From positions 1 through 46,016 of the IMG/VR virus record IMGVR_UViG_3300024520_000129: a stretch of DNA of 46,016 nt; one strand, written 5' to 3'. Both the position numbers and the translations under genes were made by a program. How positions within the stretch are numbered: position 1 is the first letter of the stretch; each line of letters opens with the position of its first letter. Shown in pieces: positions 1 to 46,016 of this stretch. The notes under the pieces are model-generated. The model did no database searches, was not told the origin of the DNA, and saw nothing but the letters and a program-made list of their open reading frames with translations. This stretch comes from a virus.

Positions 1-181
1 TCCAAACACCAATCCAACACCCCAACGTGCGCACCAGGCGAGAGTCCAACGACAGCCCACCCTGCTCAAGTACACGCACGCAGGCACACACACACACATC
101 ACGTGCGCACACACGTGAACCTTAGACGTACGTCCAAGATGTGATCCACACTATGGCGCCGATGTCAAGGCCTCTTCAATA

Positions 182-197
182 GGGACTTTCGGCCCTA
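182..197 (+). promoter_or_regulatory. Conserved leader hairpin upstream of the repeat-borne gene
   Basis: The sequence AGGGACTTTCGGCCCT forms a short stem around a TTTC loop and is followed by ATTT. The other repeat copy keeps the fold with changed bases (AGGGTCTTTCGACCCT, 45561-45576), although the flanks are diverged. It could be a weak terminator or attenuator, or an RNA-processing site, about 65 bases before the start codon. Confidence 0.4.
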
Positions 198-261
198 TTT
201 CTAGGTGCCGATACGTGAAACCATGATCACGCCTCACATAGAGGCAGAAAGTGAGGCAGAA

Positions 262-447
262 ATGCCTAACAAGTACACGGTCATTACGACCGAGGGAAAG
301 CGCAAGAGCTTTCCGACTCTGAATAAGGCACGTGCCTATCGGCATAGCATCAAGGACTTCGATCGGGGGACTGCTCTGGTCGATGCGACTGATTGGATGA
401 ATCAGCCCGTTAAGGTGCGCAAGGTTCGCAAGAGCAAGAAGGCCTAA
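262..447 (+). CDS. Small basic protein encoded in the terminal repeat (left copy)
   Basis: This is a 61-residue protein starting MPNKYTVITTEGKRKSF and ending in a Lys/Arg-rich tail (VRKVRKSKKA). I do not recognise the family. ATG 262 is preferred over an upstream in-frame start at 205, because the identical protein begins at the same place in the second copy and the upstream residues are not conserved. The second copy (45641-45826) encodes exactly the same protein, and every coding difference is synonymous. A gene in the terminal repeat enters the cell with either end and is present twice, which suits an early host-takeover or nucleic-acid-binding role; that is inference. Confidence 0.85.
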   Translation: MPNKYTVITTEGKRKSFPTLNKARAYRHSIKDFDRGTALVDATDWMNQPVKVRKVRKSKKA

Positions 448-466
448 CGCACTACACGTAAGAGTG

Positions 467-490
467 AAGGCCCGCCAAACGGCGGGCCTT
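467..490 (+). terminator. Intrinsic terminator after the repeat-borne gene (left copy)
   Basis: A perfect 10-bp stem (AAGGCCCGCC / GGCGGGCCTT) with an AAAC loop lies 20 bases after the stop codon. In the right copy the pair G470-C487 is replaced by C-G, so the fold is kept by compensatory change. Confidence 0.75.
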
Positions 491-619
491 TACTTATGCC
501 ATGGACGGGAGGCATTCAACCGAGGCGCCATCATGAAGAGCAGAGAGGCAGCCGAACGCCACACGTGAGAGAGAGGGTACGGAGTAGGGCACGAGCGACC
601 CCCCACCCCTTCAGGTAAT

Positions 620-772
620 ATGATGTTTGTGTTTGTGTATCTCTACGAAAATGCGACGAAACAAGCCAAGATTACCTTGGTTTACCCCTTATACTTACTG
701 TTTTTTTGGGTAATCGGACCTATAGGGGAGATTACCCCGCAAAGGGTACTGAAACAGGGGCGAACAGAGTGA
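620..772 (+). CDS. Candidate 50-aa single-pass membrane peptide
   Basis: This open frame starts at the first of two ATGs (620, 623), with AGGT about five bases upstream as a weak ribosome site. The product has a hydrophobic stretch at about residues 18-36 (ITLVYPLYLLFFWVIGPI) and a polar tail. It begins inside the terminal repeat and ends in unique sequence, so the right repeat carries only its first six codons. The region is AT-rich and also holds a 30-base dyad (708-737), so the frame may be open by chance. No family is recognised. Confidence 0.3.
   Translation: MMFVFVYLYENATKQAKITLVYPLYLLFFWVIGPIGEITPQRVLKQGRTE
708..737. promoter_or_regulatory. 30-bp dyad, operator-like
   Basis: The outer arms GGGTAATC and GATTACCC are perfectly complementary. 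The centre is the palindrome CCTATAGG, spaced three bases from each arm, so the site has two-fold symmetry about 722/723. A T8 tract lies just before it, and another GATTACC occurs at 670-676 inside the smaller inverted repeat CCAAG-n5-CTTGG. This looks like a repressor or initiator binding site, or part of an origin. Function unknown. Confidence 0.4.
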
Positions 773-801
773 GAGTTTGCACTTTCTTCTACCTCGGTTA
801 T

Positions 802-836
802 CATCTCTGAGGAGATGGTGGGTACTTACTTAGTAG
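802..836 (+). promoter_or_regulatory. Hairpin and variant of the recurring GGGTACTT motif
   Basis: A 6-bp hairpin (CATCTC-TGAG-GAGATG, 802-817) is followed at 820 by GGGTACTTACTTAGTAG, a variant of the motif seen at 3427, 17406, 21096, 26074 and 28005. It lies upstream of the lysis/terminase genes and is a candidate phage promoter for them. Confidence 0.4.
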
Positions 837-864
837 GGGGGTAAGCGAGCGCACTTACAGCGAG

Positions 865-901
865 CTTGGGGGGTCGGAAACCTGTTGGGTTTCCTCCCAA
901 G
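865..901 (+). other. Long imperfect stem-loop upstream of the lysis/terminase genes
   Basis: CTTGGG at 865-870 pairs with CCCAAG at 896-901. Inside it, GGAAACC (876-882) pairs with GGTTTCC (888-894) around a five-base loop, leaving a small asymmetric internal loop. There is no T-run after it, so it is a poor intrinsic terminator. An RNase III-type processing site or a structured leader is more likely. Confidence 0.4.
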
Positions 902-942
902 AGAGTAAGTTACTACTCTGCTACTAAGGTTTAAGGGTAACT

Positions 943-1164
943 GTGCGCCAGCCACCAATTCACTTCACTACTCACGTTCGTGAGGACACTGCTGCAGACC
1001 TTGAAGACTTGTACGCTACTTGCGAAGTGTTGTGTCGTCACATGCTTGTGCAGGGCGCACTGATTTCAGAGATTATAGGCCATTCTGATGGGCCTTATAC
1101 TCAAGCAGGTTATTCAAGACCTGCGCAGGTTGCTATTATTGATGGCCGTATTCAACAATTATGA
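943..1164 (+). CDS. Small hypothetical protein
   Basis: This 73-residue protein starts at GTG 943, with AAGGG six bases upstream. No motif is recognised. It has mixed helix-like sequence and two cysteines (around 27 and 31) that do not form a clear zinc site. It is the first complete gene after the control region and lies just before the holin and TerL genes. By position it could be a small terminase subunit or a lysis accessory protein, but nothing in the sequence proves either. Confidence 0.55.
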   Translation: MRQPPIHFTTHVREDTAADLEDLYATCEVLCRHMLVQGALISEIIGHSDGPYTQAGYSRPAQVAIIDGRIQQL

Positions 1165-1176
1165 AAGAGAGAGCGC

Positions 1177-1515
1177 ATGGAACCCGTATGGAAGAAGTTG
1201 ACGAGCAGAAAGTTTCTGGGTACTTTGATCGTCTTAGTGACTGTGTTCTTGAATGCTGCAGGAGTGACCGAGTTAGAGACGGAGGAGTTATTTGCTCTGT
1301 CTGCTTCGGTCAGCGCTTTCATCTTGGGCGAGTCGGCCTTAGATCGGGAGAGGATCAAGGCGACTCAGTTGCAGAACTTGGCGAACGCTGACGTTCAACT
1401 TCAGAAGTTGGTGACTGAGGGTAACGCTTTGATCTCGCAGAAGAATCAGGTCATTGAGGACTTGACTCGTTTGCTTGATGAGGCTGCTGGTGGCGAAGAC
1501 CCCCCCGAAGTCTAG
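1177..1515 (+). CDS. Putative holin, two membrane segments plus coiled tail
   Basis: This 112-residue protein has two hydrophobic segments (about 12-31, KFLGTLIVLVTVFLNAAGV, and 36-54, ELFALSASVSAFILGESAL). A polar helical, likely coiled-coil tail (57-105) and an acidic end follow. The pattern, with the GES motif after the second segment, matches small phage holins that form pores to release endolysin. An AGAGAG purine run lies just before ATG 1177. The gene overlaps the TerL start. The amidase it would serve is 25 kb away at 26089, so the lysis genes are not in one cassette. Assignment is by topology. Confidence 0.6.
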   Translation: MEPVWKKLTSRKFLGTLIVLVTVFLNAAGVTELETEELFALSASVSAFILGESALDRERIKATQLQNLANADVQLQKLVTEGNALISQKNQVIEDLTRLLDEAAGGEDPPEV

Positions 1516-3424
1516 CACTAGTCAGAGGCGCACGTGGCTCGCTACACAATCAACTGTTGGGCGCACGACCAGGGAACTCGCTGACCTTGTAGCTTCAGAG
1601 TTTGGGACGATCGCACCGTCCCCTGCCACTATCTCACGTGACCTTAAGTGGTTGCGTGAACAGATGGAGGTCATGCAGGCTGACCCTGATTTACAGCGTC
1701 TGCTCCTGCCAGAGAACTTTCCTGAGTTGCGTGCAAGGTTCTTCAAGTCGCAGCAGGGACCGTACCTCACTCCGAAGCATCAGCACGCCTGGTACCATTG
1801 CCTCTATAGCCTCGTGTTCAAGACCCCACTCCCCGAGTGGGTCGTGGACTTTATGGAGCTTCCCCCTGACGTGAACGATTCGATCGTGTCGAAGGAGGCG
1901 CTCTTGACGATGATCGTTCTTGCGCCTCCACGTCATGGCAAGTCTGACCTCATCCTCCATGGTATTGCCACGATCCTAATGATCGACCCGAACAAGCGTA
2001 TCATCTACTGCAGTGGTATCAAGACCACCTCCCAAGATAACATGGGCATGGTCATGGAGGAGTTCGAAACGAACGAGGCTTTGATCGAAGCGTACGGGCC
2101 GTTCAAGGACGACAACCGTATGTGGTCCTATCAGAAAGGTTTTCAACTTGCGAAACGTACGATCCCTCAGAAGACGAGTTCCATATACCCGATTGGTAAG
2201 GGTTCTAACGTCCTCTCCAAGGACGCCGATCTCATTATCGTTGATGACCCCCAAGACCTTGACGACGCTGAGTCTGAGACGACAACAGCTAGAGACTACA
2301 AGTGGTTTCGAAGTAACCTCCTTACTAGGAGGGAGAGTCACACGCCTGTCTTCGCAGTCGGCTCGTTCCAGCCGTCCGAAACTGGAGATATGTGGACGAA
2401 CGTCATCGAGAATATTTCAGATTACGATGGAGTAGACAATGTTAAGATTTACGTATCCCAATTTAGGGCGCACTACTATGAGCGCTGCGATCCCATCTTG
2501 GACCCCAACCATGTCAAGTGTGTACTGTGGCATGACAAGTGCCCTTACTGGTTCTTGGAGGCCCAGCGAGTCTCCTTGGGTGACCTCATGTTCGAGGTGT
2601 GTTACAACCAGGACATGCGCAAGGGACGAACGACCTACTTCGATCCTCGGGTCGTAAGGGGAGTTTATAGTGAGCCTGAACCCCCCAACCAGGGAGCGCA
2701 CGTGCCTGTGCCAGATAGCTATGAAGGGGGAATCCTCGATCCCCTTAGGACTTCTCGTGTTGTGCCCAGCTACCACTGCAGTGTCAATCATCCCTTGCTC
2801 GTCACATTGGGAGTTGACCCTGCTGCATCTGAACGAAAGGGTGCAAGTTACACTGCTATCGTTGCGTTGGCTGCCTGCCGACATTGTGGAAGACGCTTTG
2901 GAATCGACTACGAGCAGCGTAGACAAAGCCCCGAACGCCACCCTGCGCTCATCCTTGATTTTGTCCGATCTTACTCACCCACCCGAGTACGTATCGAGAA
3001 CAACGCCTACCAGAAAGCGCTCGCTAGGGACCCCCGTCTCACAGACCAGCAAGGCCCACTCAACTTCCGAATCGACGAGTGGCGCACCGATGAGAGGAAG
3101 AATGACCCGTCTCTTGGGATTCCTACGCTTGCGCACATGATCCTAGAGGGGCGCTTCTCCGTCCCTTATAGGGACGCAGGTGACCGTGACGCTTGGGAAG
3201 ACTTCCTCAAGTCCCTGATCCTATGGCCCAAGAAACCGAACGACGTGCCCATGGCGTTCTGGTTAGCTGAACTGTCGATGCGTGAACTGTTGTACGAGTT
3301 GGAGCATACTGGCCCGTTGATGCTCGACGGGTATGAGGATATGCCCGACTATTTGCAGGCGCAGGTGTATGATGTGAACATGGGTGACTTTGCTGGGCCT
3401 ACCCCGAGGTTGGATATATGGTAG
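1490..3424 (+). CDS. terL: Terminase large subunit (TerL) with N-terminal winged-helix domain
   Basis: DNA-packaging motor and nuclease. The frame is open from TTG 1475, but GTG 1490 (MAKTPPKS) has AGG six bases upstream and is the likely start, overlapping the holin gene by 26 bases. Counting from the TTG, residues 30-62 look like a helix-turn-helix (RTTRELADLVASEFG, ATISRDLKWL). The ATPase follows: Walker A APPRHGKS at 150-157 and Walker B DLIIVDD at 252-258. The C-terminal nuclease has an acidic strand (LGVDPAAS) and an inserted CRHC pair that may bind zinc. The N-terminal DNA-binding unit may replace a separate small subunit, as none is recognisable. Confidence 0.92.
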   Translation: MAKTPPKSSTSQRRTWLATQSTVGRTTRELADLVASEFGTIAPSPATISRDLKWLREQMEVMQADPDLQRLLLPENFPELRARFFKSQQGPYLTPKHQHAWYHCLYSLVFKTPLPEWVVDFMELPPDVNDSIVSKEALLTMIVLAPPRHGKSDLILHGIATILMIDPNKRIIYCSGIKTTSQDNMGMVMEEFETNEALIEAYGPFKDDNRMWSYQKGFQLAKRTIPQKTSSIYPIGKGSNVLSKDADLIIVDDPQDLDDAESETTTARDYKWFRSNLLTRRESHTPVFAVGSFQPSETGDMWTNVIENISDYDGVDNVKIYVSQFRAHYYERCDPILDPNHVKCVLWHDKCPYWFLEAQRVSLGDLMFEVCYNQDMRKGRTTYFDPRVVRGVYSEPEPPNQGAHVPVPDSYEGGILDPLRTSRVVPSYHCSVNHPLLVTLGVDPAASERKGASYTAIVALAACRHCGRRFGIDYEQRRQSPERHPALILDFVRSYSPTRVRIENNAYQKALARDPRLTDQQGPLNFRIDEWRTDERKNDPSLGIPTLAHMILEGRFSVPYRDAGDRDAWEDFLKSLILWPKKPNDVPMAFWLAELSMRELLYELEHTGPLMLDGYEDMPDYLQAQVYDVNMGDFAGPTPRLDIW

Positions 3425-3426
3425 TT

Positions 3427-3443
3427 GGGTACTTCTAATACAG
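3427..3443 (+). promoter_or_regulatory. Candidate phage promoter (GGGTACTTCTAATACAG)
   Basis: This copy of the recurring motif lies in the TerL-portal gap. Its GGGTACTTCT half nearly pairs with AGGAGTACCC at 3456-3465, which contains the portal ribosome site, so the transcript could fold and affect portal translation. Confidence 0.55.
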
Positions 3444-3468
3444 AGAATCGTTCTCACAGGAGTACCCT

Positions 3469-5163
3469 ATGTCCACCCAGCTATACGACCGACTCGATGC
3501 CGAGGTTAAAGGCAGAGAGTGGGCTGATGGCCAGGCTGAGATGTCCATGCTCGCTGAGATTTACGAAGGCAAACTCCCCGAATCTTTGAAAGCGTTCTTC
3601 CCTAAGAACCAGCCTCGTCACCTCATCAATATGGTCAAGCTCGCTTGGAATGATCTAGCCACTCAGATTGGCCGAGTCCCCGAGTTCAGGCACGACACGC
3701 TCAATGACTCTGATGCAGAGTTGAAACGTGTTGGGCTGTTAGAGAAGATCGCACATTCGTACTTGCGTGACGCTGACCCGTCTGCGCCTATGTTCATGTG
3801 GCAACTTGCGTGGTGGCTTATCGGTGTCGGACGGGCCGTAGCTATCGTGAAACCCGACATGGAACGCAATCGTCCCATCTTTGACCTGAAGGACCCTCGT
3901 ACTGCGTATCCTCGTGCGAAGCGCATGAGTGGCAATGCCATCATGGAACTCGCAGATATCATCTTCAAGTACGAGATACCGACCAAGACTGCTGAGGCTA
4001 TGGGCCTCCGTCCTCGCATGGTGGAGGTGAGTCGTGGCTTCGGGCACCAGGTGACCTGGGAGAAGCCTGACAAGACTACAATCATCGAGTATGTGGACGA
4101 TAAGCGTTGGACTATCGTCTCTGACGGTGGTTCCGTCATCGACGAGGAACACAACTTGGGTATGGTACCAGCGCACGTGTTCCAATCTTTCGCCCCCAAC
4201 CAGGAGTGGGGTCTCAGTCTGTTCAAGGACCAAGTGTCCTTCATGGTGGCGATCTCCCGACTGATGACGCAAAAGCTCGCCTTTGGCGATCAGCTTGTCA
4301 ACCCAATGATTTGGGTGAAAGGGCATGAGGGTAAGCTCAGAATTGGGCCTCAGACCCTGAACAGACTCTCCCCGCAGGGGGCCATGGGCATCATCACACC
4401 CCCTCAGCAGCTACAAGTGGACCAGGATATAGCCATTCTGGAGCGCTTCTCCCGTATCCTTAACAAGAACCCTGAGTCACGTTCAGGTGAGGTTCAGAAC
4501 CGTGGTACGTATACGAGTGCGAAGACCTTGGAGCAGTTGTCAGAGGCGATTGACTCCACTATCGGGCAGTATTGGGACATTATAGGTGTCGGTATGGCTT
4601 ACCTGTTGAAGGTGGCGTACAAGATGGAGGAGACCATATGGCCTAATATGGAGAAGTCCATCACTGGTAACCTGGGTGGTAAGAGGTTCCGTGACAAGTA
4701 CATCCCGAAGAAAGACATCAAGGGACGCTACTTCGTACGGGTGGATTACGGGTTTGGTATTGGTGGGTATCAGGGGTTCCTGATGCACCTCCAAGCGAAG
4801 GACGCTGGGGTGATGCCGAAGAGGCAGGCCATGGAGGCCATGCCTGGTATCTCCGATGTGGATGAGGCGCTCCGTCAGATAGAATTGGAGGGGATGGATG
4901 AGGCAGGGATGGTTAACTTCCAGACCCAAGCATCTCAGGGTGGCTTGGATCAGGTTGTCTGGGCTAAGATGAGGACACGTATGGCAAAGAAACGTATCCC
5001 ATTGGCCGAGGTTATCCTCGAATATGAGACAGAGTTGCAGGCGCAAGCGCAGGCTGCTGCTGGTTCAGAGGATGTTTCTGCGTTGACCACCCCTCCGCAA
5101 GAGGGCGCACCAGGTGAGGCTGCTCCGCAGCCTGCTGGTGTGAACCCAGGAGTGCTGGGTTAA
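3469..5163 (+). CDS. Portal protein
   Basis: This 564-residue protein follows TerL and is the expected size for a portal. It starts at ATG 3469 with AGGAG seven bases upstream. Family-like features are an N-terminal helical section (LINMVKLAWNDLATQIGRVPEF), a central mixed section, a 'NRGTYTSAKTLEQLSEAID' segment typical of portal stems, and a disordered Ala/Pro/Gln-rich tail. The portal forms the dodecameric ring at the packaging vertex that joins TerL to the capsid and later the tail. It ends in TAATGG, giving a one-base overlap with the next gene. Confidence 0.85.
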   Translation: MSTQLYDRLDAEVKGREWADGQAEMSMLAEIYEGKLPESLKAFFPKNQPRHLINMVKLAWNDLATQIGRVPEFRHDTLNDSDAELKRVGLLEKIAHSYLRDADPSAPMFMWQLAWWLIGVGRAVAIVKPDMERNRPIFDLKDPRTAYPRAKRMSGNAIMELADIIFKYEIPTKTAEAMGLRPRMVEVSRGFGHQVTWEKPDKTTIIEYVDDKRWTIVSDGGSVIDEEHNLGMVPAHVFQSFAPNQEWGLSLFKDQVSFMVAISRLMTQKLAFGDQLVNPMIWVKGHEGKLRIGPQTLNRLSPQGAMGIITPPQQLQVDQDIAILERFSRILNKNPESRSGEVQNRGTYTSAKTLEQLSEAIDSTIGQYWDIIGVGMAYLLKVAYKMEETIWPNMEKSITGNLGGKRFRDKYIPKKDIKGRYFVRVDYGFGIGGYQGFLMHLQAKDAGVMPKRQAMEAMPGISDVDEALRQIELEGMDEAGMVNFQTQASQGGLDQVVWAKMRTRMAKKRIPLAEVILEYETELQAQAQAAAGSEDVSALTTPPQEGAPGEAAPQPAGVNPGVLG

Positions 5164-5357
5164 TGGAAGCGATCGTTGCAATCATCGGTGGAGTCTTCCT
5201 GGTCATCACTACCAACATGAACCGTAAGACTTCGAAGCGTCTAAAGACGCAGAATGGTGTTAATGTAGGAGAGTACGTGGAGAAGACCCACTTCTTGCTG
5301 GGTGAGATGAACGGAAAACTTGACGCTCACATCAACGACAAAGAATCGCATAGCTAA
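5163..5357 (+). CDS. Small membrane-anchored protein
   Basis: This 64-residue protein has one N-terminal hydrophobic segment (about 3-18, AIVAIIGGVFLVITTN). A basic patch (NRKTSKRLKTQNG) and an acidic/polar tail that may form a helix follow. Similar small proteins sit next to portal genes in several actinophages and have been called holin-like. It could equally be a lysis accessory or membrane docking protein. Start and stop are both joined to neighbours by TAATGG. Confidence 0.6.
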   Translation: MEAIVAIIGGVFLVITTNMNRKTSKRLKTQNGVNVGEYVEKTHFLLGEMNGKLDAHINDKESHS

Positions 5358-5953
5358 TGGCCCATACGGGGAACGCTAGGCCTCAAGGACACCAACAGGT
5401 TGTCGGTACTAAGAGTGTCCAGCAAGGGCCAGTCTACAAGTGGTTCGGTGTCTTCCTCTCTGACGATGGTTTGGCAGCAGGTGACACGAACGCTATAGGC
5501 AACTATGGTGCCACCACTTCCAGCGTACCTACACATTTCTGGTATGAAGCTACTGAGGATACCAGGATTGAGCGCATGATGGTGGAGATAGAGGACACAT
5601 CAGGTATGGCTGCTGCTGACTATGGGAACATAACAGGGAACCTATCTGAGGGAATCCAGATCAAGCACTTCGCTAAGGATGGAGTCACAGAACTACATGA
5701 TTTCACCTCTCAAGCTTCGATAGTCAGTAATGCTGATTGGGCGAAGTACTGCTACGATGTAGATATCAAGACCTGGGGGAATGGTAATGACTTCCTCTTC
5801 GTCAGGTGGACCTTCAGGCGTGCAGGGACACCGATCAGGTTGCAGGTAGGCGAGCATTTTGCTGTCCTATTGCATGATGATTTCAGTGGCCTAATCCAAC
5901 ACAAGTTCCTTGTCCAAGGTTATAGGGAGAAGACGTTCAGCCATGCTCACTAA
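5357..5953 (+). CDS. Putative virion protein (unknown)
   Basis: This 198-residue protein is rich in beta-type sequence and aromatics, with segments such as THFWYEATEDTRIERMMVEIED and FLFVRWTFRRAGTPIRLQVGEHFAVLLHDDF. Its place between portal and internal virion genes and its beta-rich character suggest a head-decoration, connector or head-fiber protein. I recognise no family. The start is coupled to the previous stop by TAATGG, and the 3' end overlaps the next small gene. Confidence 0.55.
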   Translation: MAHTGNARPQGHQQVVGTKSVQQGPVYKWFGVFLSDDGLAAGDTNAIGNYGATTSSVPTHFWYEATEDTRIERMMVEIEDTSGMAAADYGNITGNLSEGIQIKHFAKDGVTELHDFTSQASIVSNADWAKYCYDVDIKTWGNGNDFLFVRWTFRRAGTPIRLQVGEHFAVLLHDDFSGLIQHKFLVQGYREKTFSHAH

Positions 5954-6086
5954 TCACGTAGAGAAACAGACTCGAAGATACACAATCGTAGTCGCTAAAG
6001 ACAACGATGGTATCTGGCGTCGAAAGAAAGTAATGAACAAGTCTGACAAAGTGACCATTTTGGAGGTGTTGCAAGTTGACGGCTAG
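5943..6086 (+). CDS. Small hypothetical protein (47 aa)
   Basis: This 47-codon frame (MLTNHVEKQTRRYTIVVAKD...) starts inside the end of the previous gene and runs to TAG 6084-6086. It bridges what would otherwise be a gap, and its end overlaps the TTG start of the next gene. The product has a short beta-type stretch (TIVVAKDNDGIWRRKKV). The tight overlaps on both sides support expression. Function unknown. Confidence 0.5.
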   Translation: MLTNHVEKQTRRYTIVVAKDNDGIWRRKKVMNKSDKVTILEVLQVDG

Positions 6087-6615
6087 AGGCCCAGGAGGGC
6101 GTATACCAAACCAGGGGAACGGTCCTGCAGCTAAGGGTGTGGGTAAGAACGCTAAGCGCCATGACCTGGAACGTCAGGATGTGCCCCCATTGCATGACTC
6201 TGACCTCCAACAGGGCGATGTACAGGCGTTGGAGCAGGGGCAGCGTATAGCTCCAGTGCGTAGTCAGGCACCAGCCGTGCCTCAGCAGGCTGGTGGGAGC
6301 GCACGTCAGGACGTTGGTGGGGGTGCGCAGCAACCAGCGCCCATGGACATCATCAACTCACGCCTCGGTAACACTATGGCTACGCAGGGAACTGAGCGCA
6401 CGTTCGACCCTGCTAAGGCTAGGCTCGCTGACAAGTGGGCTGGGTTCTACATGCAACTATCACAACATCCGAACGCTTCCCCTGTCCTTAAGGCCCAGGC
6501 ACGACAGCAGGCTAACGACCTCCAAGCCACCCGTACTGCACCGAAGAGTCAGATCATGGACCTCGGTGTAGCTGATGGACTGATTGAAGATACGCTCAAC
6601 TCCGAAGGGTTCTAA
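6076..6615 (+). CDS. Putative virion protein, disordered N-terminus
   Basis: This 179-residue protein starts with TTG 6076; the canonical ribosome site GGAGGT (6062-6067) fixes this choice. The first ~105 residues are Gly/Gln/Pro/Ala-rich and probably disordered, and a helical C-terminus follows (ADKWAGFYMQLSQHP..., KAQARQQANDLQATR). The position just before the giant virion gene suggests a virion or assembly partner. It ends in TAATGG. Confidence 0.55.
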   Translation: MTARGPGGRIPNQGNGPAAKGVGKNAKRHDLERQDVPPLHDSDLQQGDVQALEQGQRIAPVRSQAPAVPQQAGGSARQDVGGGAQQPAPMDIINSRLGNTMATQGTERTFDPAKARLADKWAGFYMQLSQHPNASPVLKAQARQQANDLQATRTAPKSQIMDLGVADGLIEDTLNSEGF

Positions 6616-9600
6616 TGGGCAACCCGAACGTTGAACAGGGAACCACCCCAGAGGGTGGCGCACGCAGCACCAACACTCCTGAAGGTCAGATACAGGCCAT
6701 AACGGAAGCGTTGAAAGTTGTCCATGATGGCATCCCTGAACCTGAACTCGAATCAGACTTTGATCCTCTCAACCTCCGTCAGGGTGTCAAGATCGACAGC
6801 AGTGGCCACGAGTATTTCGATGGCCAGTTCAGCCATTCGTTTGAGCAGCAGGCACGTCCCTACTACCTGCAGCAGGGGAAGATACCAGCCTTTGATCTCC
6901 CTAGTCAGAACTTCCCTCCCGTTGTCAGTCAACACTTGTACAATGAGGAGCTTAGCGACCAGTACCTCTCAGCCCTCGACGACTTGGAAGCTGATGGGCT
7001 AGTCCCTGACTATCAGGGTCTGAACGACGTACGTTTCGCCACTCACCTGGACCTCCTCGCTATGAATACGGGTGTGAGCACAGCTAACCGTGAGGTGTGG
7101 GAGGCTAACCATGCGCTTTGGGAGGACCGTACTGCTGAACTGGAAGCGTTCAATCAGGAGGTTCTCAAGAACCGTGCACGCCTAGAGAAGAACCAAGTAT
7201 ACCTTAGTTTCGTGCGTGATTTCGAACCCCTCCTCGGGCCAGAGTACATGGATGCTATCACTGCTAGCTTTGCTCGCAACAACGACGAACAAGGCATAGG
7301 TGAGGTGTTCTCCTGGGCTGCCATTCAGATCATGGAGGACCCTGACATGTTGAAGACTGATGAGGGTAAGGCACGCTTCGCCTTCTCTGTCATCTCAGCT
7401 TCGGGGCGTTCCTCACAGAAGTATCAGATCAAGACAGGGCAGCTAGAACCCGACCCCCCACCTGGACTGTGGGATGTGGTCAAGAAGTCAGCAGGCTCAG
7501 CCCTTGGCGTGGCTGATTTATTTCTATTTGAGGAACTGATCCCAGGTTCAGGTTTTAATATTAAGGGTGGTGGCGTGTTCGAAGGTCCCCTCACTGCCCT
7601 CGGTTACCTTGGTGGCACACCAGGCACAGAGCAGTTGTTCCAGGGTCTCGGTACCCTGTGGGCACCTATCGACGAGCACGTCACTAAGCCCTTCCGTGAG
7701 GGTATCAGCCATTCGTTCGCCCGTGGGTCCTTCTTCGGGTGGGAACCGTGGGGTATGGAGATGAACCCGTACCGTGCGTACCTCACACCAGGACGCAACT
7801 TAGCTCTTACGCTAAACATGGACCCTGGTACTCGTGCGTTCGATAACTTCTCAGGGGCCATAGACCTCTCCACTTACATTGTCGCTGATCCCGTGTTCGT
7901 GCTGGCACCTGCTGCGAAGGCGTGGTCTGCTGCTGCACGCATCCCACTCGAAGCTGGTACTGCTGCAGCTAGGAACGCTCTTATCAACAAGGCCATCGTC
8001 CCCTACTTTGGGAAGAGCATCCTGCCCACAGGGTGGACAGGGATGAAGGGTCCCCTGACCAGGGCGTTCTACGTGAGGTTCGCTAAGACTGCTGAGGAAC
8101 TGTCTCACACCAAGAGGGCCACTGCCCTGTTCACTGACATCTTGCAGCACGCTCAGCGTGGCAAGATCGAAGACCTGACCACCAAGTACAGGCAACTCAT
8201 CGACTCCCCTAACCTGGTCAACGCATTCGAGCAGGCTGAGAGCCTGGAGGACGTACGTCAGATGTGGGTGTCAGCGCTCACTGGTGAGAACATGGGTCCT
8301 AGGGGTGAGGAGCTACTGAGGGCACGTGCGAACCATAACGAGGCTGCTGCAGCAGCAGCTACTAAGCAGGCATTGGAGAACGGTACCCTCGGTGCGCTGG
8401 ATGTTGATGGTGTACGGTACGGTCAGACCAAGTTCGATGGCCTCACAGGCCTGGTCGATAACGGTGACGGTACGTACGCAGCTAAGGCTTTGAACGGTGA
8501 CGGTGGCGACGTGCTCGTCTGGAACGCACCTGCTACCATGGCACGCACCGATACGCTTCGTAAACTGAGGGCTGCTATCGGTGGTGAGCGTGTACCTCCT
8601 GGTGTGCGTAAGCTACTGGACGCTGCCGAGAAGAAGGTAAAGGGCGCTCAGGTGTCAGACATTTGGGCTAGCATGCATGGGAATGCTCAGAACCGTGTGC
8701 TTGAGTGGATGGCTGGTCATGGGATCGACTACCTCCAGTTCGGTCCTACTCGTATCGTGACCCCACGTGGGCGCACGAAGCTGACCCGTGCTATTGATAA
8801 GGTCACTGACGGGAAAGAAGCTGTCCTCGGGGGCGTGGACGATGCGTACCGTAAAGCCGATGATGCGCTCCGTCGAGTGGGTGCTGACCCTGATGAACTG
8901 TCGTGGATCATTAGCCTCCCCAAGCCCGTGAAGAAACTCCCCGACCTCATCAAGTTCCTTCCAAAGACCACACGTCAGGGCGTGCGTGCACGTCAAGCTA
9001 AGTTCACACGTCAAGCTGAGAACTTCCCCCAAGGTGTGTCCCTCCATGACACCAAGCTGGGGGTCAAACAGATAGGTGACATCGGGCGCAGGTTAGGCTT
9101 GGAACCCGACGAGATTGGTAGACTGCAACGTGAGTACCGTACCTCTGCTACCTCAGGTAGGTTCGAGGCTGTGCGTAGCGTACGTGCCCAGATGGTGGAC
9201 TCGATACGTCATTGGCGCATGAAGCATGGTATAGGTGGACTGTACGTAGACGAGGGTGAAGGCTTGTACGGTAAGTTCCCTGACGGTTCCTCAATCGCAC
9301 GAGGCGAATCGAAGACTCGTGTCGGGGTGATGGTGAACCTCCCATTCGAACCGACGCAGCTAGCTGCCGAGATTCCCTTCTTCCGTCCTGACTTCTACAC
9401 TGAACTGGATCGCCTCCGTCGAGCACGCTTCCTAAGCAGGCTCCCCTTCGGGTCCAAGATCGTGGAGGGCTTTGGGTTCACCAAGTTTGGTGCTGCTAAG
9501 AAGAATCGTGCTAAGCTGGTAGCTCGGTGGCAGAACATGATTGAGAATCGCACGGGCCTGGACCTGTCAGGGTTCGAACAAGACGACATCTACAACATGG

Positions 9601-12600
9601 CGTACGCTAGTGTGGTGCGTGCAGGGAACGAGACAGTGGATGGTATGGGTATCATCTCTCGTGCTGCTGCTGCCACCTCCAGGTGGCATAGCCTGATCCA
9701 TAAGCAGTTCAGCATTCAGGCGTTGTCCTTGCGTGCTAGCTCGTGGATGCAGAAGGTCGCTCTCCTTGAGGAGCCTATTCGTGCTGCGATCGCTGGTATC
9801 CCCAGCTTGTTCAGCAACCCTGTGGGTGCTGTGCGTGACATCTTCGATGGTCACTTCGTACGTGTGGTCCAACACAACGCTGACCTGATTCCCGAGATCG
9901 CCATTCAGGCACGTGACACGGTGCGTGCTGCAGTGTATAGGCGAGTAGATGATGTCACCCCGTCAGCGCTGCTGGATGCAGCGATCGACGAGATGGGTGA
10001 CCTTGGCCCCCTCGGTAAGCTCAAGAGGGGCAAGCAGGCTATGGTCGAGGAGGATGTGATCAGAGCCTTGGACGAGGAGGTAGCGCAGGCTCTCACTGAC
10101 GCTGACTTCACGGTAGGTGGTAGGGTCACGAGCTTCACTGACGACGTGGACCGTGTGGTACGTGCTGTCGATAGGGTCAGGAACCAACGTGCCTCCCGTA
10201 TCTTCATTGACGAGAACGGTGTCAACACCATGGGCTTGGAAGACATCCTGAACATCGGCTACGCTGACGTAGCAGGGGACGTGGCCCACTCCATTTACAA
10301 CCGTACGATCTTCGATACGTTCACTGACAGAGTAGACACGACCCGAGGGTACGTAGCTATGGGTAAGAGTGGGGTTGCCCTGAACAACTGGTCCCTCGCT
10401 AAAGGCAGTGACCTGGTGCGTGAGGCAAACGACCCGTACTTCAGGATCGCAGTTAAGCAGATGCTTGATAACCAGAGGAAACTCAGGCCCGAGAACATCC
10501 GTTCAATCCTTGCTAGGTCTCAGTGGCGTAAGATGAGAGACACGATCAAGAGGGTCGCTGATAGCACAGATGGCATCAACCCCCTGAACGACGTGGAGTT
10601 GGCTACCTGGTACTTCACTGAGTTCATGCCTGACGTGGTAGACTCGAAGCTGCGTGGCTTCTGGATTGACGAAGCGACAGGTGAGGTGGACCATGCGCTC
10701 CGTACCCAGGTGCTCCAAGGTGTCATGGATAGGCAGATCAAGGTAGGCAACGTGAAGATACCGTTGCACGCTGCTGATGAGCAGGCCACGGTCAACAGAC
10801 TCCGTGACCACGTGCAAGCTGGCTACGATGAGGGGAAGCAGTGGACCTACATGGACCAGTCAGTGGTGGGCAACATCGCCCCCGCTAGGGGCTGGTCACC
10901 TGGTGCGAACAAACCCAATTGGGGTGTGTATGACGCTGTGCGTGGAGTGCAGGACTTCGTGAACACACCCTTGCATAAGGTCATTGAGATCGCTGGTGCC
11001 CGTGCCACGCAGAACATCACTCGTCAGCCTGGGTGGCGTCGAGTGTACGGTGACTACCGTGCCCACTACGAGAACCTCGGTTGGGGTGCTGACAAAGCTG
11101 ACGCTGCTGCACGTATGCAGGCTACGAAGACGATCAACACGCTCATGTACAATGCGCAGGAGATGAGCAACTGGCGTCACACGTTCAACAACATCGTACC
11201 GTTCGGTGCAGCCATGGTCGAGGTGATGGAGGTGTGGATGAAGAACCTGCCACGTGACAACGTGGGAGGGGGAGGCCTCACAGGATGGGCTGTAGGCTCC
11301 GTAGCCCTGCAACGCAAGTACCAGTACGCCATACAAGGTTTAGAGGCGTTAGGATTGATTAGGCGCGATCCAGAGACAGGCCAGGCCATAGTGTCGTTCG
11401 ATTCGGAGGGGACTTGGGCCTCGAAGGGACTGAACGCTGTGTTTGGGGCACCTCAGCGCCTCGTACGGACGATCGCTAGCATCGCTGACGTGGATATCGA
11501 ACCGTACCAGCGTATCGAGTTCCTCCTCGGTACCCCATTCCAACCCATCAACCCTGACCAGAACGGACTGATGTCCGTGTCCTCGTTCGCTATTGGTGTG
11601 AACCCCGTACAGTCGTGGGCTGCGAACACCATGTTCGCCAACCAGTTCGGACAGTTCAGGTCCGAAGAGTTCGAGGGTGGCAGCATCGCTGACCTCGCTG
11701 AGTCCATGGACATAGAGCTACAAGACTTCATCCCTCAGTTCCTCGCTGTCCCTGAGAACAGGCAGGCACTGATCGACGCTGGTAAGGACCCACGTGACTT
11801 CAATGATCTCGCTAACGCTGAGGACGAGGCGACCCTCGCCCTCCTCACCAAGGCACTCGACGAGTCAGTGGTCCTCCCCAAGGGCACGTACTTCAAGCCG
11901 AACTCGGGTGCCTTCTACGAGTTTGCCCATGATTACATCTTCCCGTACGGTGCACCTGCTTCCTTCTCGGAAGCGATCGGGTCGTTCCAACCAGGCGCTT
12001 GGCAGCACATGCTGCGTAGCTTGGAGATGTCCATATTCACAGACGAAGACGGTGTGGGGCAGGCACCCATACAAGACTGGTTCATGGGGCCAGTGTCAGC
12101 TTACCGTACGAACGATGCCATCATCGAGGGACTGATGATGGGCAACATCGCTCATGGGACCGTGGACAAGTTCATGGAACTACAAAACCAGGCGAGCTTC
12201 ATCCGAGGTAAGGCTCTCACTGAGGGCTTGGCTTACATGGAGGCTGGTGACGGTAGCGCTGATAGGTTCAGGTGGGAAGAGGATGTGACCCCTGAAGAGT
12301 TCGAGCAGCAGGTCGAGTGGCAGATACTGTTGGAGGGTGACGATGACACGATCGGGTTGAGCGAACAGATCGCTAACCTGGAAGAGTCAGCGTTCATGTA
12401 CGCCACGAACTACGCTATCGCTAGTGGGTTCTCCCGTGGTCTCACCATGTTCGGGCTGCCTATCAGCCCTCAGGTGTACACGGAGAGCGAGCTTGAGGTA
12501 CAGAAGTTCTGGGGTACGAAGGAGTTGGGTGACCAGATATTCCAGGGGCATGGCCCTGAAGCGTACGCTCGGTGGCTTGCCCTGGTAGGTGAGGGTGGCA

Positions 12601-14171
12601 TAGCTAAGTTCGCACCTGTGCTCCGTGACTTCCTCACACCTCAGTCATGGGAGCCTGGTGACTCACCGAACGAAGCGTGGGGTTTGGCTCCAAGCTCAGA
12701 TGTGAAGCGTAACTTCCTGGCGCAGCCAGGGAACGCTGACCTCCACCTGTACCTCACCCCCTCGAAGGTGTACCCGACAGGGTACGTGCCCACTGAGACA
12801 ATCGAGGAGTTCTTCCAAGAGGTGGAGCGTGGTGGCGTCGAGTTCGCTGACCCGAGAGTGTTCCTCATGCGTGCGTACACGAGTGCACTGTCGTTTGAGC
12901 AGGGCGCAGAGCGCACGACCTTCTTCCAGAAGGGTGGGAACGATCCTGTGACCTACGCTCTGGAACATTGGGACGAGTACATGACCATGATCACCACACA
13001 AATGAACGCTCGTGACTACCTGGACTTCGTGGACGCTGAAGTGTTCGACGGTGTGTACAATGAGGCACGTCAGACAGCGAAGGAGAGCGTGAAGAAAGAC
13101 GCTCACGAGGTGGTCCGTGAGCAGCAACAGTCGCAACGTAAACGTAACCTCAAGACCATAGGCCAACTGATCAACGATATCGACGGGTACGGGTTAGACC
13201 CTGAGGACGCTGCTGAGATGCGCTCAGCTTTGTTCGGGTTGCAGAACATCATCCAAGACCTCGCTGATGTGGGCGCCAGCCAAGACCAGTTCTTCTCCAG
13301 GTCCCCTGAGGAGAAGGCATTGGACACGTGGTTCGATGCGATCCTGAACCCTCACTCGAACAACCTGACAGCCCTCTACGAGATCGCAGGTAAGGCTGAC
13401 ACCAAGTATGAGCGTAGCCTAGCGTACGACAACATCAGGTTCTACGAGAACACCATGTTCAAGACCAGTCCCCTCATCGACGGTAGGCCCGTCCCGAACC
13501 CGTATGCGTTCCGTCTCAGTCGCCTCGTGTCCGAGGCTAAAGAGAACGGGGTCCATGGGTCCAGGTTAGAAAGCGCAGCAGTACGTCAGCTAGCGCTCAA
13601 GCCCTCATGGTTGAGTCGTTCAGACGTGGAAGTGTTGAAGGCTTACGTGGACCTGAACGGGGGTGACGGTAGGGTACTTCTAGAGTACATGCCCGATGGG
13701 GATGAAGAGTGGGCTGACTACAACGTGTTCAACAGTGTGTCGAACCGTATCGAGGCACTGCGCATCGAGGGAGCCATCTCTGATAGTGAAGCAACGAAGG
13801 CCAAGAACGCATTAGAAGAGGAGTTCCACACGAACTTGAGAACAGTGAACAGGGGAGCAGAGGTAGACTTCCAAGACCTGACCCCAGCGATGATGCTGAA
13901 CGAGTTCGGCACCCTCCACTCCACACTGATAGCCCCCACGGATTGGGCGCAGAACTTCATAGCTGAGTCGCAAGCCATGCGAGACGCAGGCATCTCAGGG
14001 ATTGATGACCTGTGGCGCACAGAGTATTGGCCAGCCATACGAGGGTACCTCGACAACAACCCTGTCGCTAACCAAGAGTTCAAGAGGATCGGTGGGATCA
14101 TGTTCAAAGAGTCGAACGATCGGTTGACGATCGCAAGACGGTTCTTCCTAGGGAAGTTTGGTAAGGAGTAA
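6615..14171 (+). CDS. Giant internal virion / DNA-ejection protein (2518 aa)
   Basis: A single uninterrupted frame fills one sixth of the genome. The sequence is mostly helical and Ala/Asp/Arg-rich, with no signal peptide. Around residues 1500-1550 there is a segment with FNNIVPFGAAMVEVMEVW, resembling the 'FPFG' regions of large internal virion proteins in marine podoviruses. A hydrophobic stretch also occurs near 415-440. Residues around 600-730 have a different, beta-containing character ending in GIDYLQFGPTRIVTP. I see no lysozyme, protease or RNA polymerase active site I would defend. By size, position and coupling to two other large virion genes, it most likely sits in the head and is ejected with the DNA. 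Confidence 0.7.
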   Translation: MGNPNVEQGTTPEGGARSTNTPEGQIQAITEALKVVHDGIPEPELESDFDPLNLRQGVKIDSSGHEYFDGQFSHSFEQQARPYYLQQGKIPAFDLPSQNFPPVVSQHLYNEELSDQYLSALDDLEADGLVPDYQGLNDVRFATHLDLLAMNTGVSTANREVWEANHALWEDRTAELEAFNQEVLKNRARLEKNQVYLSFVRDFEPLLGPEYMDAITASFARNNDEQGIGEVFSWAAIQIMEDPDMLKTDEGKARFAFSVISASGRSSQKYQIKTGQLEPDPPPGLWDVVKKSAGSALGVADLFLFEELIPGSGFNIKGGGVFEGPLTALGYLGGTPGTEQLFQGLGTLWAPIDEHVTKPFREGISHSFARGSFFGWEPWGMEMNPYRAYLTPGRNLALTLNMDPGTRAFDNFSGAIDLSTYIVADPVFVLAPAAKAWSAAARIPLEAGTAAARNALINKAIVPYFGKSILPTGWTGMKGPLTRAFYVRFAKTAEELSHTKRATALFTDILQHAQRGKIEDLTTKYRQLIDSPNLVNAFEQAESLEDVRQMWVSALTGENMGPRGEELLRARANHNEAAAAAATKQALENGTLGALDVDGVRYGQTKFDGLTGLVDNGDGTYAAKALNGDGGDVLVWNAPATMARTDTLRKLRAAIGGERVPPGVRKLLDAAEKKVKGAQVSDIWASMHGNAQNRVLEWMAGHGIDYLQFGPTRIVTPRGRTKLTRAIDKVTDGKEAVLGGVDDAYRKADDALRRVGADPDELSWIISLPKPVKKLPDLIKFLPKTTRQGVRARQAKFTRQAENFPQGVSLHDTKLGVKQIGDIGRRLGLEPDEIGRLQREYRTSATSGRFEAVRSVRAQMVDSIRHWRMKHGIGGLYVDEGEGLYGKFPDGSSIARGESKTRVGVMVNLPFEPTQLAAEIPFFRPDFYTELDRLRRARFLSRLPFGSKIVEGFGFTKFGAAKKNRAKLVARWQNMIENRTGLDLSGFEQDDIYNMAYASVVRAGNETVDGMGIISRAAAATSRWHSLIHKQFSIQALSLRASSWMQKVALLEEPIRAAIAGIPSLFSNPVGAVRDIFDGHFVRVVQHNADLIPEIAIQARDTVRAAVYRRVDDVTPSALLDAAIDEMGDLGPLGKLKRGKQAMVEEDVIRALDEEVAQALTDADFTVGGRVTSFTDDVDRVVRAVDRVRNQRASRIFIDENGVNTMGLEDILNIGYADVAGDVAHSIYNRTIFDTFTDRVDTTRGYVAMGKSGVALNNWSLAKGSDLVREANDPYFRIAVKQMLDNQRKLRPENIRSILARSQWRKMRDTIKRVADSTDGINPLNDVELATWYFTEFMPDVVDSKLRGFWIDEATGEVDHALRTQVLQGVMDRQIKVGNVKIPLHAADEQATVNRLRDHVQAGYDEGKQWTYMDQSVVGNIAPARGWSPGANKPNWGVYDAVRGVQDFVNTPLHKVIEIAGARATQNITRQPGWRRVYGDYRAHYENLGWGADKADAAARMQATKTINTLMYNAQEMSNWRHTFNNIVPFGAAMVEVMEVWMKNLPRDNVGGGGLTGWAVGSVALQRKYQYAIQGLEALGLIRRDPETGQAIVSFDSEGTWASKGLNAVFGAPQRLVRTIASIADVDIEPYQRIEFLLGTPFQPINPDQNGLMSVSSFAIGVNPVQSWAANTMFANQFGQFRSEEFEGGSIADLAESMDIELQDFIPQFLAVPENRQALIDAGKDPRDFNDLANAEDEATLALLTKALDESVVLPKGTYFKPNSGAFYEFAHDYIFPYGAPASFSEAIGSFQPGAWQHMLRSLEMSIFTDEDGVGQAPIQDWFMGPVSAYRTNDAIIEGLMMGNIAHGTVDKFMELQNQASFIRGKALTEGLAYMEAGDGSADRFRWEEDVTPEEFEQQVEWQILLEGDDDTIGLSEQIANLEESAFMYATNYAIASGFSRGLTMFGLPISPQVYTESELEVQKFWGTKELGDQIFQGHGPEAYARWLALVGEGGIAKFAPVLRDFLTPQSWEPGDSPNEAWGLAPSSDVKRNFLAQPGNADLHLYLTPSKVYPTGYVPTETIEEFFQEVERGGVEFADPRVFLMRAYTSALSFEQGAERTTFFQKGGNDPVTYALEHWDEYMTMITTQMNARDYLDFVDAEVFDGVYNEARQTAKESVKKDAHEVVREQQQSQRKRNLKTIGQLINDIDGYGLDPEDAAEMRSALFGLQNIIQDLADVGASQDQFFSRSPEEKALDTWFDAILNPHSNNLTALYEIAGKADTKYERSLAYDNIRFYENTMFKTSPLIDGRPVPNPYAFRLSRLVSEAKENGVHGSRLESAAVRQLALKPSWLSRSDVEVLKAYVDLNGGDGRVLLEYMPDGDEEWADYNVFNSVSNRIEALRIEGAISDSEATKAKNALEEEFHTNLRTVNRGAEVDFQDLTPAMMLNEFGTLHSTLIAPTDWAQNFIAESQAMRDAGISGIDDLWRTEYWPAIRGYLDNNPVANQEFKRIGGIMFKESNDRLTIARRFFLGKFGKE

Positions 14172-15334
14172 TGGCAAGTACAGCACTCAAAGTAGAAGGC
14201 CTGGGCGACGCTGGCGCAGACCAGGGGAGCGAGTGGCGCACAGTTAACGGTATCCGTATCATGGTCCCCGTCGATGCGACCACACGTGAGGCCATCATCA
14301 TCATGCAGCAACGTATGGCGCAAGGCGCCAACGTGGCTACGGGTAGCTTCGGTTCGCCCACCATCCCACGTGGAACCAACACTAGCATCGGTGACCTCCT
14401 CGAAGAGGAGCTAGCTACGATCGTCCCACGGAACCTGACCCCTATTCCAGGGATGAACGAAGACCTAGTCAGGCAGGCTACCAGCATCTTCGTGAACGAG
14501 GCTACGCAGATACTGATACGTGACCTGGACGCTCCCAACCCTGCTGACCGTCCGTCCTCCTTCGAGTTCGCTGGTATCGTCATGGACTTGGAGCAGCGCC
14601 TCGTGGGCGCTGGCGTGAGGAACGATGGGATCGCAGCCCAGATCGAATCTATCCTATCGCTCAACCATCTCCGTGACCTAGCTGAACAACAAGGCCTCAC
14701 CATCTCAGATATCAAGGCACGCTCATTCGACTCACCCATCATCAGGAACCGTGCCACACGTATCCTGTGGGACCAGGCAGGGATTCTCACCATTGGTGGG
14801 ATCAAAGCTGACGACGTATTGGAAGAGTACCAGAGACAACTTGAGGAGCAGCTACGACGCTCACGGGTGGGTGGTGCTGTTGGTCCCAAGTATGTGCGCC
14901 CAGACGACGACCTGGTACGTGATTGGGTACGTGGTAGGCTACGCATCACCGTAGGCGACGTAGCTGAGGAACGAGTGGACTGGCTCACTGACGTGTTCTT
15001 CGCCACTGACCGTAAGAACTTCGACAACCCTGAACAGGAGTTCGACCCCCGTCAGGCTGTGAAGGAGAACATTCGCAGACAAGCTGACTACATAGAGATT
15101 CATGCCAACCGTGCTGAGGACATCGACGAAGACGGGTGGCTCCCACAGTTCGTAGCTTCCCAAGCCCAGCAGGGACTGGACCCCTCAGTGGCCCTCATAC
15201 GTGGCAAGGACTTGGCGACCATCGGAGCCACAGGTAGCGCTGACTTGTTCCAAGCGCAGCGTCTCGGACGCAGCGACTCATTCATCGAGCGAGCTTCGGC
15301 TGTCAATAGTGTGATCGGAAGTGTGCTGAGATAA
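14171..15334 (+). CDS. Putative internal virion protein
   Basis: This 387-residue, largely helical protein contains charged helices such as DDVLEEYQRQLEEQLRRSR and VKENIRRQADYIEIHANRAEDI, and no recognised domain. It overlaps the giant gene's stop and the next gene's start by TAATGG at both ends, so the three are translated as a unit. A role in the internal core or ejection complex is inferred from this context. Confidence 0.6.
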   Translation: MASTALKVEGLGDAGADQGSEWRTVNGIRIMVPVDATTREAIIIMQQRMAQGANVATGSFGSPTIPRGTNTSIGDLLEEELATIVPRNLTPIPGMNEDLVRQATSIFVNEATQILIRDLDAPNPADRPSSFEFAGIVMDLEQRLVGAGVRNDGIAAQIESILSLNHLRDLAEQQGLTISDIKARSFDSPIIRNRATRILWDQAGILTIGGIKADDVLEEYQRQLEEQLRRSRVGGAVGPKYVRPDDDLVRDWVRGRLRITVGDVAEERVDWLTDVFFATDRKNFDNPEQEFDPRQAVKENIRRQADYIEIHANRAEDIDEDGWLPQFVASQAQQGLDPSVALIRGKDLATIGATGSADLFQAQRLGRSDSFIERASAVNSVIGSVLR

Positions 15335-16983
15335 TGGCAACTGCACTCGCACAGCAACTGTTCCCAGACGAGCCACTCACCCAGCAGTACGCTGACCAGG
15401 TGATCGAGGTCCTACGTCAGGCTGGGTTAGACCCCTTCATCCCTCTTACAATCGAGAACATCGGTGCCCTCATCCAGACGTTCGACCATGGGAGTACGGA
15501 CCAGCAGTTCGATCTCATGCAGCAGGCGATCCTGTTCCACTTCACGTACGAGCACACTATCCAGGCGCTCCGAGAATCCGACAAGGTAGGGGAGATAGCG
15601 AACCCGAACGCTGTTGACGAGATCAACGCAGTCACGGGTGGCATAGATGGTGGCTTCACATTCGCTCTCCCCGACCCTGGTACCACGCCAGGGATCGGTG
15701 ACACTGACCCAGGTACAGTGGAGGGACGTGACCAGGATGGGAACATCATCAGGTCCACTGGTATCCTCGGTGGTGGCACGCTCACCAGGGTCCAGCGTGC
15801 AGGCAGAGAAGACCTGTACTTCCAAGTGTATCGTGTCCCCAACTCGAACCAGTTCGTGTACTACCAGTTCGATCCGATCGACGTGCGTGGCGCTGAGGAT
15901 GAGAACGGGAATCCCATCGGTGATGGTATCCCCGACCAGATCGCTGAAACATTCGGTGGTCTCCTCCCCACCGTAGTCGTGTTCACTGAGGACCAGTTCG
16001 CTGCCCGTGACAACGTAGACATGTTCTTCGCTGGTGAAGCTGTGGACGTAGCAGGGATCACAGGCAACTTCACTCAGTTGTGGTACGAGGAGCAACGTCA
16101 AGCCCTGAACGCTGCTGGTATCACAGACCCAGGTCTCCAAGGGCGCCTCCTCTCCGACCCTGAGTACGCTAACCTGGTCACTCGTGCTAGCCTCCCAGGT
16201 GCAGTGATCACCCCTGAGCAGCTTCGTGCTGAACTGCGAGGCATGGCAGTGTACCAGGAGATTTACCCTGGGATCAACTTCTTCTTGGACCGTGGTGATG
16301 AGAACCCTGAGGCTGCGTGGCGCACGTACCAGTCGAACGTTGAACCCCTACTCCGTGAGCTAGGCTTCGCACCCGACGAGGACGGTACGTTCCGTACTAC
16401 CATCGTTGACCTTCTCGACTCACGTGTGAGCGCTGAGGAACTACGAGAGTTCACACCCACGTTGAAACGTATCCAACAGAACCCTGACCTTAAGCCCCTC
16501 ATGGACGAGTGGGCACAACGTGAGCTAGGTAGGGCACTGGACTTCAACGAGTTCATCGACGTGCTCGAAGGGACCACAGACCCTGAACTGAACAGGGTCG
16601 TGGAAGCAGCCACCCTAGCGTTCGCTGCTGAACGGGCTGGTCTCAACGTCTCAGTCGAGGACATCCGAGGGATCGCTGACGCAGTGGACCTCACACCTGA
16701 GGCTGCGTTGCGAGCATTCACTGACGCTGACAAGGCGCTCCTCGCCATAGGCGAAACGGAGCTAGCTGGGTTCGGCGCCCAACGAGGAGACTTCCTCGAC
16801 GTAGCAGTAGGTAGGGCACCACGTTCAGGTCTCTCCCGTGCTGCTGTACTCAATTTGCAGGATAAGCTAGCGACCGAACGGGGACTCTCAGATGATCCTC
16901 GTGCTGGCTTTTTCCTAGGTTTCTCTCGGAGTGGGCAGCCACAGAGGCAGGGTCTCGGCCCTCTCGCTCTTGAGGGTGGGTAA
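15334..16983 (+). CDS. Putative internal virion protein
   Basis: This 549-residue protein has a helical N-terminus and a Gly/Asp-rich central part (about 95-215, including GGIDGGFTFALPDPGTTPGIG and calcium-loop-like DENGNPIGDGIPD). A long helical C-terminal half follows (ELREFTPTLKRIQQNPDLKPLMDEWAQRELGRAL). No catalytic motif is seen. It is the third member of the large coupled virion set before the capsid genes. Confidence 0.6.
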   Translation: MATALAQQLFPDEPLTQQYADQVIEVLRQAGLDPFIPLTIENIGALIQTFDHGSTDQQFDLMQQAILFHFTYEHTIQALRESDKVGEIANPNAVDEINAVTGGIDGGFTFALPDPGTTPGIGDTDPGTVEGRDQDGNIIRSTGILGGGTLTRVQRAGREDLYFQVYRVPNSNQFVYYQFDPIDVRGAEDENGNPIGDGIPDQIAETFGGLLPTVVVFTEDQFAARDNVDMFFAGEAVDVAGITGNFTQLWYEEQRQALNAAGITDPGLQGRLLSDPEYANLVTRASLPGAVITPEQLRAELRGMAVYQEIYPGINFFLDRGDENPEAAWRTYQSNVEPLLRELGFAPDEDGTFRTTIVDLLDSRVSAEELREFTPTLKRIQQNPDLKPLMDEWAQRELGRALDFNEFIDVLEGTTDPELNRVVEAATLAFAAERAGLNVSVEDIRGIADAVDLTPEAALRAFTDADKALLAIGETELAGFGAQRGDFLDVAVGRAPRSGLSRAAVLNLQDKLATERGLSDDPRAGFFLGFSRSGQPQRQGLGPLALEGG

Positions 16984-17011
16984 CTTCCCAGAAAGGTAGG
17001 GTGATATATAT

Positions 17012-17380
17012 ATGGCGAACCTAACTACAAGTCTGGCTTACCAGTCAGGTATCCCTAACGAGCACATTGATGCTATCAATGCTGCCATCGACGAGATCAA
17101 CCTTTCTGGTGGTGATGCGATGGGTGATAAGGTGCCTTCGGGAACCTCGAACGTCGCTTCGATCAAGGTTGGTACCGTAACGTGCACTGCAGCTAAGCTG
17201 ACTGAATCAGCTACTGCTGGGTTTCTGATTACGGGCATCGTGTTCTCACAAGCAGTGGAAGTATCCACAGCAGGTGCGAGCTTCGTAGCGTCCACTGCTG
17301 ATGCGACAGCGACCACTGTCACATTCACACGTGGAACCTCGGCTGCTGCCGATACCATCCACTACGTCTTCTACGGTTAG
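17012..17380 (+). CDS. Small beta-rich virion protein
   Basis: This 122-residue protein is rich in Ala/Thr/Ser/Val. Its C-terminal beta domain (SIKVGTVTCTAAKLTESATAGFLITGIVFSQ..., ATATTVTFTRGTSAAADTIHYVF) resembles in style the proteins at 19032 and 28020. A capsid decoration or cement role is likely from its position before the scaffold and capsid genes. ATG 17012 is preceded by GGTAGGGTGAT and an unusual run of alternating TA. Confidence 0.5.
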   Translation: MANLTTSLAYQSGIPNEHIDAINAAIDEINLSGGDAMGDKVPSGTSNVASIKVGTVTCTAAKLTESATAGFLITGIVFSQAVEVSTAGASFVASTADATATTVTFTRGTSAAADTIHYVFYG

Positions 17381-17395
17381 AAGAAAGGAGTACCC

Positions 17396-17422
17396 ATGTC
17401 AAAGTGGGTACTTCTACTATAG
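17396..17422 (+). promoter_or_regulatory. Candidate promoter overlapping a possible 8-codon leader peptide
   Basis: GGGTACTTCTACTATAG at 17406-17422 is the cleanest copy of the recurring motif and has a T7-like ACTATAGG end. The same bases are read as the tiny frame MSKWVLLL-stop (ATG 17396), preceded by a strong AAAGGAG site. AGGAGTACCC at 17386-17395 is a near-perfect inverted partner of GGGTACTTCT. The site is about 150 bases before the scaffold start. Confidence 0.5.
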
Positions 17423-17573
17423 GCTACGTAACCCACCTGAGTAGCCCCCAGCCACGTCGGCGTGAAGACGAACCCCGATACCCTCACGGCCCCCAGGGAA
17501 ACGAGGAGTGCAGGTGGACTGCACGTCAATGGACTTACCCTACGTTGACGTAGAACAGATAAGGGAGAGAGAC

Positions 17574-18068
17574 ATGACCGAGAACACCACTGTCACAGGT
17601 GTCGAAGACGACCTGACGGAGGGCCAAGCAGAGGACAATGATCTGATCAAGAAACTGCGTAAGCAGTTGAAGGATGCGAAAGCGCAAGCCAAGATCAGTG
17701 AAGAAGAGAATGTTGGCTTCCGAGAAACTCGAAGTCAAGCGCGAGTTGACCAGGTAACCGAAGCTGTCAATGGCCTAGGTTATCCCCAGGGCGTATTGGA
17801 CGCACTGTTGGCAAGGGTTCAGGATGCTGACGAGGACGAGTTCCTTTCCATCCTGACTGATCTGCAGTCGGTAGCCCCGACTGACGATCCCGACCCCACA
17901 GTTACAGAGGACGCCCCCGTGGCGCCCTCACCAGCCTCGCTTGGGCAGCAGGTAGCTGCTGCTGCTTCGGGTGGAAGTGCTGTGGATGGCGTAGCTCGCC
18001 TCGCTGCTGCGAAAAGCATCGACGAGGTTAACGCTATCGCTGCTGAGTTGGGGCTTGATCAAGTCTAA
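17574..18068 (+). CDS. Capsid scaffold-like protein
   Basis: This 164-residue acidic protein lies directly before the major capsid gene. ATG 17574 (MTENTTVTGVEDD) has AGGGAGAG at the right distance; the open frame extends upstream to GTG 17508, but that start has its AGGA too close. An acidic N-terminus is followed by a coiled coil (about 20-55, LIKKLRKQLKDAKAQAKISEEE), then a helical section, a disordered Asp/Pro stretch and a C-terminal Ala-rich helical end. This composition and position match scaffolding proteins that shape the procapsid and then leave it. Confidence 0.65.
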   Translation: MTENTTVTGVEDDLTEGQAEDNDLIKKLRKQLKDAKAQAKISEEENVGFRETRSQARVDQVTEAVNGLGYPQGVLDALLARVQDADEDEFLSILTDLQSVAPTDDPDPTVTEDAPVAPSPASLGQQVAAAASGGSAVDGVARLAAAKSIDEVNAIAAELGLDQV

Positions 18069-18096
18069 GATTGCCTCACACTAAAGGAGATTACCC

Positions 18097-19032
18097 ATGG
18101 CTGTAGACCAGTTTTCGGGTACTTCTGCTCTAGCTGATCAGGTACAAACTGCATACGATCGTAACGCCTACTTCGGTTTGCGTACGATGCCAGTCTTCGA
18201 CCAGTTCGTGGACGTGAAACCTGGCAACGTTACCTCTCCTGGTAGCGCTGTCCAGTTCCTCCTCTGGACTGAGATGACTGCTGCGACCACTGCTCTCACC
18301 GAGACAGTTGACGTTGATGCTGTTGCCCTCGCTGACACCACGGTTACCGTGACGCCTAGTGAGTATGGTAACGCCATCCTTGTCACCCTCAAGGTTGAGA
18401 AGGACACGTTGCTCGTAGGCTTCGACCCAGACCTCGCGAATCTGTTGACCTATAACATGGTCATCTCGCAGGACACCATCGCACGTACTGCGTTCGATGC
18501 TGCTGGTACGGCTGCCTATGTCACGGGTTCTGCAGAGACCTCGCAGACCACGACTTCGATTATCACTGCCGACATTGTTCGGCGTGAGCGTTCGAACCTC
18601 GTGAACAGTGCTGTCCGTCCTTGGACGGGTAGTCTGTATGCTGCCCTCGTCCATCCAGACGTTGGCTATGACCTGAAAGGCGAGACTGGCGATGGCACCT
18701 GGGTTGCCCCCCACCAGTATGTTGACACTGCTGCGATCTACAACGATGAAATTGGAACCTTCGGTGGTTTCAAGTTCGTCGAGACTAGTCGTGCGTCTGT
18801 CAACCTTACGGGTGGTACGGGATCAACCGTGGACACCTACAACACTTACTTCCTCGGACAGCAAGCTGTTGCTAAGGCTGAGCCAATCGCTCCTCACGCT
18901 GTTATCGGACCTGTCACTGACAAGCTCTTGCGTTTCCGTCCCTTGGGATGGCATGCGTACATGGGCTACGGTACGTTCCGTACTGCGTCGATGCAGAATC
19001 TTTTGAGTGCTAGCTCTCTCGGAGGTGCCTAA
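18097..19032 (+). CDS. Major capsid protein, N4-gp56-like
   Basis: This 311-residue protein has a good ribosome site (AAAGGAG). The pattern 'TALTETVDVDAVALADTTVTVTPSEYGNAILVTLKVEKDTL' near residues 65-107 is typical of N4-gp56 family capsid proteins (HK97 fold). A later segment, SLYAALVHPDVGYDLKGETG, is also typical. It forms the icosahedral shell. GGGTACTTCT, the core of the recurring promoter-like motif, also occurs inside its first codons (18117-18126). It is coupled to the next gene by TAATGG. Confidence 0.85.
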   Translation: MAVDQFSGTSALADQVQTAYDRNAYFGLRTMPVFDQFVDVKPGNVTSPGSAVQFLLWTEMTAATTALTETVDVDAVALADTTVTVTPSEYGNAILVTLKVEKDTLLVGFDPDLANLLTYNMVISQDTIARTAFDAAGTAAYVTGSAETSQTTTSIITADIVRRERSNLVNSAVRPWTGSLYAALVHPDVGYDLKGETGDGTWVAPHQYVDTAAIYNDEIGTFGGFKFVETSRASVNLTGGTGSTVDTYNTYFLGQQAVAKAEPIAPHAVIGPVTDKLLRFRPLGWHAYMGYGTFRTASMQNLLSASSLGGA

Positions 19033-19340
19033 TGGGTAATAGTTACTCACAGGGCGCACAGAGTGCTGCTGCGTTGGGCGAGTTCTTCGTCGCAGGAAAC
19101 ATGTCGGCTGGTTCCCAGACGATCACTTCTGCGAAACTCACTGAGTCGTGGTCCGTCACGGACGGTGGGGGCACTGCCTTCACCCCTGACTGGATTATCG
19201 TATTCGGTTCCAACCAGGGCACGACTGGCAATGCCTACTCGACCACGATTAGTGGTACGACTGCTGGCCTTGTCACCGTGACACGAGCTACGTCGAGCGC
19301 TGCTGCGACAGTTTACTGGATCGCTGGCAACCTCGAATAA
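19032..19340 (+). CDS. Small beta-rich virion protein after the capsid gene
   Basis: This 102-residue protein is Ser/Thr/Ala/Gly-rich with alternating hydrophobic residues (SAKLTESWSVTDGGGTAFTPDWIIVFGSN). It shares the style and the 'AKLTES' stretch with the 122-aa protein at 17012, suggesting a distant duplication. A capsid decoration protein is the likeliest role. It is the last gene before a strong terminator. Confidence 0.55.
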   Translation: MGNSYSQGAQSAAALGEFFVAGNMSAGSQTITSAKLTESWSVTDGGGTAFTPDWIIVFGSNQGTTGNAYSTTISGTTAGLVTVTRATSSAAATVYWIAGNLE

Positions 19341-19357
19341 CACTCAACCCTACTAGA

Positions 19358-19388
19358 CAGAAAGCCCCCCTTACGGGGGGCTTTTCTG
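19358..19388. terminator. Bidirectional intrinsic terminator
   Basis: A GC-rich stem GCCCCCC / GGGGGGC with a TTAC loop is extended by CAGAAA / TTTTCTG, with a single-base bulge. T-runs result on both strands. It separates the rightward capsid genes from the leftward cargo pair. Confidence 0.85.
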
Positions 19389-19416
19389 CGTGAGGTGGGG
19401 TCAGGCAGGAAACCCC

Positions 19417-20307
19417 TTAGAGATAATGTTCGTCGTACCAACGTACTGTACTGATGACCGTGGACCACTCAAGGAATGGGGTGAACCCCAACACTTTACC
19501 TTGCTGCTCTAACCGTGCCTCCGTCATCGTAGCCCCGAAGCCATCATCGGTTTCGCCAGGACGCATGGGCAGGAACTCCATTTCTAGTGGCACTCCTGCG
19601 AATGCGCTGATACGTTCAGCTAGCTTACGTACGCTCATGTTGCCATTCATTGCTGCACCGTAGAAGTGGGGAGCTTCGATGCTCGCATGGTCTAAGGCTG
19701 AGACCATGACCCTCGCTATGTCTCGTGCGTGCACGAGGTTGATCATCTGGTCACCTTCCCCGTACACGGGGAGAGGTTTCCCTTCGAGCGCAGCGAGAGC
19801 GAACGTGGGGACTATCTTTTGGGGGTGTCCTGGTCCGTGCGCTTGCCTCGGCCCGAAGGCGTTAAACGCTTGGACAGTAGCGAGACGAAGACCCTTGTGT
19901 TCAGCAAGGCCTCTCGCAAGACGTACGCCCGCACCCCTCGTAGTCTCATACGGATTCGTCCAAACGTGTGGTTGTTCAATCGTGACATACGGTACCTCCA
20001 GTCGTCGGGCTGCTTCAGCCACATTGTATTGTCCTTTGACATTCACGTCGATAGCTGCCTCGACATTGTCGAATAGTTCGTGCGTACCGAGGAGGCCAGC
20101 GAGGTTGATGACGCCCGTGATCTCGGTGCTCTCACCTAGGGCCATAGACATCTCGATGTTCTCAGGTCCCCAGCGCACGTCGATGTACTCGATGTGATCG
20201 TCCCTCGGGTAGGCGTTGTCCATCGGGATGACAGACTTACCTTGCTCCATCAGCACGTCCACTACGTGGGACCCGATGAACCCTGCTGCGCCTACGACTA
20301 CGATCAT
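19417..20307 (-). CDS. NAD-dependent epimerase/dehydratase (extended SDR)
   Basis: This 296-residue protein has a Rossmann nucleotide-binding start (GAAGFIGSH, the GxxGxxG pattern at 6-12) and a family-typical middle (INLAGLLGTHELFDN, NAFGPRQAHGPGHPQKIVPTF). These enzymes interconvert nucleotide sugars. The catalytic Tyr-x3-Lys is altered: Tyr120 is followed by Arg124 (PYETTR) rather than Lys, so activity may be changed. ATG 20307 overlaps the upstream glycosyltransferase stop (ATGA), so the two form one operon. They probably make or attach a sugar to the host envelope, phage DNA or virion. Confidence 0.85.
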   Translation of the reverse strand: MIVVVGAAGFIGSHVVDVLMEQGKSVIPMDNAYPRDDHIEYIDVRWGPENIEMSMALGESTEITGVINLAGLLGTHELFDNVEAAIDVNVKGQYNVAEAARRLEVPYVTIEQPHVWTNPYETTRGAGVRLARGLAEHKGLRLATVQAFNAFGPRQAHGPGHPQKIVPTFALAALEGKPLPVYGEGDQMINLVHARDIARVMVSALDHASIEAPHFYGAAMNGNMSVRKLAERISAFAGVPLEMEFLPMRPGETDDGFGATMTEARLEQQGKVLGFTPFLEWSTVISTVRWYDEHYL

Positions 20308-21074
20308 GGCCTTGTGTCCTTGTTGTCAGGGTTAGCGTACCACACTTGTGTTGCCATTTCGTGTGTGATCTCAAACTTCTTGATGTGCCCACACTTCACG
20401 TTAGTGTCGATGAGGGGAGTCTCCCCTGTGGCTGCTTTCGCTCGTTCGAAGAACTCCATGTCGGGTCCCTTCGGGGTGTTCCCTGCTCCTTGTTCTAGTT
20501 CGTCGATCCAGATGTTGTTGTACTGTGGCTCGTACATGGCGTGCATGGCTTCGAGCACTGATCGGTGGATCAGGATACAGAAGAACCCTGTTGCGTCAGC
20601 TTCCACGTACCGTTGCCACGGTGGTTCGTTGATGATGTACGTGTCCCCAATCGCACCACCTGACTCTTCGATGTGTGGGTCATCGTCTAGGGCTTCCATG
20701 ACAATGGAAGCTAGGAACGGTGGGTTCGATTCGGGCTTGTAGATGTAACCGAGGCCACCTACGAGTTTGCGTTTCTTCGTTTCGGCTGTGTGTAGTAGCG
20801 TCTTGAGCGCATCTTTGGGGAGTACCATGTCAGCGTCCACCATCCAGAACCATTCGAACATGGGTGGGGACTGCATGAAGTCTTTGATCACCTGGTTCCT
20901 GGCACGCTGAATGCGTGCCCCTCCTCCACCAGTGAACCCTTGGAGTCTACGTTCTGCGATGACGTTGCTCGCCAAGCTGATGGCAAACTTGTCTTCGACT
21001 TGCGTTGGTGAGACAAACCCTGCCATCACAAGACCTTTGGTCTTGGAAGGTCGCCTCTTCTTAGCTCTGCTCAT
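20304..21074 (-). CDS. Glycosyltransferase, GT-A type
   Basis: ATG 21074 gives 256 residues. The open frame extends 54 codons further, but that would run across the promoter-like motif at 21096 and the next rightward gene. MVDADMVLP (Asp80-x-Asp82) is a DxD motif of GT-A fold transferases, which binds the metal and nucleotide sugar. Preceding RARNQVIKDFM and following ATGFFCILIHRSVLEAM fit the family. The N-terminus is basic. It is transcribed against all structural genes and couples to the epimerase downstream, which suggests an acquired cargo cassette. Confidence 0.75.
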   Translation of the reverse strand: MSRAKKRRPSKTKGLVMAGFVSPTQVEDKFAISLASNVIAERRLQGFTGGGGARIQRARNQVIKDFMQSPPMFEWFWMVDADMVLPKDALKTLLHTAETKKRKLVGGLGYIYKPESNPPFLASIVMEALDDDPHIEESGGAIGDTYIINEPPWQRYVEADATGFFCILIHRSVLEAMHAMYEPQYNNIWIDELEQGAGNTPKGPDMEFFERAKAATGETPLIDTNVKCGHIKKFEITHEMATQVWYANPDNKDTRP

Positions 21075-21095
21075 TAGTGGAGATGATAGTAGGTA

Positions 21096-21112
21096 GGGTA
21101 CTTTTAGTATAG
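21096..21112 (+). promoter_or_regulatory. Candidate phage promoter (GGGTACTTTTAGTATAG)
   Basis: This copy of the motif ends one base before ATG 21114. There is no ribosome site in the gap, so a transcript starting at its final G would be practically leaderless. It restarts rightward transcription after the leftward cargo pair. Confidence 0.55.
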
Positions 21113-21113
21113 C

Positions 21114-21422
21114 ATGCCAACATTTACACCGACGACCTATGATGGTCCTAGTCGCATGGCTGGACCTGAGCGAGATCATCCCCAGCAAGGCTCTGACTTC
21201 TGGAGATTCTATCGTCAACTCCCGATTGGGTACCATGTACTCATCACTAGTGGGGTTGCCACAGCCAGTCCTGGTGTTCAGTCAGTGGACACTGAGGATT
21301 TAGATAACGCTGACTCAGGTAGTGGGGAAGGGGGTAAGGCCTGGTTCCGTGGAGGCCTTACGTACACAGTAACAGCAGCCGAGGATACGATCTTGAGCGC
21401 TGCAGGATACACGGTAACTTAA
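21114..21422 (+). CDS. Small virion-associated protein (unknown)
   Basis: This 102-residue protein has a polar, Pro/Gly-rich N-terminus (MPTFTPTTYDGPSRMAGPERD) and a beta-type C-terminus (AWFRGGLTYTVTAAEDTILSAAGYTVT). No family is recognised. It is the first gene after the candidate promoter and has no Shine-Dalgarno sequence. Confidence 0.5.
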   Translation: MPTFTPTTYDGPSRMAGPERDHPQQGSDFWRFYRQLPIGYHVLITSGVATASPGVQSVDTEDLDNADSGSGEGGKAWFRGGLTYTVTAAEDTILSAAGYTVT

Positions 21423-21431
21423 GGAGAAACT

Positions 21432-21674
21432 ATGCCACGTAAACGCAGAGTGAGACGAGCTACGTCTAAACGACTTGGACGTGCCAAGTCAGGTAGGGTA
21501 GTGAACAAGAGCAGCCGAGGCTCACGTGCACGTACTAAGCTGACGAAGACTCAGATCAAGCGTAACGCTCAGAACAGGAGAGGTGGTCGCACCCGAACGG
21601 GGACCACCACTACGACTCGCCCAAGGAGAAAGACCAACACGCCGAAGGCACGAAGGGGTGGAAGGCTAAGGTGA
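21432..21674 (+). CDS. Very basic protamine-like protein
   Basis: This 80-residue protein has 32 Lys/Arg and no Asp or Glu, with repeated RR/RK clusters and a Thr run. AAGGAG precedes ATG 21432. Such proteins bind nucleic acid through charge. In a structural operon it could help condense the packaged DNA or occupy the capsid interior, by analogy with protamine-like core proteins; that is inference. Its stop overlaps the next GTG start. Confidence 0.65.
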   Translation: MPRKRRVRRATSKRLGRAKSGRVVNKSSRGSRARTKLTKTQIKRNAQNRRGGRTRTGTTTTTRPRRKTNTPKARRGGRLR

Positions 21675-22084
21675 CGGACCCGTACGAGCATCAGGGACGT
21701 GGGAAGCCCACAGTCCACGAGGACTGGCGACCTGGGCTGACCTGTGACCTTTGTGATGCGTTCTCGATGGGGAAGCAGATGGCATTGCGTGGCAACTTCG
21801 ACGACAATTGGGCTGGACTCAGCTTCGCCTCTGTCCCTGGTGGGAACAGTGGCTCACGCATGGGTGGCCTGACTCCTATGGAGTCACAGAAGAAGTTTGA
21901 TGGTGACCTCTACGCTTACGAGGACGCTAAGAAGGCTGGCCTCCAGCCTGACACGAGCACCAAGGCTGGTGTCGAGAAGGCTGAGAAACGAGCATACTCG
22001 TTCGATCGAGTGAAGGGCAAAGCAGACAAAGGCATGTATGAGATCAGTGGTGACCTCAAGCAGACCATGGAAGGGGCCATGTAA
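21671..22084 (+). CDS. Putative virion protein (unknown)
   Basis: This 137-residue protein starts at GTG 21671, overlapping the previous stop by four bases (GTGA). It has one Cys-x2-Cys (TCDLCDAF), a Gly/Ser-rich centre and a Lys-rich helical end. No family is recognised. It is coupled to the next gene by TAATGG. Confidence 0.5.
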   Translation: MTDPYEHQGRGKPTVHEDWRPGLTCDLCDAFSMGKQMALRGNFDDNWAGLSFASVPGGNSGSRMGGLTPMESQKKFDGDLYAYEDAKKAGLQPDTSTKAGVEKAEKRAYSFDRVKGKADKGMYEISGDLKQTMEGAM

Positions 22085-22986
22085 TGGCACTGGCAGACTA
22101 CGTCCAGAGAACTAGACAGATAATGACAGGGTATGGTCTAGGGGAGAAGCCTGTCCTGCTGCAGGTAGCAGCAGATGCAGTCAACACAGTGTCAGGTGAT
22201 ACGGTGTTGATCTCGTTGCTCGACGGTACCAACAGTGGCAAGGTACGGGCAGGTGACGTGTTGAGCACGTGGAATCCTGCCACTGAGGCGCTCGCATGGA
22301 CAGGTTACGTGCTCGCAGTGAACGGGACCACCGATGTGGTGACGTGCGTGAACGGGTACGAAGGTACGACTGTCATAGCGAACGCTGCCACAACTCACGA
22401 TGCTGGTGTACTGCAACTCCATGGTGAGGGCGTCCCAACTGACCATGCTTTGATCAACGCTATCCAGGTGGTCGAGAACACGCTGCTGTTCCCAGGTATC
22501 TTCAAGTTAGAGTTTGACACTGAGACTGCCAACCTGTCGCATGGTCGTGTGGACCTGGACGCTGAGGTGGAGAGCATCGACCAGGCTTGGCAGATCGTAG
22601 GTGTGGATCGTGTGAAGATTTCGTACGGGTTGGAGAAGCAGTCACCTTCAGTGGCTGCTCCTGGTACTGCTGCTGTGGTTGGGGTCTTCGACCCTGTAGC
22701 TGCAGGCACCATCTACCTCTCCACGGTCAGGCGCATGGTGGTAGGGACAGACGAGGCCACGTACCCTCAGTTGGTGGAGGTCGTAGCGCTCGGCGCTGCT
22801 GCCATCGCAGCAGGGTTCGCTCGCCCTGAGACCACTCTAGCTATCAGCAAGCAGGACAGTAGGGAGCGTGGACGTGCCCCCGATATCGGTCAAGCCTTGT
22901 GGCGTGACTTCTTCGCCATCAGGGACTCGTGGGCTGATGACATAGCACGAGAGACAGCAGACGAGATCGAAGTATTTAGGGGCTAA
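22084..22986 (+). CDS. Putative head-tail or tail-tube protein
   Basis: This 300-residue protein has three parts: a helical start, a central beta-type domain (DTVLISLLDGTNSGKVRAGDVLS..., VTCVNGYEGTTVI) and a helical end (LWRDFFAIRDSWADDIARETADEIEVF). Length and position, directly before a large beta-rich tail protein, fit an adaptor or tail-tubular protein of a short-tailed phage. No direct family motif is seen. Confidence 0.5.
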   Translation: MALADYVQRTRQIMTGYGLGEKPVLLQVAADAVNTVSGDTVLISLLDGTNSGKVRAGDVLSTWNPATEALAWTGYVLAVNGTTDVVTCVNGYEGTTVIANAATTHDAGVLQLHGEGVPTDHALINAIQVVENTLLFPGIFKLEFDTETANLSHGRVDLDAEVESIDQAWQIVGVDRVKISYGLEKQSPSVAAPGTAAVVGVFDPVAAGTIYLSTVRRMVVGTDEATYPQLVEVVALGAAAIAAGFARPETTLAISKQDSRERGRAPDIGQALWRDFFAIRDSWADDIARETADEIEVFRG

Positions 22987-22988
22987 CT

Positions 22989-24995
22989 ATGGTCCAACGT
23001 AAAGGCTCCCAGAAGTGGGACTTCACGATTGATGGCAACAAGTTCAAGGTTGCTAAGGGACAAGAGAACGCAGGCTACCAGCATGCGTGGCAGCACATCT
23101 CAGTCAACGAGCAGGAACGCTACGCTCCTGAGACACGTGGCCACATGCAGTCACGTCCTGACCTACGTGGCTTCGTCCAAACTGACTGGAGTGGTGGGCA
23201 AACCTGGTTCAAACCTACGCTTCCTAGCTCTGATGGGAAGACCTTCTTCTCTGCGAGCCTGTTCGACTCGTGGTCCAAGCCTGGTAACCTAGTCCCACTG
23301 AACGATATCACACAGTCCACCACTACCGAACTAGATGACTCGGGTCACATGTTCGTGCGTGCTGATGGTGGCATCATCGTCATCGGTGATACGAGCGTGA
23401 CTGACGCTTCGGCTCGTGACGTGTACATTTGGTCCTCAGCAGGGGACGACTGGTCTCGTGTATCTAACCTGCACTCTGCCCTGAACGCACGTGAGTGGGT
23501 GCATGGGGTTGTGTACAACCCTGTCGATGGTCTCGCCTACTACCTAGCTGGTGACACGAACGGTGTCACGGGTGGTGGTGACCTTGGGAACTTCAACCCA
23601 GCAGCCACAGCAGAGAACACGAGTGTCATCGGGTCCCTCACCTTCAGTCCTGGGTCCAGCATCTTCATCTTCGATGGTCGAGTCATGTGGTATAACGGGG
23701 ACAAGGTGTCCTACGACAACGCAGGCACCGAGGTGACCACCACTGACGACAACCTCGGCTTCGACATCCTCGCCTCTGCTACCTTCTTCGACGACACAGG
23801 CTCCGATCCTATCGTAGATATGGGGTCAATCAACTTGGCGACTGCCACTGATCGTGGGGTCTTCTACATCAAGAACGTGCGCCAGCCCTCAGGGCAGCCT
23901 CAGGCTCGTATCTTCCGAGTGGAGGTCACGGACGCACGAACGTACATCAGACAGCCAATAGGTTCCCTCCCAGAGGGGTTACTGGCCTTGAACTGTCGGT
24001 GGTTCATGGATTCCCTGCTCATTGTGGCCACCCCTGACTGGTCGTTGATGGCTGACAATGATCGCACGAACCAGTTCTTCCGTTCCCAACTGTGGCACTT
24101 CACTCAGGGTAGCATCGGTGCAGTGGGCACGTTCGACGGGGAAGCCTCACCTAGTGAGTCTCCCCTGTACTTCCCCAGGGCTGACGGGCACGTGCAGTTC
24201 ATCACCTCAGATCAGCGCCTGTGGGCGTTCGACGCTGTACGTGGTGGCGTACACCAAGTGTTCGACTACACCACAGCGTTCGATAGTGGGTTCATCTCTA
24301 GCTCCCAGAACGTGAACAGCAGTGGGGAACAGATCGACGTGATGGTAGGGAACGACACGACGCTCACGCAGAAGCGTAGCTGGACTGCTGACCCGAAGAC
24401 GGGCGCATGGGCAGCCAAGTCCTACACCCTCGTGTCCAACTACTTCGACTTCGGAGTGGCCCTAGAGGACAAGCAGTTGATCAGCGTGACTGCCTTGTTC
24501 GAAGCTGGTAGTGCGAACGAAACGTACACTATCGAAGTCCAGAACGACGATGATGGGGTGTGGACTCAAGTCGCCTCAATGACTGGTGCAGTGGGTGGTA
24601 GCCCCGTGACCACAGACATCACGGGTAGCAACATCACGGGTAACCGTTTCCAGTATCGTATCAAACTCCAGATCGACTCTGGTACTAACATGCCTGAGTT
24701 CCGTGGCCTCAAGTTCCGTGCCCTGTCAGGGGAAACGGTGGAGGTGTGGGACCTGATCCTTGACGGGTCAGAGATCGTGAACGTGGAGAACGAGAAGCAA
24801 GACCCGAACGTGGTGTTCGGGAACCTCAACACTACGGGCAGGAAGAACGTGTTCGTGTCCTTCACTGACCATTACGGTCGCAGCGACCAGGATGCTGACA
24901 GTGCTGTGGACGTGCGCTTGGACGCAGTGCAGGCAATCAAAGGCGACTCAGGCGAGACGCTGTACAACGTGAGGCTCACCAAGGTAGACGTTTAA
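22989..24995 (+). CDS. Large beta-rich tail (nozzle-like) protein
   Basis: This 668-residue protein consists mostly of repeated beta-strand units with Trp/Asp/Gly turns (VYIWSSAGDDWSRVSN, SIFIFDGRVMWYNGD, RLWAFDAVRGGVHQVF). The pattern suggests a beta-propeller followed by beta-sandwich domains. It starts at ATG 22989 with AGGGG upstream. In short-tailed phages a protein of this kind and position forms the tail nozzle or distal tail. It is coupled to the fiber gene by TAATGG. Confidence 0.6.
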   Translation: MVQRKGSQKWDFTIDGNKFKVAKGQENAGYQHAWQHISVNEQERYAPETRGHMQSRPDLRGFVQTDWSGGQTWFKPTLPSSDGKTFFSASLFDSWSKPGNLVPLNDITQSTTTELDDSGHMFVRADGGIIVIGDTSVTDASARDVYIWSSAGDDWSRVSNLHSALNAREWVHGVVYNPVDGLAYYLAGDTNGVTGGGDLGNFNPAATAENTSVIGSLTFSPGSSIFIFDGRVMWYNGDKVSYDNAGTEVTTTDDNLGFDILASATFFDDTGSDPIVDMGSINLATATDRGVFYIKNVRQPSGQPQARIFRVEVTDARTYIRQPIGSLPEGLLALNCRWFMDSLLIVATPDWSLMADNDRTNQFFRSQLWHFTQGSIGAVGTFDGEASPSESPLYFPRADGHVQFITSDQRLWAFDAVRGGVHQVFDYTTAFDSGFISSSQNVNSSGEQIDVMVGNDTTLTQKRSWTADPKTGAWAAKSYTLVSNYFDFGVALEDKQLISVTALFEAGSANETYTIEVQNDDDGVWTQVASMTGAVGGSPVTTDITGSNITGNRFQYRIKLQIDSGTNMPEFRGLKFRALSGETVEVWDLILDGSEIVNVENEKQDPNVVFGNLNTTGRKNVFVSFTDHYGRSDQDADSAVDVRLDAVQAIKGDSGETLYNVRLTKVDV

Positions 24996-26071
24996 TGGCC
25001 GAACCAGAACACTTCGGTCCCCTTGAGTTCTCGACTGTCCTGGTCGAGCGTCTGAACCGTCCTATCGCAGTCGCTGACATTCAAGTGTCACTCGGAGACC
25101 TACTTGACGTGACCCTGGTCACAGCCACATCGGGTGATGCTCTCATGCACGACGGTAGCGTGTGGGCGAACCGACCCCTGGTCGAGGCTGACATCACAGA
25201 CCTCGGGTCTTACATAACTACACTCGCTTTCGGTGGACTGTCTGACGTGACAGCTACAGAGGGTACAAGGTTCGTGCCTGCCTGGTCAGGTTCAGCATGG
25301 GTGGGACGTGCCCTCGTGGAGGCTGACATCAGCGACCTCTCACACACTGGAGCGTACAGTCACCCTGACCCTATGCTCTTCTCAGACGGGAACGCTGGCG
25401 CACCAGCGTGGGCCTTCGCTGCTGCAGGACAGCAGGATGTAGGCGCCTACCGTAAAGGCACTGACTCTATCGGCTGGTCCACGGGTGGAGTGGAGAGGTT
25501 CTACATCTCGTCAGGTGGCACATTCCACGTGCTCGACGACATCACCTTCGACACGGACGCCAAGTTCATCAACAACCAGGACGGGAACCCCATGTGGGGT
25601 GTGAACCAGAGTGGTGTCACCACCGACATTGACAACCTGGACTTCCTTCCCAACATGGTGTACGTGGAACCTTCGAACCTTACGTCCTTCACTGAGAACG
25701 CATGGACTGAGGTCCCAGGGACCAACTCGATCGTATGGGACCACGTAGGTACGAACCGTACTATCTACGTGCAAGCCTCGGGGGTAGGTAGGTTCCGTGA
25801 GACTGCAGCAGTCGCGTACAATGTGGGCCTCCGAGTGGAGATCAGCATTGATGGGGGTAGCACCTGGTCCACGGGGACTGAGGCACAAGGGTACGTGGGC
25901 ACTGGCACGGGTGGAGGAGGCTACCGTGAGAACATGGCTAGCCTCATGCAAGTATCAGGCACAGCAACGGGTGACGCTAAGACTCGACTCATGTATTTCG
26001 TTGCCACAGGCAACTCACCTGACGGATTAGACCATATGGCGATCATGTCGAACGTCGCCATGAACCACTAG
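24995..26071 (+). CDS. Tail fiber protein with N-terminal tandem repeats
   Basis: This 358-residue protein has two similar units of about 45 residues near its N-terminus. Both follow 'L.DVT...W..R.LVEADI.DL' (LVEADITDL and LVEADISDL), a common fiber repeat. A beta-rich, Gly-rich distal part follows (STWSTGTEAQGYVGTGTGGGGY). Such fibers contact the host surface. The gene precedes the endolysin and a candidate promoter. Confidence 0.7.
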   Translation: MAEPEHFGPLEFSTVLVERLNRPIAVADIQVSLGDLLDVTLVTATSGDALMHDGSVWANRPLVEADITDLGSYITTLAFGGLSDVTATEGTRFVPAWSGSAWVGRALVEADISDLSHTGAYSHPDPMLFSDGNAGAPAWAFAAAGQQDVGAYRKGTDSIGWSTGGVERFYISSGGTFHVLDDITFDTDAKFINNQDGNPMWGVNQSGVTTDIDNLDFLPNMVYVEPSNLTSFTENAWTEVPGTNSIVWDHVGTNRTIYVQASGVGRFRETAAVAYNVGLRVEISIDGGSTWSTGTEAQGYVGTGTGGGGYRENMASLMQVSGTATGDAKTRLMYFVATGNSPDGLDHMAIMSNVAMNH

Positions 26072-26073
26072 AA

Positions 26074-26088
26074 AGGTACTTATAGGGT
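26074..26088 (+). promoter_or_regulatory. Candidate phage promoter directly before the endolysin ATG
   Basis: AGGTACTTATAGGGT is a variant copy of the recurring motif and ends exactly at the start codon of the amidase. No Shine-Dalgarno sequence fits between them, so a leaderless or near-leaderless transcript is expected. Confidence 0.45.
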
Positions 26089-26721
26089 ATGGAGTTTGTT
26101 AGCCCAACAGAATGGGGAGCCGAGGTCAACTATGACGACTGGACAGATCACCAGTACGTCAAAGACCTGATCGCAGTTCATTGGGGAGGTCCACCTCCTC
26201 AGAACTTTGACGCTGGCCCCGATCGTGAAATGGAAATCCTCCGTGCTTACGAGAGCTACCACCTGCACACCAAAGGATGGCGAGGCATTGCCTACGGTTA
26301 TGCTATCGGTGCGTCGGGTACGGTATATAGGCTACGTGGCCGTAACAATTACGGGGCACATCAGGGTGACCAGGATGGTGATGGCATCTCCAACAACAAG
26401 GAGGTAATCCCCTTGCTCTTCATCATGGGCCAAGGGCAGACAGCCACACCTATCATGTGGGAGAAAGCGAAGCTGCTACGCAAGTGGCTCCAAACTCAGA
26501 CGTGGACACGTGCTGACCTCCCCGTTACGGGACATCGTGTGATCCAACCTAAACCTACCTCGTGTCCTGGTGACGAGAACATGGGCATCATCCAATCCCT
26601 GGATTGGGATGATGTAGATACGTACGTGCCTATGCAGTTGTTCAAAGAGTTCGAGAAGCGCACTGAGGATAGGATCACGAGACTCGAAACATTCGACGAG
26701 CAGATCAGAGGCCTAGACTAA
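26089..26721 (+). CDS. Endolysin, N-acetylmuramoyl-L-alanine amidase (Amidase_2/PGRP)
   Basis: This 210-residue protein carries the full zinc amidase signature: His31 (IAVHWGG), His149 (TGHRVIQPKPTS) and Cys159 (SCPGD). The 'HTKGWRGIAYGYAIGASGTVYRLRGR' region is typical of the fold. It cuts the bond between muramic acid and the stem peptide. The last ~35 residues form a charged helix, possibly for oligomerisation, and no separate wall-binding domain is obvious. It is far from the putative holin (1177). Confidence 0.88.
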   Translation: MEFVSPTEWGAEVNYDDWTDHQYVKDLIAVHWGGPPPQNFDAGPDREMEILRAYESYHLHTKGWRGIAYGYAIGASGTVYRLRGRNNYGAHQGDQDGDGISNNKEVIPLLFIMGQGQTATPIMWEKAKLLRKWLQTQTWTRADLPVTGHRVIQPKPTSCPGDENMGIIQSLDWDDVDTYVPMQLFKEFEKRTEDRITRLETFDEQIRGLD

Positions 26722-28001
26722 TGGCACCATCAGTAGCAGCATACGACTTCGTAGGCGACTTCACTCAGACCACGGCGACTGAGTCCAGTCGCATCAGATG
26801 GGATGCAGGCACGGAGTTCACAGCAGACGACATGCTGCTCATGTTCTTCCACTTCAACTTCAAGAACGTGCCGAACGGCAAGGGTGCCGTCACTGAACTA
26901 GACTTAGACGCTGCCAACACTGGACCTAACGCCTCAGCCGAGTCACGGTACGATTGGTCCGAACGTGCCGAGGGTAGCTCAGGCTACCTGATGAAGCACG
27001 GTGGCAAGTTCTTCTCCCAGGCTATCAACTCGTACGTTGATCTCCTCACCCACAGCGAGACGGCTGCTGGTGACGCTGACTGGGTGAACATGGGTGGCCT
27101 CGCCATCAACGTCCAAGACATAGCTTCCGACGCAACACAGTTCGTACGAGCTAGCGTGACCCATACAGGGGCAGTGTCTACCTCGACTGGCACCGACCTA
27201 GAGACTGTCTCGATCACACCCAACGAGGCAGGGGAGAAGTGGCTCATCGTCGGTCACACCACCTTCCGAGTGGGGAGCAACGAGACGATCACGTCGAACC
27301 TGCTCGACGCTGACAACTCAGTGCTGCAGACCTACACCTTCCACCAGTACACCACCGTCGGCACCGACGACTACACTACCATCCCTCACCTGTACGTGTG
27401 GACTGCGCCCGACACTAACGCTGCAGAGATAGCGATTGAGGGAGTAGGTGTGGGCACGGTCGAGAAGTTTGTGAGTCACCTCACGGCTGTGCGCCTAGAC
27501 TCACTCTCCAATAACTGGGCGAGCGCTAGGCCATCAGACTACACCACGGTCAGTGGCACTGCCGAAGAGGCAGTGACGGGAGCGTCGCTCGCTTTGACTG
27601 GGGCAGGCAACGATGTCGTGCTCCTCGGTATCGCAGCGAACACACCTGCTACTGTGCAGGACGGCATGAACATGTGGATGAGTGACGACGACAACGTGTC
27701 TACTATCCCAGCCACGTACACTACGTGGAACAACAGCGACAACTTGATGAACCCTCACCGTGGTGATGGGGGTGGGGCGAACAAGACTCCTGTTGTCTAC
27801 GTCGCTCGCGATGCAGCAGTGTCAGGGGCGACCACGTACAAGCTGTACCAGACAGGCGAGGTCACTGCTGCAGTGATGGAAGACATTGACATCATCGCAA
27901 TAGAAATGGATGGGGGTGACGGTGGGCCTGCTAGCGCTGGAGGCTACAACGCACAGAAGTCACACGGTAATGCTGGGCGCATGATCGTGGCAGGAGCCTA
28001 G
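26721..28001 (+). CDS. Putative tail appendage / virion protein
   Basis: This 426-residue protein is beta-rich and Thr/Ala/Asp-rich (RVGSNETITSNLLDADNSVLQTYTFHQYTT) with a Gly-rich C-terminus (MDGGDGGPASAGGYNAQ). Two jelly-roll-like halves seem possible. No enzyme motif is visible. It is coupled to the endolysin stop by TAATGG. Fiber, receptor-binding or head-fiber roles are all possible. Confidence 0.5.
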   Translation: MAPSVAAYDFVGDFTQTTATESSRIRWDAGTEFTADDMLLMFFHFNFKNVPNGKGAVTELDLDAANTGPNASAESRYDWSERAEGSSGYLMKHGGKFFSQAINSYVDLLTHSETAAGDADWVNMGGLAINVQDIASDATQFVRASVTHTGAVSTSTGTDLETVSITPNEAGEKWLIVGHTTFRVGSNETITSNLLDADNSVLQTYTFHQYTTVGTDDYTTIPHLYVWTAPDTNAAEIAIEGVGVGTVEKFVSHLTAVRLDSLSNNWASARPSDYTTVSGTAEEAVTGASLALTGAGNDVVLLGIAANTPATVQDGMNMWMSDDDNVSTIPATYTTWNNSDNLMNPHRGDGGGANKTPVVYVARDAAVSGATTYKLYQTGEVTAAVMEDIDIIAIEMDGGDGGPASAGGYNAQKSHGNAGRMIVAGA

Positions 28002-28004
28002 GGT

Positions 28005-28019
28005 GGGTACTTCTATAGT
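28005..28019 (+). promoter_or_regulatory. Candidate phage promoter directly before ATG 28020
   Basis: GGGTACTTCTATAGT contains the exact 10-base core of the motif and abuts the ATG. No ribosome site is present. This is the clearest leaderless arrangement of the set. Confidence 0.55.
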
Positions 28020-28313
28020 ATGAGCAATCAAGCACCAGCCATTCCACTCACCGTCGTTGCAGCTACGAGCAACGCTAACATTACCAAGTTCCTAGGCTTC
28101 TCCATCTACGAGGACGCTGCGAGCACAGCGCAGTGGACCTTCAGACATGGGTCAGCTACGGGTACCATCCTCGCCAGCGTGAAGCTGGCTGCGAGCGAGT
28201 CAGCCACTGTCATGTTCCCCTTCCCGATAGCCACACCTGAAGGGGTGTGGGTCGTCGAGGTATCAGGTAGCATCACGGGTACCGTGTACGCTGCAGGCCC
28301 AGCCATAACCTAG
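28020..28313 (+). CDS. Small beta-rich virion protein
   Basis: This 97-residue protein has alternating hydrophobic residues throughout (GTILASVKLAASESATVMFPFPIATPEGVWVVEVSGSITGTVYAAG), consistent with a single beta-sandwich. Similar small proteins occur as decoration or trimeric appendage proteins. It starts directly at the promoter-like motif. Confidence 0.5.
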   Translation: MSNQAPAIPLTVVAATSNANITKFLGFSIYEDAASTAQWTFRHGSATGTILASVKLAASESATVMFPFPIATPEGVWVVEVSGSITGTVYAAGPAIT

Positions 28314-28316
28314 ACC

Positions 28317-29480
28317 ATGAAGAACCTGGCGATCATCGCCTTACTCATCGCCCTCCTCACGGGGGGCGTTGCTTATGCAGGACCGAACGCTCAGGGTGTT
28401 CAGGTCCCCACGTTGAGTGAGTTCAACGCTTTGGAGGCAAGGGTATCTGCTCTCGAAAACGCAACCACAACCACGGTAGTCCCCACCTCGACAACCACGA
28501 CAGTGCCACCCACCACATCGACAACTGTACCCCCGACCACAACCACGACCGTACCTTCAACACCAGTCACGGTCCTTCCCCTTGACGGAGTGGTCCCATG
28601 TGACCAGTGCACCGTCGTCGGGGTCGAGGGAGTCGTCTACGATAGTGTTGACTTGAACGGGAGGACCAACGTAATCCTTCGGGATGTATACGTTGACGGT
28701 AGTCTTGGGGACAGTGGCCCCCTTCAGTCGGGCACGGTCAATATCCGAGGCGCTACGAACATCGAGCTTCGCAACGTGCAGGTCATCAACAGCCCTCGCT
28801 CGTGCTTCAGCCTCGAAGGGTCGACCAACGTGACACTCGACGCAGTGAGATGCGTAGGCGCCGAACATCTTGCAGTGCATGGTGGGTTCGTCAACGACAT
28901 CACCATCATCAACAGTGAGTTCACTGGCTTCAGTGGCAGGAACGTTGACATCGGGTGGGAGAGTGGAGCTATCAAGCTCCTTCGTGGTGAGAACATCACG
29001 ATAAGGGGGAATTACATCCACGACGGTAACGGTCCTGGCGTATGGCTCGATGGGGGCATACTTGGGGCCGAAGTATTGGAGAATCGTATCGACAATCTCT
29101 CGGCTGAAGGTATCTTCATCGAGATATCCCGACAGGTGAATATCGAGGGCAACACGGTACTCCGTGCGCCCAACGCTATCACCTCCAGTCGGATGAACTG
29201 GTGCTACGGGGCTGGCATCCTGATAAGTACGAGCGACCTGGTAACCGTCGTCGGGAATGAAGTGACATCCTCTGTTCATGGTATCCTCGTTATTGATCAG
29301 TCGTGGAGGGGCGATACTCCCCAAGGCTACGACGCTGGTAATTACTCGGTCGTTGGCAACACGGTGAATCAGGTGAACAAGGTAGGGGCTTGCGAGGACG
29401 TGGGATCGGCTGACGTATTCGATGGTCTTTGGAGCGACAACACGTTTCTGAATGTATCATCGTTGCTTCGTCCCCTCTAG
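28317..29480 (+). CDS. Secreted right-handed beta-helix protein with Thr/Pro linker
   Basis: This 387-residue protein has a Sec signal (MKNLAIIALLIALLTGGVAYA, cleavage after about residue 21). A short coiled coil (LSEFNALEARVSALEN) and a Thr/Pro linker (about 51-81) follow. Parallel beta-helix rungs then run to the end (TNVILRDVYVDGS, TNIELRNVQVINS, TNVTLDAVRCVGA, ENITIRGNYIHDG). The coil suggests a trimer. Beta-helices of this type bind or cut polysaccharide, but no catalytic residues can be assigned. A signal peptide on a phage beta-helix is unusual, since virion tailspikes lack one. The linker style is typical of Acidimicrobiia. The 3' end overlaps the opposite-strand gene by 24 bases. Confidence 0.75.
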   Translation: MKNLAIIALLIALLTGGVAYAGPNAQGVQVPTLSEFNALEARVSALENATTTTVVPTSTTTTVPPTTSTTVPPTTTTTVPSTPVTVLPLDGVVPCDQCTVVGVEGVVYDSVDLNGRTNVILRDVYVDGSLGDSGPLQSGTVNIRGATNIELRNVQVINSPRSCFSLEGSTNVTLDAVRCVGAEHLAVHGGFVNDITIINSEFTGFSGRNVDIGWESGAIKLLRGENITIRGNYIHDGNGPGVWLDGGILGAEVLENRIDNLSAEGIFIEISRQVNIEGNTVLRAPNAITSSRMNWCYGAGILISTSDLVTVVGNEVTSSVHGILVIDQSWRGDTPQGYDAGNYSVVGNTVNQVNKVGACEDVGSADVFDGLWSDNTFLNVSSLLRPL

Positions 29481-29948
29481 GTAGGCGATCTCTCTGAGAT
29501 CATCCCACCTCCAGTCATAATACTCAGGTCCATCATGGTGCTCAAGCACGGGCTTCCCCACGCTCATCAGGTCTAGGGTACTACGCCATACACCTACCCA
29601 CTTGCGCATCTTGCTGTTGTACACGAACACGACCACAGGCATACCAGTGTATACCTCCCACTCCAGTAGGAGTGCGAGCTTCTTCACCTTGAGCGCAGTG
29701 ACCCTACTACCTGAGCAGCCGACACACTCCACCCAATAGGGTCCGTCACCGTTACGTGCAATGTAGTCGGGCATACCCGTGAGCAGGTGAGGTAGGTCCC
29801 ACTTGACGAGGGTCCCATCGGACCATGATGGGTTAGCGAACCCTGACCTGAGCCACTTGTGTGGCCATGAGGATTCGAACGTCTTCTCGGACATGGACCC
29901 ACCTGGGCCATCCATGCGCCGACTCGTGTTCATGTCTTTGGTCGCCAT
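29457..29948 (-). CDS. VRR-NUC/Hjc-like PD-(D/E)XK nuclease, atypical active site
   Basis: The 163-residue sequence 'LLTGMPDYIARNGDGPYWVECVGCSG...KLALLLEWEVYTGMPVVVFVYN' follows the pattern of small PD-(D/E)XK nucleases (Asp in GMPD, Glu in WVEC). The usual Lys of Glu-x-Lys is replaced (ECV), so catalysis is uncertain. AAGAAGGGA precedes ATG 29948. It is the last gene of the leftward operon. Confidence 0.5.
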   Translation of the reverse strand: MATKDMNTSRRMDGPGGSMSEKTFESSWPHKWLRSGFANPSWSDGTLVKWDLPHLLTGMPDYIARNGDGPYWVECVGCSGSRVTALKVKKLALLLEWEVYTGMPVVVFVYNSKMRKWVGVWRSTLDLMSVGKPVLEHHDGPEYYDWRWDDLREIAYLEGTKQR

Positions 29949-30241
29949 AGTCCCTTCTTCTTTTTCTTCTCTGACTCTTCGAGTGCCTGTGCTGCCACCT
30001 CTGCCAGGTTGGCGAGGTGGGTGTTCTGCTCGGTCAGTTGGTACACGAACCCTGCGAGGGCACGTGTGTGTAGGACGTTGAGCTTGAGCGCCTGGCCACG
30101 CTCAGCTTGTTTGAACATCTTCTCAATCGCTTCGCCTGCTCGTTTCTGTTCAGCCATCACCTCAAGGTTCAGCTTCTCCTGCTCCTCAGGACTGAGGCTA
30201 GCGAGGTACTCGTCGGGTGTCAGGTCAGTGGGTTGATCCAT
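29930..30241 (-). CDS. Small helical protein
   Basis: This 103-residue protein is acidic at the N-terminus (LTPDEYLASLSPEEQEKL), helical throughout and Lys-rich at the end (EESEKKKKKGLWRPKT). GAGGACGA precedes ATG 30241. It overlaps both neighbours. No function is recognised. Confidence 0.6.
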   Translation of the reverse strand: MDQPTDLTPDEYLASLSPEEQEKLNLEVMAEQKRAGEAIEKMFKQAERGQALKLNVLHTRALAGFVYQLTEQNTHLANLAEVAAQALEESEKKKKKGLWRPKT

Positions 30242-30453
30242 TCGTCCTCATTCATAGGTGTGCTTTGCGCCCAGGCTGTAACGTTCACGTCACTGACTGG
30301 TACGCCGAATATCTCAGCAGCCTCAGTGCGAGCCTGCTCCATTGTGGGTTGTCTACTGTTCCACTGCCTACCTGAAGCCCCTTGGCTACCAGTCCAGCAG
30401 TTCCATTTGGGCGCACGGTACATCCCTGCGCCTGTCGTGTCGGGTTGACTCAT
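30220..30453 (-). CDS. Small hypothetical protein (77 aa)
   Basis: ATG 30453 (MSQPDTTGAGMYRAPKW) has AAGGAG just upstream. The longer open frame from 30612 lies over another gene and is rejected. The product is polar with several Trp. Start and stop both overlap neighbouring genes. Function unknown. Confidence 0.6.
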   Translation of the reverse strand: MSQPDTTGAGMYRAPKWNCWTGSQGASGRQWNSRQPTMEQARTEAAEIFGVPVSDVNVTAWAQSTPMNEDEWINPLT

Positions 30454-30692
30454 CCGTACTCCTTCATTGTGTTGATCACTCGTGTTCGGTTCTCGTCGGG
30501 TAGTTGCTTCAAGATATCTGATAGCCCACGGTCGTGCCCACCCTTGAGCCAGTAGGAAAAACACCATTCGTACTCCAAGTAGAATGGCGACGACCACCAG
30601 TGCGTACCCCATACCTCAAGTCCCAGCTTCCTGATCGTCGGGTCCCATAGCTCGGGCCTTCGACACGAAGCTAATACCTCGTTTCCCTGCAT
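30450..30692 (-). CDS. Small Trp-rich hypothetical protein
   Basis: This frame gives 80 residues from ATG 30692 (MQGNEVLASCRRPELWD). The core is aromatic (VWGTHWWSSPFYLEYEWCFSYWLKGG), followed by a charged helix. It overlaps the end of the 30616-30867 gene by 77 bases in another frame, so the true start could be later, although no better one is visible. Function unknown. Confidence 0.55.
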   Translation of the reverse strand: MQGNEVLASCRRPELWDPTIRKLGLEVWGTHWWSSPFYLEYEWCFSYWLKGGHDRGLSDILKQLPDENRTRVINTMKEYG

Positions 30693-30867
30693 CTCCAGGT
30701 GCCTGGCGTGCAGCGCTGCGAAAGCTAAGCCCCTTCGGGCTGACATCTCTAGGTTCTTCACTGCCTGCGCTCTGGGGTTCAGGGATGCTCGGGTCTCGTC
30801 CAGTGATCTCGACTGTGAATCCTGCGTCGATGAGACGCTGGATGGCGAGGTGAATCTCATCACTCAT
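30616..30867 (-). CDS. Small hypothetical protein (83 aa)
   Basis: ATG 30867 (MSDEIHLAIQRLIDAGFTVEITG) follows GGAAG. The N-terminal helix-strand unit (about 1-20) is followed by a polar, probably disordered tail. Its start overlaps the stop of the 49-aa membrane protein upstream. Function unknown. Confidence 0.55.
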   Translation of the reverse strand: MSDEIHLAIQRLIDAGFTVEITGRDPSIPEPQSAGSEEPRDVSPKGLSFRSAARQAPGDAGKRGISFVSKARAMGPDDQEAGT

Positions 30868-31009
30868 CGTCTTCCTTCCTGGGTACGAGCCACCCCTCAC
30901 CGAACCCACCTGGGAACAGTTCATTCCAGGTCCAGCCCCACTCTATCCATACTGCCACACCCACGTTCATAAGCACGTAGACTATGGCTGCTGCCACTAG
31001 CCATCCCAT
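30860..31009 (-). CDS. Small membrane protein (49 aa)
   Basis: The frame runs from ATG 31009 to TGA 30860-30862. An N-terminal hydrophobic helix (MGWLVAAAIVYVLMNVGVAVWI) is followed by a Trp-rich amphipathic part (EWGWTWNELFPGGFGEGW) and a charged end (PRKEDDE). It starts on the A of the previous gene's TAA (TAATGG) and its stop overlaps the next ATG, filling an otherwise empty 140 bases. A one-pass inner-membrane protein is predicted. Confidence 0.65.
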   Translation of the reverse strand: MGWLVAAAIVYVLMNVGVAVWIEWGWTWNELFPGGFGEGWLVPRKEDDE

Positions 31010-31230
31010 TAGGTCAACACCTGCGTCCCGATTCTTATCTGTTTGATCACATAGTCTCCTGTTGCTAAGTCTATCTGCATCAGCACCTCTAACTCGTATA
31101 AGCGATAGTGCAGCTTTGCTGCTGCATCACCGTGACGATCGTAATTACCCAACGCATCCTGTTCCATCTCCCACTCAGCGAAGTTCTCGTTACTGCCATG
31201 CACCCACTCAGTCACCATAATCTTCATCAC
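31009..31230 (-). CDS. Small hypothetical protein (73 aa)
   Basis: ATG 31230 follows a strong GGAGGT site. The protein is acidic with a helix-strand pattern (VTEWVHGSNENFAEWEMEQD, RLYELEVLMQIDLATGDYVIKQ). Its translation start region is a direct repeat of the one for the upstream gene (31208-31447). Function unknown. Confidence 0.6.
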   Translation of the reverse strand: MMKIMVTEWVHGSNENFAEWEMEQDALGNYDRHGDAAAKLHYRLYELEVLMQIDLATGDYVIKQIRIGTQVLT

Positions 31231-31447
31231 TTACCTCCTTCGTCCACTGAGACACCCAACGCTGGAAGCGATCGGTGTATCCGTAGTGACCGTGATCATC
31301 TGATACTACATGTTCCACTTTAGTTTCCTCGGTGAGTTCGATCACCTCTGCCTTGTCGGGTCCGTGCTCAAGAATCCAATGCCACATCGACGGGTTCTCA
31401 TCTGCCCAATTCTTCGGTAGCACAATGGCCTTGATGGTGTTCATCAC
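31208..31447 (-). CDS. Small acidic hypothetical protein (79 aa)
   Basis: This protein starts MMNTIKAIVLPKNWADENP and ends in an acidic tail (EVSDEDYGD). A hydrophobic strand is followed by a charged helix (HGPDKAEVIELTEETKVEHVV). A strong GGAGGT site precedes it. Its start overlaps the stop of the 58-aa gene (TGATG). Function unknown. Confidence 0.6.
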   Translation of the reverse strand: MMNTIKAIVLPKNWADENPSMWHWILEHGPDKAEVIELTEETKVEHVVSDDHGHYGYTDRFQRWVSQWTKEVSDEDYGD

Positions 31448-31620
31448 TTACCTCCTTCGTCTGCTAGCTTGGCGTAGTCCAGTTGGATCAGCATAAGCTG
31501 AGCCATCAGGTTGATCTCTTTCAGGTGCGCCTCAGCGTACCTGTTGTCCCACTCGTACACCATCAGCCTGGTGTCCGACTCAAGCATCAGTATCTTGGTT
31601 CGTAAGTCTATCAAGTTCAT
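31444..31620 (-). CDS. Small coiled-coil protein (58 aa)
   Basis: The frame runs from ATG 31620 (MNLIDLRTKILMLESD) to TGA 31444-31446 and is almost entirely one amphipathic helix (EAHLKEINLMAQLMLIQLDYAKL). GGAATGAAGG precedes the start. It overlaps the end of the Toprim gene upstream and the start of the next gene. Function unknown. Confidence 0.6.
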   Translation of the reverse strand: MNLIDLRTKILMLESDTRLMVYEWDNRYAEAHLKEINLMAQLMLIQLDYAKLADEGGK

Positions 31621-32206
31621 CCTTCATTCCTTTCTCATCTAACAGATAGTAGTCATTCACGTCGAGACCACCAGGTATTTTGAAGCGCACAACTTTGGGA
31701 CCGAATGCTTGCACCAAGTCCTTGTGTGCTACCTCACCTGCGTCGTCTCCGTCCACTGCACTCACGATCCTAGCCCTGTTGAACAACAGCTTGAACGACT
31801 GTTGAAACTCGGGTGTACCGTACTTCGTGTTGCCACTGATACCTATGGCTGGTATGCCTAGCTGCCACAGGATGAGCGCATCTATCTCACCCTCAGTGAA
31901 CCACACCTCGGGTGAGTGTGGGCCTAGGAACTGTGGGTTGTAGAGGTGGAGGTTGGCACCTGGTTCGTCCAGGTACTTGGGCTTACCATGGCCTGTCTTG
32001 TACCGTGTCTGCCACACGCCACCTGATCGTTTCTGGTAGGGGATGGCAAGCATACCCTCATACTCGGTCTTGTCGAGGACGAGGTGCAGGCCTGCCTGCT
32101 GTGCGATGTTGTAGTCCAAGCCACGTTCCTGACGGAACGCAGCTAGGGCACCAGCTTCCTCAGTAGAGGAAGAGTCCACCTGCTGTGGGGTCTTCTTCAG
32201 TTCCAT
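31580..32206 (-). CDS. Toprim subunit of a split DnaG-type primase
   Basis: This 208-residue protein has the Toprim metal-binding motifs: Glu105 in FTEGEIDA and Asp152-Gly-Asp154-Asp155 in SAVDGDDAG. These make RNA primers in DnaG/gp4-type primases. It lacks the zinc domain, which is a separate overlapping gene just upstream (32160-32492) in another frame. GGAGAGAG precedes ATG 32206, so it is translated from its own start. It pairs functionally with the helicase at 33852. Confidence 0.85.
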   Translation of the reverse strand: MELKKTPQQVDSSSTEEAGALAAFRQERGLDYNIAQQAGLHLVLDKTEYEGMLAIPYQKRSGGVWQTRYKTGHGKPKYLDEPGANLHLYNPQFLGPHSPEVWFTEGEIDALILWQLGIPAIGISGNTKYGTPEFQQSFKLLFNRARIVSAVDGDDAGEVAHKDLVQAFGPKVVRFKIPGGLDVNDYYLLDEKGMKDELDRLTNQDTDA

Positions 32207-32492
32207 CTCTCTCCAATTCTAGTAGTCGTACTGCCTCATTGATCTTCATGCCCTCGATATCGAAGAGCATCCTTGCCCAATCACCATGCGCTCCACAAGC
32301 GTGACACTTGAACACACCCTCAACCAGGTTGACGGAGGCTGATGGGTTCCTGTCCCCATGCGCATGGTTGTCTGTGTATGGGCAGCGTATCTTCTGCCAC
32401 CCTGAACTGTTCGCCTTGAATACCACGTCGAGGTAGTCGAGCGCTGCGTTCATGCCTTCTGTCTTATTAATGTGGTCGAACAACGAGGACAT
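32160..32492 (-). CDS. CHC2 zinc-binding subunit of a split primase
   Basis: This 110-residue protein has a primase-type zinc ribbon, 'IRCPYTDNHAHGDRNPSASV...FKCHACGAHGDW'. The ligands are Cys37, a His (43 or 45), Cys63 and Cys66. This domain reads the template trinucleotide in DnaG-type primases. The stop lies 47 bases inside the Toprim gene, which is read in a different frame. In most phages and bacteria the two are one polypeptide. Confidence 0.82.
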   Translation of the reverse strand: MSSLFDHINKTEGMNAALDYLDVVFKANSSGWQKIRCPYTDNHAHGDRNPSASVNLVEGVFKCHACGAHGDWARMLFDIEGMKINEAVRLLELERDGTEEDPTAGGLFLY

Positions 32493-32832
32493 ACGGTATG
32501 CCTTTCTTTTGCACTAGGTCCAGCGTGTGTGCTGTACCCCTACTCTTCCCGTCCCACACTATGATGGCGTGCGTAGCATCAGCCACCATCCTCGCATTGC
32601 GCACATACCCTGCTCTCTTGCCTAGGCCAGCCCAATCAGGGAGATGCTCCTGTACTTCTAGTCCATAAGACTTCGCCCATTCTGCACCTATGGTATCAAT
32701 GCCTTTCGCACCACCGACGATAACGGTGTCGGTGAGCACAGCATTGTGCATAGCTGCAGCAAACCTGACAGTCTCCCAGGGCCAATCATCTGCTGGGTCA
32801 AAGTTCCGACTCCCTGCGATTAGTAATTTCAT
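32467..32832 (-). CDS. DUF2493/YspA-like SLOG-fold protein
   Basis: This 121-residue protein from ATG 32832 (MKLLIAGSRNFDPADD) carries the family pattern 'VIVGGAKGIDTIGAEWAKSYGLEVQEHLPDW' and 'RNARMVADATHAIIVWDGKSRGTAHTLDLV'. It belongs to the SLOG/DprA-like Rossmann group, which binds nucleotides or nucleotide-derived ligands. Its exact role in phages is not settled. GGAGGG lies about ten bases before the chosen start. Confidence 0.8.
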   Translation of the reverse strand: MKLLIAGSRNFDPADDWPWETVRFAAAMHNAVLTDTVIVGGAKGIDTIGAEWAKSYGLEVQEHLPDWAGLGKRAGYVRNARMVADATHAIIVWDGKSRGTAHTLDLVQKKGIPYVLVVRPH

Positions 32833-33098
32833 CCTATCTTGCCCTCCTTCCACAACCTAACGGTTGCACTGCTTGTCCTCGGGTTCCCCTTGCTGCTCAA
32901 CACGTGGCTAATCTGATGCGCCCACTTGTGCACCACACTGGTGTTCCCCTCGTACGCACCAAACGGGTCAGTGACCACGAGAGTGTACGCTACCCTATCA
33001 GTCAGGGACATCAGTCCCACGATCACACCGTACCTGGTGTACCCTCGGTCACGCCATGACATGACGTGCCCCACCTTGTACTTAGCCTTCCGTCCCAT
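32829..33098 (-). CDS. Small basic hypothetical protein
   Basis: This 89-residue protein starts at ATG 33098 (MGRKAKYKVGHVMSWRDRGYTRYGVIVGL). The beta-type core resembles small SH3/KOW-like barrels (VGHVM...YGVIVGL...AYTLVVTDPF), with a basic C-terminus. It overlaps the upstream gene's end. A nucleic-acid-binding role is possible but unproven. Confidence 0.55.
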   Translation of the reverse strand: MGRKAKYKVGHVMSWRDRGYTRYGVIVGLMSLTDRVAYTLVVTDPFGAYEGNTSVVHKWAHQISHVLSSKGNPRTSSATVRLWKEGKIG

Positions 33099-33549
33099 CT
33101 TCGTCCTGTTCTCGTTCCTCAAGCAGTTGCCTGAGCATGAGTATCTCCCAACCCATCACGGGCCTGTCCCTGGCAGCATCATAGTTATCTTTCCACCATG
33201 GAGGTAAGGCGTCGAGCGCACGAAGACGGTCAGCTATGCTGTTGATCAGCAGCATGACTGCTGCCTCTGCTGTTCTGATGAGGTCATGCGCAGTGATAGG
33301 TACATCCTTCCCCTCCTCCTCAGCGTCGGATGGTGCGTCAAGGAACGCTGCGAGGATGTTGTCAGGTGGATTGTCACCGTTACCTTCGGCACTGATCTCG
33401 GACATGATGTGAGCACGGTTCAACTGGTCACCTACTACACCCATCATAGTCCACAGTGCGTACATGTTAGCGAGGTACTCGGGGACAACCCACGAGTTGT
33501 CCTCGTCGCCTTCGAAGAACTCACTGAAGTCGAAGGGGGACTCAGCCAT
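33082..33549 (-). CDS. Acidic helical hypothetical protein
   Basis: This 155-residue protein is strongly acidic and helical (FDFSEFFEGDEDNSW, NILAAFLDAPSDAEEEGKD, LIRTAEAAVMLLINSIADRLRAL). No family is recognised. It starts at ATG 33549 inside the end of the upstream gene. It sits between the replication helicase and primase genes, so a replication accessory role is plausible. Confidence 0.6.
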   Translation of the reverse strand: MAESPFDFSEFFEGDEDNSWVVPEYLANMYALWTMMGVVGDQLNRAHIMSEISAEGNGDNPPDNILAAFLDAPSDAEEEGKDVPITAHDLIRTAEAAVMLLINSIADRLRALDALPPWWKDNYDAARDRPVMGWEILMLRQLLEEREQDEDGTEG

Positions 33550-33772
33550 TGAGTATCTCGTTCAGTGCGTCACGCACACCAGCGATGTAGGCCTCGTGGT
33601 CTTCATGCTCCCACCACTGTTCGACGGGGGTCTCGCTGTCGGATGACAGCTTGCGATAGCTACGCTTGCGCAGCCTATCATACAGCTTACGAGCATCGTC
33701 ACGTTGGCTCGATGCCCTCGTCCAGATAGACTGCTCGGGCATGATCTCTCTCTTGCCACTCGTTATGTTCAT
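33542..33772 (-). CDS. Small helical hypothetical protein (76 aa)
   Basis: The helical, charged sequence (SQRDDARKLYDRLRKRSYRKLSSD, HEAYIAGVRDALNEIL) is reminiscent of small phage proteins with an 'AYxAGVRDALxE' end. Its ATG overlaps the stop of the 27-aa basic peptide (ATGA). Function unknown. Confidence 0.6.
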   Translation of the reverse strand: MNITSGKREIMPEQSIWTRASSQRDDARKLYDRLRKRSYRKLSSDSETPVEQWWEHEDHEAYIAGVRDALNEILNG

Positions 33773-33852
33773 CTGCGTTTCCTTCTCTTGCTCTTGACTG
33801 CAGGCCTACGGCCTGTCCGTTGCGTAACTGTCCTGCGTCTAGGTCGTGGCAT
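33769..33852 (-). CDS. 27-aa Arg/Lys-rich peptide
   Basis: The frame runs from ATG 33852 to TGA 33769-33771. Fourteen of its 27 residues are Arg or Lys (MPRPRRRTVTQRTGRRP...). It is joined to the helicase stop by TAATG and to the next gene by ATGA, which argues that it is translated. It resembles in style the start of the 80-aa basic virion protein (21432). It may bind nucleic acid, or serve mainly to carry ribosomes across the junction. Confidence 0.5.
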   Translation of the reverse strand: MPRPRRRTVTQRTGRRPAVKSKRRKRR

Positions 33853-34667
33853 TATCGTGATAGTCCTAACAAGCTCCCCGTTGTTGGTACCCAGGTCAGT
33901 GGAACTTGTAACTGACCACCTGGTTTGGCTGGGCCATCCTGTTGCTTCAACACCTGCAAGTACATGCGAGTTGTCTCCTCGTTATGGTACACTCCCCACA
34001 CGTGGCGAGCTTCACGCTCACCACCATGCAGCAGGTCTGTCATTGTGATCTTGTGGGTACCGTCACCCTTCTCCCCATTCTTGAGCACGTGGTGCAAGGC
34101 TACGATCGCTACACCCCTACGGTTAGCGATCTCCTTGAGTGCAGTCAGGACAATGGCGTAGAACCCTGTGTCCTGATGGTGCATGGTCTTGTTCCCATCG
34201 TGCACGATCATGTCGATCAGGTTGTCGATGATCACAAGGGGAGGTGGCTCACCTAACCACTCGGTTAGGGCCACGATCATACGGTCGATGTCACCTGGTG
34301 CCTGTCGCCCATGCTCAACGATCAGTTCAGGGTTACGCTTCTTGCGTACCCCTTCGATGATCCCCTTCTCTTGTGCTCCACCCTTACGCAGTGCCTTACG
34401 TACCTGGTTGATGGGCTGGTTCAGGTGCAGTGCTGCCATACGTTGGAACACTGAGGCTGGGCTGTCCTGTGTGCAGTACAGTGTGGGCACCTCGCTCTGT
34501 ACTGCGAGGGCTATCGCTACTGTGCTCTTACCTGACCCTGGTGCGCCACCCATGATGGCTAGCTCCCGTGTGCTCAAGGTCACTAGTTGATTGATTGATT
34601 CCCACGGGAAGGGAATGCGTGTGCCTATTGCTACGTTGGTTTCCAACGCCCTGTCTATGCTTTGCAT
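33852..34667 (-). CDS. RecA/DnaB-type replicative helicase ATPase
   Basis: This 271-residue protein from ATG 34667 has GGAGGT just upstream. It has Walker A GAPGSGKST (41-49), Walker B LVIIDN (Asp148) and a later motif 'RRGVAIVALHHVLKNGEKGDG', as in DnaB/KaiC-type helicases. It is compact, lacking an N-terminal primase-binding domain. With the split primase it would form the helicase-primase of the replication fork. It is the first gene after a 150-base gap with a terminator-like hairpin. Confidence 0.82.
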   Translation of the reverse strand: MQSIDRALETNVAIGTRIPFPWESINQLVTLSTRELAIMGGAPGSGKSTVAIALAVQSEVPTLYCTQDSPASVFQRMAALHLNQPINQVRKALRKGGAQEKGIIEGVRKKRNPELIVEHGRQAPGDIDRMIVALTEWLGEPPPLVIIDNLIDMIVHDGNKTMHHQDTGFYAIVLTALKEIANRRGVAIVALHHVLKNGEKGDGTHKITMTDLLHGGEREARHVWGVYHNEETTRMYLQVLKQQDGPAKPGGQLQVPLTWVPTTGSLLGLSR

Positions 34668-34777
34668 TGTACCTCCGTTCACCCCTCGCCCTGTCGGTTC
34701 CTATCCCGACCTCGTCCCTACTGTTTTAACCATGGTGGCTGCTCGGACCTGAGCTAAGGAAGAGGGGTGAACGCAAG

Positions 34778-34794
34778 GCCCCCTCTTCGGGGGC
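34778..34794 (-). terminator. Terminator-like hairpin between the 34819 and helicase genes
   Basis: The perfect stem GCCCCC / GGGGGC with a five-base loop lies about 25 bases after the 34819 gene stop. The following tract is not T-rich, so it may only attenuate, giving more transcript of the upstream gene than of the helicase operon. Confidence 0.4.
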
Positions 34795-34818
34795 GCTGCG
34801 CTACTTACACTTTCCTTT

Positions 34819-35241
34819 CTACTTGTCTGCCAGGGCAATCAGCTTCTCGATGGTATCGGAAGCTGACTTCTTGTCGAGCGTGCCGAAGTCACCATCGAAC
34901 ACGTCCGAGGCGCCAACCTTCTCGTCGAGCAAACGCTCGATGAGACCCTTCTGAGCACCAGTCACGCCAGTGTCGGTCGAGCCTCCACCTTTGCCACCCT
35001 TCCAGTTCGGGTTGCCACCACCACCACGCTTACGTGCTGGGTAGTCCGAAGCAACCTGAGCGAGGAAGCTCAGCCTGTTAAGTGCGAACGCCTGACCTAA
35101 GGCGTTGACAACAGCAGCAGCACCAGCTACTGCCTCGTCACTCCCGTCGAACTCGGTCGTAACCGAGGCGACGAAGCTCTCTGCCTGAGCGAACGATCCG
35201 TTCACTGCGATCTGCGCATCGACACTATCCAATTCAGCCAT
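34819..35241 (-). CDS. Replication-region protein with Gly/Lys linker (possible ssDNA-binding)
   Basis: This 140-residue protein starts at ATG 35241 (MAELDSVDAQIAVNG) with AAAGGAA upstream. An Ala-rich helical domain (about 15-75) is followed by a Lys/Arg/Gly linker (ARKRGGGGNPNWKGGKGGG). A C-terminal unit, 'GAQKGLIERLLDEKVG...LDKKSASDTIEKLIAL', resembles the DUF3072-type tail found on phage recombination and ssDNA proteins. It lies between a Cas4/RecB-like nuclease and the helicase, followed by a likely attenuator, so high expression is plausible. An ssDNA-binding role is inference. Confidence 0.6.
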   Translation of the reverse strand: MAELDSVDAQIAVNGSFAQAESFVASVTTEFDGSDEAVAGAAAVVNALGQAFALNRLSFLAQVASDYPARKRGGGGNPNWKGGKGGGSTDTGVTGAQKGLIERLLDEKVGASDVFDGDFGTLDKKSASDTIEKLIALADK

Positions 35242-35272
35242 AACTATTCCTTTCGTTTGGCTTGACCCCACC

Positions 35273-35278
35273 ATTATA
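35273..35278 (-). promoter_or_regulatory. Possible -10 box (TATAAT)
   Basis: A perfect TATAAT lies about 30 bases upstream of ATG 35241, at the nuclease stop codon. No convincing -35 box is visible, so this is a weak call. Confidence 0.25.
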
Positions 35279-36155
35279 GCGTTGGGTCAGCGATCCATTC
35301 ATACCTCGATCGGTTCAGATCAAGGGTTACCTGAGCGACCTCTGCATCTGCAGAGTCCACCTTCCATATGGGACACACGCTGCGTCCCACACACCAGTCA
35401 CACTTCCACGAGGGGATGGCCACGATCGGCTCATCCTTCTTCGTACGCTGCGAGGAGGCGATCATCCACTCCACCTCGTTCGGTGCGTACTCGTCTACCT
35501 GCTGCACCTTGCGATGCTCTAGGTGGTAGAAGTATCCCCATCCTCTGTCCTTGCATGCGCAGAAGCGCTCACCCATACCCTCCAACCCATACCTGTACGT
35601 CTGGAGTTGGAGTGGGTCACTGCGCCTGGTCCTGCCTGTCTTCCAGTCCACGACGATGGTACCCTTGCACCTATTGCACATGAACAGTGCGTCAGCCTGA
35701 GTCTTGATACCTGCCACCCCTTCGGGTGTCTGGTCTGGACGGAGGGTGATGAAGGTCTCCATACGTGGGGGCCACACGACCCACGGTATGATGCGTGCGT
35801 TCTTGTCAGCGATCACGCCCATCTGCCAGTCATGGTAGAAGTTACTGATCAAGCGCTTGCTGATCTCTTCCAACTCTTCCTTCGGACGGTTGGGTGACCA
35901 GAGCATAGGCTTGATGTTCTCGTACTCTGCGATGCGTGAGGCTACGTTCTTCCATGCACGGTTACGTGCACGCCTAAGGGTGAGGTTCTCTTCGATCACC
36001 TCCTCGATCGTGGTATGCAACGCAGTACCTAGCTCGAACCACGAAGCTGTGTTCTCCTCGATACCTTGGTTCGCTATGTGCCACTGCGCAGGGCAGTCAG
36101 CGATGCTGCGATCAGATGATCTTGTGTACAGTGGGATCGGTAACTTCGTGCTCAT
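35274..36155 (-). CDS. Cas4/RecB-like PD-(D/E)XK exonuclease with Fe-S cluster
   Basis: This 293-residue protein has nuclease residues His47 (GTALHTTIEE), Asp155 (KTQADALF) and Asp170-x-Lys172 (VVDWKTG), followed by 'QLQTYRYGL' (QxxxY). Four cysteines, Cys21 and Cys252/255/261 (KCDWCVGRSVCPIW), are placed as the 4Fe-4S cluster of Cas4/AddB-type nucleases. It probably processes DNA ends in phage recombination or replication. AAAGGA precedes ATG 36155. Confidence 0.85.
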   Translation of the reverse strand: MSTKLPIPLYTRSSDRSIADCPAQWHIANQGIEENTASWFELGTALHTTIEEVIEENLTLRRARNRAWKNVASRIAEYENIKPMLWSPNRPKEELEEISKRLISNFYHDWQMGVIADKNARIIPWVVWPPRMETFITLRPDQTPEGVAGIKTQADALFMCNRCKGTIVVDWKTGRTRRSDPLQLQTYRYGLEGMGERFCACKDRGWGYFYHLEHRKVQQVDEYAPNEVEWMIASSQRTKKDEPIVAIPSWKCDWCVGRSVCPIWKVDSADAEVAQVTLDLNRSRYEWIADPTL

Positions 36156-36399
36156 CAGCTATCCTTTCTATCTTGGCTGCCTCTGCCTCGTACCATGGCT
36201 GGTCACTCAGATCCACAGGTAGGGGCACCCCTTCGGGTAGCCCACCGTAGTAGCGCTGGTAGTTGCCGACCATAGCGTACATGTACTCGTAGCACTTGAA
36301 GCTGCATGTCTCGCCTGCCTCTGCCACTGGCAGGTCACAACCTGCGCACCTAGCTATTGGACCACCGTCATAGTGCATCCAGCCTTCATGTTTGCTCAC
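36112..36399 (-). CDS. Small zinc-finger protein
   Basis: This 95-residue protein starts at GTG 36399. It has Cys-x2-Cys (RCAGCDLPV) and Cys-x3-Cys (TCSFKCYEY), likely one zinc site, then an acidic helix (DQPWYEAEAAKIERIADEHE). It overlaps both neighbours. Function unknown; a DNA or protein adaptor is possible. Confidence 0.6.
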   Translation of the reverse strand: MSKHEGWMHYDGGPIARCAGCDLPVAEAGETCSFKCYEYMYAMVGNYQRYYGGLPEGVPLPVDLSDQPWYEAEAAKIERIADEHEVTDPTVHKII

Positions 36400-36667
36400 C
36401 TTCCTGCCTCTCTTTCTCTCTCGTATCGGAGGGCCTGACCCACCAATGCTCTTGAACTTTCAAGCATTGTAGCAGGTCACCCTCTGGTTCACTAGCCCAA
36501 CACCTGTGACGTGTGATCCCATTCTTACAGATGGGACACCGTGCCTTCACGGACACGGGGTCCATACCTGGACGTTCGATCGGACTACTCACTACCTTCA
36601 CCCCCTCCCAATCGTCGTCGTCGGTACGGAGGTGATCGACGAGCCAATGCCAGGCTCGACGCCACAC
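36386..36667 (-). CDS. Small zinc-ribbon protein
   Basis: This 93-residue protein starts at GTG 36667, overlapping the TAG of the sigma-like gene by one base (TAGTG). Cys-x2-Cys (ARCPICKNG) and two later cysteines (HRCWA, LQCLK) suggest a zinc ribbon. Direct coupling to the sigma-like gene hints at a partner or regulator. Confidence 0.55.
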   Translation of the reverse strand: MWRRAWHWLVDHLRTDDDDWEGVKVVSSPIERPGMDPVSVKARCPICKNGITRHRCWASEPEGDLLQCLKVQEHWWVRPSDTREKERQEGEQT

Positions 36668-37230
36668 TACATGCCTTCACTTATCATAGTATCCAGTGTA
36701 AACAAGTCTTCCTGTGTTTCCTTATCTAAGTCATCCCAGATGATAGTGTCCGACATCCACTGTAAGTAGAGGGCACGGACCCGAGGCTCAACCGATGCGA
36801 GCATGTTGTCCACCCACTCAGCTACTGCACTGTCCTCAACCCACGCATACCCATCCTCGATGACACCATACCTATCAAGCACACTCTCACCTACGTCATC
36901 GTCCTGTTGTAAGGGCTGGTTTGCGAGTAACTCGGGAGTCCCCTTGCCTTTGATGTGTTTCCATGGTGGTCTGATCTGGTAGTCCATGCGCTGATACTCT
37001 TGGATATACTTTCTTACACGCCACTTAGCGTAGCCAATGAACGTGGTGGTGGGGTGGGCCACAGGATCATAGCGTACTGCTGCGTCAACGAGTGCGAGAT
37101 ACCCTTGTTGCACCAGGTCAGCTTGCAGTTCCTTGTTCCCTTGCTGCCACTCACGAGCGACAAGCGCTCGCACATAGGGCATGTGATCGGTGACGAGACG
37201 CTGCTGCGCATCAGTCAGTTTGCCTGTCAT
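36667..37230 (-). CDS. Sigma-70-like factor A
   Basis: This 187-residue protein has a textbook sigma region 2 (about 12-80): 'HMPYVRALVAREW', 'DLVQQGYLALVDAAVRYDP' and 'TTFIGYAKWRVRKYIQEYQ'. These correspond to core-RNA-polymerase binding and -10 recognition. The C-terminal part is acidic and helical and lacks a clear region 4 helix-turn-helix, so -35 recognition may be absent. It would redirect host RNA polymerase to phage promoters, possibly the GGGTACTTCT motif. Confidence 0.75.
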   Translation of the reverse strand: MTGKLTDAQQRLVTDHMPYVRALVAREWQQGNKELQADLVQQGYLALVDAAVRYDPVAHPTTTFIGYAKWRVRKYIQEYQRMDYQIRPPWKHIKGKGTPELLANQPLQQDDDVGESVLDRYGVIEDGYAWVEDSAVAEWVDNMLASVEPRVRALYLQWMSDTIIWDDLDKETQEDLFTLDTMISEGM

Positions 37231-37594
37231 CGTATGCTCTCTGAGTTTGGGTGAAGTGGAACAGCGTGAAGCAATGCCACGCTGCGTGCATCAGGTGTGA
37301 TTCACCTGACTCGGGATCAATGTCCTCACCCTGCCAGAAGGACCAGAGGTGACGCATCAGTGCACTGTATGACAGTGACCAGTCGTACCCCTTACGGTAG
37401 TTGCCTCGTTCGTACTTGTCTGCGCCCATGGCGTACACTCTAGCGAGCGCACGTATGGCTTCGGTTGGGATATCATCGTACTGTTCAGGCTTGGTGCCCT
37501 TCTCTCCCCCTGTGGGGGAGGTGGTGCGAATTTCGTGCGAGATGCTCCCGATGAACTCGTCCATGATTGCATCTTGAAATGGGAGCTTAGCCAT
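37211..37594 (-). CDS. dATP/dGTP pyrophosphohydrolase-like protein (DUF5664 type)
   Basis: The 127-residue sequence 'DDIPTEAIRALARVYAMGADKYERGNYRKGYDWSLSYSALMRHLWSFWQGEDIDPESGESHLMHAAWHCFTL' matches the phage family annotated as dATP/dGTP diphosphohydrolase N-terminal (PF18909/DUF5664). Members are thought to trim nucleotide pools. No PurZ-type gene for modified adenine is seen here. It overlaps the sigma-like gene. Confidence 0.7.
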   Translation of the reverse strand: MAKLPFQDAIMDEFIGSISHEIRTTSPTGGEKGTKPEQYDDIPTEAIRALARVYAMGADKYERGNYRKGYDWSLSYSALMRHLWSFWQGEDIDPESGESHLMHAAWHCFTLFHFTQTQRAYDDRQTD

Positions 37595-38165
37595 GGTCGG
37601 TCATCCCTTCCACCTGCTCAACGAACGTGCTCCACTCAGTGATACGACCGAGGTCGGTGTCACCCTGATTGTGGGGCGCATCGAACAGGTACGCTGCTAT
37701 CCCTGCCTCTTGCATCTGACGTACGTACTCGGGACTGTCATCCAACCCGAAGCTCGCACCCATGATGCCCTTGTTCCCCGTGAACAAGAGGCCACGGTAA
37801 GGTATCGCTGCCTCACGTAACCAGTCCACGGTGTTGTCAATAATTTTTGAGTACAGTCCGAACTTGCTGAGCCTGTTGGTTGCGAGTGTGATGTGGAACT
37901 CCATGTCACTGAGTTGCCAGAGGGCGTCACGTGCGCCCTCGATGATGGGACCTTGACGATAGATCACATCATCCTCAATACCCATGCGCCACAGCCTATC
38001 GAACTGACCCTTCGGGATATCCCAGTCCTCCCAGACTTCCCACGACTGGTAGTCTGCGATGTCTACGTCTACCCCTTGGTAGTGCAGGTACCCAGCGACT
38101 GTGGCTATCCAGTCATACACTGTGTTGTCGAGATCAACTATGATCTCGGGTCTTCCGTTGATCAC
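37587..38165 (-). CDS. HAD-family 5'-nucleotidase-like phosphatase
   Basis: GTG 38165 gives 192 residues; it overlaps the upstream stop (GTGA) and has GGAGG four bases upstream. Motif I is DLDNT (Asp11, Asp13, Thr15). 'LATNR' and 'FTGNKGIMGASFGLDDSPE' supply the later HAD motifs. It resembles phage deoxyribonucleotidases of the NT5C type, which dephosphorylate nucleotides, and it sits beside another nucleotide-pool gene. Confidence 0.78.
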   Translation of the reverse strand: MINGRPEIIVDLDNTVYDWIATVAGYLHYQGVDVDIADYQSWEVWEDWDIPKGQFDRLWRMGIEDDVIYRQGPIIEGARDALWQLSDMEFHITLATNRLSKFGLYSKIIDNTVDWLREAAIPYRGLLFTGNKGIMGASFGLDDSPEYVRQMQEAGIAAYLFDAPHNQGDTDLGRITEWSTFVEQVEGMTDHG

Positions 38166-38482
38166 CAATCCTCCATCTCTAGGGCATCGTCGAGCCTGAA
38201 CACGACGAGCCAACGGTTACGGTCCTCACGCATGACGAGGGCATCAGCACCCTCCTCAATTGCTTGGTCCATGTGCTTGTACAAGGTACGCATGCCCTTC
38301 TCGAAGCGCTTGACTTCGAGAGTACGGGCTAGAAACTTAAGCCTCTTGTACTTGCGCACCACATCGACGCCCCTCTTACGAGGGCGTGACACCTTGATCC
38401 CATTGACCAAGCGTGCCACCTCATACTCACCTTGCTTGCCTCGGCGCTGTGACTTAGCGCCCAAGGTAACTGGTCTCGTCAC
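38162..38482 (-). CDS. Hjc-like Holliday-junction resolvase / PD-(D/E)XK nuclease
   Basis: The pattern 'RRGKQGEYEVARLVNG...RKRGVDVVRKYKRLKFLARTLEVKRFEKG...LYKHMDQAIEEGADALVMREDRNRWLVVF' is that of archaeal-type resolvases found in phages (Glu, Asp, Glu-x-Lys). It would cut branched DNA before packaging. GTG 38482 is given; TTG 38464 is an alternative, and neither has a good ribosome site, so translation is probably coupled to the upstream gene. Confidence 0.7.
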   Translation of the reverse strand: MTRPVTLGAKSQRRGKQGEYEVARLVNGIKVSRPRKRGVDVVRKYKRLKFLARTLEVKRFEKGMRTLYKHMDQAIEEGADALVMREDRNRWLVVFRLDDALEMEDW

Positions 38483-38780
38483 CAACAGGACCAGAGTCGT
38501 ACGGTTCAACCGAGTCGTACTCGTCCTTGTCCTCGTACTCCTCGTCGTCTACGTCCTCGACATAGGCATCCACGAGCAAGGAGAAGATGATGTTGATGGC
38601 CTCATCAACTGCATTCTGACGAGCCAGTTGAGACTGGCTCACTAGTGAGCCTCGCCTAGCGCTCGCCTCATTCATCTCTTCGATGACCTCGGCTAAGTCC
38701 TCAAGCGTAGGTGGTACTTCACTAACTACTACCTCTTCGTCAGCCCCCTCTAGGGGCTGACTCTTACTACTAGTAACCAT
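38454..38780 (-). CDS. Acidic hypothetical protein
   Basis: This 108-residue protein has an acidic helical start (PPTLEDLAEVIEEMNEASARR). A hydrophobic helix (AINIIFSLLVDAY) and a strongly acidic tail (VEDVDDEEYEDKDEYD) follow. Such acidic tails can mimic DNA or bind basic host proteins, but this is speculative. AAAGGAAG precedes ATG 38780. Confidence 0.6.
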   Translation of the reverse strand: MVTSSKSQPLEGADEEVVVSEVPPTLEDLAEVIEEMNEASARRGSLVSQSQLARQNAVDEAINIIFSLLVDAYVEDVDDEEYEDKDEYDSVEPYDSGPVGDETSYLGR

Positions 38781-38807
38781 AGTTACTTCCTTTCTTTCAG
38801 AGCTATG

Positions 38808-39491
38808 TTAGTACGGTCTTTCAATATCGTTCATCTCCACTGTCACCAAGTCCCTGATCGCCTTGATCCTGGCGAACACGGTAACGGTGGAGACACCCCA
38901 ATACTTGGCTAGCCTGGGTCCAGCACCACGCTCAGCACCCACGTGCAACCAGTCCCTCACCCACTGAGCCATCGGCTCATCGAGGCGACTGATCACCTCA
39001 TCCAGTGCCTGTGTCAGAGCGAGGCGATGGACTACCTCGCCATAGCTATCAGTCGGGTCAGGTATGACATCCTCCACGTGACGCACCTTGTTTCCCGACC
39101 CACGTAGTGGTCGGGACAGTGAGTCAACGAAGGGCATGTCTGACACTGGACGTTGGGCTGTCACCACACTGAAGGGTGCGCTGATACCAACCCACCCTAG
39201 CGTACGGTCCACGTCCTTCTGCATCATGGCACGCATCCAGTGATGAGTGAATGTCCCGATAGTCCCCTGTTCAGGGTCCCAATCCTTCACCTCGAACGCA
39301 TGCAAGAACCCCACTGCTGCTGCCTGCTCGTAGTCCTTGGTCAGGTGCTGACGACCGAGGAACGCAGCGTGTGCGTTCACTGCCTCGATCAGCCTGCCTT
39401 GGTTAGCTTCGAGCATGACAGCAGGGCTGCGTGTCTCTTGCCACAAGCGCACGTTCTCCTCGTGCGCAGCCACATCTCTACTCTTGACCAT
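38808..39491 (-). CDS. Sigma-70-like factor B
   Basis: ATG 39491 gives 227 residues. Region 2 lies at about 36-95 ('DYEQAAAVGFLHAFEVKDWDPEQGTIGTFTHHWMRAMMQKDV'), with 'ISAPFSV' after it as in many sigma factors. The C-terminal helix-turn-helix (about 191-213, PRLAKYWGVSTVTVFARIKAI) fits region 4. Unlike factor A it keeps both DNA-reading domains. It may direct host RNA polymerase to phage late promoters. Confidence 0.75.
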   Translation of the reverse strand: MVKSRDVAAHEENVRLWQETRSPAVMLEANQGRLIEAVNAHAAFLGRQHLTKDYEQAAAVGFLHAFEVKDWDPEQGTIGTFTHHWMRAMMQKDVDRTLGWVGISAPFSVVTAQRPVSDMPFVDSLSRPLRGSGNKVRHVEDVIPDPTDSYGEVVHRLALTQALDEVISRLDEPMAQWVRDWLHVGAERGAGPRLAKYWGVSTVTVFARIKAIRDLVTVEMNDIERPY

Positions 39492-39714
39492 CAGCCACAT
39501 CCTTCCATGCCTTGGCCTTACTCTCACGTATCAAGGAATCGATCCGACGCACAGCGTCAAGGCGCCTACCATATCGTGACACAAGCATCCCACCCCAGGT
39601 GTTGTAGTGCTCAACGAACGTGCTACTCCATGTATCCTCGATAGCATACATGCGAGTACCCAACCCATTCTCTTGCAACACGACACGCCATCGTGTTTCT
39701 ATGTCGTCTACCAT
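39478..39714 (-). CDS. Small hypothetical protein (78 aa)
   Basis: A mixed helix-strand protein (MVDDIETRWRVVLQENGLGTRMYAIEDTW...) with a charged helical end (RRIDSLIRESKAKAWKDVADG). It overlaps the sigma-like gene downstream by 14 bases and the upstream gene by 7. Function unknown. Confidence 0.6.
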   Translation of the reverse strand: MVDDIETRWRVVLQENGLGTRMYAIEDTWSSTFVEHYNTWGGMLVSRYGRRLDAVRRIDSLIRESKAKAWKDVADGQE

Positions 39715-40067
39715 GAGAAGTCCTTCATCGGGTCACTGCACTCCTTGCTATCAAGGATAAACATGAACGCATGCAACTGCTCAGGTGTTGGCGTTTCACC
39801 ATCAACCTCTTCGAGATGCACTTGTGCATGGTCCTTGATCTGAGCCACGTACCCATCACCATACTCACGGTACCCACCAGTCATGGCTGATGTGGTACCG
39901 AAGTGCCAGATCAGAGGCGCCGTGCGCCGACGAGCGACGATCACCTCATACGTGAACTCACCACCCCACGGTCCACCTGTCCCGACAATCTTTAGGTACG
40001 GGGTACCCTCGTACCTCTCCTTCTTGGACGTAAGGCCCAAGATTTCATACGCTTCCTTCATGTTCAT
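39708..40067 (-). CDS. Hypothetical protein (119 aa)
   Basis: This protein starts at ATG 40067 (MNMKEAYEILGLTSKKERYEG) inside the end of the upstream gene. A short N-terminal helix resembling 'EAYEILGL' units is followed by a beta-type domain (YLKIVGTGGPWGGEFTYEVIVARRR, DGYVAQIKDHAQVHLEEVDG). No family is recognised. Confidence 0.6.
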   Translation of the reverse strand: MNMKEAYEILGLTSKKERYEGTPYLKIVGTGGPWGGEFTYEVIVARRRTAPLIWHFGTTSAMTGGYREYGDGYVAQIKDHAQVHLEEVDGETPTPEQLHAFMFILDSKECSDPMKDFSW

Positions 40068-40236
40068 AATCAATCCACTCCCTGTGCTCGAAGCACACTT
40101 GCCAATGCGCACCTATCATCCCAGCCATCGGGACACGGTACGGTTTCGTTTCTATTTCTTTCCGACACACATGGCATATGGTGGCACCCCGTTGGGTGCC
40201 ACGCTTCATGCCCTGTACTATCTTGCCCTTCACCAT
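40045..40236 (-). CDS. Small treble-clef-like zinc protein (63 aa)
   Basis: ATG 40236 is joined to the upstream stop by TAATGG. Cys-x2-Cys (TICHVCRKEIE) and Cys-x2-His (WQVCFEHRE) form a likely zinc site of the kind seen in small phage nuclease-like or adaptor proteins. It has a basic N-terminus. Function unknown. Confidence 0.6.
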   Translation of the reverse strand: MVKGKIVQGMKRGTQRGATICHVCRKEIETKPYRVPMAGMIGAHWQVCFEHREWIDYEHEGSV

Positions 40237-40544
40237 TAGTACCAATCGTCATTCAAGCGTGGGTTACGAACCAACGCCCACTGATCTTCCGTCTTCATGT
40301 CCCCGTCAGTTGTCTCGTACTCAGTACGACACGTGTCCTTCCCACACGCACCAAACTCCTCATCACCACATTGGCACACATCCCAGACCTCGGCTGCGTA
40401 GTAGAAATCATCCTGCTCGTAGTCGTTCTGCTCGTACCAATCATCGGGATCAGGTGGCTCATCGTAGTTGGGCATGTCCCAACCCAATGGCTCACCGTAA
40501 TCGTTGTAATATACCTGCGCTCCTGCTGGTGGGAACATCACCAT
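40236..40544 (-). CDS. Acidic Tyr/Asp-rich protein with Cys cluster
   Basis: This 102-residue protein is very rich in Asp, Glu and Tyr (DEPPDPDDWYEQNDYEQDDFYY). A Cys cluster (DVCQCGDEEFGACGKDTC) may bind zinc. GGAGG precedes ATG 40544 and overlaps the lipoprotein stop. Function unknown; charge mimicry is conceivable. Confidence 0.55.
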   Translation of the reverse strand: MVMFPPAGAQVYYNDYGEPLGWDMPNYDEPPDPDDWYEQNDYEQDDFYYAAEVWDVCQCGDEEFGACGKDTCRTEYETTDGDMKTEDQWALVRNPRLNDDWY

Positions 40545-41383
40545 CCTCCTTCTATTGCGTACTGATGCTGATTGAAGTAGATCACTGCCTCAACCTCACC
40601 ATACAGTTCCCGAACAAGACCGTTAAGCCACGCTCGCTTGTCATCCCTCACCGTACCAGTCTGAGCTAGCAACACGGGTAGCCCATGCTCAGCGTGTGCT
40701 CGCACCTTACCTGCTACATCCTGCGCCCCGTCAAAGTCATATGCCGAGGGGCATAACACATCCACATGTGGAAGCACAGCCTCCACATATGGGTCAACGT
40801 TAGCCATGATGGTGAAGCTACCACACCACCGATGGTGACCAGGGTCCAACGACCTGATCCTCTCGTATGCCTGCGCTACCTGCTCAGGTGTACCATGGTA
40901 GCTCACCCATTCCCCGTTGGCCTCAGCCAAGGGTGCCACGATCTCACCCTCTGGTACCTGGCCTAGTATGCTGCGCCAACACTCATCCATGTCACCTGAT
41001 AACACATCTGTTATCGGACGACCCGAGTTTTCTATGTAGATAAAGGGTTTGTTCCCATACATCTGCGCTAGCCTATGAGGCATGACGTACGCTCCAGCAC
41101 ACGCACCCACATAGGTCTGTTGATACGCTGCTACTACTGGCTCCGTCTCCCACCCTGGTTGGAACACACCCACATTAGACTTCAAACGGGTACTCGGTGG
41201 ACTCGTACTCGTGGTCGGAGGGTAGGTGGTCGTCGATGAAGACGGTACCCTCGTGGTCGTGGTGGTCACAACGGACGTGCCTCGGGAGCCAGATCGCCTC
41301 GACTCTCCCGTCATCGTGGTAGAACACGAGGTCAGGGTCACGATCAGGCACACCCATAGTGTTAGCCATCTCACGACCACCAC
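40538..41383 (-). CDS. Lipoprotein with GH26-like glycoside hydrolase domain
   Basis: The frame is open from GTG 41383 (281 residues). GTG 41374, with AAGG nine bases upstream, is an equally good start. A hydrophobic signal ends in a lipobox (TLTSC, Cys20), followed by a Ser/Thr/Pro linker (about 36-66). A GH26-like barrel comes next: 'VGVFQPGW', 'PLAEANGEW' (acid/base Glu154), 'VDVLCPSAYD' and 'LLAQTGTVRDDKRAWL'. The position of the nucleophile Glu is Gln241, so hydrolysis may be lost and a binding role remain. It is predicted on the outside of the host membrane. It overlaps another plausible gene (41175-41369). Confidence 0.65.
   Translation of the reverse strand: MVVVRWLTLWVCLIVTLTSCSTTMTGESRRSGSRGTSVVTTTTTRVPSSSTTTYPPTTSTSPPSTRLKSNVGVFQPGWETEPVVAAYQQTYVGACAGAYVMPHRLAQMYGNKPFIYIENSGRPITDVLSGDMDECWRSILGQVPEGEIVAPLAEANGEWVSYHGTPEQVAQAYERIRSLDPGHHRWCGSFTIMANVDPYVEAVLPHVDVLCPSAYDFDGAQDVAGKVRAHAEHGLPVLLAQTGTVRDDKRAWLNGLVRELYGEVEAVIYFNQHQYAIEGGW
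41175..41369 (-). CDS. Acidic small protein, overprinted with the lipoprotein gene
   Basis: This 64-residue frame from ATG 41369 (MANTMGVPDRDPDLVFYHDD...) has ordinary protein-like sequence (GRVEAIWLPRHVRC) and an acidic His/Asp-rich end. Its whole length lies inside the signal, linker and early part of the lipoprotein gene in another frame. It resembles neighbouring small acidic proteins in composition. Either both frames are used or one is fortuitous. Confidence 0.45.
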   Translation of the reverse strand: MANTMGVPDRDPDLVFYHDDGRVEAIWLPRHVRCDHHDHEGTVFIDDHLPSDHEYESTEYPFEV

Positions 41384-41613
41384 CCTTGATCAAACATCCA
41401 GTTCACGAATGCTTCGCTCTCTTCCCACTCACCCATGCTGATGCACTGCTCAACGTCAAGTATCGACTCGTCGTTACGCATGACTGCAACAGCAGCCATA
41501 TCAACCTCGTTGATCAGGTTCAACGTACCCTCACGTGCCAAGTCAGCAGCCACCTCAGCACACGTAGCATTCTGCTCCACCATCATCGCCATAATCGGTG
41601 TCAATCGCCACAT
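41371..41613 (-). CDS. Small helical hypothetical protein (80 aa)
   Basis: The sequence has a helical, Met/Ala-rich N-terminus (MAMMVEQNATCAEVAADLAREGTLNLINEVD) and an aromatic end (SEAFVNWMFDQGWWS). CAGGTGAT precedes ATG 41613. Its end overlaps the start region of the lipoprotein. Function unknown. Confidence 0.6.
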   Translation of the reverse strand: MWRLTPIMAMMVEQNATCAEVAADLAREGTLNLINEVDMAAVAVMRNDESILDVEQCISMGEWEESEAFVNWMFDQGWWS

Positions 41614-41614
41614 C

Positions 41615-41782
41615 TTAGATCACCTGCATCCCTTCGTTCATGCACTCATCGTGCGCAAAGCCATCACCATACTGCGTGACAACCTCGGTAATGTCATCCT
41701 CAAAGTCATACTCAGTGAACGGGTCATCACACCCGATGCACCTACCGTACCATTCAGGCCTCATGTCCATGGTCATCTCCAT
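41615..41782 (-). CDS. Small zinc-finger-like protein (55 aa)
   Basis: The frame runs from ATG 41782, or ATG 41776, to TAA 41615-41617. The inner ATG overlaps the upstream TGA and has AGGA about seven bases before it, so it is the likelier start (53 aa). The product has Cys-x2-Cys (GRCIGCDDPF) and a later His-x3-Cys pair (AHDECMNE), consistent with one zinc site, separated by an acidic stretch. It fills the gap between two neighbouring genes. Function unknown. Confidence 0.6.
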   Translation of the reverse strand: MEMTMDMRPEWYGRCIGCDDPFTEYDFEDDITEVVTQYGDGFAHDECMNEGMQVI

Positions 41783-42369
41783 TCCTGGTGTCCATCAACT
41801 ACATGTACCCACGTCAACGCTTGCAACTCGTGACCCAAGAGGCCAACGGCCTCGGCCACCGTAGCATACGCACCCTCAATCAGTCGGTACCCTGCTAAGC
41901 TACCACGTGCAAGGATAGCAGCAGCAGCAGCAGCATCAGCCACTGCTATACGTGCACTATGCCTATCCACCGTGATCACACGGTCACGACGAGGGAACCT
42001 CAGGTTCTCAGCGTAGCTACTAATCTTCGCTGCGTTCTTGAACGTAGGTGCCTCACCTGTGCGCCTGACCTGGGCTATACGAGACACGATGTCAGGGAAA
42101 TGCTTCACCCTACGCTTACGTAAGTAGCGCATGAAGGACGCATCATTCTCCAACACCGTACTGTTCGCACTCAGCAGCGCATAGATATGGAACGCACGCT
42201 CAACATCAAGGCCATAAGCCTTCGACTGTTCACGTATCCACGATCCCTTCATCGTGTACCACCTAGTAGCCTCACCCTTGTCACAGTGCACGCACTGAAC
42301 TGCGTCCTCATACACTGCGAGGATATTCTCCTTCATCTCTTCACTTGTGATGTCATACTTGACTGGCAT
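41773..42369 (-). CDS. Conserved phage protein, HhH/glycosylase-like pattern
   Basis: ATG 42369 (MPVKYDITSEEMKENI) has AGG eight bases upstream and gives 198 residues. The open frame extends further, without ribosome sites. 'FPRRDRVITVDRHSARIA' followed by 'GYRLIEGAYATVAEAVGLLGHELQALTWV' is a pattern I associate with a common actinophage family (DUF7178-like). It loosely recalls the VDxHxxR segment of HhH-GPD DNA glycosylases. An early Cys-x2-Cys (VQCVHCDKG) is also present. Enzyme activity is not established. Confidence 0.6.
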   Translation of the reverse strand: MPVKYDITSEEMKENILAVYEDAVQCVHCDKGEATRWYTMKGSWIREQSKAYGLDVERAFHIYALLSANSTVLENDASFMRYLRKRRVKHFPDIVSRIAQVRRTGEAPTFKNAAKISSYAENLRFPRRDRVITVDRHSARIAVADAAAAAAILARGSLAGYRLIEGAYATVAEAVGLLGHELQALTWVHVVDGHQEWR

Positions 42370-42577
42370 ATGTGTACCTGCCTTCCTCTCTATCTCCAAC
42401 GCTGTCATACAATCTGTATGCTCCAGCGTACCAACGTACCTCGTTGGAATGTGTCTCACCATTGCCCTTGTGCGTGATGTCATACGTGGTGATAACCCTG
42501 CCATCTTGAGCAGTGCTACCCGTAACCTTATGCTCACTCACGAACCCCGTCTTCAAGCACCAACAACCTGACTGCAT
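42353..42577 (-). CDS. Small hypothetical protein (74 aa)
   Basis: ATG 42577 (MQSGCWCLKTGFVSEHK) follows GGGAGA and overlaps the upstream TAA (TAATG). Beta-type sequence (SEHKVTGSTAQDGRVITTYDITHKGNGETHSNEVRWYAGAYRLYDS) suggests a small barrel. Function unknown. Confidence 0.6.
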   Translation of the reverse strand: MQSGCWCLKTGFVSEHKVTGSTAQDGRVITTYDITHKGNGETHSNEVRWYAGAYRLYDSVGDREEGRYTYASQV

Positions 42578-43047
42578 TAGAGTCTCCCTTCTGCCCACTT
42601 GTATGCCACGTTCACGCTACGCTTAAGCTGCTGTTGGAACACATCGTTGTGGTCCTCATGGTGGCCTAGCTTGTCATACTCCAACCAGTGCGCAAACTCA
42701 TGCGCCACCGTATACCAGTTCAACGGTGTCATCCACGGTGAGCAATGCTCATCCTCATACAACACGATAACGGGGTGGCGTTTGAGATGTTGCTTCATGT
42801 CAGTCTCGTGCTCAGGTACCATAAGCCTTGCGTTCTGCGCAGGGTGCAAGAAGATACCTGCCCCAGCGATCAGCTTACCCTCCTTGAGCGCAATCATCGG
42901 AGCATTGAACTCCTTACGCAAGTGCGTGAGCAAGGCACGTAAGTCACGCATGCTACGCCTCTTCTCCTCCATCGCAGCAGCCTTAGCACGCACCCGAGGT
43001 GACATGCTATTGACCACGTGTATGTATTCTATGTACGGACGTTCCAT
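42577..43047 (-). CDS. SprT-like zinc metallopeptidase
   Basis: This 156-residue protein has the motif 'TVAHEFAHWLEYDKLGHHEDHNDVF', giving His116-Glu117-x2-His120 plus a downstream His (about 133), as in SprT-like zinc peptidases. The N-terminal helices are basic. In cells such enzymes act on DNA-bound proteins; a phage role in clearing host proteins or processing phage proteins is possible. Its start is joined to the upstream stop by TAATGG. Confidence 0.7.
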   Translation of the reverse strand: MERPYIEYIHVVNSMSPRVRAKAAAMEEKRRSMRDLRALLTHLRKEFNAPMIALKEGKLIAGAGIFLHPAQNARLMVPEHETDMKQHLKRHPVIVLYEDEHCSPWMTPLNWYTVAHEFAHWLEYDKLGHHEDHNDVFQQQLKRSVNVAYKWAEGRL

Positions 43048-43316
43048 TAGTATGGCCTTCCTTCGTACTCGCCATCAATCAGATGGCGCCACTGACTCTC
43101 AGTGTAGCGTGCGCCTCGTATGCGCACACCCTTGAACTTCTCATCCTCTTGCGCATACATGACATGATCCAGCTTATCATCCACCCTACGGAGGTTGACT
43201 CGCACCTCACCCCATGTACGAGGACCAGACGCTAGCTCTGCCTTACGCACGGCCCATATGTGGTCATCGTACTCGATGACATCACCACTACGTAGTACCC
43301 ACGCTGCGAGCTTCAT
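43047..43316 (-). CDS. Small beta-barrel-like protein (89 aa)
   Basis: ATG 43316 (MKLAAWVLRSGDVIEYDDHIWAVRKAEL) has GGAG upstream. The N-terminal 'GDVIEYDDHIWAVRKAE...VRVNLR' resembles small SH3-like barrels that bind nucleic acid in phages. A basic C-terminus follows (VRIRGARYTESQWRHL). No firm family assignment. Confidence 0.55.
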   Translation of the reverse strand: MKLAAWVLRSGDVIEYDDHIWAVRKAELASGPRTWGEVRVNLRRVDDKLDHVMYAQEDEKFKGVRIRGARYTESQWRHLIDGEYEGRPY

Positions 43317-43624
43317 CGTAAACGCTCCCACCTAACGAAGTCAGGCTCAGCATCACTCACATGTCCGAGTGAAGGGAAGTGACCATACTCGTTGGTCACA
43401 TCTACGAGGATACTATCCTCACCAAACTGGTGAGCGTAGAGTGCGAGGGCATTCACCCACTCACTATGGTCATGGTACCCAAGAACCTCGATGACCGAGG
43501 CTGGTTCAGTCGCACCCTCGAACACACCAGTAGCCTCGTATATGGTGTATGCCTGCAAGCGCAGGTTCAAGTGGTCTATTAGTTGGCGATGATTCATGTT
43601 CGCCACGTACGCTCGTACCTTCAT
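43313..43624 (-). CDS. Small hypothetical protein (103 aa)
   Basis: A helical start (MNHRQLIDHLNLRLQAYTIYEA) is followed by mixed sequence with strand-like VIEVLGYHD and SILVDVTNEYG. GGAG precedes ATG 43624. It overlaps both neighbours by four bases (ATGA type). Function unknown. Confidence 0.6.
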   Translation of the reverse strand: MKVRAYVANMNHRQLIDHLNLRLQAYTIYEATGVFEGATEPASVIEVLGYHDHSEWVNALALYAHQFGEDSILVDVTNEYGHFPSLGHVSDAEPDFVRWERLR

Positions 43625-43884
43625 GCCCTGCTCCTTCGTCCGATCCTAAGGATCGCACTCTCGATCTCCTCCACTTGCGCAAGGAGAATGTCTCTTTCCT
43701 CATGTAGTAAACGCAAGGCTCTGGTATCCAACGACTCAGGCTCCTCACGCAAACGCACGGGATTGTCGAAGACGTTGGCACTACGTGTGTCACCATCCTC
43801 GCCTCCTTCACAGTCACACGTGAACGGCCAGCATCGGCCCTCGTTCGTACGTGCACGCCACTCATCCCAATTCTCATTCATCAT
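43621..43884 (-). CDS. Small helical protein (87 aa)
   Basis: Three adjacent ATGs (43887, 43884, 43881) follow GGGAG; 43884 has the best spacing. The N-terminus holds a short Cys pair (CWPFTCDCEGGEDG). A long amphipathic helix at the end (ALRLLHEERDILLAQVEEIESAILRIGRRSR) could dimerise as a coiled coil. Function unknown. Confidence 0.55.
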   Translation of the reverse strand: MMNENWDEWRARTNEGRCWPFTCDCEGGEDGDTRSANVFDNPVRLREEPESLDTRALRLLHEERDILLAQVEEIESAILRIGRRSRA

Positions 43885-44206
43885 CATAATCTCCCATCTC
43901 GCACGGACCACACATCCAATCAACACCTGACCCACCAGTGTACATACCATGTCTGCATATGTCACCAGGATAGCCTCGCCACCCTTGAGGGTACTCAATC
44001 TCAGCAACACGTGCATGATAGTCACACAACTGCTGCTCACCAGCCTGGTAGTCCCGACACATGACTGCCACGTTACGATCACCGATGATCCACGTGTACG
44101 CCTCATGTGCCTCTCCGACATCGACTCGGTTCTCAGCCTCATACGCTACACGTAACGCATCGACCAATGTCCCGACTTCATCTTCAGTCAGCTTGTACTC
44201 ACGCAT
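43874..44206 (-). CDS. Small protein with helical start and zinc-like end (110 aa)
   Basis: ATG 44206 (MREYKLTEDEVGTLVDALRVAYEAENR) begins inside the upstream gene's end. A helical N-terminal half is followed by 'CDYHARVAEIEYPQGWRGYPGDICRHGMYTGGSGVDWMCGPCEMGD', whose Cys/His residues could hold one zinc. Function unknown. Confidence 0.58.
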   Translation of the reverse strand: MREYKLTEDEVGTLVDALRVAYEAENRVDVGEAHEAYTWIIGDRNVAVMCRDYQAGEQQLCDYHARVAEIEYPQGWRGYPGDICRHGMYTGGSGVDWMCGPCEMGDYDDE

Positions 44207-44459
44207 GAGTGCAATCCTCTCCGTGCCTAGTGGCACCACTCGTGGAAGCGCAGAACTTGCACGTCCACATAACCTCGGTCATCTCGCATGTACTCGGCCT
44301 GCTTGCGAGGATATGCCAACGCTCCGTGATGGGCGTCTCCTCCTCCTCGCATATGTCACAGTCATACATGTCTGGCATGTACGAGACATCACCGTAATCG
44401 TTGTACAACATTGCATCGCCATCCCTCGTAGGTGTGGCGCTTATGTGCCAGCGTGTCAT
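44199..44459 (-). CDS. Small zinc-finger protein (86 aa)
   Basis: The protein has Cys-x2-Cys twice (YDCDICEEEE and TCKFCAST) with further His and Cys between and after, consistent with a zinc ribbon. It is coupled to the upstream gene by TGATG. It is one of several small Cys-x2-Cys proteins in this operon. Function unknown. Confidence 0.6.
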   Translation of the reverse strand: MTRWHISATPTRDGDAMLYNDYGDVSYMPDMYDCDICEEEETPITERWHILASRPSTCEMTEVMWTCKFCASTSGATRHGEDCTHA

Positions 44460-44647
44460 CAGACCGTCCTTTCAATCGTGAGCCTAAACTCATGCGCATC
44501 CTCGTGCGCACCACACTCATCAGCAAACCTCATAGCCTCATGCACACACAAGAACGAAGCCCGACCAATCAGGTCATCCTCGTACGCACGACGGACCACT
44601 GTCCAATTGCCACGATCACCTTCAACGTGCACGTGTGGACCACACAT
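44459..44647 (-). CDS. Small hypothetical protein (62 aa)
   Basis: It starts at ATG 44647 (MCGPHVHVEGDRGNWTVVRRAYEDDLIGR) with AGG upstream. Two His/Cys sites (CGPHVH, LCVHEAMRFADECGAHEDAH) might bind metal. Function unknown. Confidence 0.55.
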   Translation of the reverse strand: MCGPHVHVEGDRGNWTVVRRAYEDDLIGRASFLCVHEAMRFADECGAHEDAHEFRLTIERTV

Positions 44648-44650
44648 ACG

Positions 44651-44908
44651 TCACCATCCTATCGTATCAGGAACCTCATGCGCACCCACACCATACGCCC
44701 ACGCACGGGCAAGCACATCATCAAGGCTCATTTGACGGTCAGTCCCACGCACCAACGTACGTGAGTCCGTACTCGTAACGATCGAGTACGACGACCCTTT
44801 CAACAACGGGGCAACCTTCCGTACGTAACGTGACTCAATCACAGCATAACGCACGTGAACACGAGGATCATCATCCTCGGGTCGCCACAACTTCCTAGTC
44901 TCCAACAT
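44651..44908 (-). CDS. First gene of the leftward operon, hypothetical (85 aa)
   Basis: ATG 44908 (MLETRKLWRPEDDDPRVHVRYAVIESR) follows GGAGGA. A beta-type centre (VRYAVIESRYVRKVAPLLKGSSYSIVTST) is followed by a helix. Being promoter-proximal to the hairpin-rich leader, it is probably among the first leftward genes expressed. Function unknown. Confidence 0.6.
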   Translation of the reverse strand: MLETRKLWRPEDDDPRVHVRYAVIESRYVRKVAPLLKGSSYSIVTSTDSRTLVRGTDRQMSLDDVLARAWAYGVGAHEVPDTIGW

Positions 44909-45379
44909 CGTATGTCCTCCGTGTACTACGCACTCTGTATGAGTGCGCACTAAGGGAGGACCGACTCCCTTTACACGCACAAGGTGTCAATCTCCCCGTA
45001 CGTGAGAACCAGCTTCTCGGTCCTTCACACACGAAGACTGGCTCGGGCGAGTGGCAGTCCTCCCTTGCGAGAAACCATTCCCTCGTGTGCACTAGATCAC
45101 TCCAAACCCTACCTCGGCCAGTCCTTCGTGCGATCTTGGGGCTTGGTCCCACGTGGGAGCAGTGTCCTTACGCACTCGGGAGAGGAGCTATGTCGGCAAG
45201 CCTCGGTCCCTCTCACCTTCACGGGGGAGAACCTCAACCGTCACCAAAACCATACACCATCTCGGCCCAATCGTCAAGCCCTCCGTCCCGTGTGGTCTTC
45301 GAAGAAGACCGTGCGCCACGGAGTCGAGCACACTGTAACGTACGGGCATAAGGCGCACATCACAAGACCGAGACACGAA
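44909..45379 (-). promoter_or_regulatory. Hairpin-rich untranslated leader of the leftward genes
   Basis: No convincing gene is seen in these 470 bases. It holds several perfect inverted repeats: CGCACTC-n5-GAGTGCG (44929-44947), AAGGGAG-n6-CTCCCTT (44952-44971), GAGAA-n5-TTCTC (45004-45018), the palindrome TCCCACGTGGGA (45147-45158) and GGTCTTC-GAA-GAAGACC (45294-45310). Early promoters and the terminase recognition site are expected here, between the first leftward gene and the right terminal repeat. No clear -35/-10 pair can be assigned. Confidence 0.45.
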
Positions 45380-45560
45380 TCCAAACACCAATCCAACACC
45401 CCAACGTGCGCACCAGGCGAGAGTCCAACGACAGCCCACCCTGCTCAAGTACACGCACGCAGGCACACACACACACATCACGTGCGCACACACGTGAACC
45501 TTAGACACGTGTCCAAGATGTGATCCACAAGCTACGCCCGAAGTCAAGACCCTTTCATTA

Positions 45561-45576
45561 GGGTCTTTCGACCCTA
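45561..45576 (+). promoter_or_regulatory. Leader hairpin in the right repeat with an alternative partner
   Basis: AGGGTCTTTCGACCCT forms a 6-bp stem with a TTTC loop. Just upstream, GACCCT (45549-45554) can pair with the same AGGGTC instead, so two exclusive hairpins are possible. The left copy has only the downstream hairpin. Confidence 0.4.
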
Positions 45577-45640
45577 TTTACGGCACGTCACGTAGTCCAT
45601 GCTGGTGGCGTCCCACTTGAAGGGGACGGAAAGGGGCGAC

Positions 45641-45826
45641 ATGCCCAACAAGTACACGGTCATTACGACCGAGGGAAAGCGCAAGAGCTTTCCGACTCTG
45701 AATAAGGCGAGGGCCTATCGGCACTCCATCAAGGACTTCGATCGGGGGACTGCTCTGGTCGATGCGACTGATTGGATGAATCAGCCCGTTAAGGTGCGCA
45801 AGGTTCGCAAGAGCAAGAAGGCCTAA
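45641..45826 (+). CDS. Small basic protein encoded in the terminal repeat (right copy)
   Basis: It encodes exactly the same 61 residues as 262-447. The codon differences are all silent and include a Ser AGC to TCC and an Arg CGT to AGG, each needing two base changes. The ribosome region differs (GGAAAGGGG here), and the residues upstream of the shared ATG are not conserved, which fixes the start. Strong selection on the protein is evident. Confidence 0.85.
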   Translation: MPNKYTVITTEGKRKSFPTLNKARAYRHSIKDFDRGTALVDATDWMNQPVKVRKVRKSKKA

Positions 45827-45845
45827 CGCACCACACGTAAGAGTG

Positions 45846-45869
45846 AAGCCCCGCCACACGGCGGGGCTT
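45846..45869 (+). terminator. Intrinsic terminator after the right copy
   Basis: The stem AAGCCCCGCC / GGCGGGGCTT with an ACAC loop matches the left terminator. One G-C pair is swapped for C-G and there is one loop change, so the structure is preserved although the bases changed. Confidence 0.75.
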
Positions 45870-46016
45870 TACTTATGCCATGGACGGGAGGCATTCAACC
45901 GAGGCGCCAACATGAAGAGCAGAGAGGCAGCCGAACGCCACACGTGAGAGAGAGGGTACAGGGTAGGGCACGGGCGACCCCCCACCCCTTCAGGTAATAT
46001 GATGTTTGTGTTTGTG

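Follow-up and report, generated by a model that had tools for sequence, protein, structure and literature searches.

The locus analysed here raises the question of how a phage with a small, 46-kb, podovirus-like genome might use two different sigma-70-like proteins, only the second of which, according to a first-pass annotation, keeps a region 4. The virus probably infects actinobacteria; its distant kin are the Streptomyces Beephvirinae, and it is isolated on a branch of its own. In the window (the whole stretch of 46,016 nucleotides that was analysed), both open reading frames, termed A and B, are intact and lie on the minus strand in a tightly packed leftward operon. In the leftward right arm of the genome (about 45 to 29.5 kb), B comes first and A follows:

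36667..37230, minus strand: gene A (187 aa), with sigma-70 region 2 but lacking the region 4 helix-turn-helix (HTH); Pfam, TIGR02937, single-sequence AlphaFold2
36991..37197, minus strand: sigma region 2 part of A (residues 12-80); Pfam match
36700..36714, minus strand: QEDLF, residues 173-177 of A, beta-clamp-binding-like motif; pattern scan of phage proteins
38808..39491, minus strand: gene B (227 aa), sigma-70-like, weakly recognisable, with parts resembling region 2 and region 4
38838..38978, minus strand: region 4-like HTH part of B (residues 172-218); TIGR03001
36386..36667, minus strand: 93-aa protein with one CxxC pair, candidate partner; sequence, no family match
36112..36399, minus strand: 95-aa Cys protein (CxxC-x9-C-x3-C), candidate partner; sequence, no family match

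The sigma region 2 annotated in A was confirmed by Pfam, NCBIfam and Foldseek matches. Sigma70_r2 (PF04542) matched at E=2.5e-5 and passed its curated cut-off, the NCBIfam model TIGR02937 matched at 4e-9, covering positions 1-122 of its 165 with a score of 36.3 bits that falls short of the curated 42.9, and the NCBIfam models of FliA, RpoH and SigB matched at 1e-8 to 4e-5. The best tblastn matches in plasmids were annotated sigma-70/sigma-32 genes (best 2e-5). In the AlphaFold2 models, which for both proteins were built from the single sequence only, residues 1-80 of A reached a pLDDT of about 75, and Foldseek placed them with sigma domain 2 structures at probabilities of 0.97-1.0 and E-values of only 0.08-0.3 (rmsd of about 2.3-3.5 A to the SigE N-domain, SigA domain 2 and FliA). 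The profile match ends at position 121-122 of the 165 of TIGR02937, before the region 4 HTH, and no HTH hidden by a frameshift was found downstream of A in any frame, in line with the annotated lack of region 4.

B, whose ATG at 39491 is preceded by GGAAGG, is probably, although not certainly, a sigma factor, as judged from profile matches and a predicted structure. PHROG 351 (sigma) matched at E=0.0086, with region 2, linker and region 4 colinear over residues 10-214. Among the NCBIfam models, RpoH matched the region 2-like residues 56-94 (E=0.13) and TIGR03001 the region 4-like residues 172-218 (E=0.08); a Pfam search of the protein, region 4 included, gave no match. The sole tblastn match in plasmids (E 0.5) was an annotated sigma factor. 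The AlphaFold2 model of B was poor (pLDDT 38) and not usable alone; nearly all of its best 33 Foldseek matches were sigma chains, none of them individually significant. Because of these respective profile, tblastn and structure matches, A is certain as a region 2 protein, whereas B is only probably a sigma factor. Both open reading frames of the annotated sigma pair are present and region 2 of A is firm, while that of B is weak; a region 4-like part was seen in B only, as annotated. No kinship between A and B was found.

The first-pass annotation had also described a zinc-ribbon gene translationally joined to A and possibly encoding an anti-sigma factor. The junction is real, since the TAG stop of A and the GTG start of the 36386-36667 gene share base 36667 (TAGTG). 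The anti-sigma role is unsupported: the protein has no family match, and the HxxxCxxC motif of zinc anti-sigma factors (ZAS) was absent, by eye, from both Cys proteins, which read VKARCPIC (36386-36667) and PIARCAGC (36112-36399), neither having an H at the fourth position ahead of its first Cys.

The relatives carry one different, full-length sigma factor per genome ("sigma-K"), with a recognisable region 4; it was found in the Beephvirinae FlowerPower, Manuel, Zeigle, Immanuel3 and Abafar and in many IMG/VR relatives. Like A and B, sigma-K is encoded in the early/replication region of these related genomes. Membership of A or B in the sigma-K family was ruled out by blastp, hhalign and iterated profile searches, and hmmsearch --max with a sigma-K profile (55-100 members) gave no positive score for either protein. 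Searches of viral contigs, genome contigs, phages, plasmids and about 280 fetched loci detected no close relatives of A or B beyond generic sigma similarity. Conservation of the pair in relatives had been set beforehand as a refutation test, and no homologue of the A-B pair was found, the relatives having a single, different sigma. We take this as a caveat and not as a refutation, given that the virus stands alone on its branch and that B-type proteins would have escaped the search employed. A WhiB-like gene, present in Beephvirinae at the corresponding place, was not detected in a PF02467 search of the window.

The promoter-like motif noted at first pass proved to be real, and confined to one strand. 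Six copies of GGGTACTTnTA type were identified on the late (plus) strand, mostly in gaps upstream of late genes:

819..837, plus strand: candidate late promoter TGGGTACTTACTTAGTAGG, left end, upstream of the late operon
3426..3443, plus strand: candidate late promoter TGGGTACTTCTAATACAG, upstream of the portal gene (ATG 3469, AGGAG before the ATG)
17405..17422, plus strand: candidate late promoter TGGGTACTTCTACTATAG, upstream of the gene (17508) adjoining the capsid gene
21095..21112, plus strand: candidate late promoter AGGGTACTTTTAGTATAG, two bases before the ATG of ORF 21114-21422, which has a homologue in a relative
26074..26091, plus strand: candidate late promoter AGGTACTTATAGGGTATG, with ATG 26089 at offset 15, putatively leaderless
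28004..28022, plus strand: candidate late promoter TGGGTACTTCTATAGTATG, with ATG 28020 at offset 15, putatively leaderless

The string GGGTACTT, picked after looking, has 8 exact copies, all on the plus strand, against 1.1 expected on both strands. In the 1256 non-coding bases of the late arm, 4 copies of it were observed against 0.04 expected (matched in 0 of 3000 simulations), and the 18-mer with up to three mismatches occurred 5 times against 0.11; the PWM scores were computed on the very sites that built the PWM. Among 211 other fetched loci, the only one with the motif was L132, which is a partial copy of this virus, and no comparable late motif stood out in Beephvirinae and two other relatives. 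The distance from motif to ATG is 15 at 26089 and 28020 and 18 at 21114, which, for leaderless messages, would put TACTTn at positions -12 to -7, with the ATG at the expected transcription start in two cases. Such messages are frequent in actinobacteria (PMC3898074, PMC3160421). No conserved hexamer was found near -35 of the motif sites. From their sequence, the sites look like single-element late promoters, and their confinement to the late strand sharpens the suggested early/late division.

The resemblance of the motif (…CTACTATAG) to T7-type promoters raised the possibility of a T7-like polymerase as its reader, but no open reading frame fits. The only one long enough (2518 aa) has no polymerase match in Pfam, PHROG or PDB; in agreement with the annotation, no phage RNA polymerase was recognised.

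The tail of A contains the only occurrence of Q.[SD][LM][FLY] in 14,381 aa of phage protein. In shuffled A, the chance of a clamp-like motif is 0.002 anywhere and 0.0003 within the last 30 residues, and, unlike A, none of the 55 sigma-K proteins of the relatives carries one. The beta-clamp-binding consensus is QL(S/D)LF, with QADMF as a natural example (PMC11139829). Position 2 of QEDLF is E, where natural motifs are aliphatic, which counts against a clamp reading.

The reading that we prefer, at a probability of roughly 0.45, is that A is a late sigma factor resembling T4 gp55, acting with host RNA polymerase at the motif promoters and perhaps aided by the clamp, and that B is a second, conventional sigma factor. 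Host RNA polymerase would read the leftward right arm first, yielding B and then A. Region 2 of A would dock onto the clamp helices of the host core enzyme and, we infer, A rather than B would read one extended -10-like element (GGG-TACTTn) that lies some 6-9 bases ahead of the start site and precedes the late structural and lysis genes on the plus strand. Lacking region 4, A would therefore require no -35 element. QEDLF would perhaps anchor the holoenzyme on the beta sliding clamp of the host, making replicating DNA the best template for late transcription, as with T4 gp55/gp33/gp45. B, with its region 2 plus region 4 layout, might serve a different class, such as the middle genes or perhaps the operon that encodes it, or, alternatively, take over from the host sigma ahead of A. 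The large Bacillus phage SPO1 has successive phage sigmas, gp28 and gp33/gp34, and thus likewise several sigma-like proteins with a possible division by stage; unlike the phage studied here it is large, and we know of no sequence kinship of its sigmas to A or B.

It is also conceivable, although unlikely, that A and B form one two-part sigma in the manner of SigO-RsoA or gp55-gp33, A giving region 2 and B giving region 4 on the beta flap. Region 4 is indeed missing from A and present in B, the two genes share an operon, and split sigmas have precedent (PMC2988020; SigO/RsoA named in PMC8103513), B. subtilis SigO-RsoA showing that regions 2 and 4 can sit on separate proteins. However, unlike in that system, B retains a region 2-like part within its colinear PHROG alignment and the genes are not adjacent; moreover, the late motif offers no conserved -35 to region 4 of B.

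Phages are known to employ single-domain proteins that displace the sigma of the host. It may be asked whether A, whose linker and C-terminus are atypical, is a decoy or blocker on the sigma-2 site of the core, shutting off the host, with B, which holds both DNA-reading parts, as the promoter-recognising late sigma. We consider this quite unlikely, as region 2.3-2.4 of A (TFIGYAKWRVRKYIQEYQ) is well preserved, which a mere blocker would not need, and the late motif suits a -10-only reader.

Just as doubtful is the view that B is an unrelated helical DNA-binding protein and A the sole phage sigma. It would agree with the poor model of B, the missing Pfam match and the fact that every match lies above E 0.005, but three libraries and Foldseek all indicate a sigma factor, with region 2 followed by region 4 in the correct order, and the reversed sequence and four shuffles gave no sigma match.

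The motif itself could be an operator, a stoperator-like site or an RNA-level signal instead of a promoter. The repressor sites of mycobacteriophage L5 are likewise repeated and oriented, and two of the sites here are paired with AGTACCC in short inverted repeats (3461, 17389). Such a role appears improbable, given that four of the six sites lack the inverted copy, the ATG offset is constant at the leaderless-like genes, the sites precede separate late genes, and the proteins scanned included no recognisable repressor or integrase. Finally, the full-length sigmas of the relatives might suggest that A, ending short of the HTH, is a functionless remnant of an ordinary sigma decayed by mutation; this is very unlikely, as A falls outside their family, its intact frame tightly overlaps both neighbours, and other frames hold no residual HTH.

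The preferred reading, with A as a gp55-like late sigma, rests on comparison with T4, where gp55 combines a sigma-2 homologue with a short hydrophobic/acidic C-terminal clamp epitope and no -35 recognition, and gp55+gp33 are termed a split sigma (PMC2988020, PMC7892883). Like gp55, A has sigma-2 homology without region 4 and a predicted clamp-binding-like C-terminal segment, and the proposed scheme as a whole (late genes, host core RNA polymerase, candidate promoters without -35) would be T4-like. In contrast, A has no detectable sequence kinship to gp55 (7d7c_F reached only a Foldseek E of 0.75), and T4-like phages were not in the phage tblastn list for A. The motif of A suits a bacterial beta clamp, whereas T4 uses gp45; unlike in T4, no clamp or gp33 of its own was recognised in this phage, and no second clamp motif occurs in the window gene products checked. 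GGGTACTTnTA would also take the place of the T4 late element, and, in contrast to T4, a second sigma-like protein is present in a 46-kb podovirus-like genome.

A bolder possibility, rather doubtful as a whole, is a T4-like, replication-coupled late switch of independent origin, in which the sigma-2-only A would act on the host beta clamp via QEDLF at single-element promoters of leaderless late mRNAs, while a second, unrelated sigma would serve another class. Clamp-driven late transcription is considered by its reviewers a peculiarity of the T4 family. On one branch, a conserved phage sigma seems to have been exchanged for two unrelated ones. If the T4-like scheme is true, it can arise independently, with a host clamp and in a small genome, and this phage would offer a compact system in which to study the minimal requirements of a sigma factor.

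The first-pass annotation had described two sigma-like proteins in one small phage, an observation that our analysis confirmed. The genes concerned are the following:

36386–36667, minus strand: zinc protein (93 aa), its start overlapping the stop of gene A
36667–37230, minus strand: gene A, sigma region 2 protein (187 aa)
38808–39491, minus strand: gene B, sigma candidate (227 aa)

The product of A is a sigma region 2 protein. It matched Pfam sigma region 2 above the Pfam cut-off, TIGR02937 at 4e-9 (below the curated cut-off of that model) and also the FliA, RpoH and SigB models, and its sequence clearly shows the segments for core binding (DLVQQGYLALVDAAVRYDP) and for the −10 element (TFIGYAKWRVRKYIQEY). 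The TIGR02937 match ended at position 121–122 of 165, i.e. where region 4 begins; about 35 residues of A are left beyond this point, and no helix-turn-helix was found in any frame of the DNA after A. In an AlphaFold2 model built without an alignment, residues 1–80 (pLDDT ~75; low confidence for the remainder) superposed on sigma domain 2 structures.

The product of B resembles a sigma factor weakly but consistently. It aligned end to end with PHROG 351 (E 0.0086 across 38,880 families), and two NCBIfam sigma models matched it weakly, correctly placed, at its region 2-like and region 4-like parts. The top Foldseek matches were nearly all sigma chains, none of them significant, and the sole match of a plasmid tblastn search was a sigma gene. 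Reversed B and four shuffles, used as controls, found no sigma family. B is very probably (about 85%) a sigma factor. Beside the sigma genes (37211–38213) lie a dATP/dGTP diphosphohydrolase-like gene (PF18909, 9e-33) and then a 5'-nucleotidase-like gene (NT5C); no PurZ-like adenylosuccinate synthetase was detected in the window.

The window, a single IMG/VR virus record of 46,016 bases, follows the gene order of the Streptomyces Beephvirinae phages, with terminase, portal, giant virion protein, capsid and tail on the plus strand, and split primase, DnaB-like helicase and PD-(D/E)XK nuclease on the minus strand. Its capsid protein shares 32–41% identity with theirs, and from such relatives we infer an actinobacterial host. 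The virus is isolated: leaving aside L132, an incomplete copy of this virus, the best of the 80 capsid matches retained when the collection was scanned reached 44–47%. The terminal repeats of phages are as a rule identical; here the direct repeats (1–637 and 45380–46016) are imperfect, with only ~90% identity (the first 120 and last 37 bases perfect, ~50–75% around positions 121–300), and each encodes a near-identical small Lys-rich protein (205–447, 45599–45826). The 2518-aa product of 6615–14171 is probably a virion protein, internal or ejected. It is far longer than the ~1600-aa protein found at this place in Beephvirinae, and almost no homologues could be detected (a single match, over 133 aa at 29%). 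Two opposite-strand genes lie within the late arm (19417–21236); the first starts like a nucleotide-sugar epimerase (MIVVVGAAGFIGSHVVD), and for the second, locus L005 contains a weak homologue. Near the right end, 43313–43624 weakly matches the S-adenosylmethionine lyase family (E 0.007, short of the cut-off) and is a possible anti-restriction gene.

Most longer relatives carry one detectable sigma, of a different type (sigma-K), of which ~100 distinct members were collected. A TIGR02937 scan of 20 such records gave one match in 19 and two in none, and in a further scan one record, G046, had an additional weak match (E 0.003); since this model fails to pick up B in the window itself, a second, B-like gene may have escaped it in the relatives. 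Neither A nor B scored against the sigma-K profile, and the window contains no sigma-K member. As far as can be seen from these sequences, the pair thus appears special to this branch. The sigma-K protein of Beephvirinae belongs to a large phage sigma family: in the viral collection its relatives number in the hundreds (367 stretches confirmed, e.g. L133–L212), usually as the one detectable sigma of a record and often close to the primase.

The window contains eight copies of GGGTACTT, all on the late (plus) strand. Four fall in the late-arm non-coding DNA, only 1256 bases (0.04 expected); coding copies show only a mild excess (3 vs 0.67 expected, P 0.016). Six sites (819, 3426, 17405, 21095, 26074 and 28004) form a coherent GGG/AGG-TACTT-n-TA set, including a near copy (26074) and a site directly before the ATG at 21114. 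The ATG codons at 26089 and 28020 begin 15 bases past the first base of the motif; if transcription started at the A of the ATG, TACTTn would occupy −12 to −7, the proper place of a −10 element, and the result would be leaderless messages, a type common among actinobacteria (PMC3898074, PMC3160421). The copy at the portal gene precedes a leader that contains AGGAG. No conserved −35 hexamer was found upstream of the motif, short inverted repeats enclose two of the six sites (absent at four), and among the other fetched loci TGGGTACTTCTA occurs only in L132. A weak host-type promoter-like site, TTGACG-17-TATGGT, precedes the entire leftward operon (45249–45277, minus strand), in a region where such sites are not above chance.

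Because the C-terminus of T4 gp55 binds the clamp (PMC2988020, PMC7892883), the tail of A was searched for a clamp-binding motif, a directed yet post hoc test. Residues 173–177 read QEDLF; the consensus is QL(S/D)LF, natural variants include QADMF, and Q, L/M and F weigh most, with change tolerated at position 2 (PMC11139829). Across the proteins of the window (14,381 residues), QEDLF is the sole match to Q.[SD][LM][FLY], and shuffled A yields the pattern in 0.2% of cases (0.03% inside the last 30 residues). The motif was present in none of 55 sigma-K proteins; a larger set gave one in 100 (QRDLL, distant from the end of the protein).

Taken together, the domain make-up of A, the motif with its positions, and the tail, as read from sequence, suggest T4 gp55 as the most likely model for A, a sigma-2 domain that would direct the core RNA polymerase of the host to late promoters with only a −10 element, possibly tethered to the clamp; A as reader of the motif, the clamp contact and the timing are inferred. 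By sequence A is not in the gp55 family, and the parallel would be functional. B, with its probable region 4, would more likely serve another promoter class. The earlier interpretation is partly supported: A without region 4, B with a probable one, and a phage promoter-like motif stand. The zinc protein, proposed as a possible anti-sigma factor or co-factor, is a candidate partner and lacks the zinc anti-sigma signature. Phage sigmas, multi-sigma phages and a sigma-2-only late factor were already known separately; what is new is their combination in a small phage together with its likely promoters, which is directly testable.

Follow-up and report, generated by a model that had tools for sequence, protein, structure and literature searches.

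A phage-encoded putative lipoprotein with a Gln-type GH26-like domain that may hold glycan of the host envelope

Analysis of an entire virus record of 46,016 bases, further referred to as the window, pointed to a minus-strand gene coding for a lipoprotein that, on balance, probably grips a glycan of the host envelope by means of a Gln-type GH26 domain carried on a lipid anchor.

The open reading frame concerned (40538-41383, minus strand) starts with GTG, codes for 281 amino acids, and contains the motifs PLAEANGEW and LLAQTGT. A second GTG at position 41374 overlaps the TGA stop codon of an upstream gene of 80 amino acids as GTGA (sequence around the start: ...AAGGGTGGTGGTCGTGAGATGG...), and because of this overlap it is the likelier start. 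All residue numbers given below are counted from GTG 41374. The gene and its immediate surroundings consist of the following features:

41371..41613, minus strand: upstream gene of 80 aa, the stop codon of which overlaps the lipoprotein start (translational coupling)
40538..41374, minus strand: lipoprotein gene, 278 aa from GTG 41374 (281 aa from GTG 41383), stop codon included
41324..41374, minus strand: predicted signal peptide and lipobox L-T-S-C, with Cys17 as the lipidated residue (sequence pattern)
41180..41323, minus strand: low-complexity Thr/Ser/Pro linker, residues 18-65 (48 residues; sequence)
40541..41179, minus strand: GH26-like (beta/alpha)8 domain of the Gln type, residues 66-278 (213 residues; profiles, alignments, and model)
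40236..40544, minus strand: downstream gene, the start of which overlaps the lipoprotein stop (ATG 40544, or ATG 40538 after AGGAGG)

The 3' end of the lipoprotein gene carries AGGAGG and a TGATG overlap, indicating coupling to the next gene, and its GC content per codon position is within the range of the other genes of the window. The product from GTG 41374 begins with MRWLTLWVCLIVTLTSC, i.e. a charged start, a hydrophobic stretch, and a lipobox with Cys, which identifies a lipoprotein by pattern only. Lipidation is predicted from this layout, as is display at the surface of the host membrane, which is likely. A surface lipoprotein had been proposed in the initial annotation, and the lipobox signal, the Thr/Ser/Pro linker, and the 213-residue domain that such a layout comprises were all retrieved. 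The only other stretch in the window that resembles this linker occurs in a second secreted protein with a Thr linker (28317-29480, plus strand). This protein has a signal peptide, its linker is of the TTTTTV type, and its main part forms a right-handed beta-helix (Beta_helix in Pfam, 1.1e-16, besides a weak GH28 match).

Among the 36 phage records matched by the major capsid protein of the window, the best was Streptomyces phage Kumquat (41% identity), a phage classified in the Beephvirinae. The plus strand carries the genes for terminase, portal, and capsid proteins and the minus strand those for a primase, a DnaB-like helicase, and an exonuclease, beyond which the lipoprotein gene is located in the minus-strand region. 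Of the relatives found, record G663 is the closest (capsid 57%); it has a block in common with the window up to approximately 36.5 kb, and none of the window ORFs between 36.5 and 46 kb gave a BLASTP match in G663 (E 1e-3). This indicates that the lipoprotein gene belongs to an accessory early region, in agreement with its earlier description as an early-strand phage gene. A promoter scan returned fewer sites than were found in shuffled sequences, and two annotation-free scans with the nearby helicase gene, both depending on exact short words, gave no match. The lipoprotein operon is adjoined by a gene for a DUF7178 protein (41773-42537, minus strand; 3.6e-18), for which no match occurred in ten related phage records. 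The same strand also encodes a 5'-deoxynucleotidase of the NT5C type (37587-38213; 1.4e-18) and a protein weakly similar to a phage RNA polymerase sigma factor family (38808-39527; E 0.008), which may be a late-gene regulator. Genes for a nucleotide-sugar epimerase and a glycosyltransferase (19417-21236, minus strand) are oriented against the late genes; in G663, their counterparts run in the direction of the capsid gene, indicating that this two-gene cassette has opposite orientations in the two phages. Finally, a search of the window for tRNA genes was negative (cf. 16980-18097), and Kumquat has 21 tRNA genes directly before its capsid gene and one elsewhere.

As a single query, the window protein returned no PHROG, NCBIfam, or PDB-chain match and no Pfam PF02156 match at E 1. 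Similarly, tblastn with the lipoprotein gave no match in phages or plasmids, tblastn with the domain alone in phages at E 10 gave three weak matches, none of which was accepted as kin, and a pattern scan of genome contigs with the window protein, which depends on exact short words, gave no match. Profiles of relatives did recognise the domain. A profile of Glu-type GH26 sequences (140 ORFs with the GH26 motif HE.NG.W.PW, from actinobacterial and other genomes) scored 13.4 bits (E 0.007 among approximately 3,500 sequences), and a Gln-type profile built from 25 cellular relatives, with the window left out, scored 50.2 bits (E 4e-14) in a search set of approximately 3,500 sequences that included 500 shuffles, the best of which reached 5.9 bits. 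With the motif residues masked, the Gln-type profile still scored 29.3 bits, versus 9.7-12.6 bits for Glu-type profiles; with the entire acid/base block masked, these values were 15.7 and 9.4 to 12.6 bits, respectively. For the domain, hhalign returned 97.7% with the Gln type and 93.5% with the Glu type. The Gln-type relatives themselves exceeded the Pfam GH26 cut-off in four out of five cases in one set and in nine out of ten in another. Moreover, a Gln-type profile comprising the window (alignment A1, 13 rows) retrieved the GH26 lichenase CtLic26 (2cip) among the PDB sequences at E 9e-35.

A structural model was in line with these results. AlphaFold2 gave a poor model from the sequence alone (pLDDT 40), which was discarded, and a model with eight strands when alignment A3 was supplied (pLDDT 83, pTM 0.82). 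As A3 consisted of 87 Glu-type GH26 sequences, the GH26 likeness of this model is partly built in and does not count as evidence separate from that of the sequences. The top Foldseek match was CtLic26 (E 6.7e-11), and VIA-align ranked the CtLic26 entries 2vi0 (Z 19.5, 2.5 A over 207 residues) and 2cip (Z 19.4) above the first rows outside GH26 (Z 15.9, GH39), with 2ddx counted as a GH26 member. In a viral structure library, the best matches were GH5-type phage proteins and no GH26 match was among the results, an absence that is not to be read as evidence of absence. Some of the N-terminal barrel loops present in the relatives are missing in part from the phage domain (213 versus approximately 280 residues), so that its cleft may differ from theirs. 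Taken together, the Gln-type profile, the relatives reaching Pfam GH26, and the model make it nearly certain that the domain has a GH26-related fold. The earlier claim of a GH26-like barrel was thus borne out by the profile score, the Pfam-positive relatives, and the model. Superposition, the check suggested at that time, yielded a complete barrel with GH26 lichenases as the best matches, subject to the same dependence on a GH26 input alignment; neither an unrelated fold nor another Glu at the nucleophile position appeared.

The residues of the putative active site, for which the domain numbering is given in brackets, are encoded as follows:

40934..40936, minus strand: codon of A147 (domain A82), at the site of the GH26 subsite -1 Arg (alignment)
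40925..40927, minus strand: codon of A150, at the site of the GH26 His of the HE motif (alignment)
40922..40924, minus strand: codon of E151 (domain E86), acid/base position after strand 4 (alignments and model)
40661..40663, minus strand: codon CAG of Q238 (domain Q173), nucleophile position in strand 7 (alignments, model, and comparison with 2cip)

In the model, domain residue E86 comes after strand 4 and domain residue Q173 is positioned inside strand 7. The Glu-type alignment has Glu in the acid/base column in 90 out of 90 rows, including E151 of the window, and the nucleophile column, which was the same in three separate alignments, contains Glu in 89 out of 89 Glu-type sequences and Gln (Q238) in the window. 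Both readings of the initial annotation, namely a kept acid/base Glu in PLAEANGEW and a Gln instead of the nucleophile in LLAQTGT, therefore stand. The acidic residues conserved in at least 12 of the 13 rows of the family alignment are D65, E86, and D140 (domain numbering), none of which supplies a second carboxylate on strand 7. The His of the HE motif and the subsite -1 Arg are both Ala in the window (A150 and A147), so that this feature of retaining enzymes is absent. Indeed, position -4 is Ala in 25 out of 26 Gln-type rows versus Arg in 58 out of 68 Glu-type rows, and position -1 is Gln, Pro, or Ala in Gln-type rows versus His in 57 out of 68 Glu-type rows, a His count that is biased, as 40 rows were picked by a pattern that fixes this residue. 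In the mannanase BoMan26B, Arg-197 and His-200 belong to subsite -1 and Glu-291 is the nucleophile, which match the positions examined here; the same study mentions that the His of the HE motif is also missing in a xylanase branch and in one branch of unknown function (PMC6556568). On the +1 side, Gly and Trp are kept, as G89 and W91 of the domain correspond to G204 and W206 of BoMan26B (PMC6556568).

A further comparison is that with CtLic26. The aligned 2bv9 chain reads IIIAEFAS and the 2cip chain IIIAQFAS, the latter entry being entitled "Structure of the Michaelis complex of a family 26 lichenase". Money et al. (2006) reportedly obtained this lichenase crystal from a designed Glu-to-Gln mutant. 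The same Gln in the form with uncut substrate is the strongest argument that Gln-type proteins may bind without classical cleavage. Classical retaining hydrolysis by the phage domain is, judging from its residues, improbable. The proposal that the domain binds rather than cuts has thus become likelier through the family-wide Gln and the comparison with 2cip; the binding of glycan itself we infer, as fairly probable.

The Gln is not restricted to the phage. Among 396 Actinomycetota genomes, the best match was locus L130, an ORF of 691 residues with CWB2 repeats that scores above the Pfam GH26 cut-off, and a search started from L130 matched 33 of the 296 genomes of its class, the Acidimicrobiia. 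Several other candidates were set aside, as L125 and L131-L140 turned out to be in wrong frames or to belong to other families, and L126 to L129 were weak matches of which none was used. After merging of identical sequences, 65 matching ORFs gave 61 cellular rows, which formed with the window a set of 62 rows. Gln occupies the nucleophile position in 27 of these, the window included, and 26 of the 27 keep the acid/base Glu. The pairs of acid/base and nucleophile residues are E-E (27 rows), E-Q (26 rows, including the window), and E-gap (four rows), besides single rows with R-E, N-gap, G-Q, G-G, and gap-E. Every row with the block [IVLF]AP[LFM].E carries Gln, and the window possesses both the block and the Gln that define the clade. 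Further Gln-type loci (L286 to L289) all carry Gln as well, two of them being places already counted. The window domain is 19-27% identical to its Gln-type relatives (L130, L142-L164, and L175) in alignment A1. Gln-type sequences occur mainly in the Acidimicrobiia, and a second small class has L175 and L286 (two out of 66 genomes at E 1e-40). Scanning of ten full-length Gln-type ORFs revealed SLH in four, CWB2 in two, PEGA in one, and no named anchor in three. These alignments show that the Gln is a mark of a clade of cellular surface proteins, many of which are wall-anchored, and not a private change of the phage. The view of the Gln as a phage-specific loss had thus to be abandoned. Cell-surface display is the common theme of the Gln-type relatives, which the phage would keep by way of its lipobox and linker. 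A sub-branch of the Gln clade, formed by L167 (154-2541, with SLH-like repeats) and L169 (1450-2211), has lost the acid/base Glu (Gly and Asn, respectively), which suits a non-catalytic role at least in that sub-branch; L167 retains the Gln, and L169 seems to be without it too. No name was found for the Gln-type family, and neither natural GH26 proteins with a Gln nucleophile nor phage GH26 lipoproteins were found in the open-access literature, which is the sole basis for calling them undescribed.

A descent of the phage domain from this clade is favoured by its motifs (the A-P-L and Gln block) and the profile scores. In a tree inferred without the nucleophile column and two acid/base columns, one change splits the Gln from the Glu rows (SH-aLRT 99). 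The window falls among the Gln rows there, although its branch is very long (2.8-2.9), and its grouping with the Gln clade had a support of 90 after removal of further motif columns. With the motif columns removed, an AU test did not reject a tree in which the window groups with the Glu type (p-AU 0.74), which leaves room for that placement. A first AU test that apparently rejected the latter grouping was unsound and was discarded, as six unclassified rows had been forced to the other side. As to other viruses, no Gln-type match was found in 43 related phage records (42 of the 80 loci found via the capsid protein, and Streptomyces phage Kumquat), many of which are fragments, in a search without a positive control, although the alignment used did yield matches in another search. 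Scans of viral contigs with the protein and two Gln-type alignments found no other virus, which is not proof of absence, as exact short words are needed. The single match of a motif-pattern scan of viral contigs, L171, had its motif inside an unrelated long ORF and was rejected.

According to the preferred reading, a Beephvirinae-like siphovirus of an actinobacterium would make the lipoprotein in its early region, and the flexible Thr-rich linker would display the Gln-type GH26 domain on the surface of the host membrane. In the clade to which the domain appears to belong, the nucleophile Glu would have been replaced jointly with the His that partners it and with the subsite -1 Arg, and the acid/base Glu and the residues on the +1 side would have stayed. 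As the nucleophile carboxylate is missing, the covalent intermediate of a retaining GH26 enzyme is not expected, and a glycan chain would be held in the intact cleft, as in the crystal of the Michaelis complex, where CtLic26 has Gln for Glu. In the phage form, the lipid anchor would replace the wall anchor of the cellular relatives. The most likely use would be to occupy or cross-link a glycan in the envelope of the infected cell, so that a receptor might be hidden from other phages; such receptor masking or superinfection exclusion is speculative and of rather low probability.

In a stricter version of the latter idea, the domain would attach to the phage's own receptor and block later phages. 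It is equally tentative. An accessory early-strand gene with a lipobox and a linker fits it, and the lipoprotein Llp of phage T5 offers a precedent; Llp, however, works quite differently and in another kind of envelope, being a small periplasmic protein directed at an outer-membrane transporter (PMC9586334). Furthermore, PADLOC returned no match for the window protein.

The conservation of the acid/base Glu in 26 of the 27 Gln-type rows is more than a pure lectin would need, and so counts against a binding-only reading. It would fit an unconventional enzyme that cuts or rearranges an N-acetylated wall glycan through neighbouring-group participation. In such an enzyme, the acetamido group would be held by the Gln, with the kept Glu as acid/base, and the phage lipoprotein would edit the surface glycan of its host. 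The Gln is also invariant among rows with the IAPL.E motif, a pattern suggestive of an active site under selection, the relatives sit on cell walls, and GH85-type enzymes make use of an Asn/Glu pair. Nevertheless, such catalysis is unlikely, as no GH26 enzyme working in this way was found in the literature searched and L167 has the Gln yet lost the Glu. The lipoprotein could also be a passenger: a surface domain acquired from a host, on which selection is relaxed and which has no function in the phage. Its long branch, the replacement of the family-conserved P, N, Y, and K by F122, T123, L136, and L167 (residues of the phage protein), and its absence from all 43 related records searched speak for this. 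Against it, the frame is intact and coupled to both neighbours, the lipobox is intact, E151 and Q238 are kept, and codon-position GC is typical of the window, so that loss of function is improbable too. Finally, an assembly or sequencing error that turned the Glu codon GAG into CAG, a single base apart and seen in one record, can practically be dismissed, because Gln-type cellular proteins carry the same Gln together with the same A-P-L acid/base block.

In a broader sense, and as a possibility only, the clade may have turned the GH26 site into a natural substrate trap or a neighbouring-group catalyst, one copy of which was captured by the phage and lipid-anchored to hold or edit host glycan. 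The Glu-to-Gln change of the crystal with uncut substrate appears to occur naturally, in a conserved surface clade in which the supporting Arg and His are replaced alongside. For the envelopes of Acidimicrobiia, about which little is known, the clade offers a collection of domains that bind glycan or have unusual catalysis, and one such domain is carried by a phage. If the phage protein binds glycan of the host envelope, it would point to a receptor used by uncultured actinophages and to a way of masking the surface unlike that of the small coliphage lipoproteins.

Compared with known systems, the protein shares features with several of them. CtLic26 (endoglucanase H of Clostridium thermocellum; 2bv9 and 2cip) has the same fold, acid/base position, and strand-7 block, but its wild type possesses the Glu nucleophile, the HE motif, and the subsite -1 Arg, it is approximately 16% identical to the phage domain, and it is an ordinary secreted enzyme, whereas the phage protein is a predicted lipoprotein. 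The Gln-type proteins of Acidimicrobiia (L130, L142-L164, and L175) have the same IAPL.E motif and nucleophile Gln and are likewise secreted and surface-held, but several have SLH or CWB2 wall anchors and their N-terminal barrel half is bigger. BoMan26B is also a surface-exposed GH26 member; it is active and has both Glu residues as well as Arg-197 and His-200 (PMC6556568). Lastly, Llp of T5 and Cor are, like the window protein in class, phage-encoded lipoproteins, which bring about superinfection exclusion; they are small periplasmic proteins of coliphages that target a transporter and not a glycan (PMC9586334).
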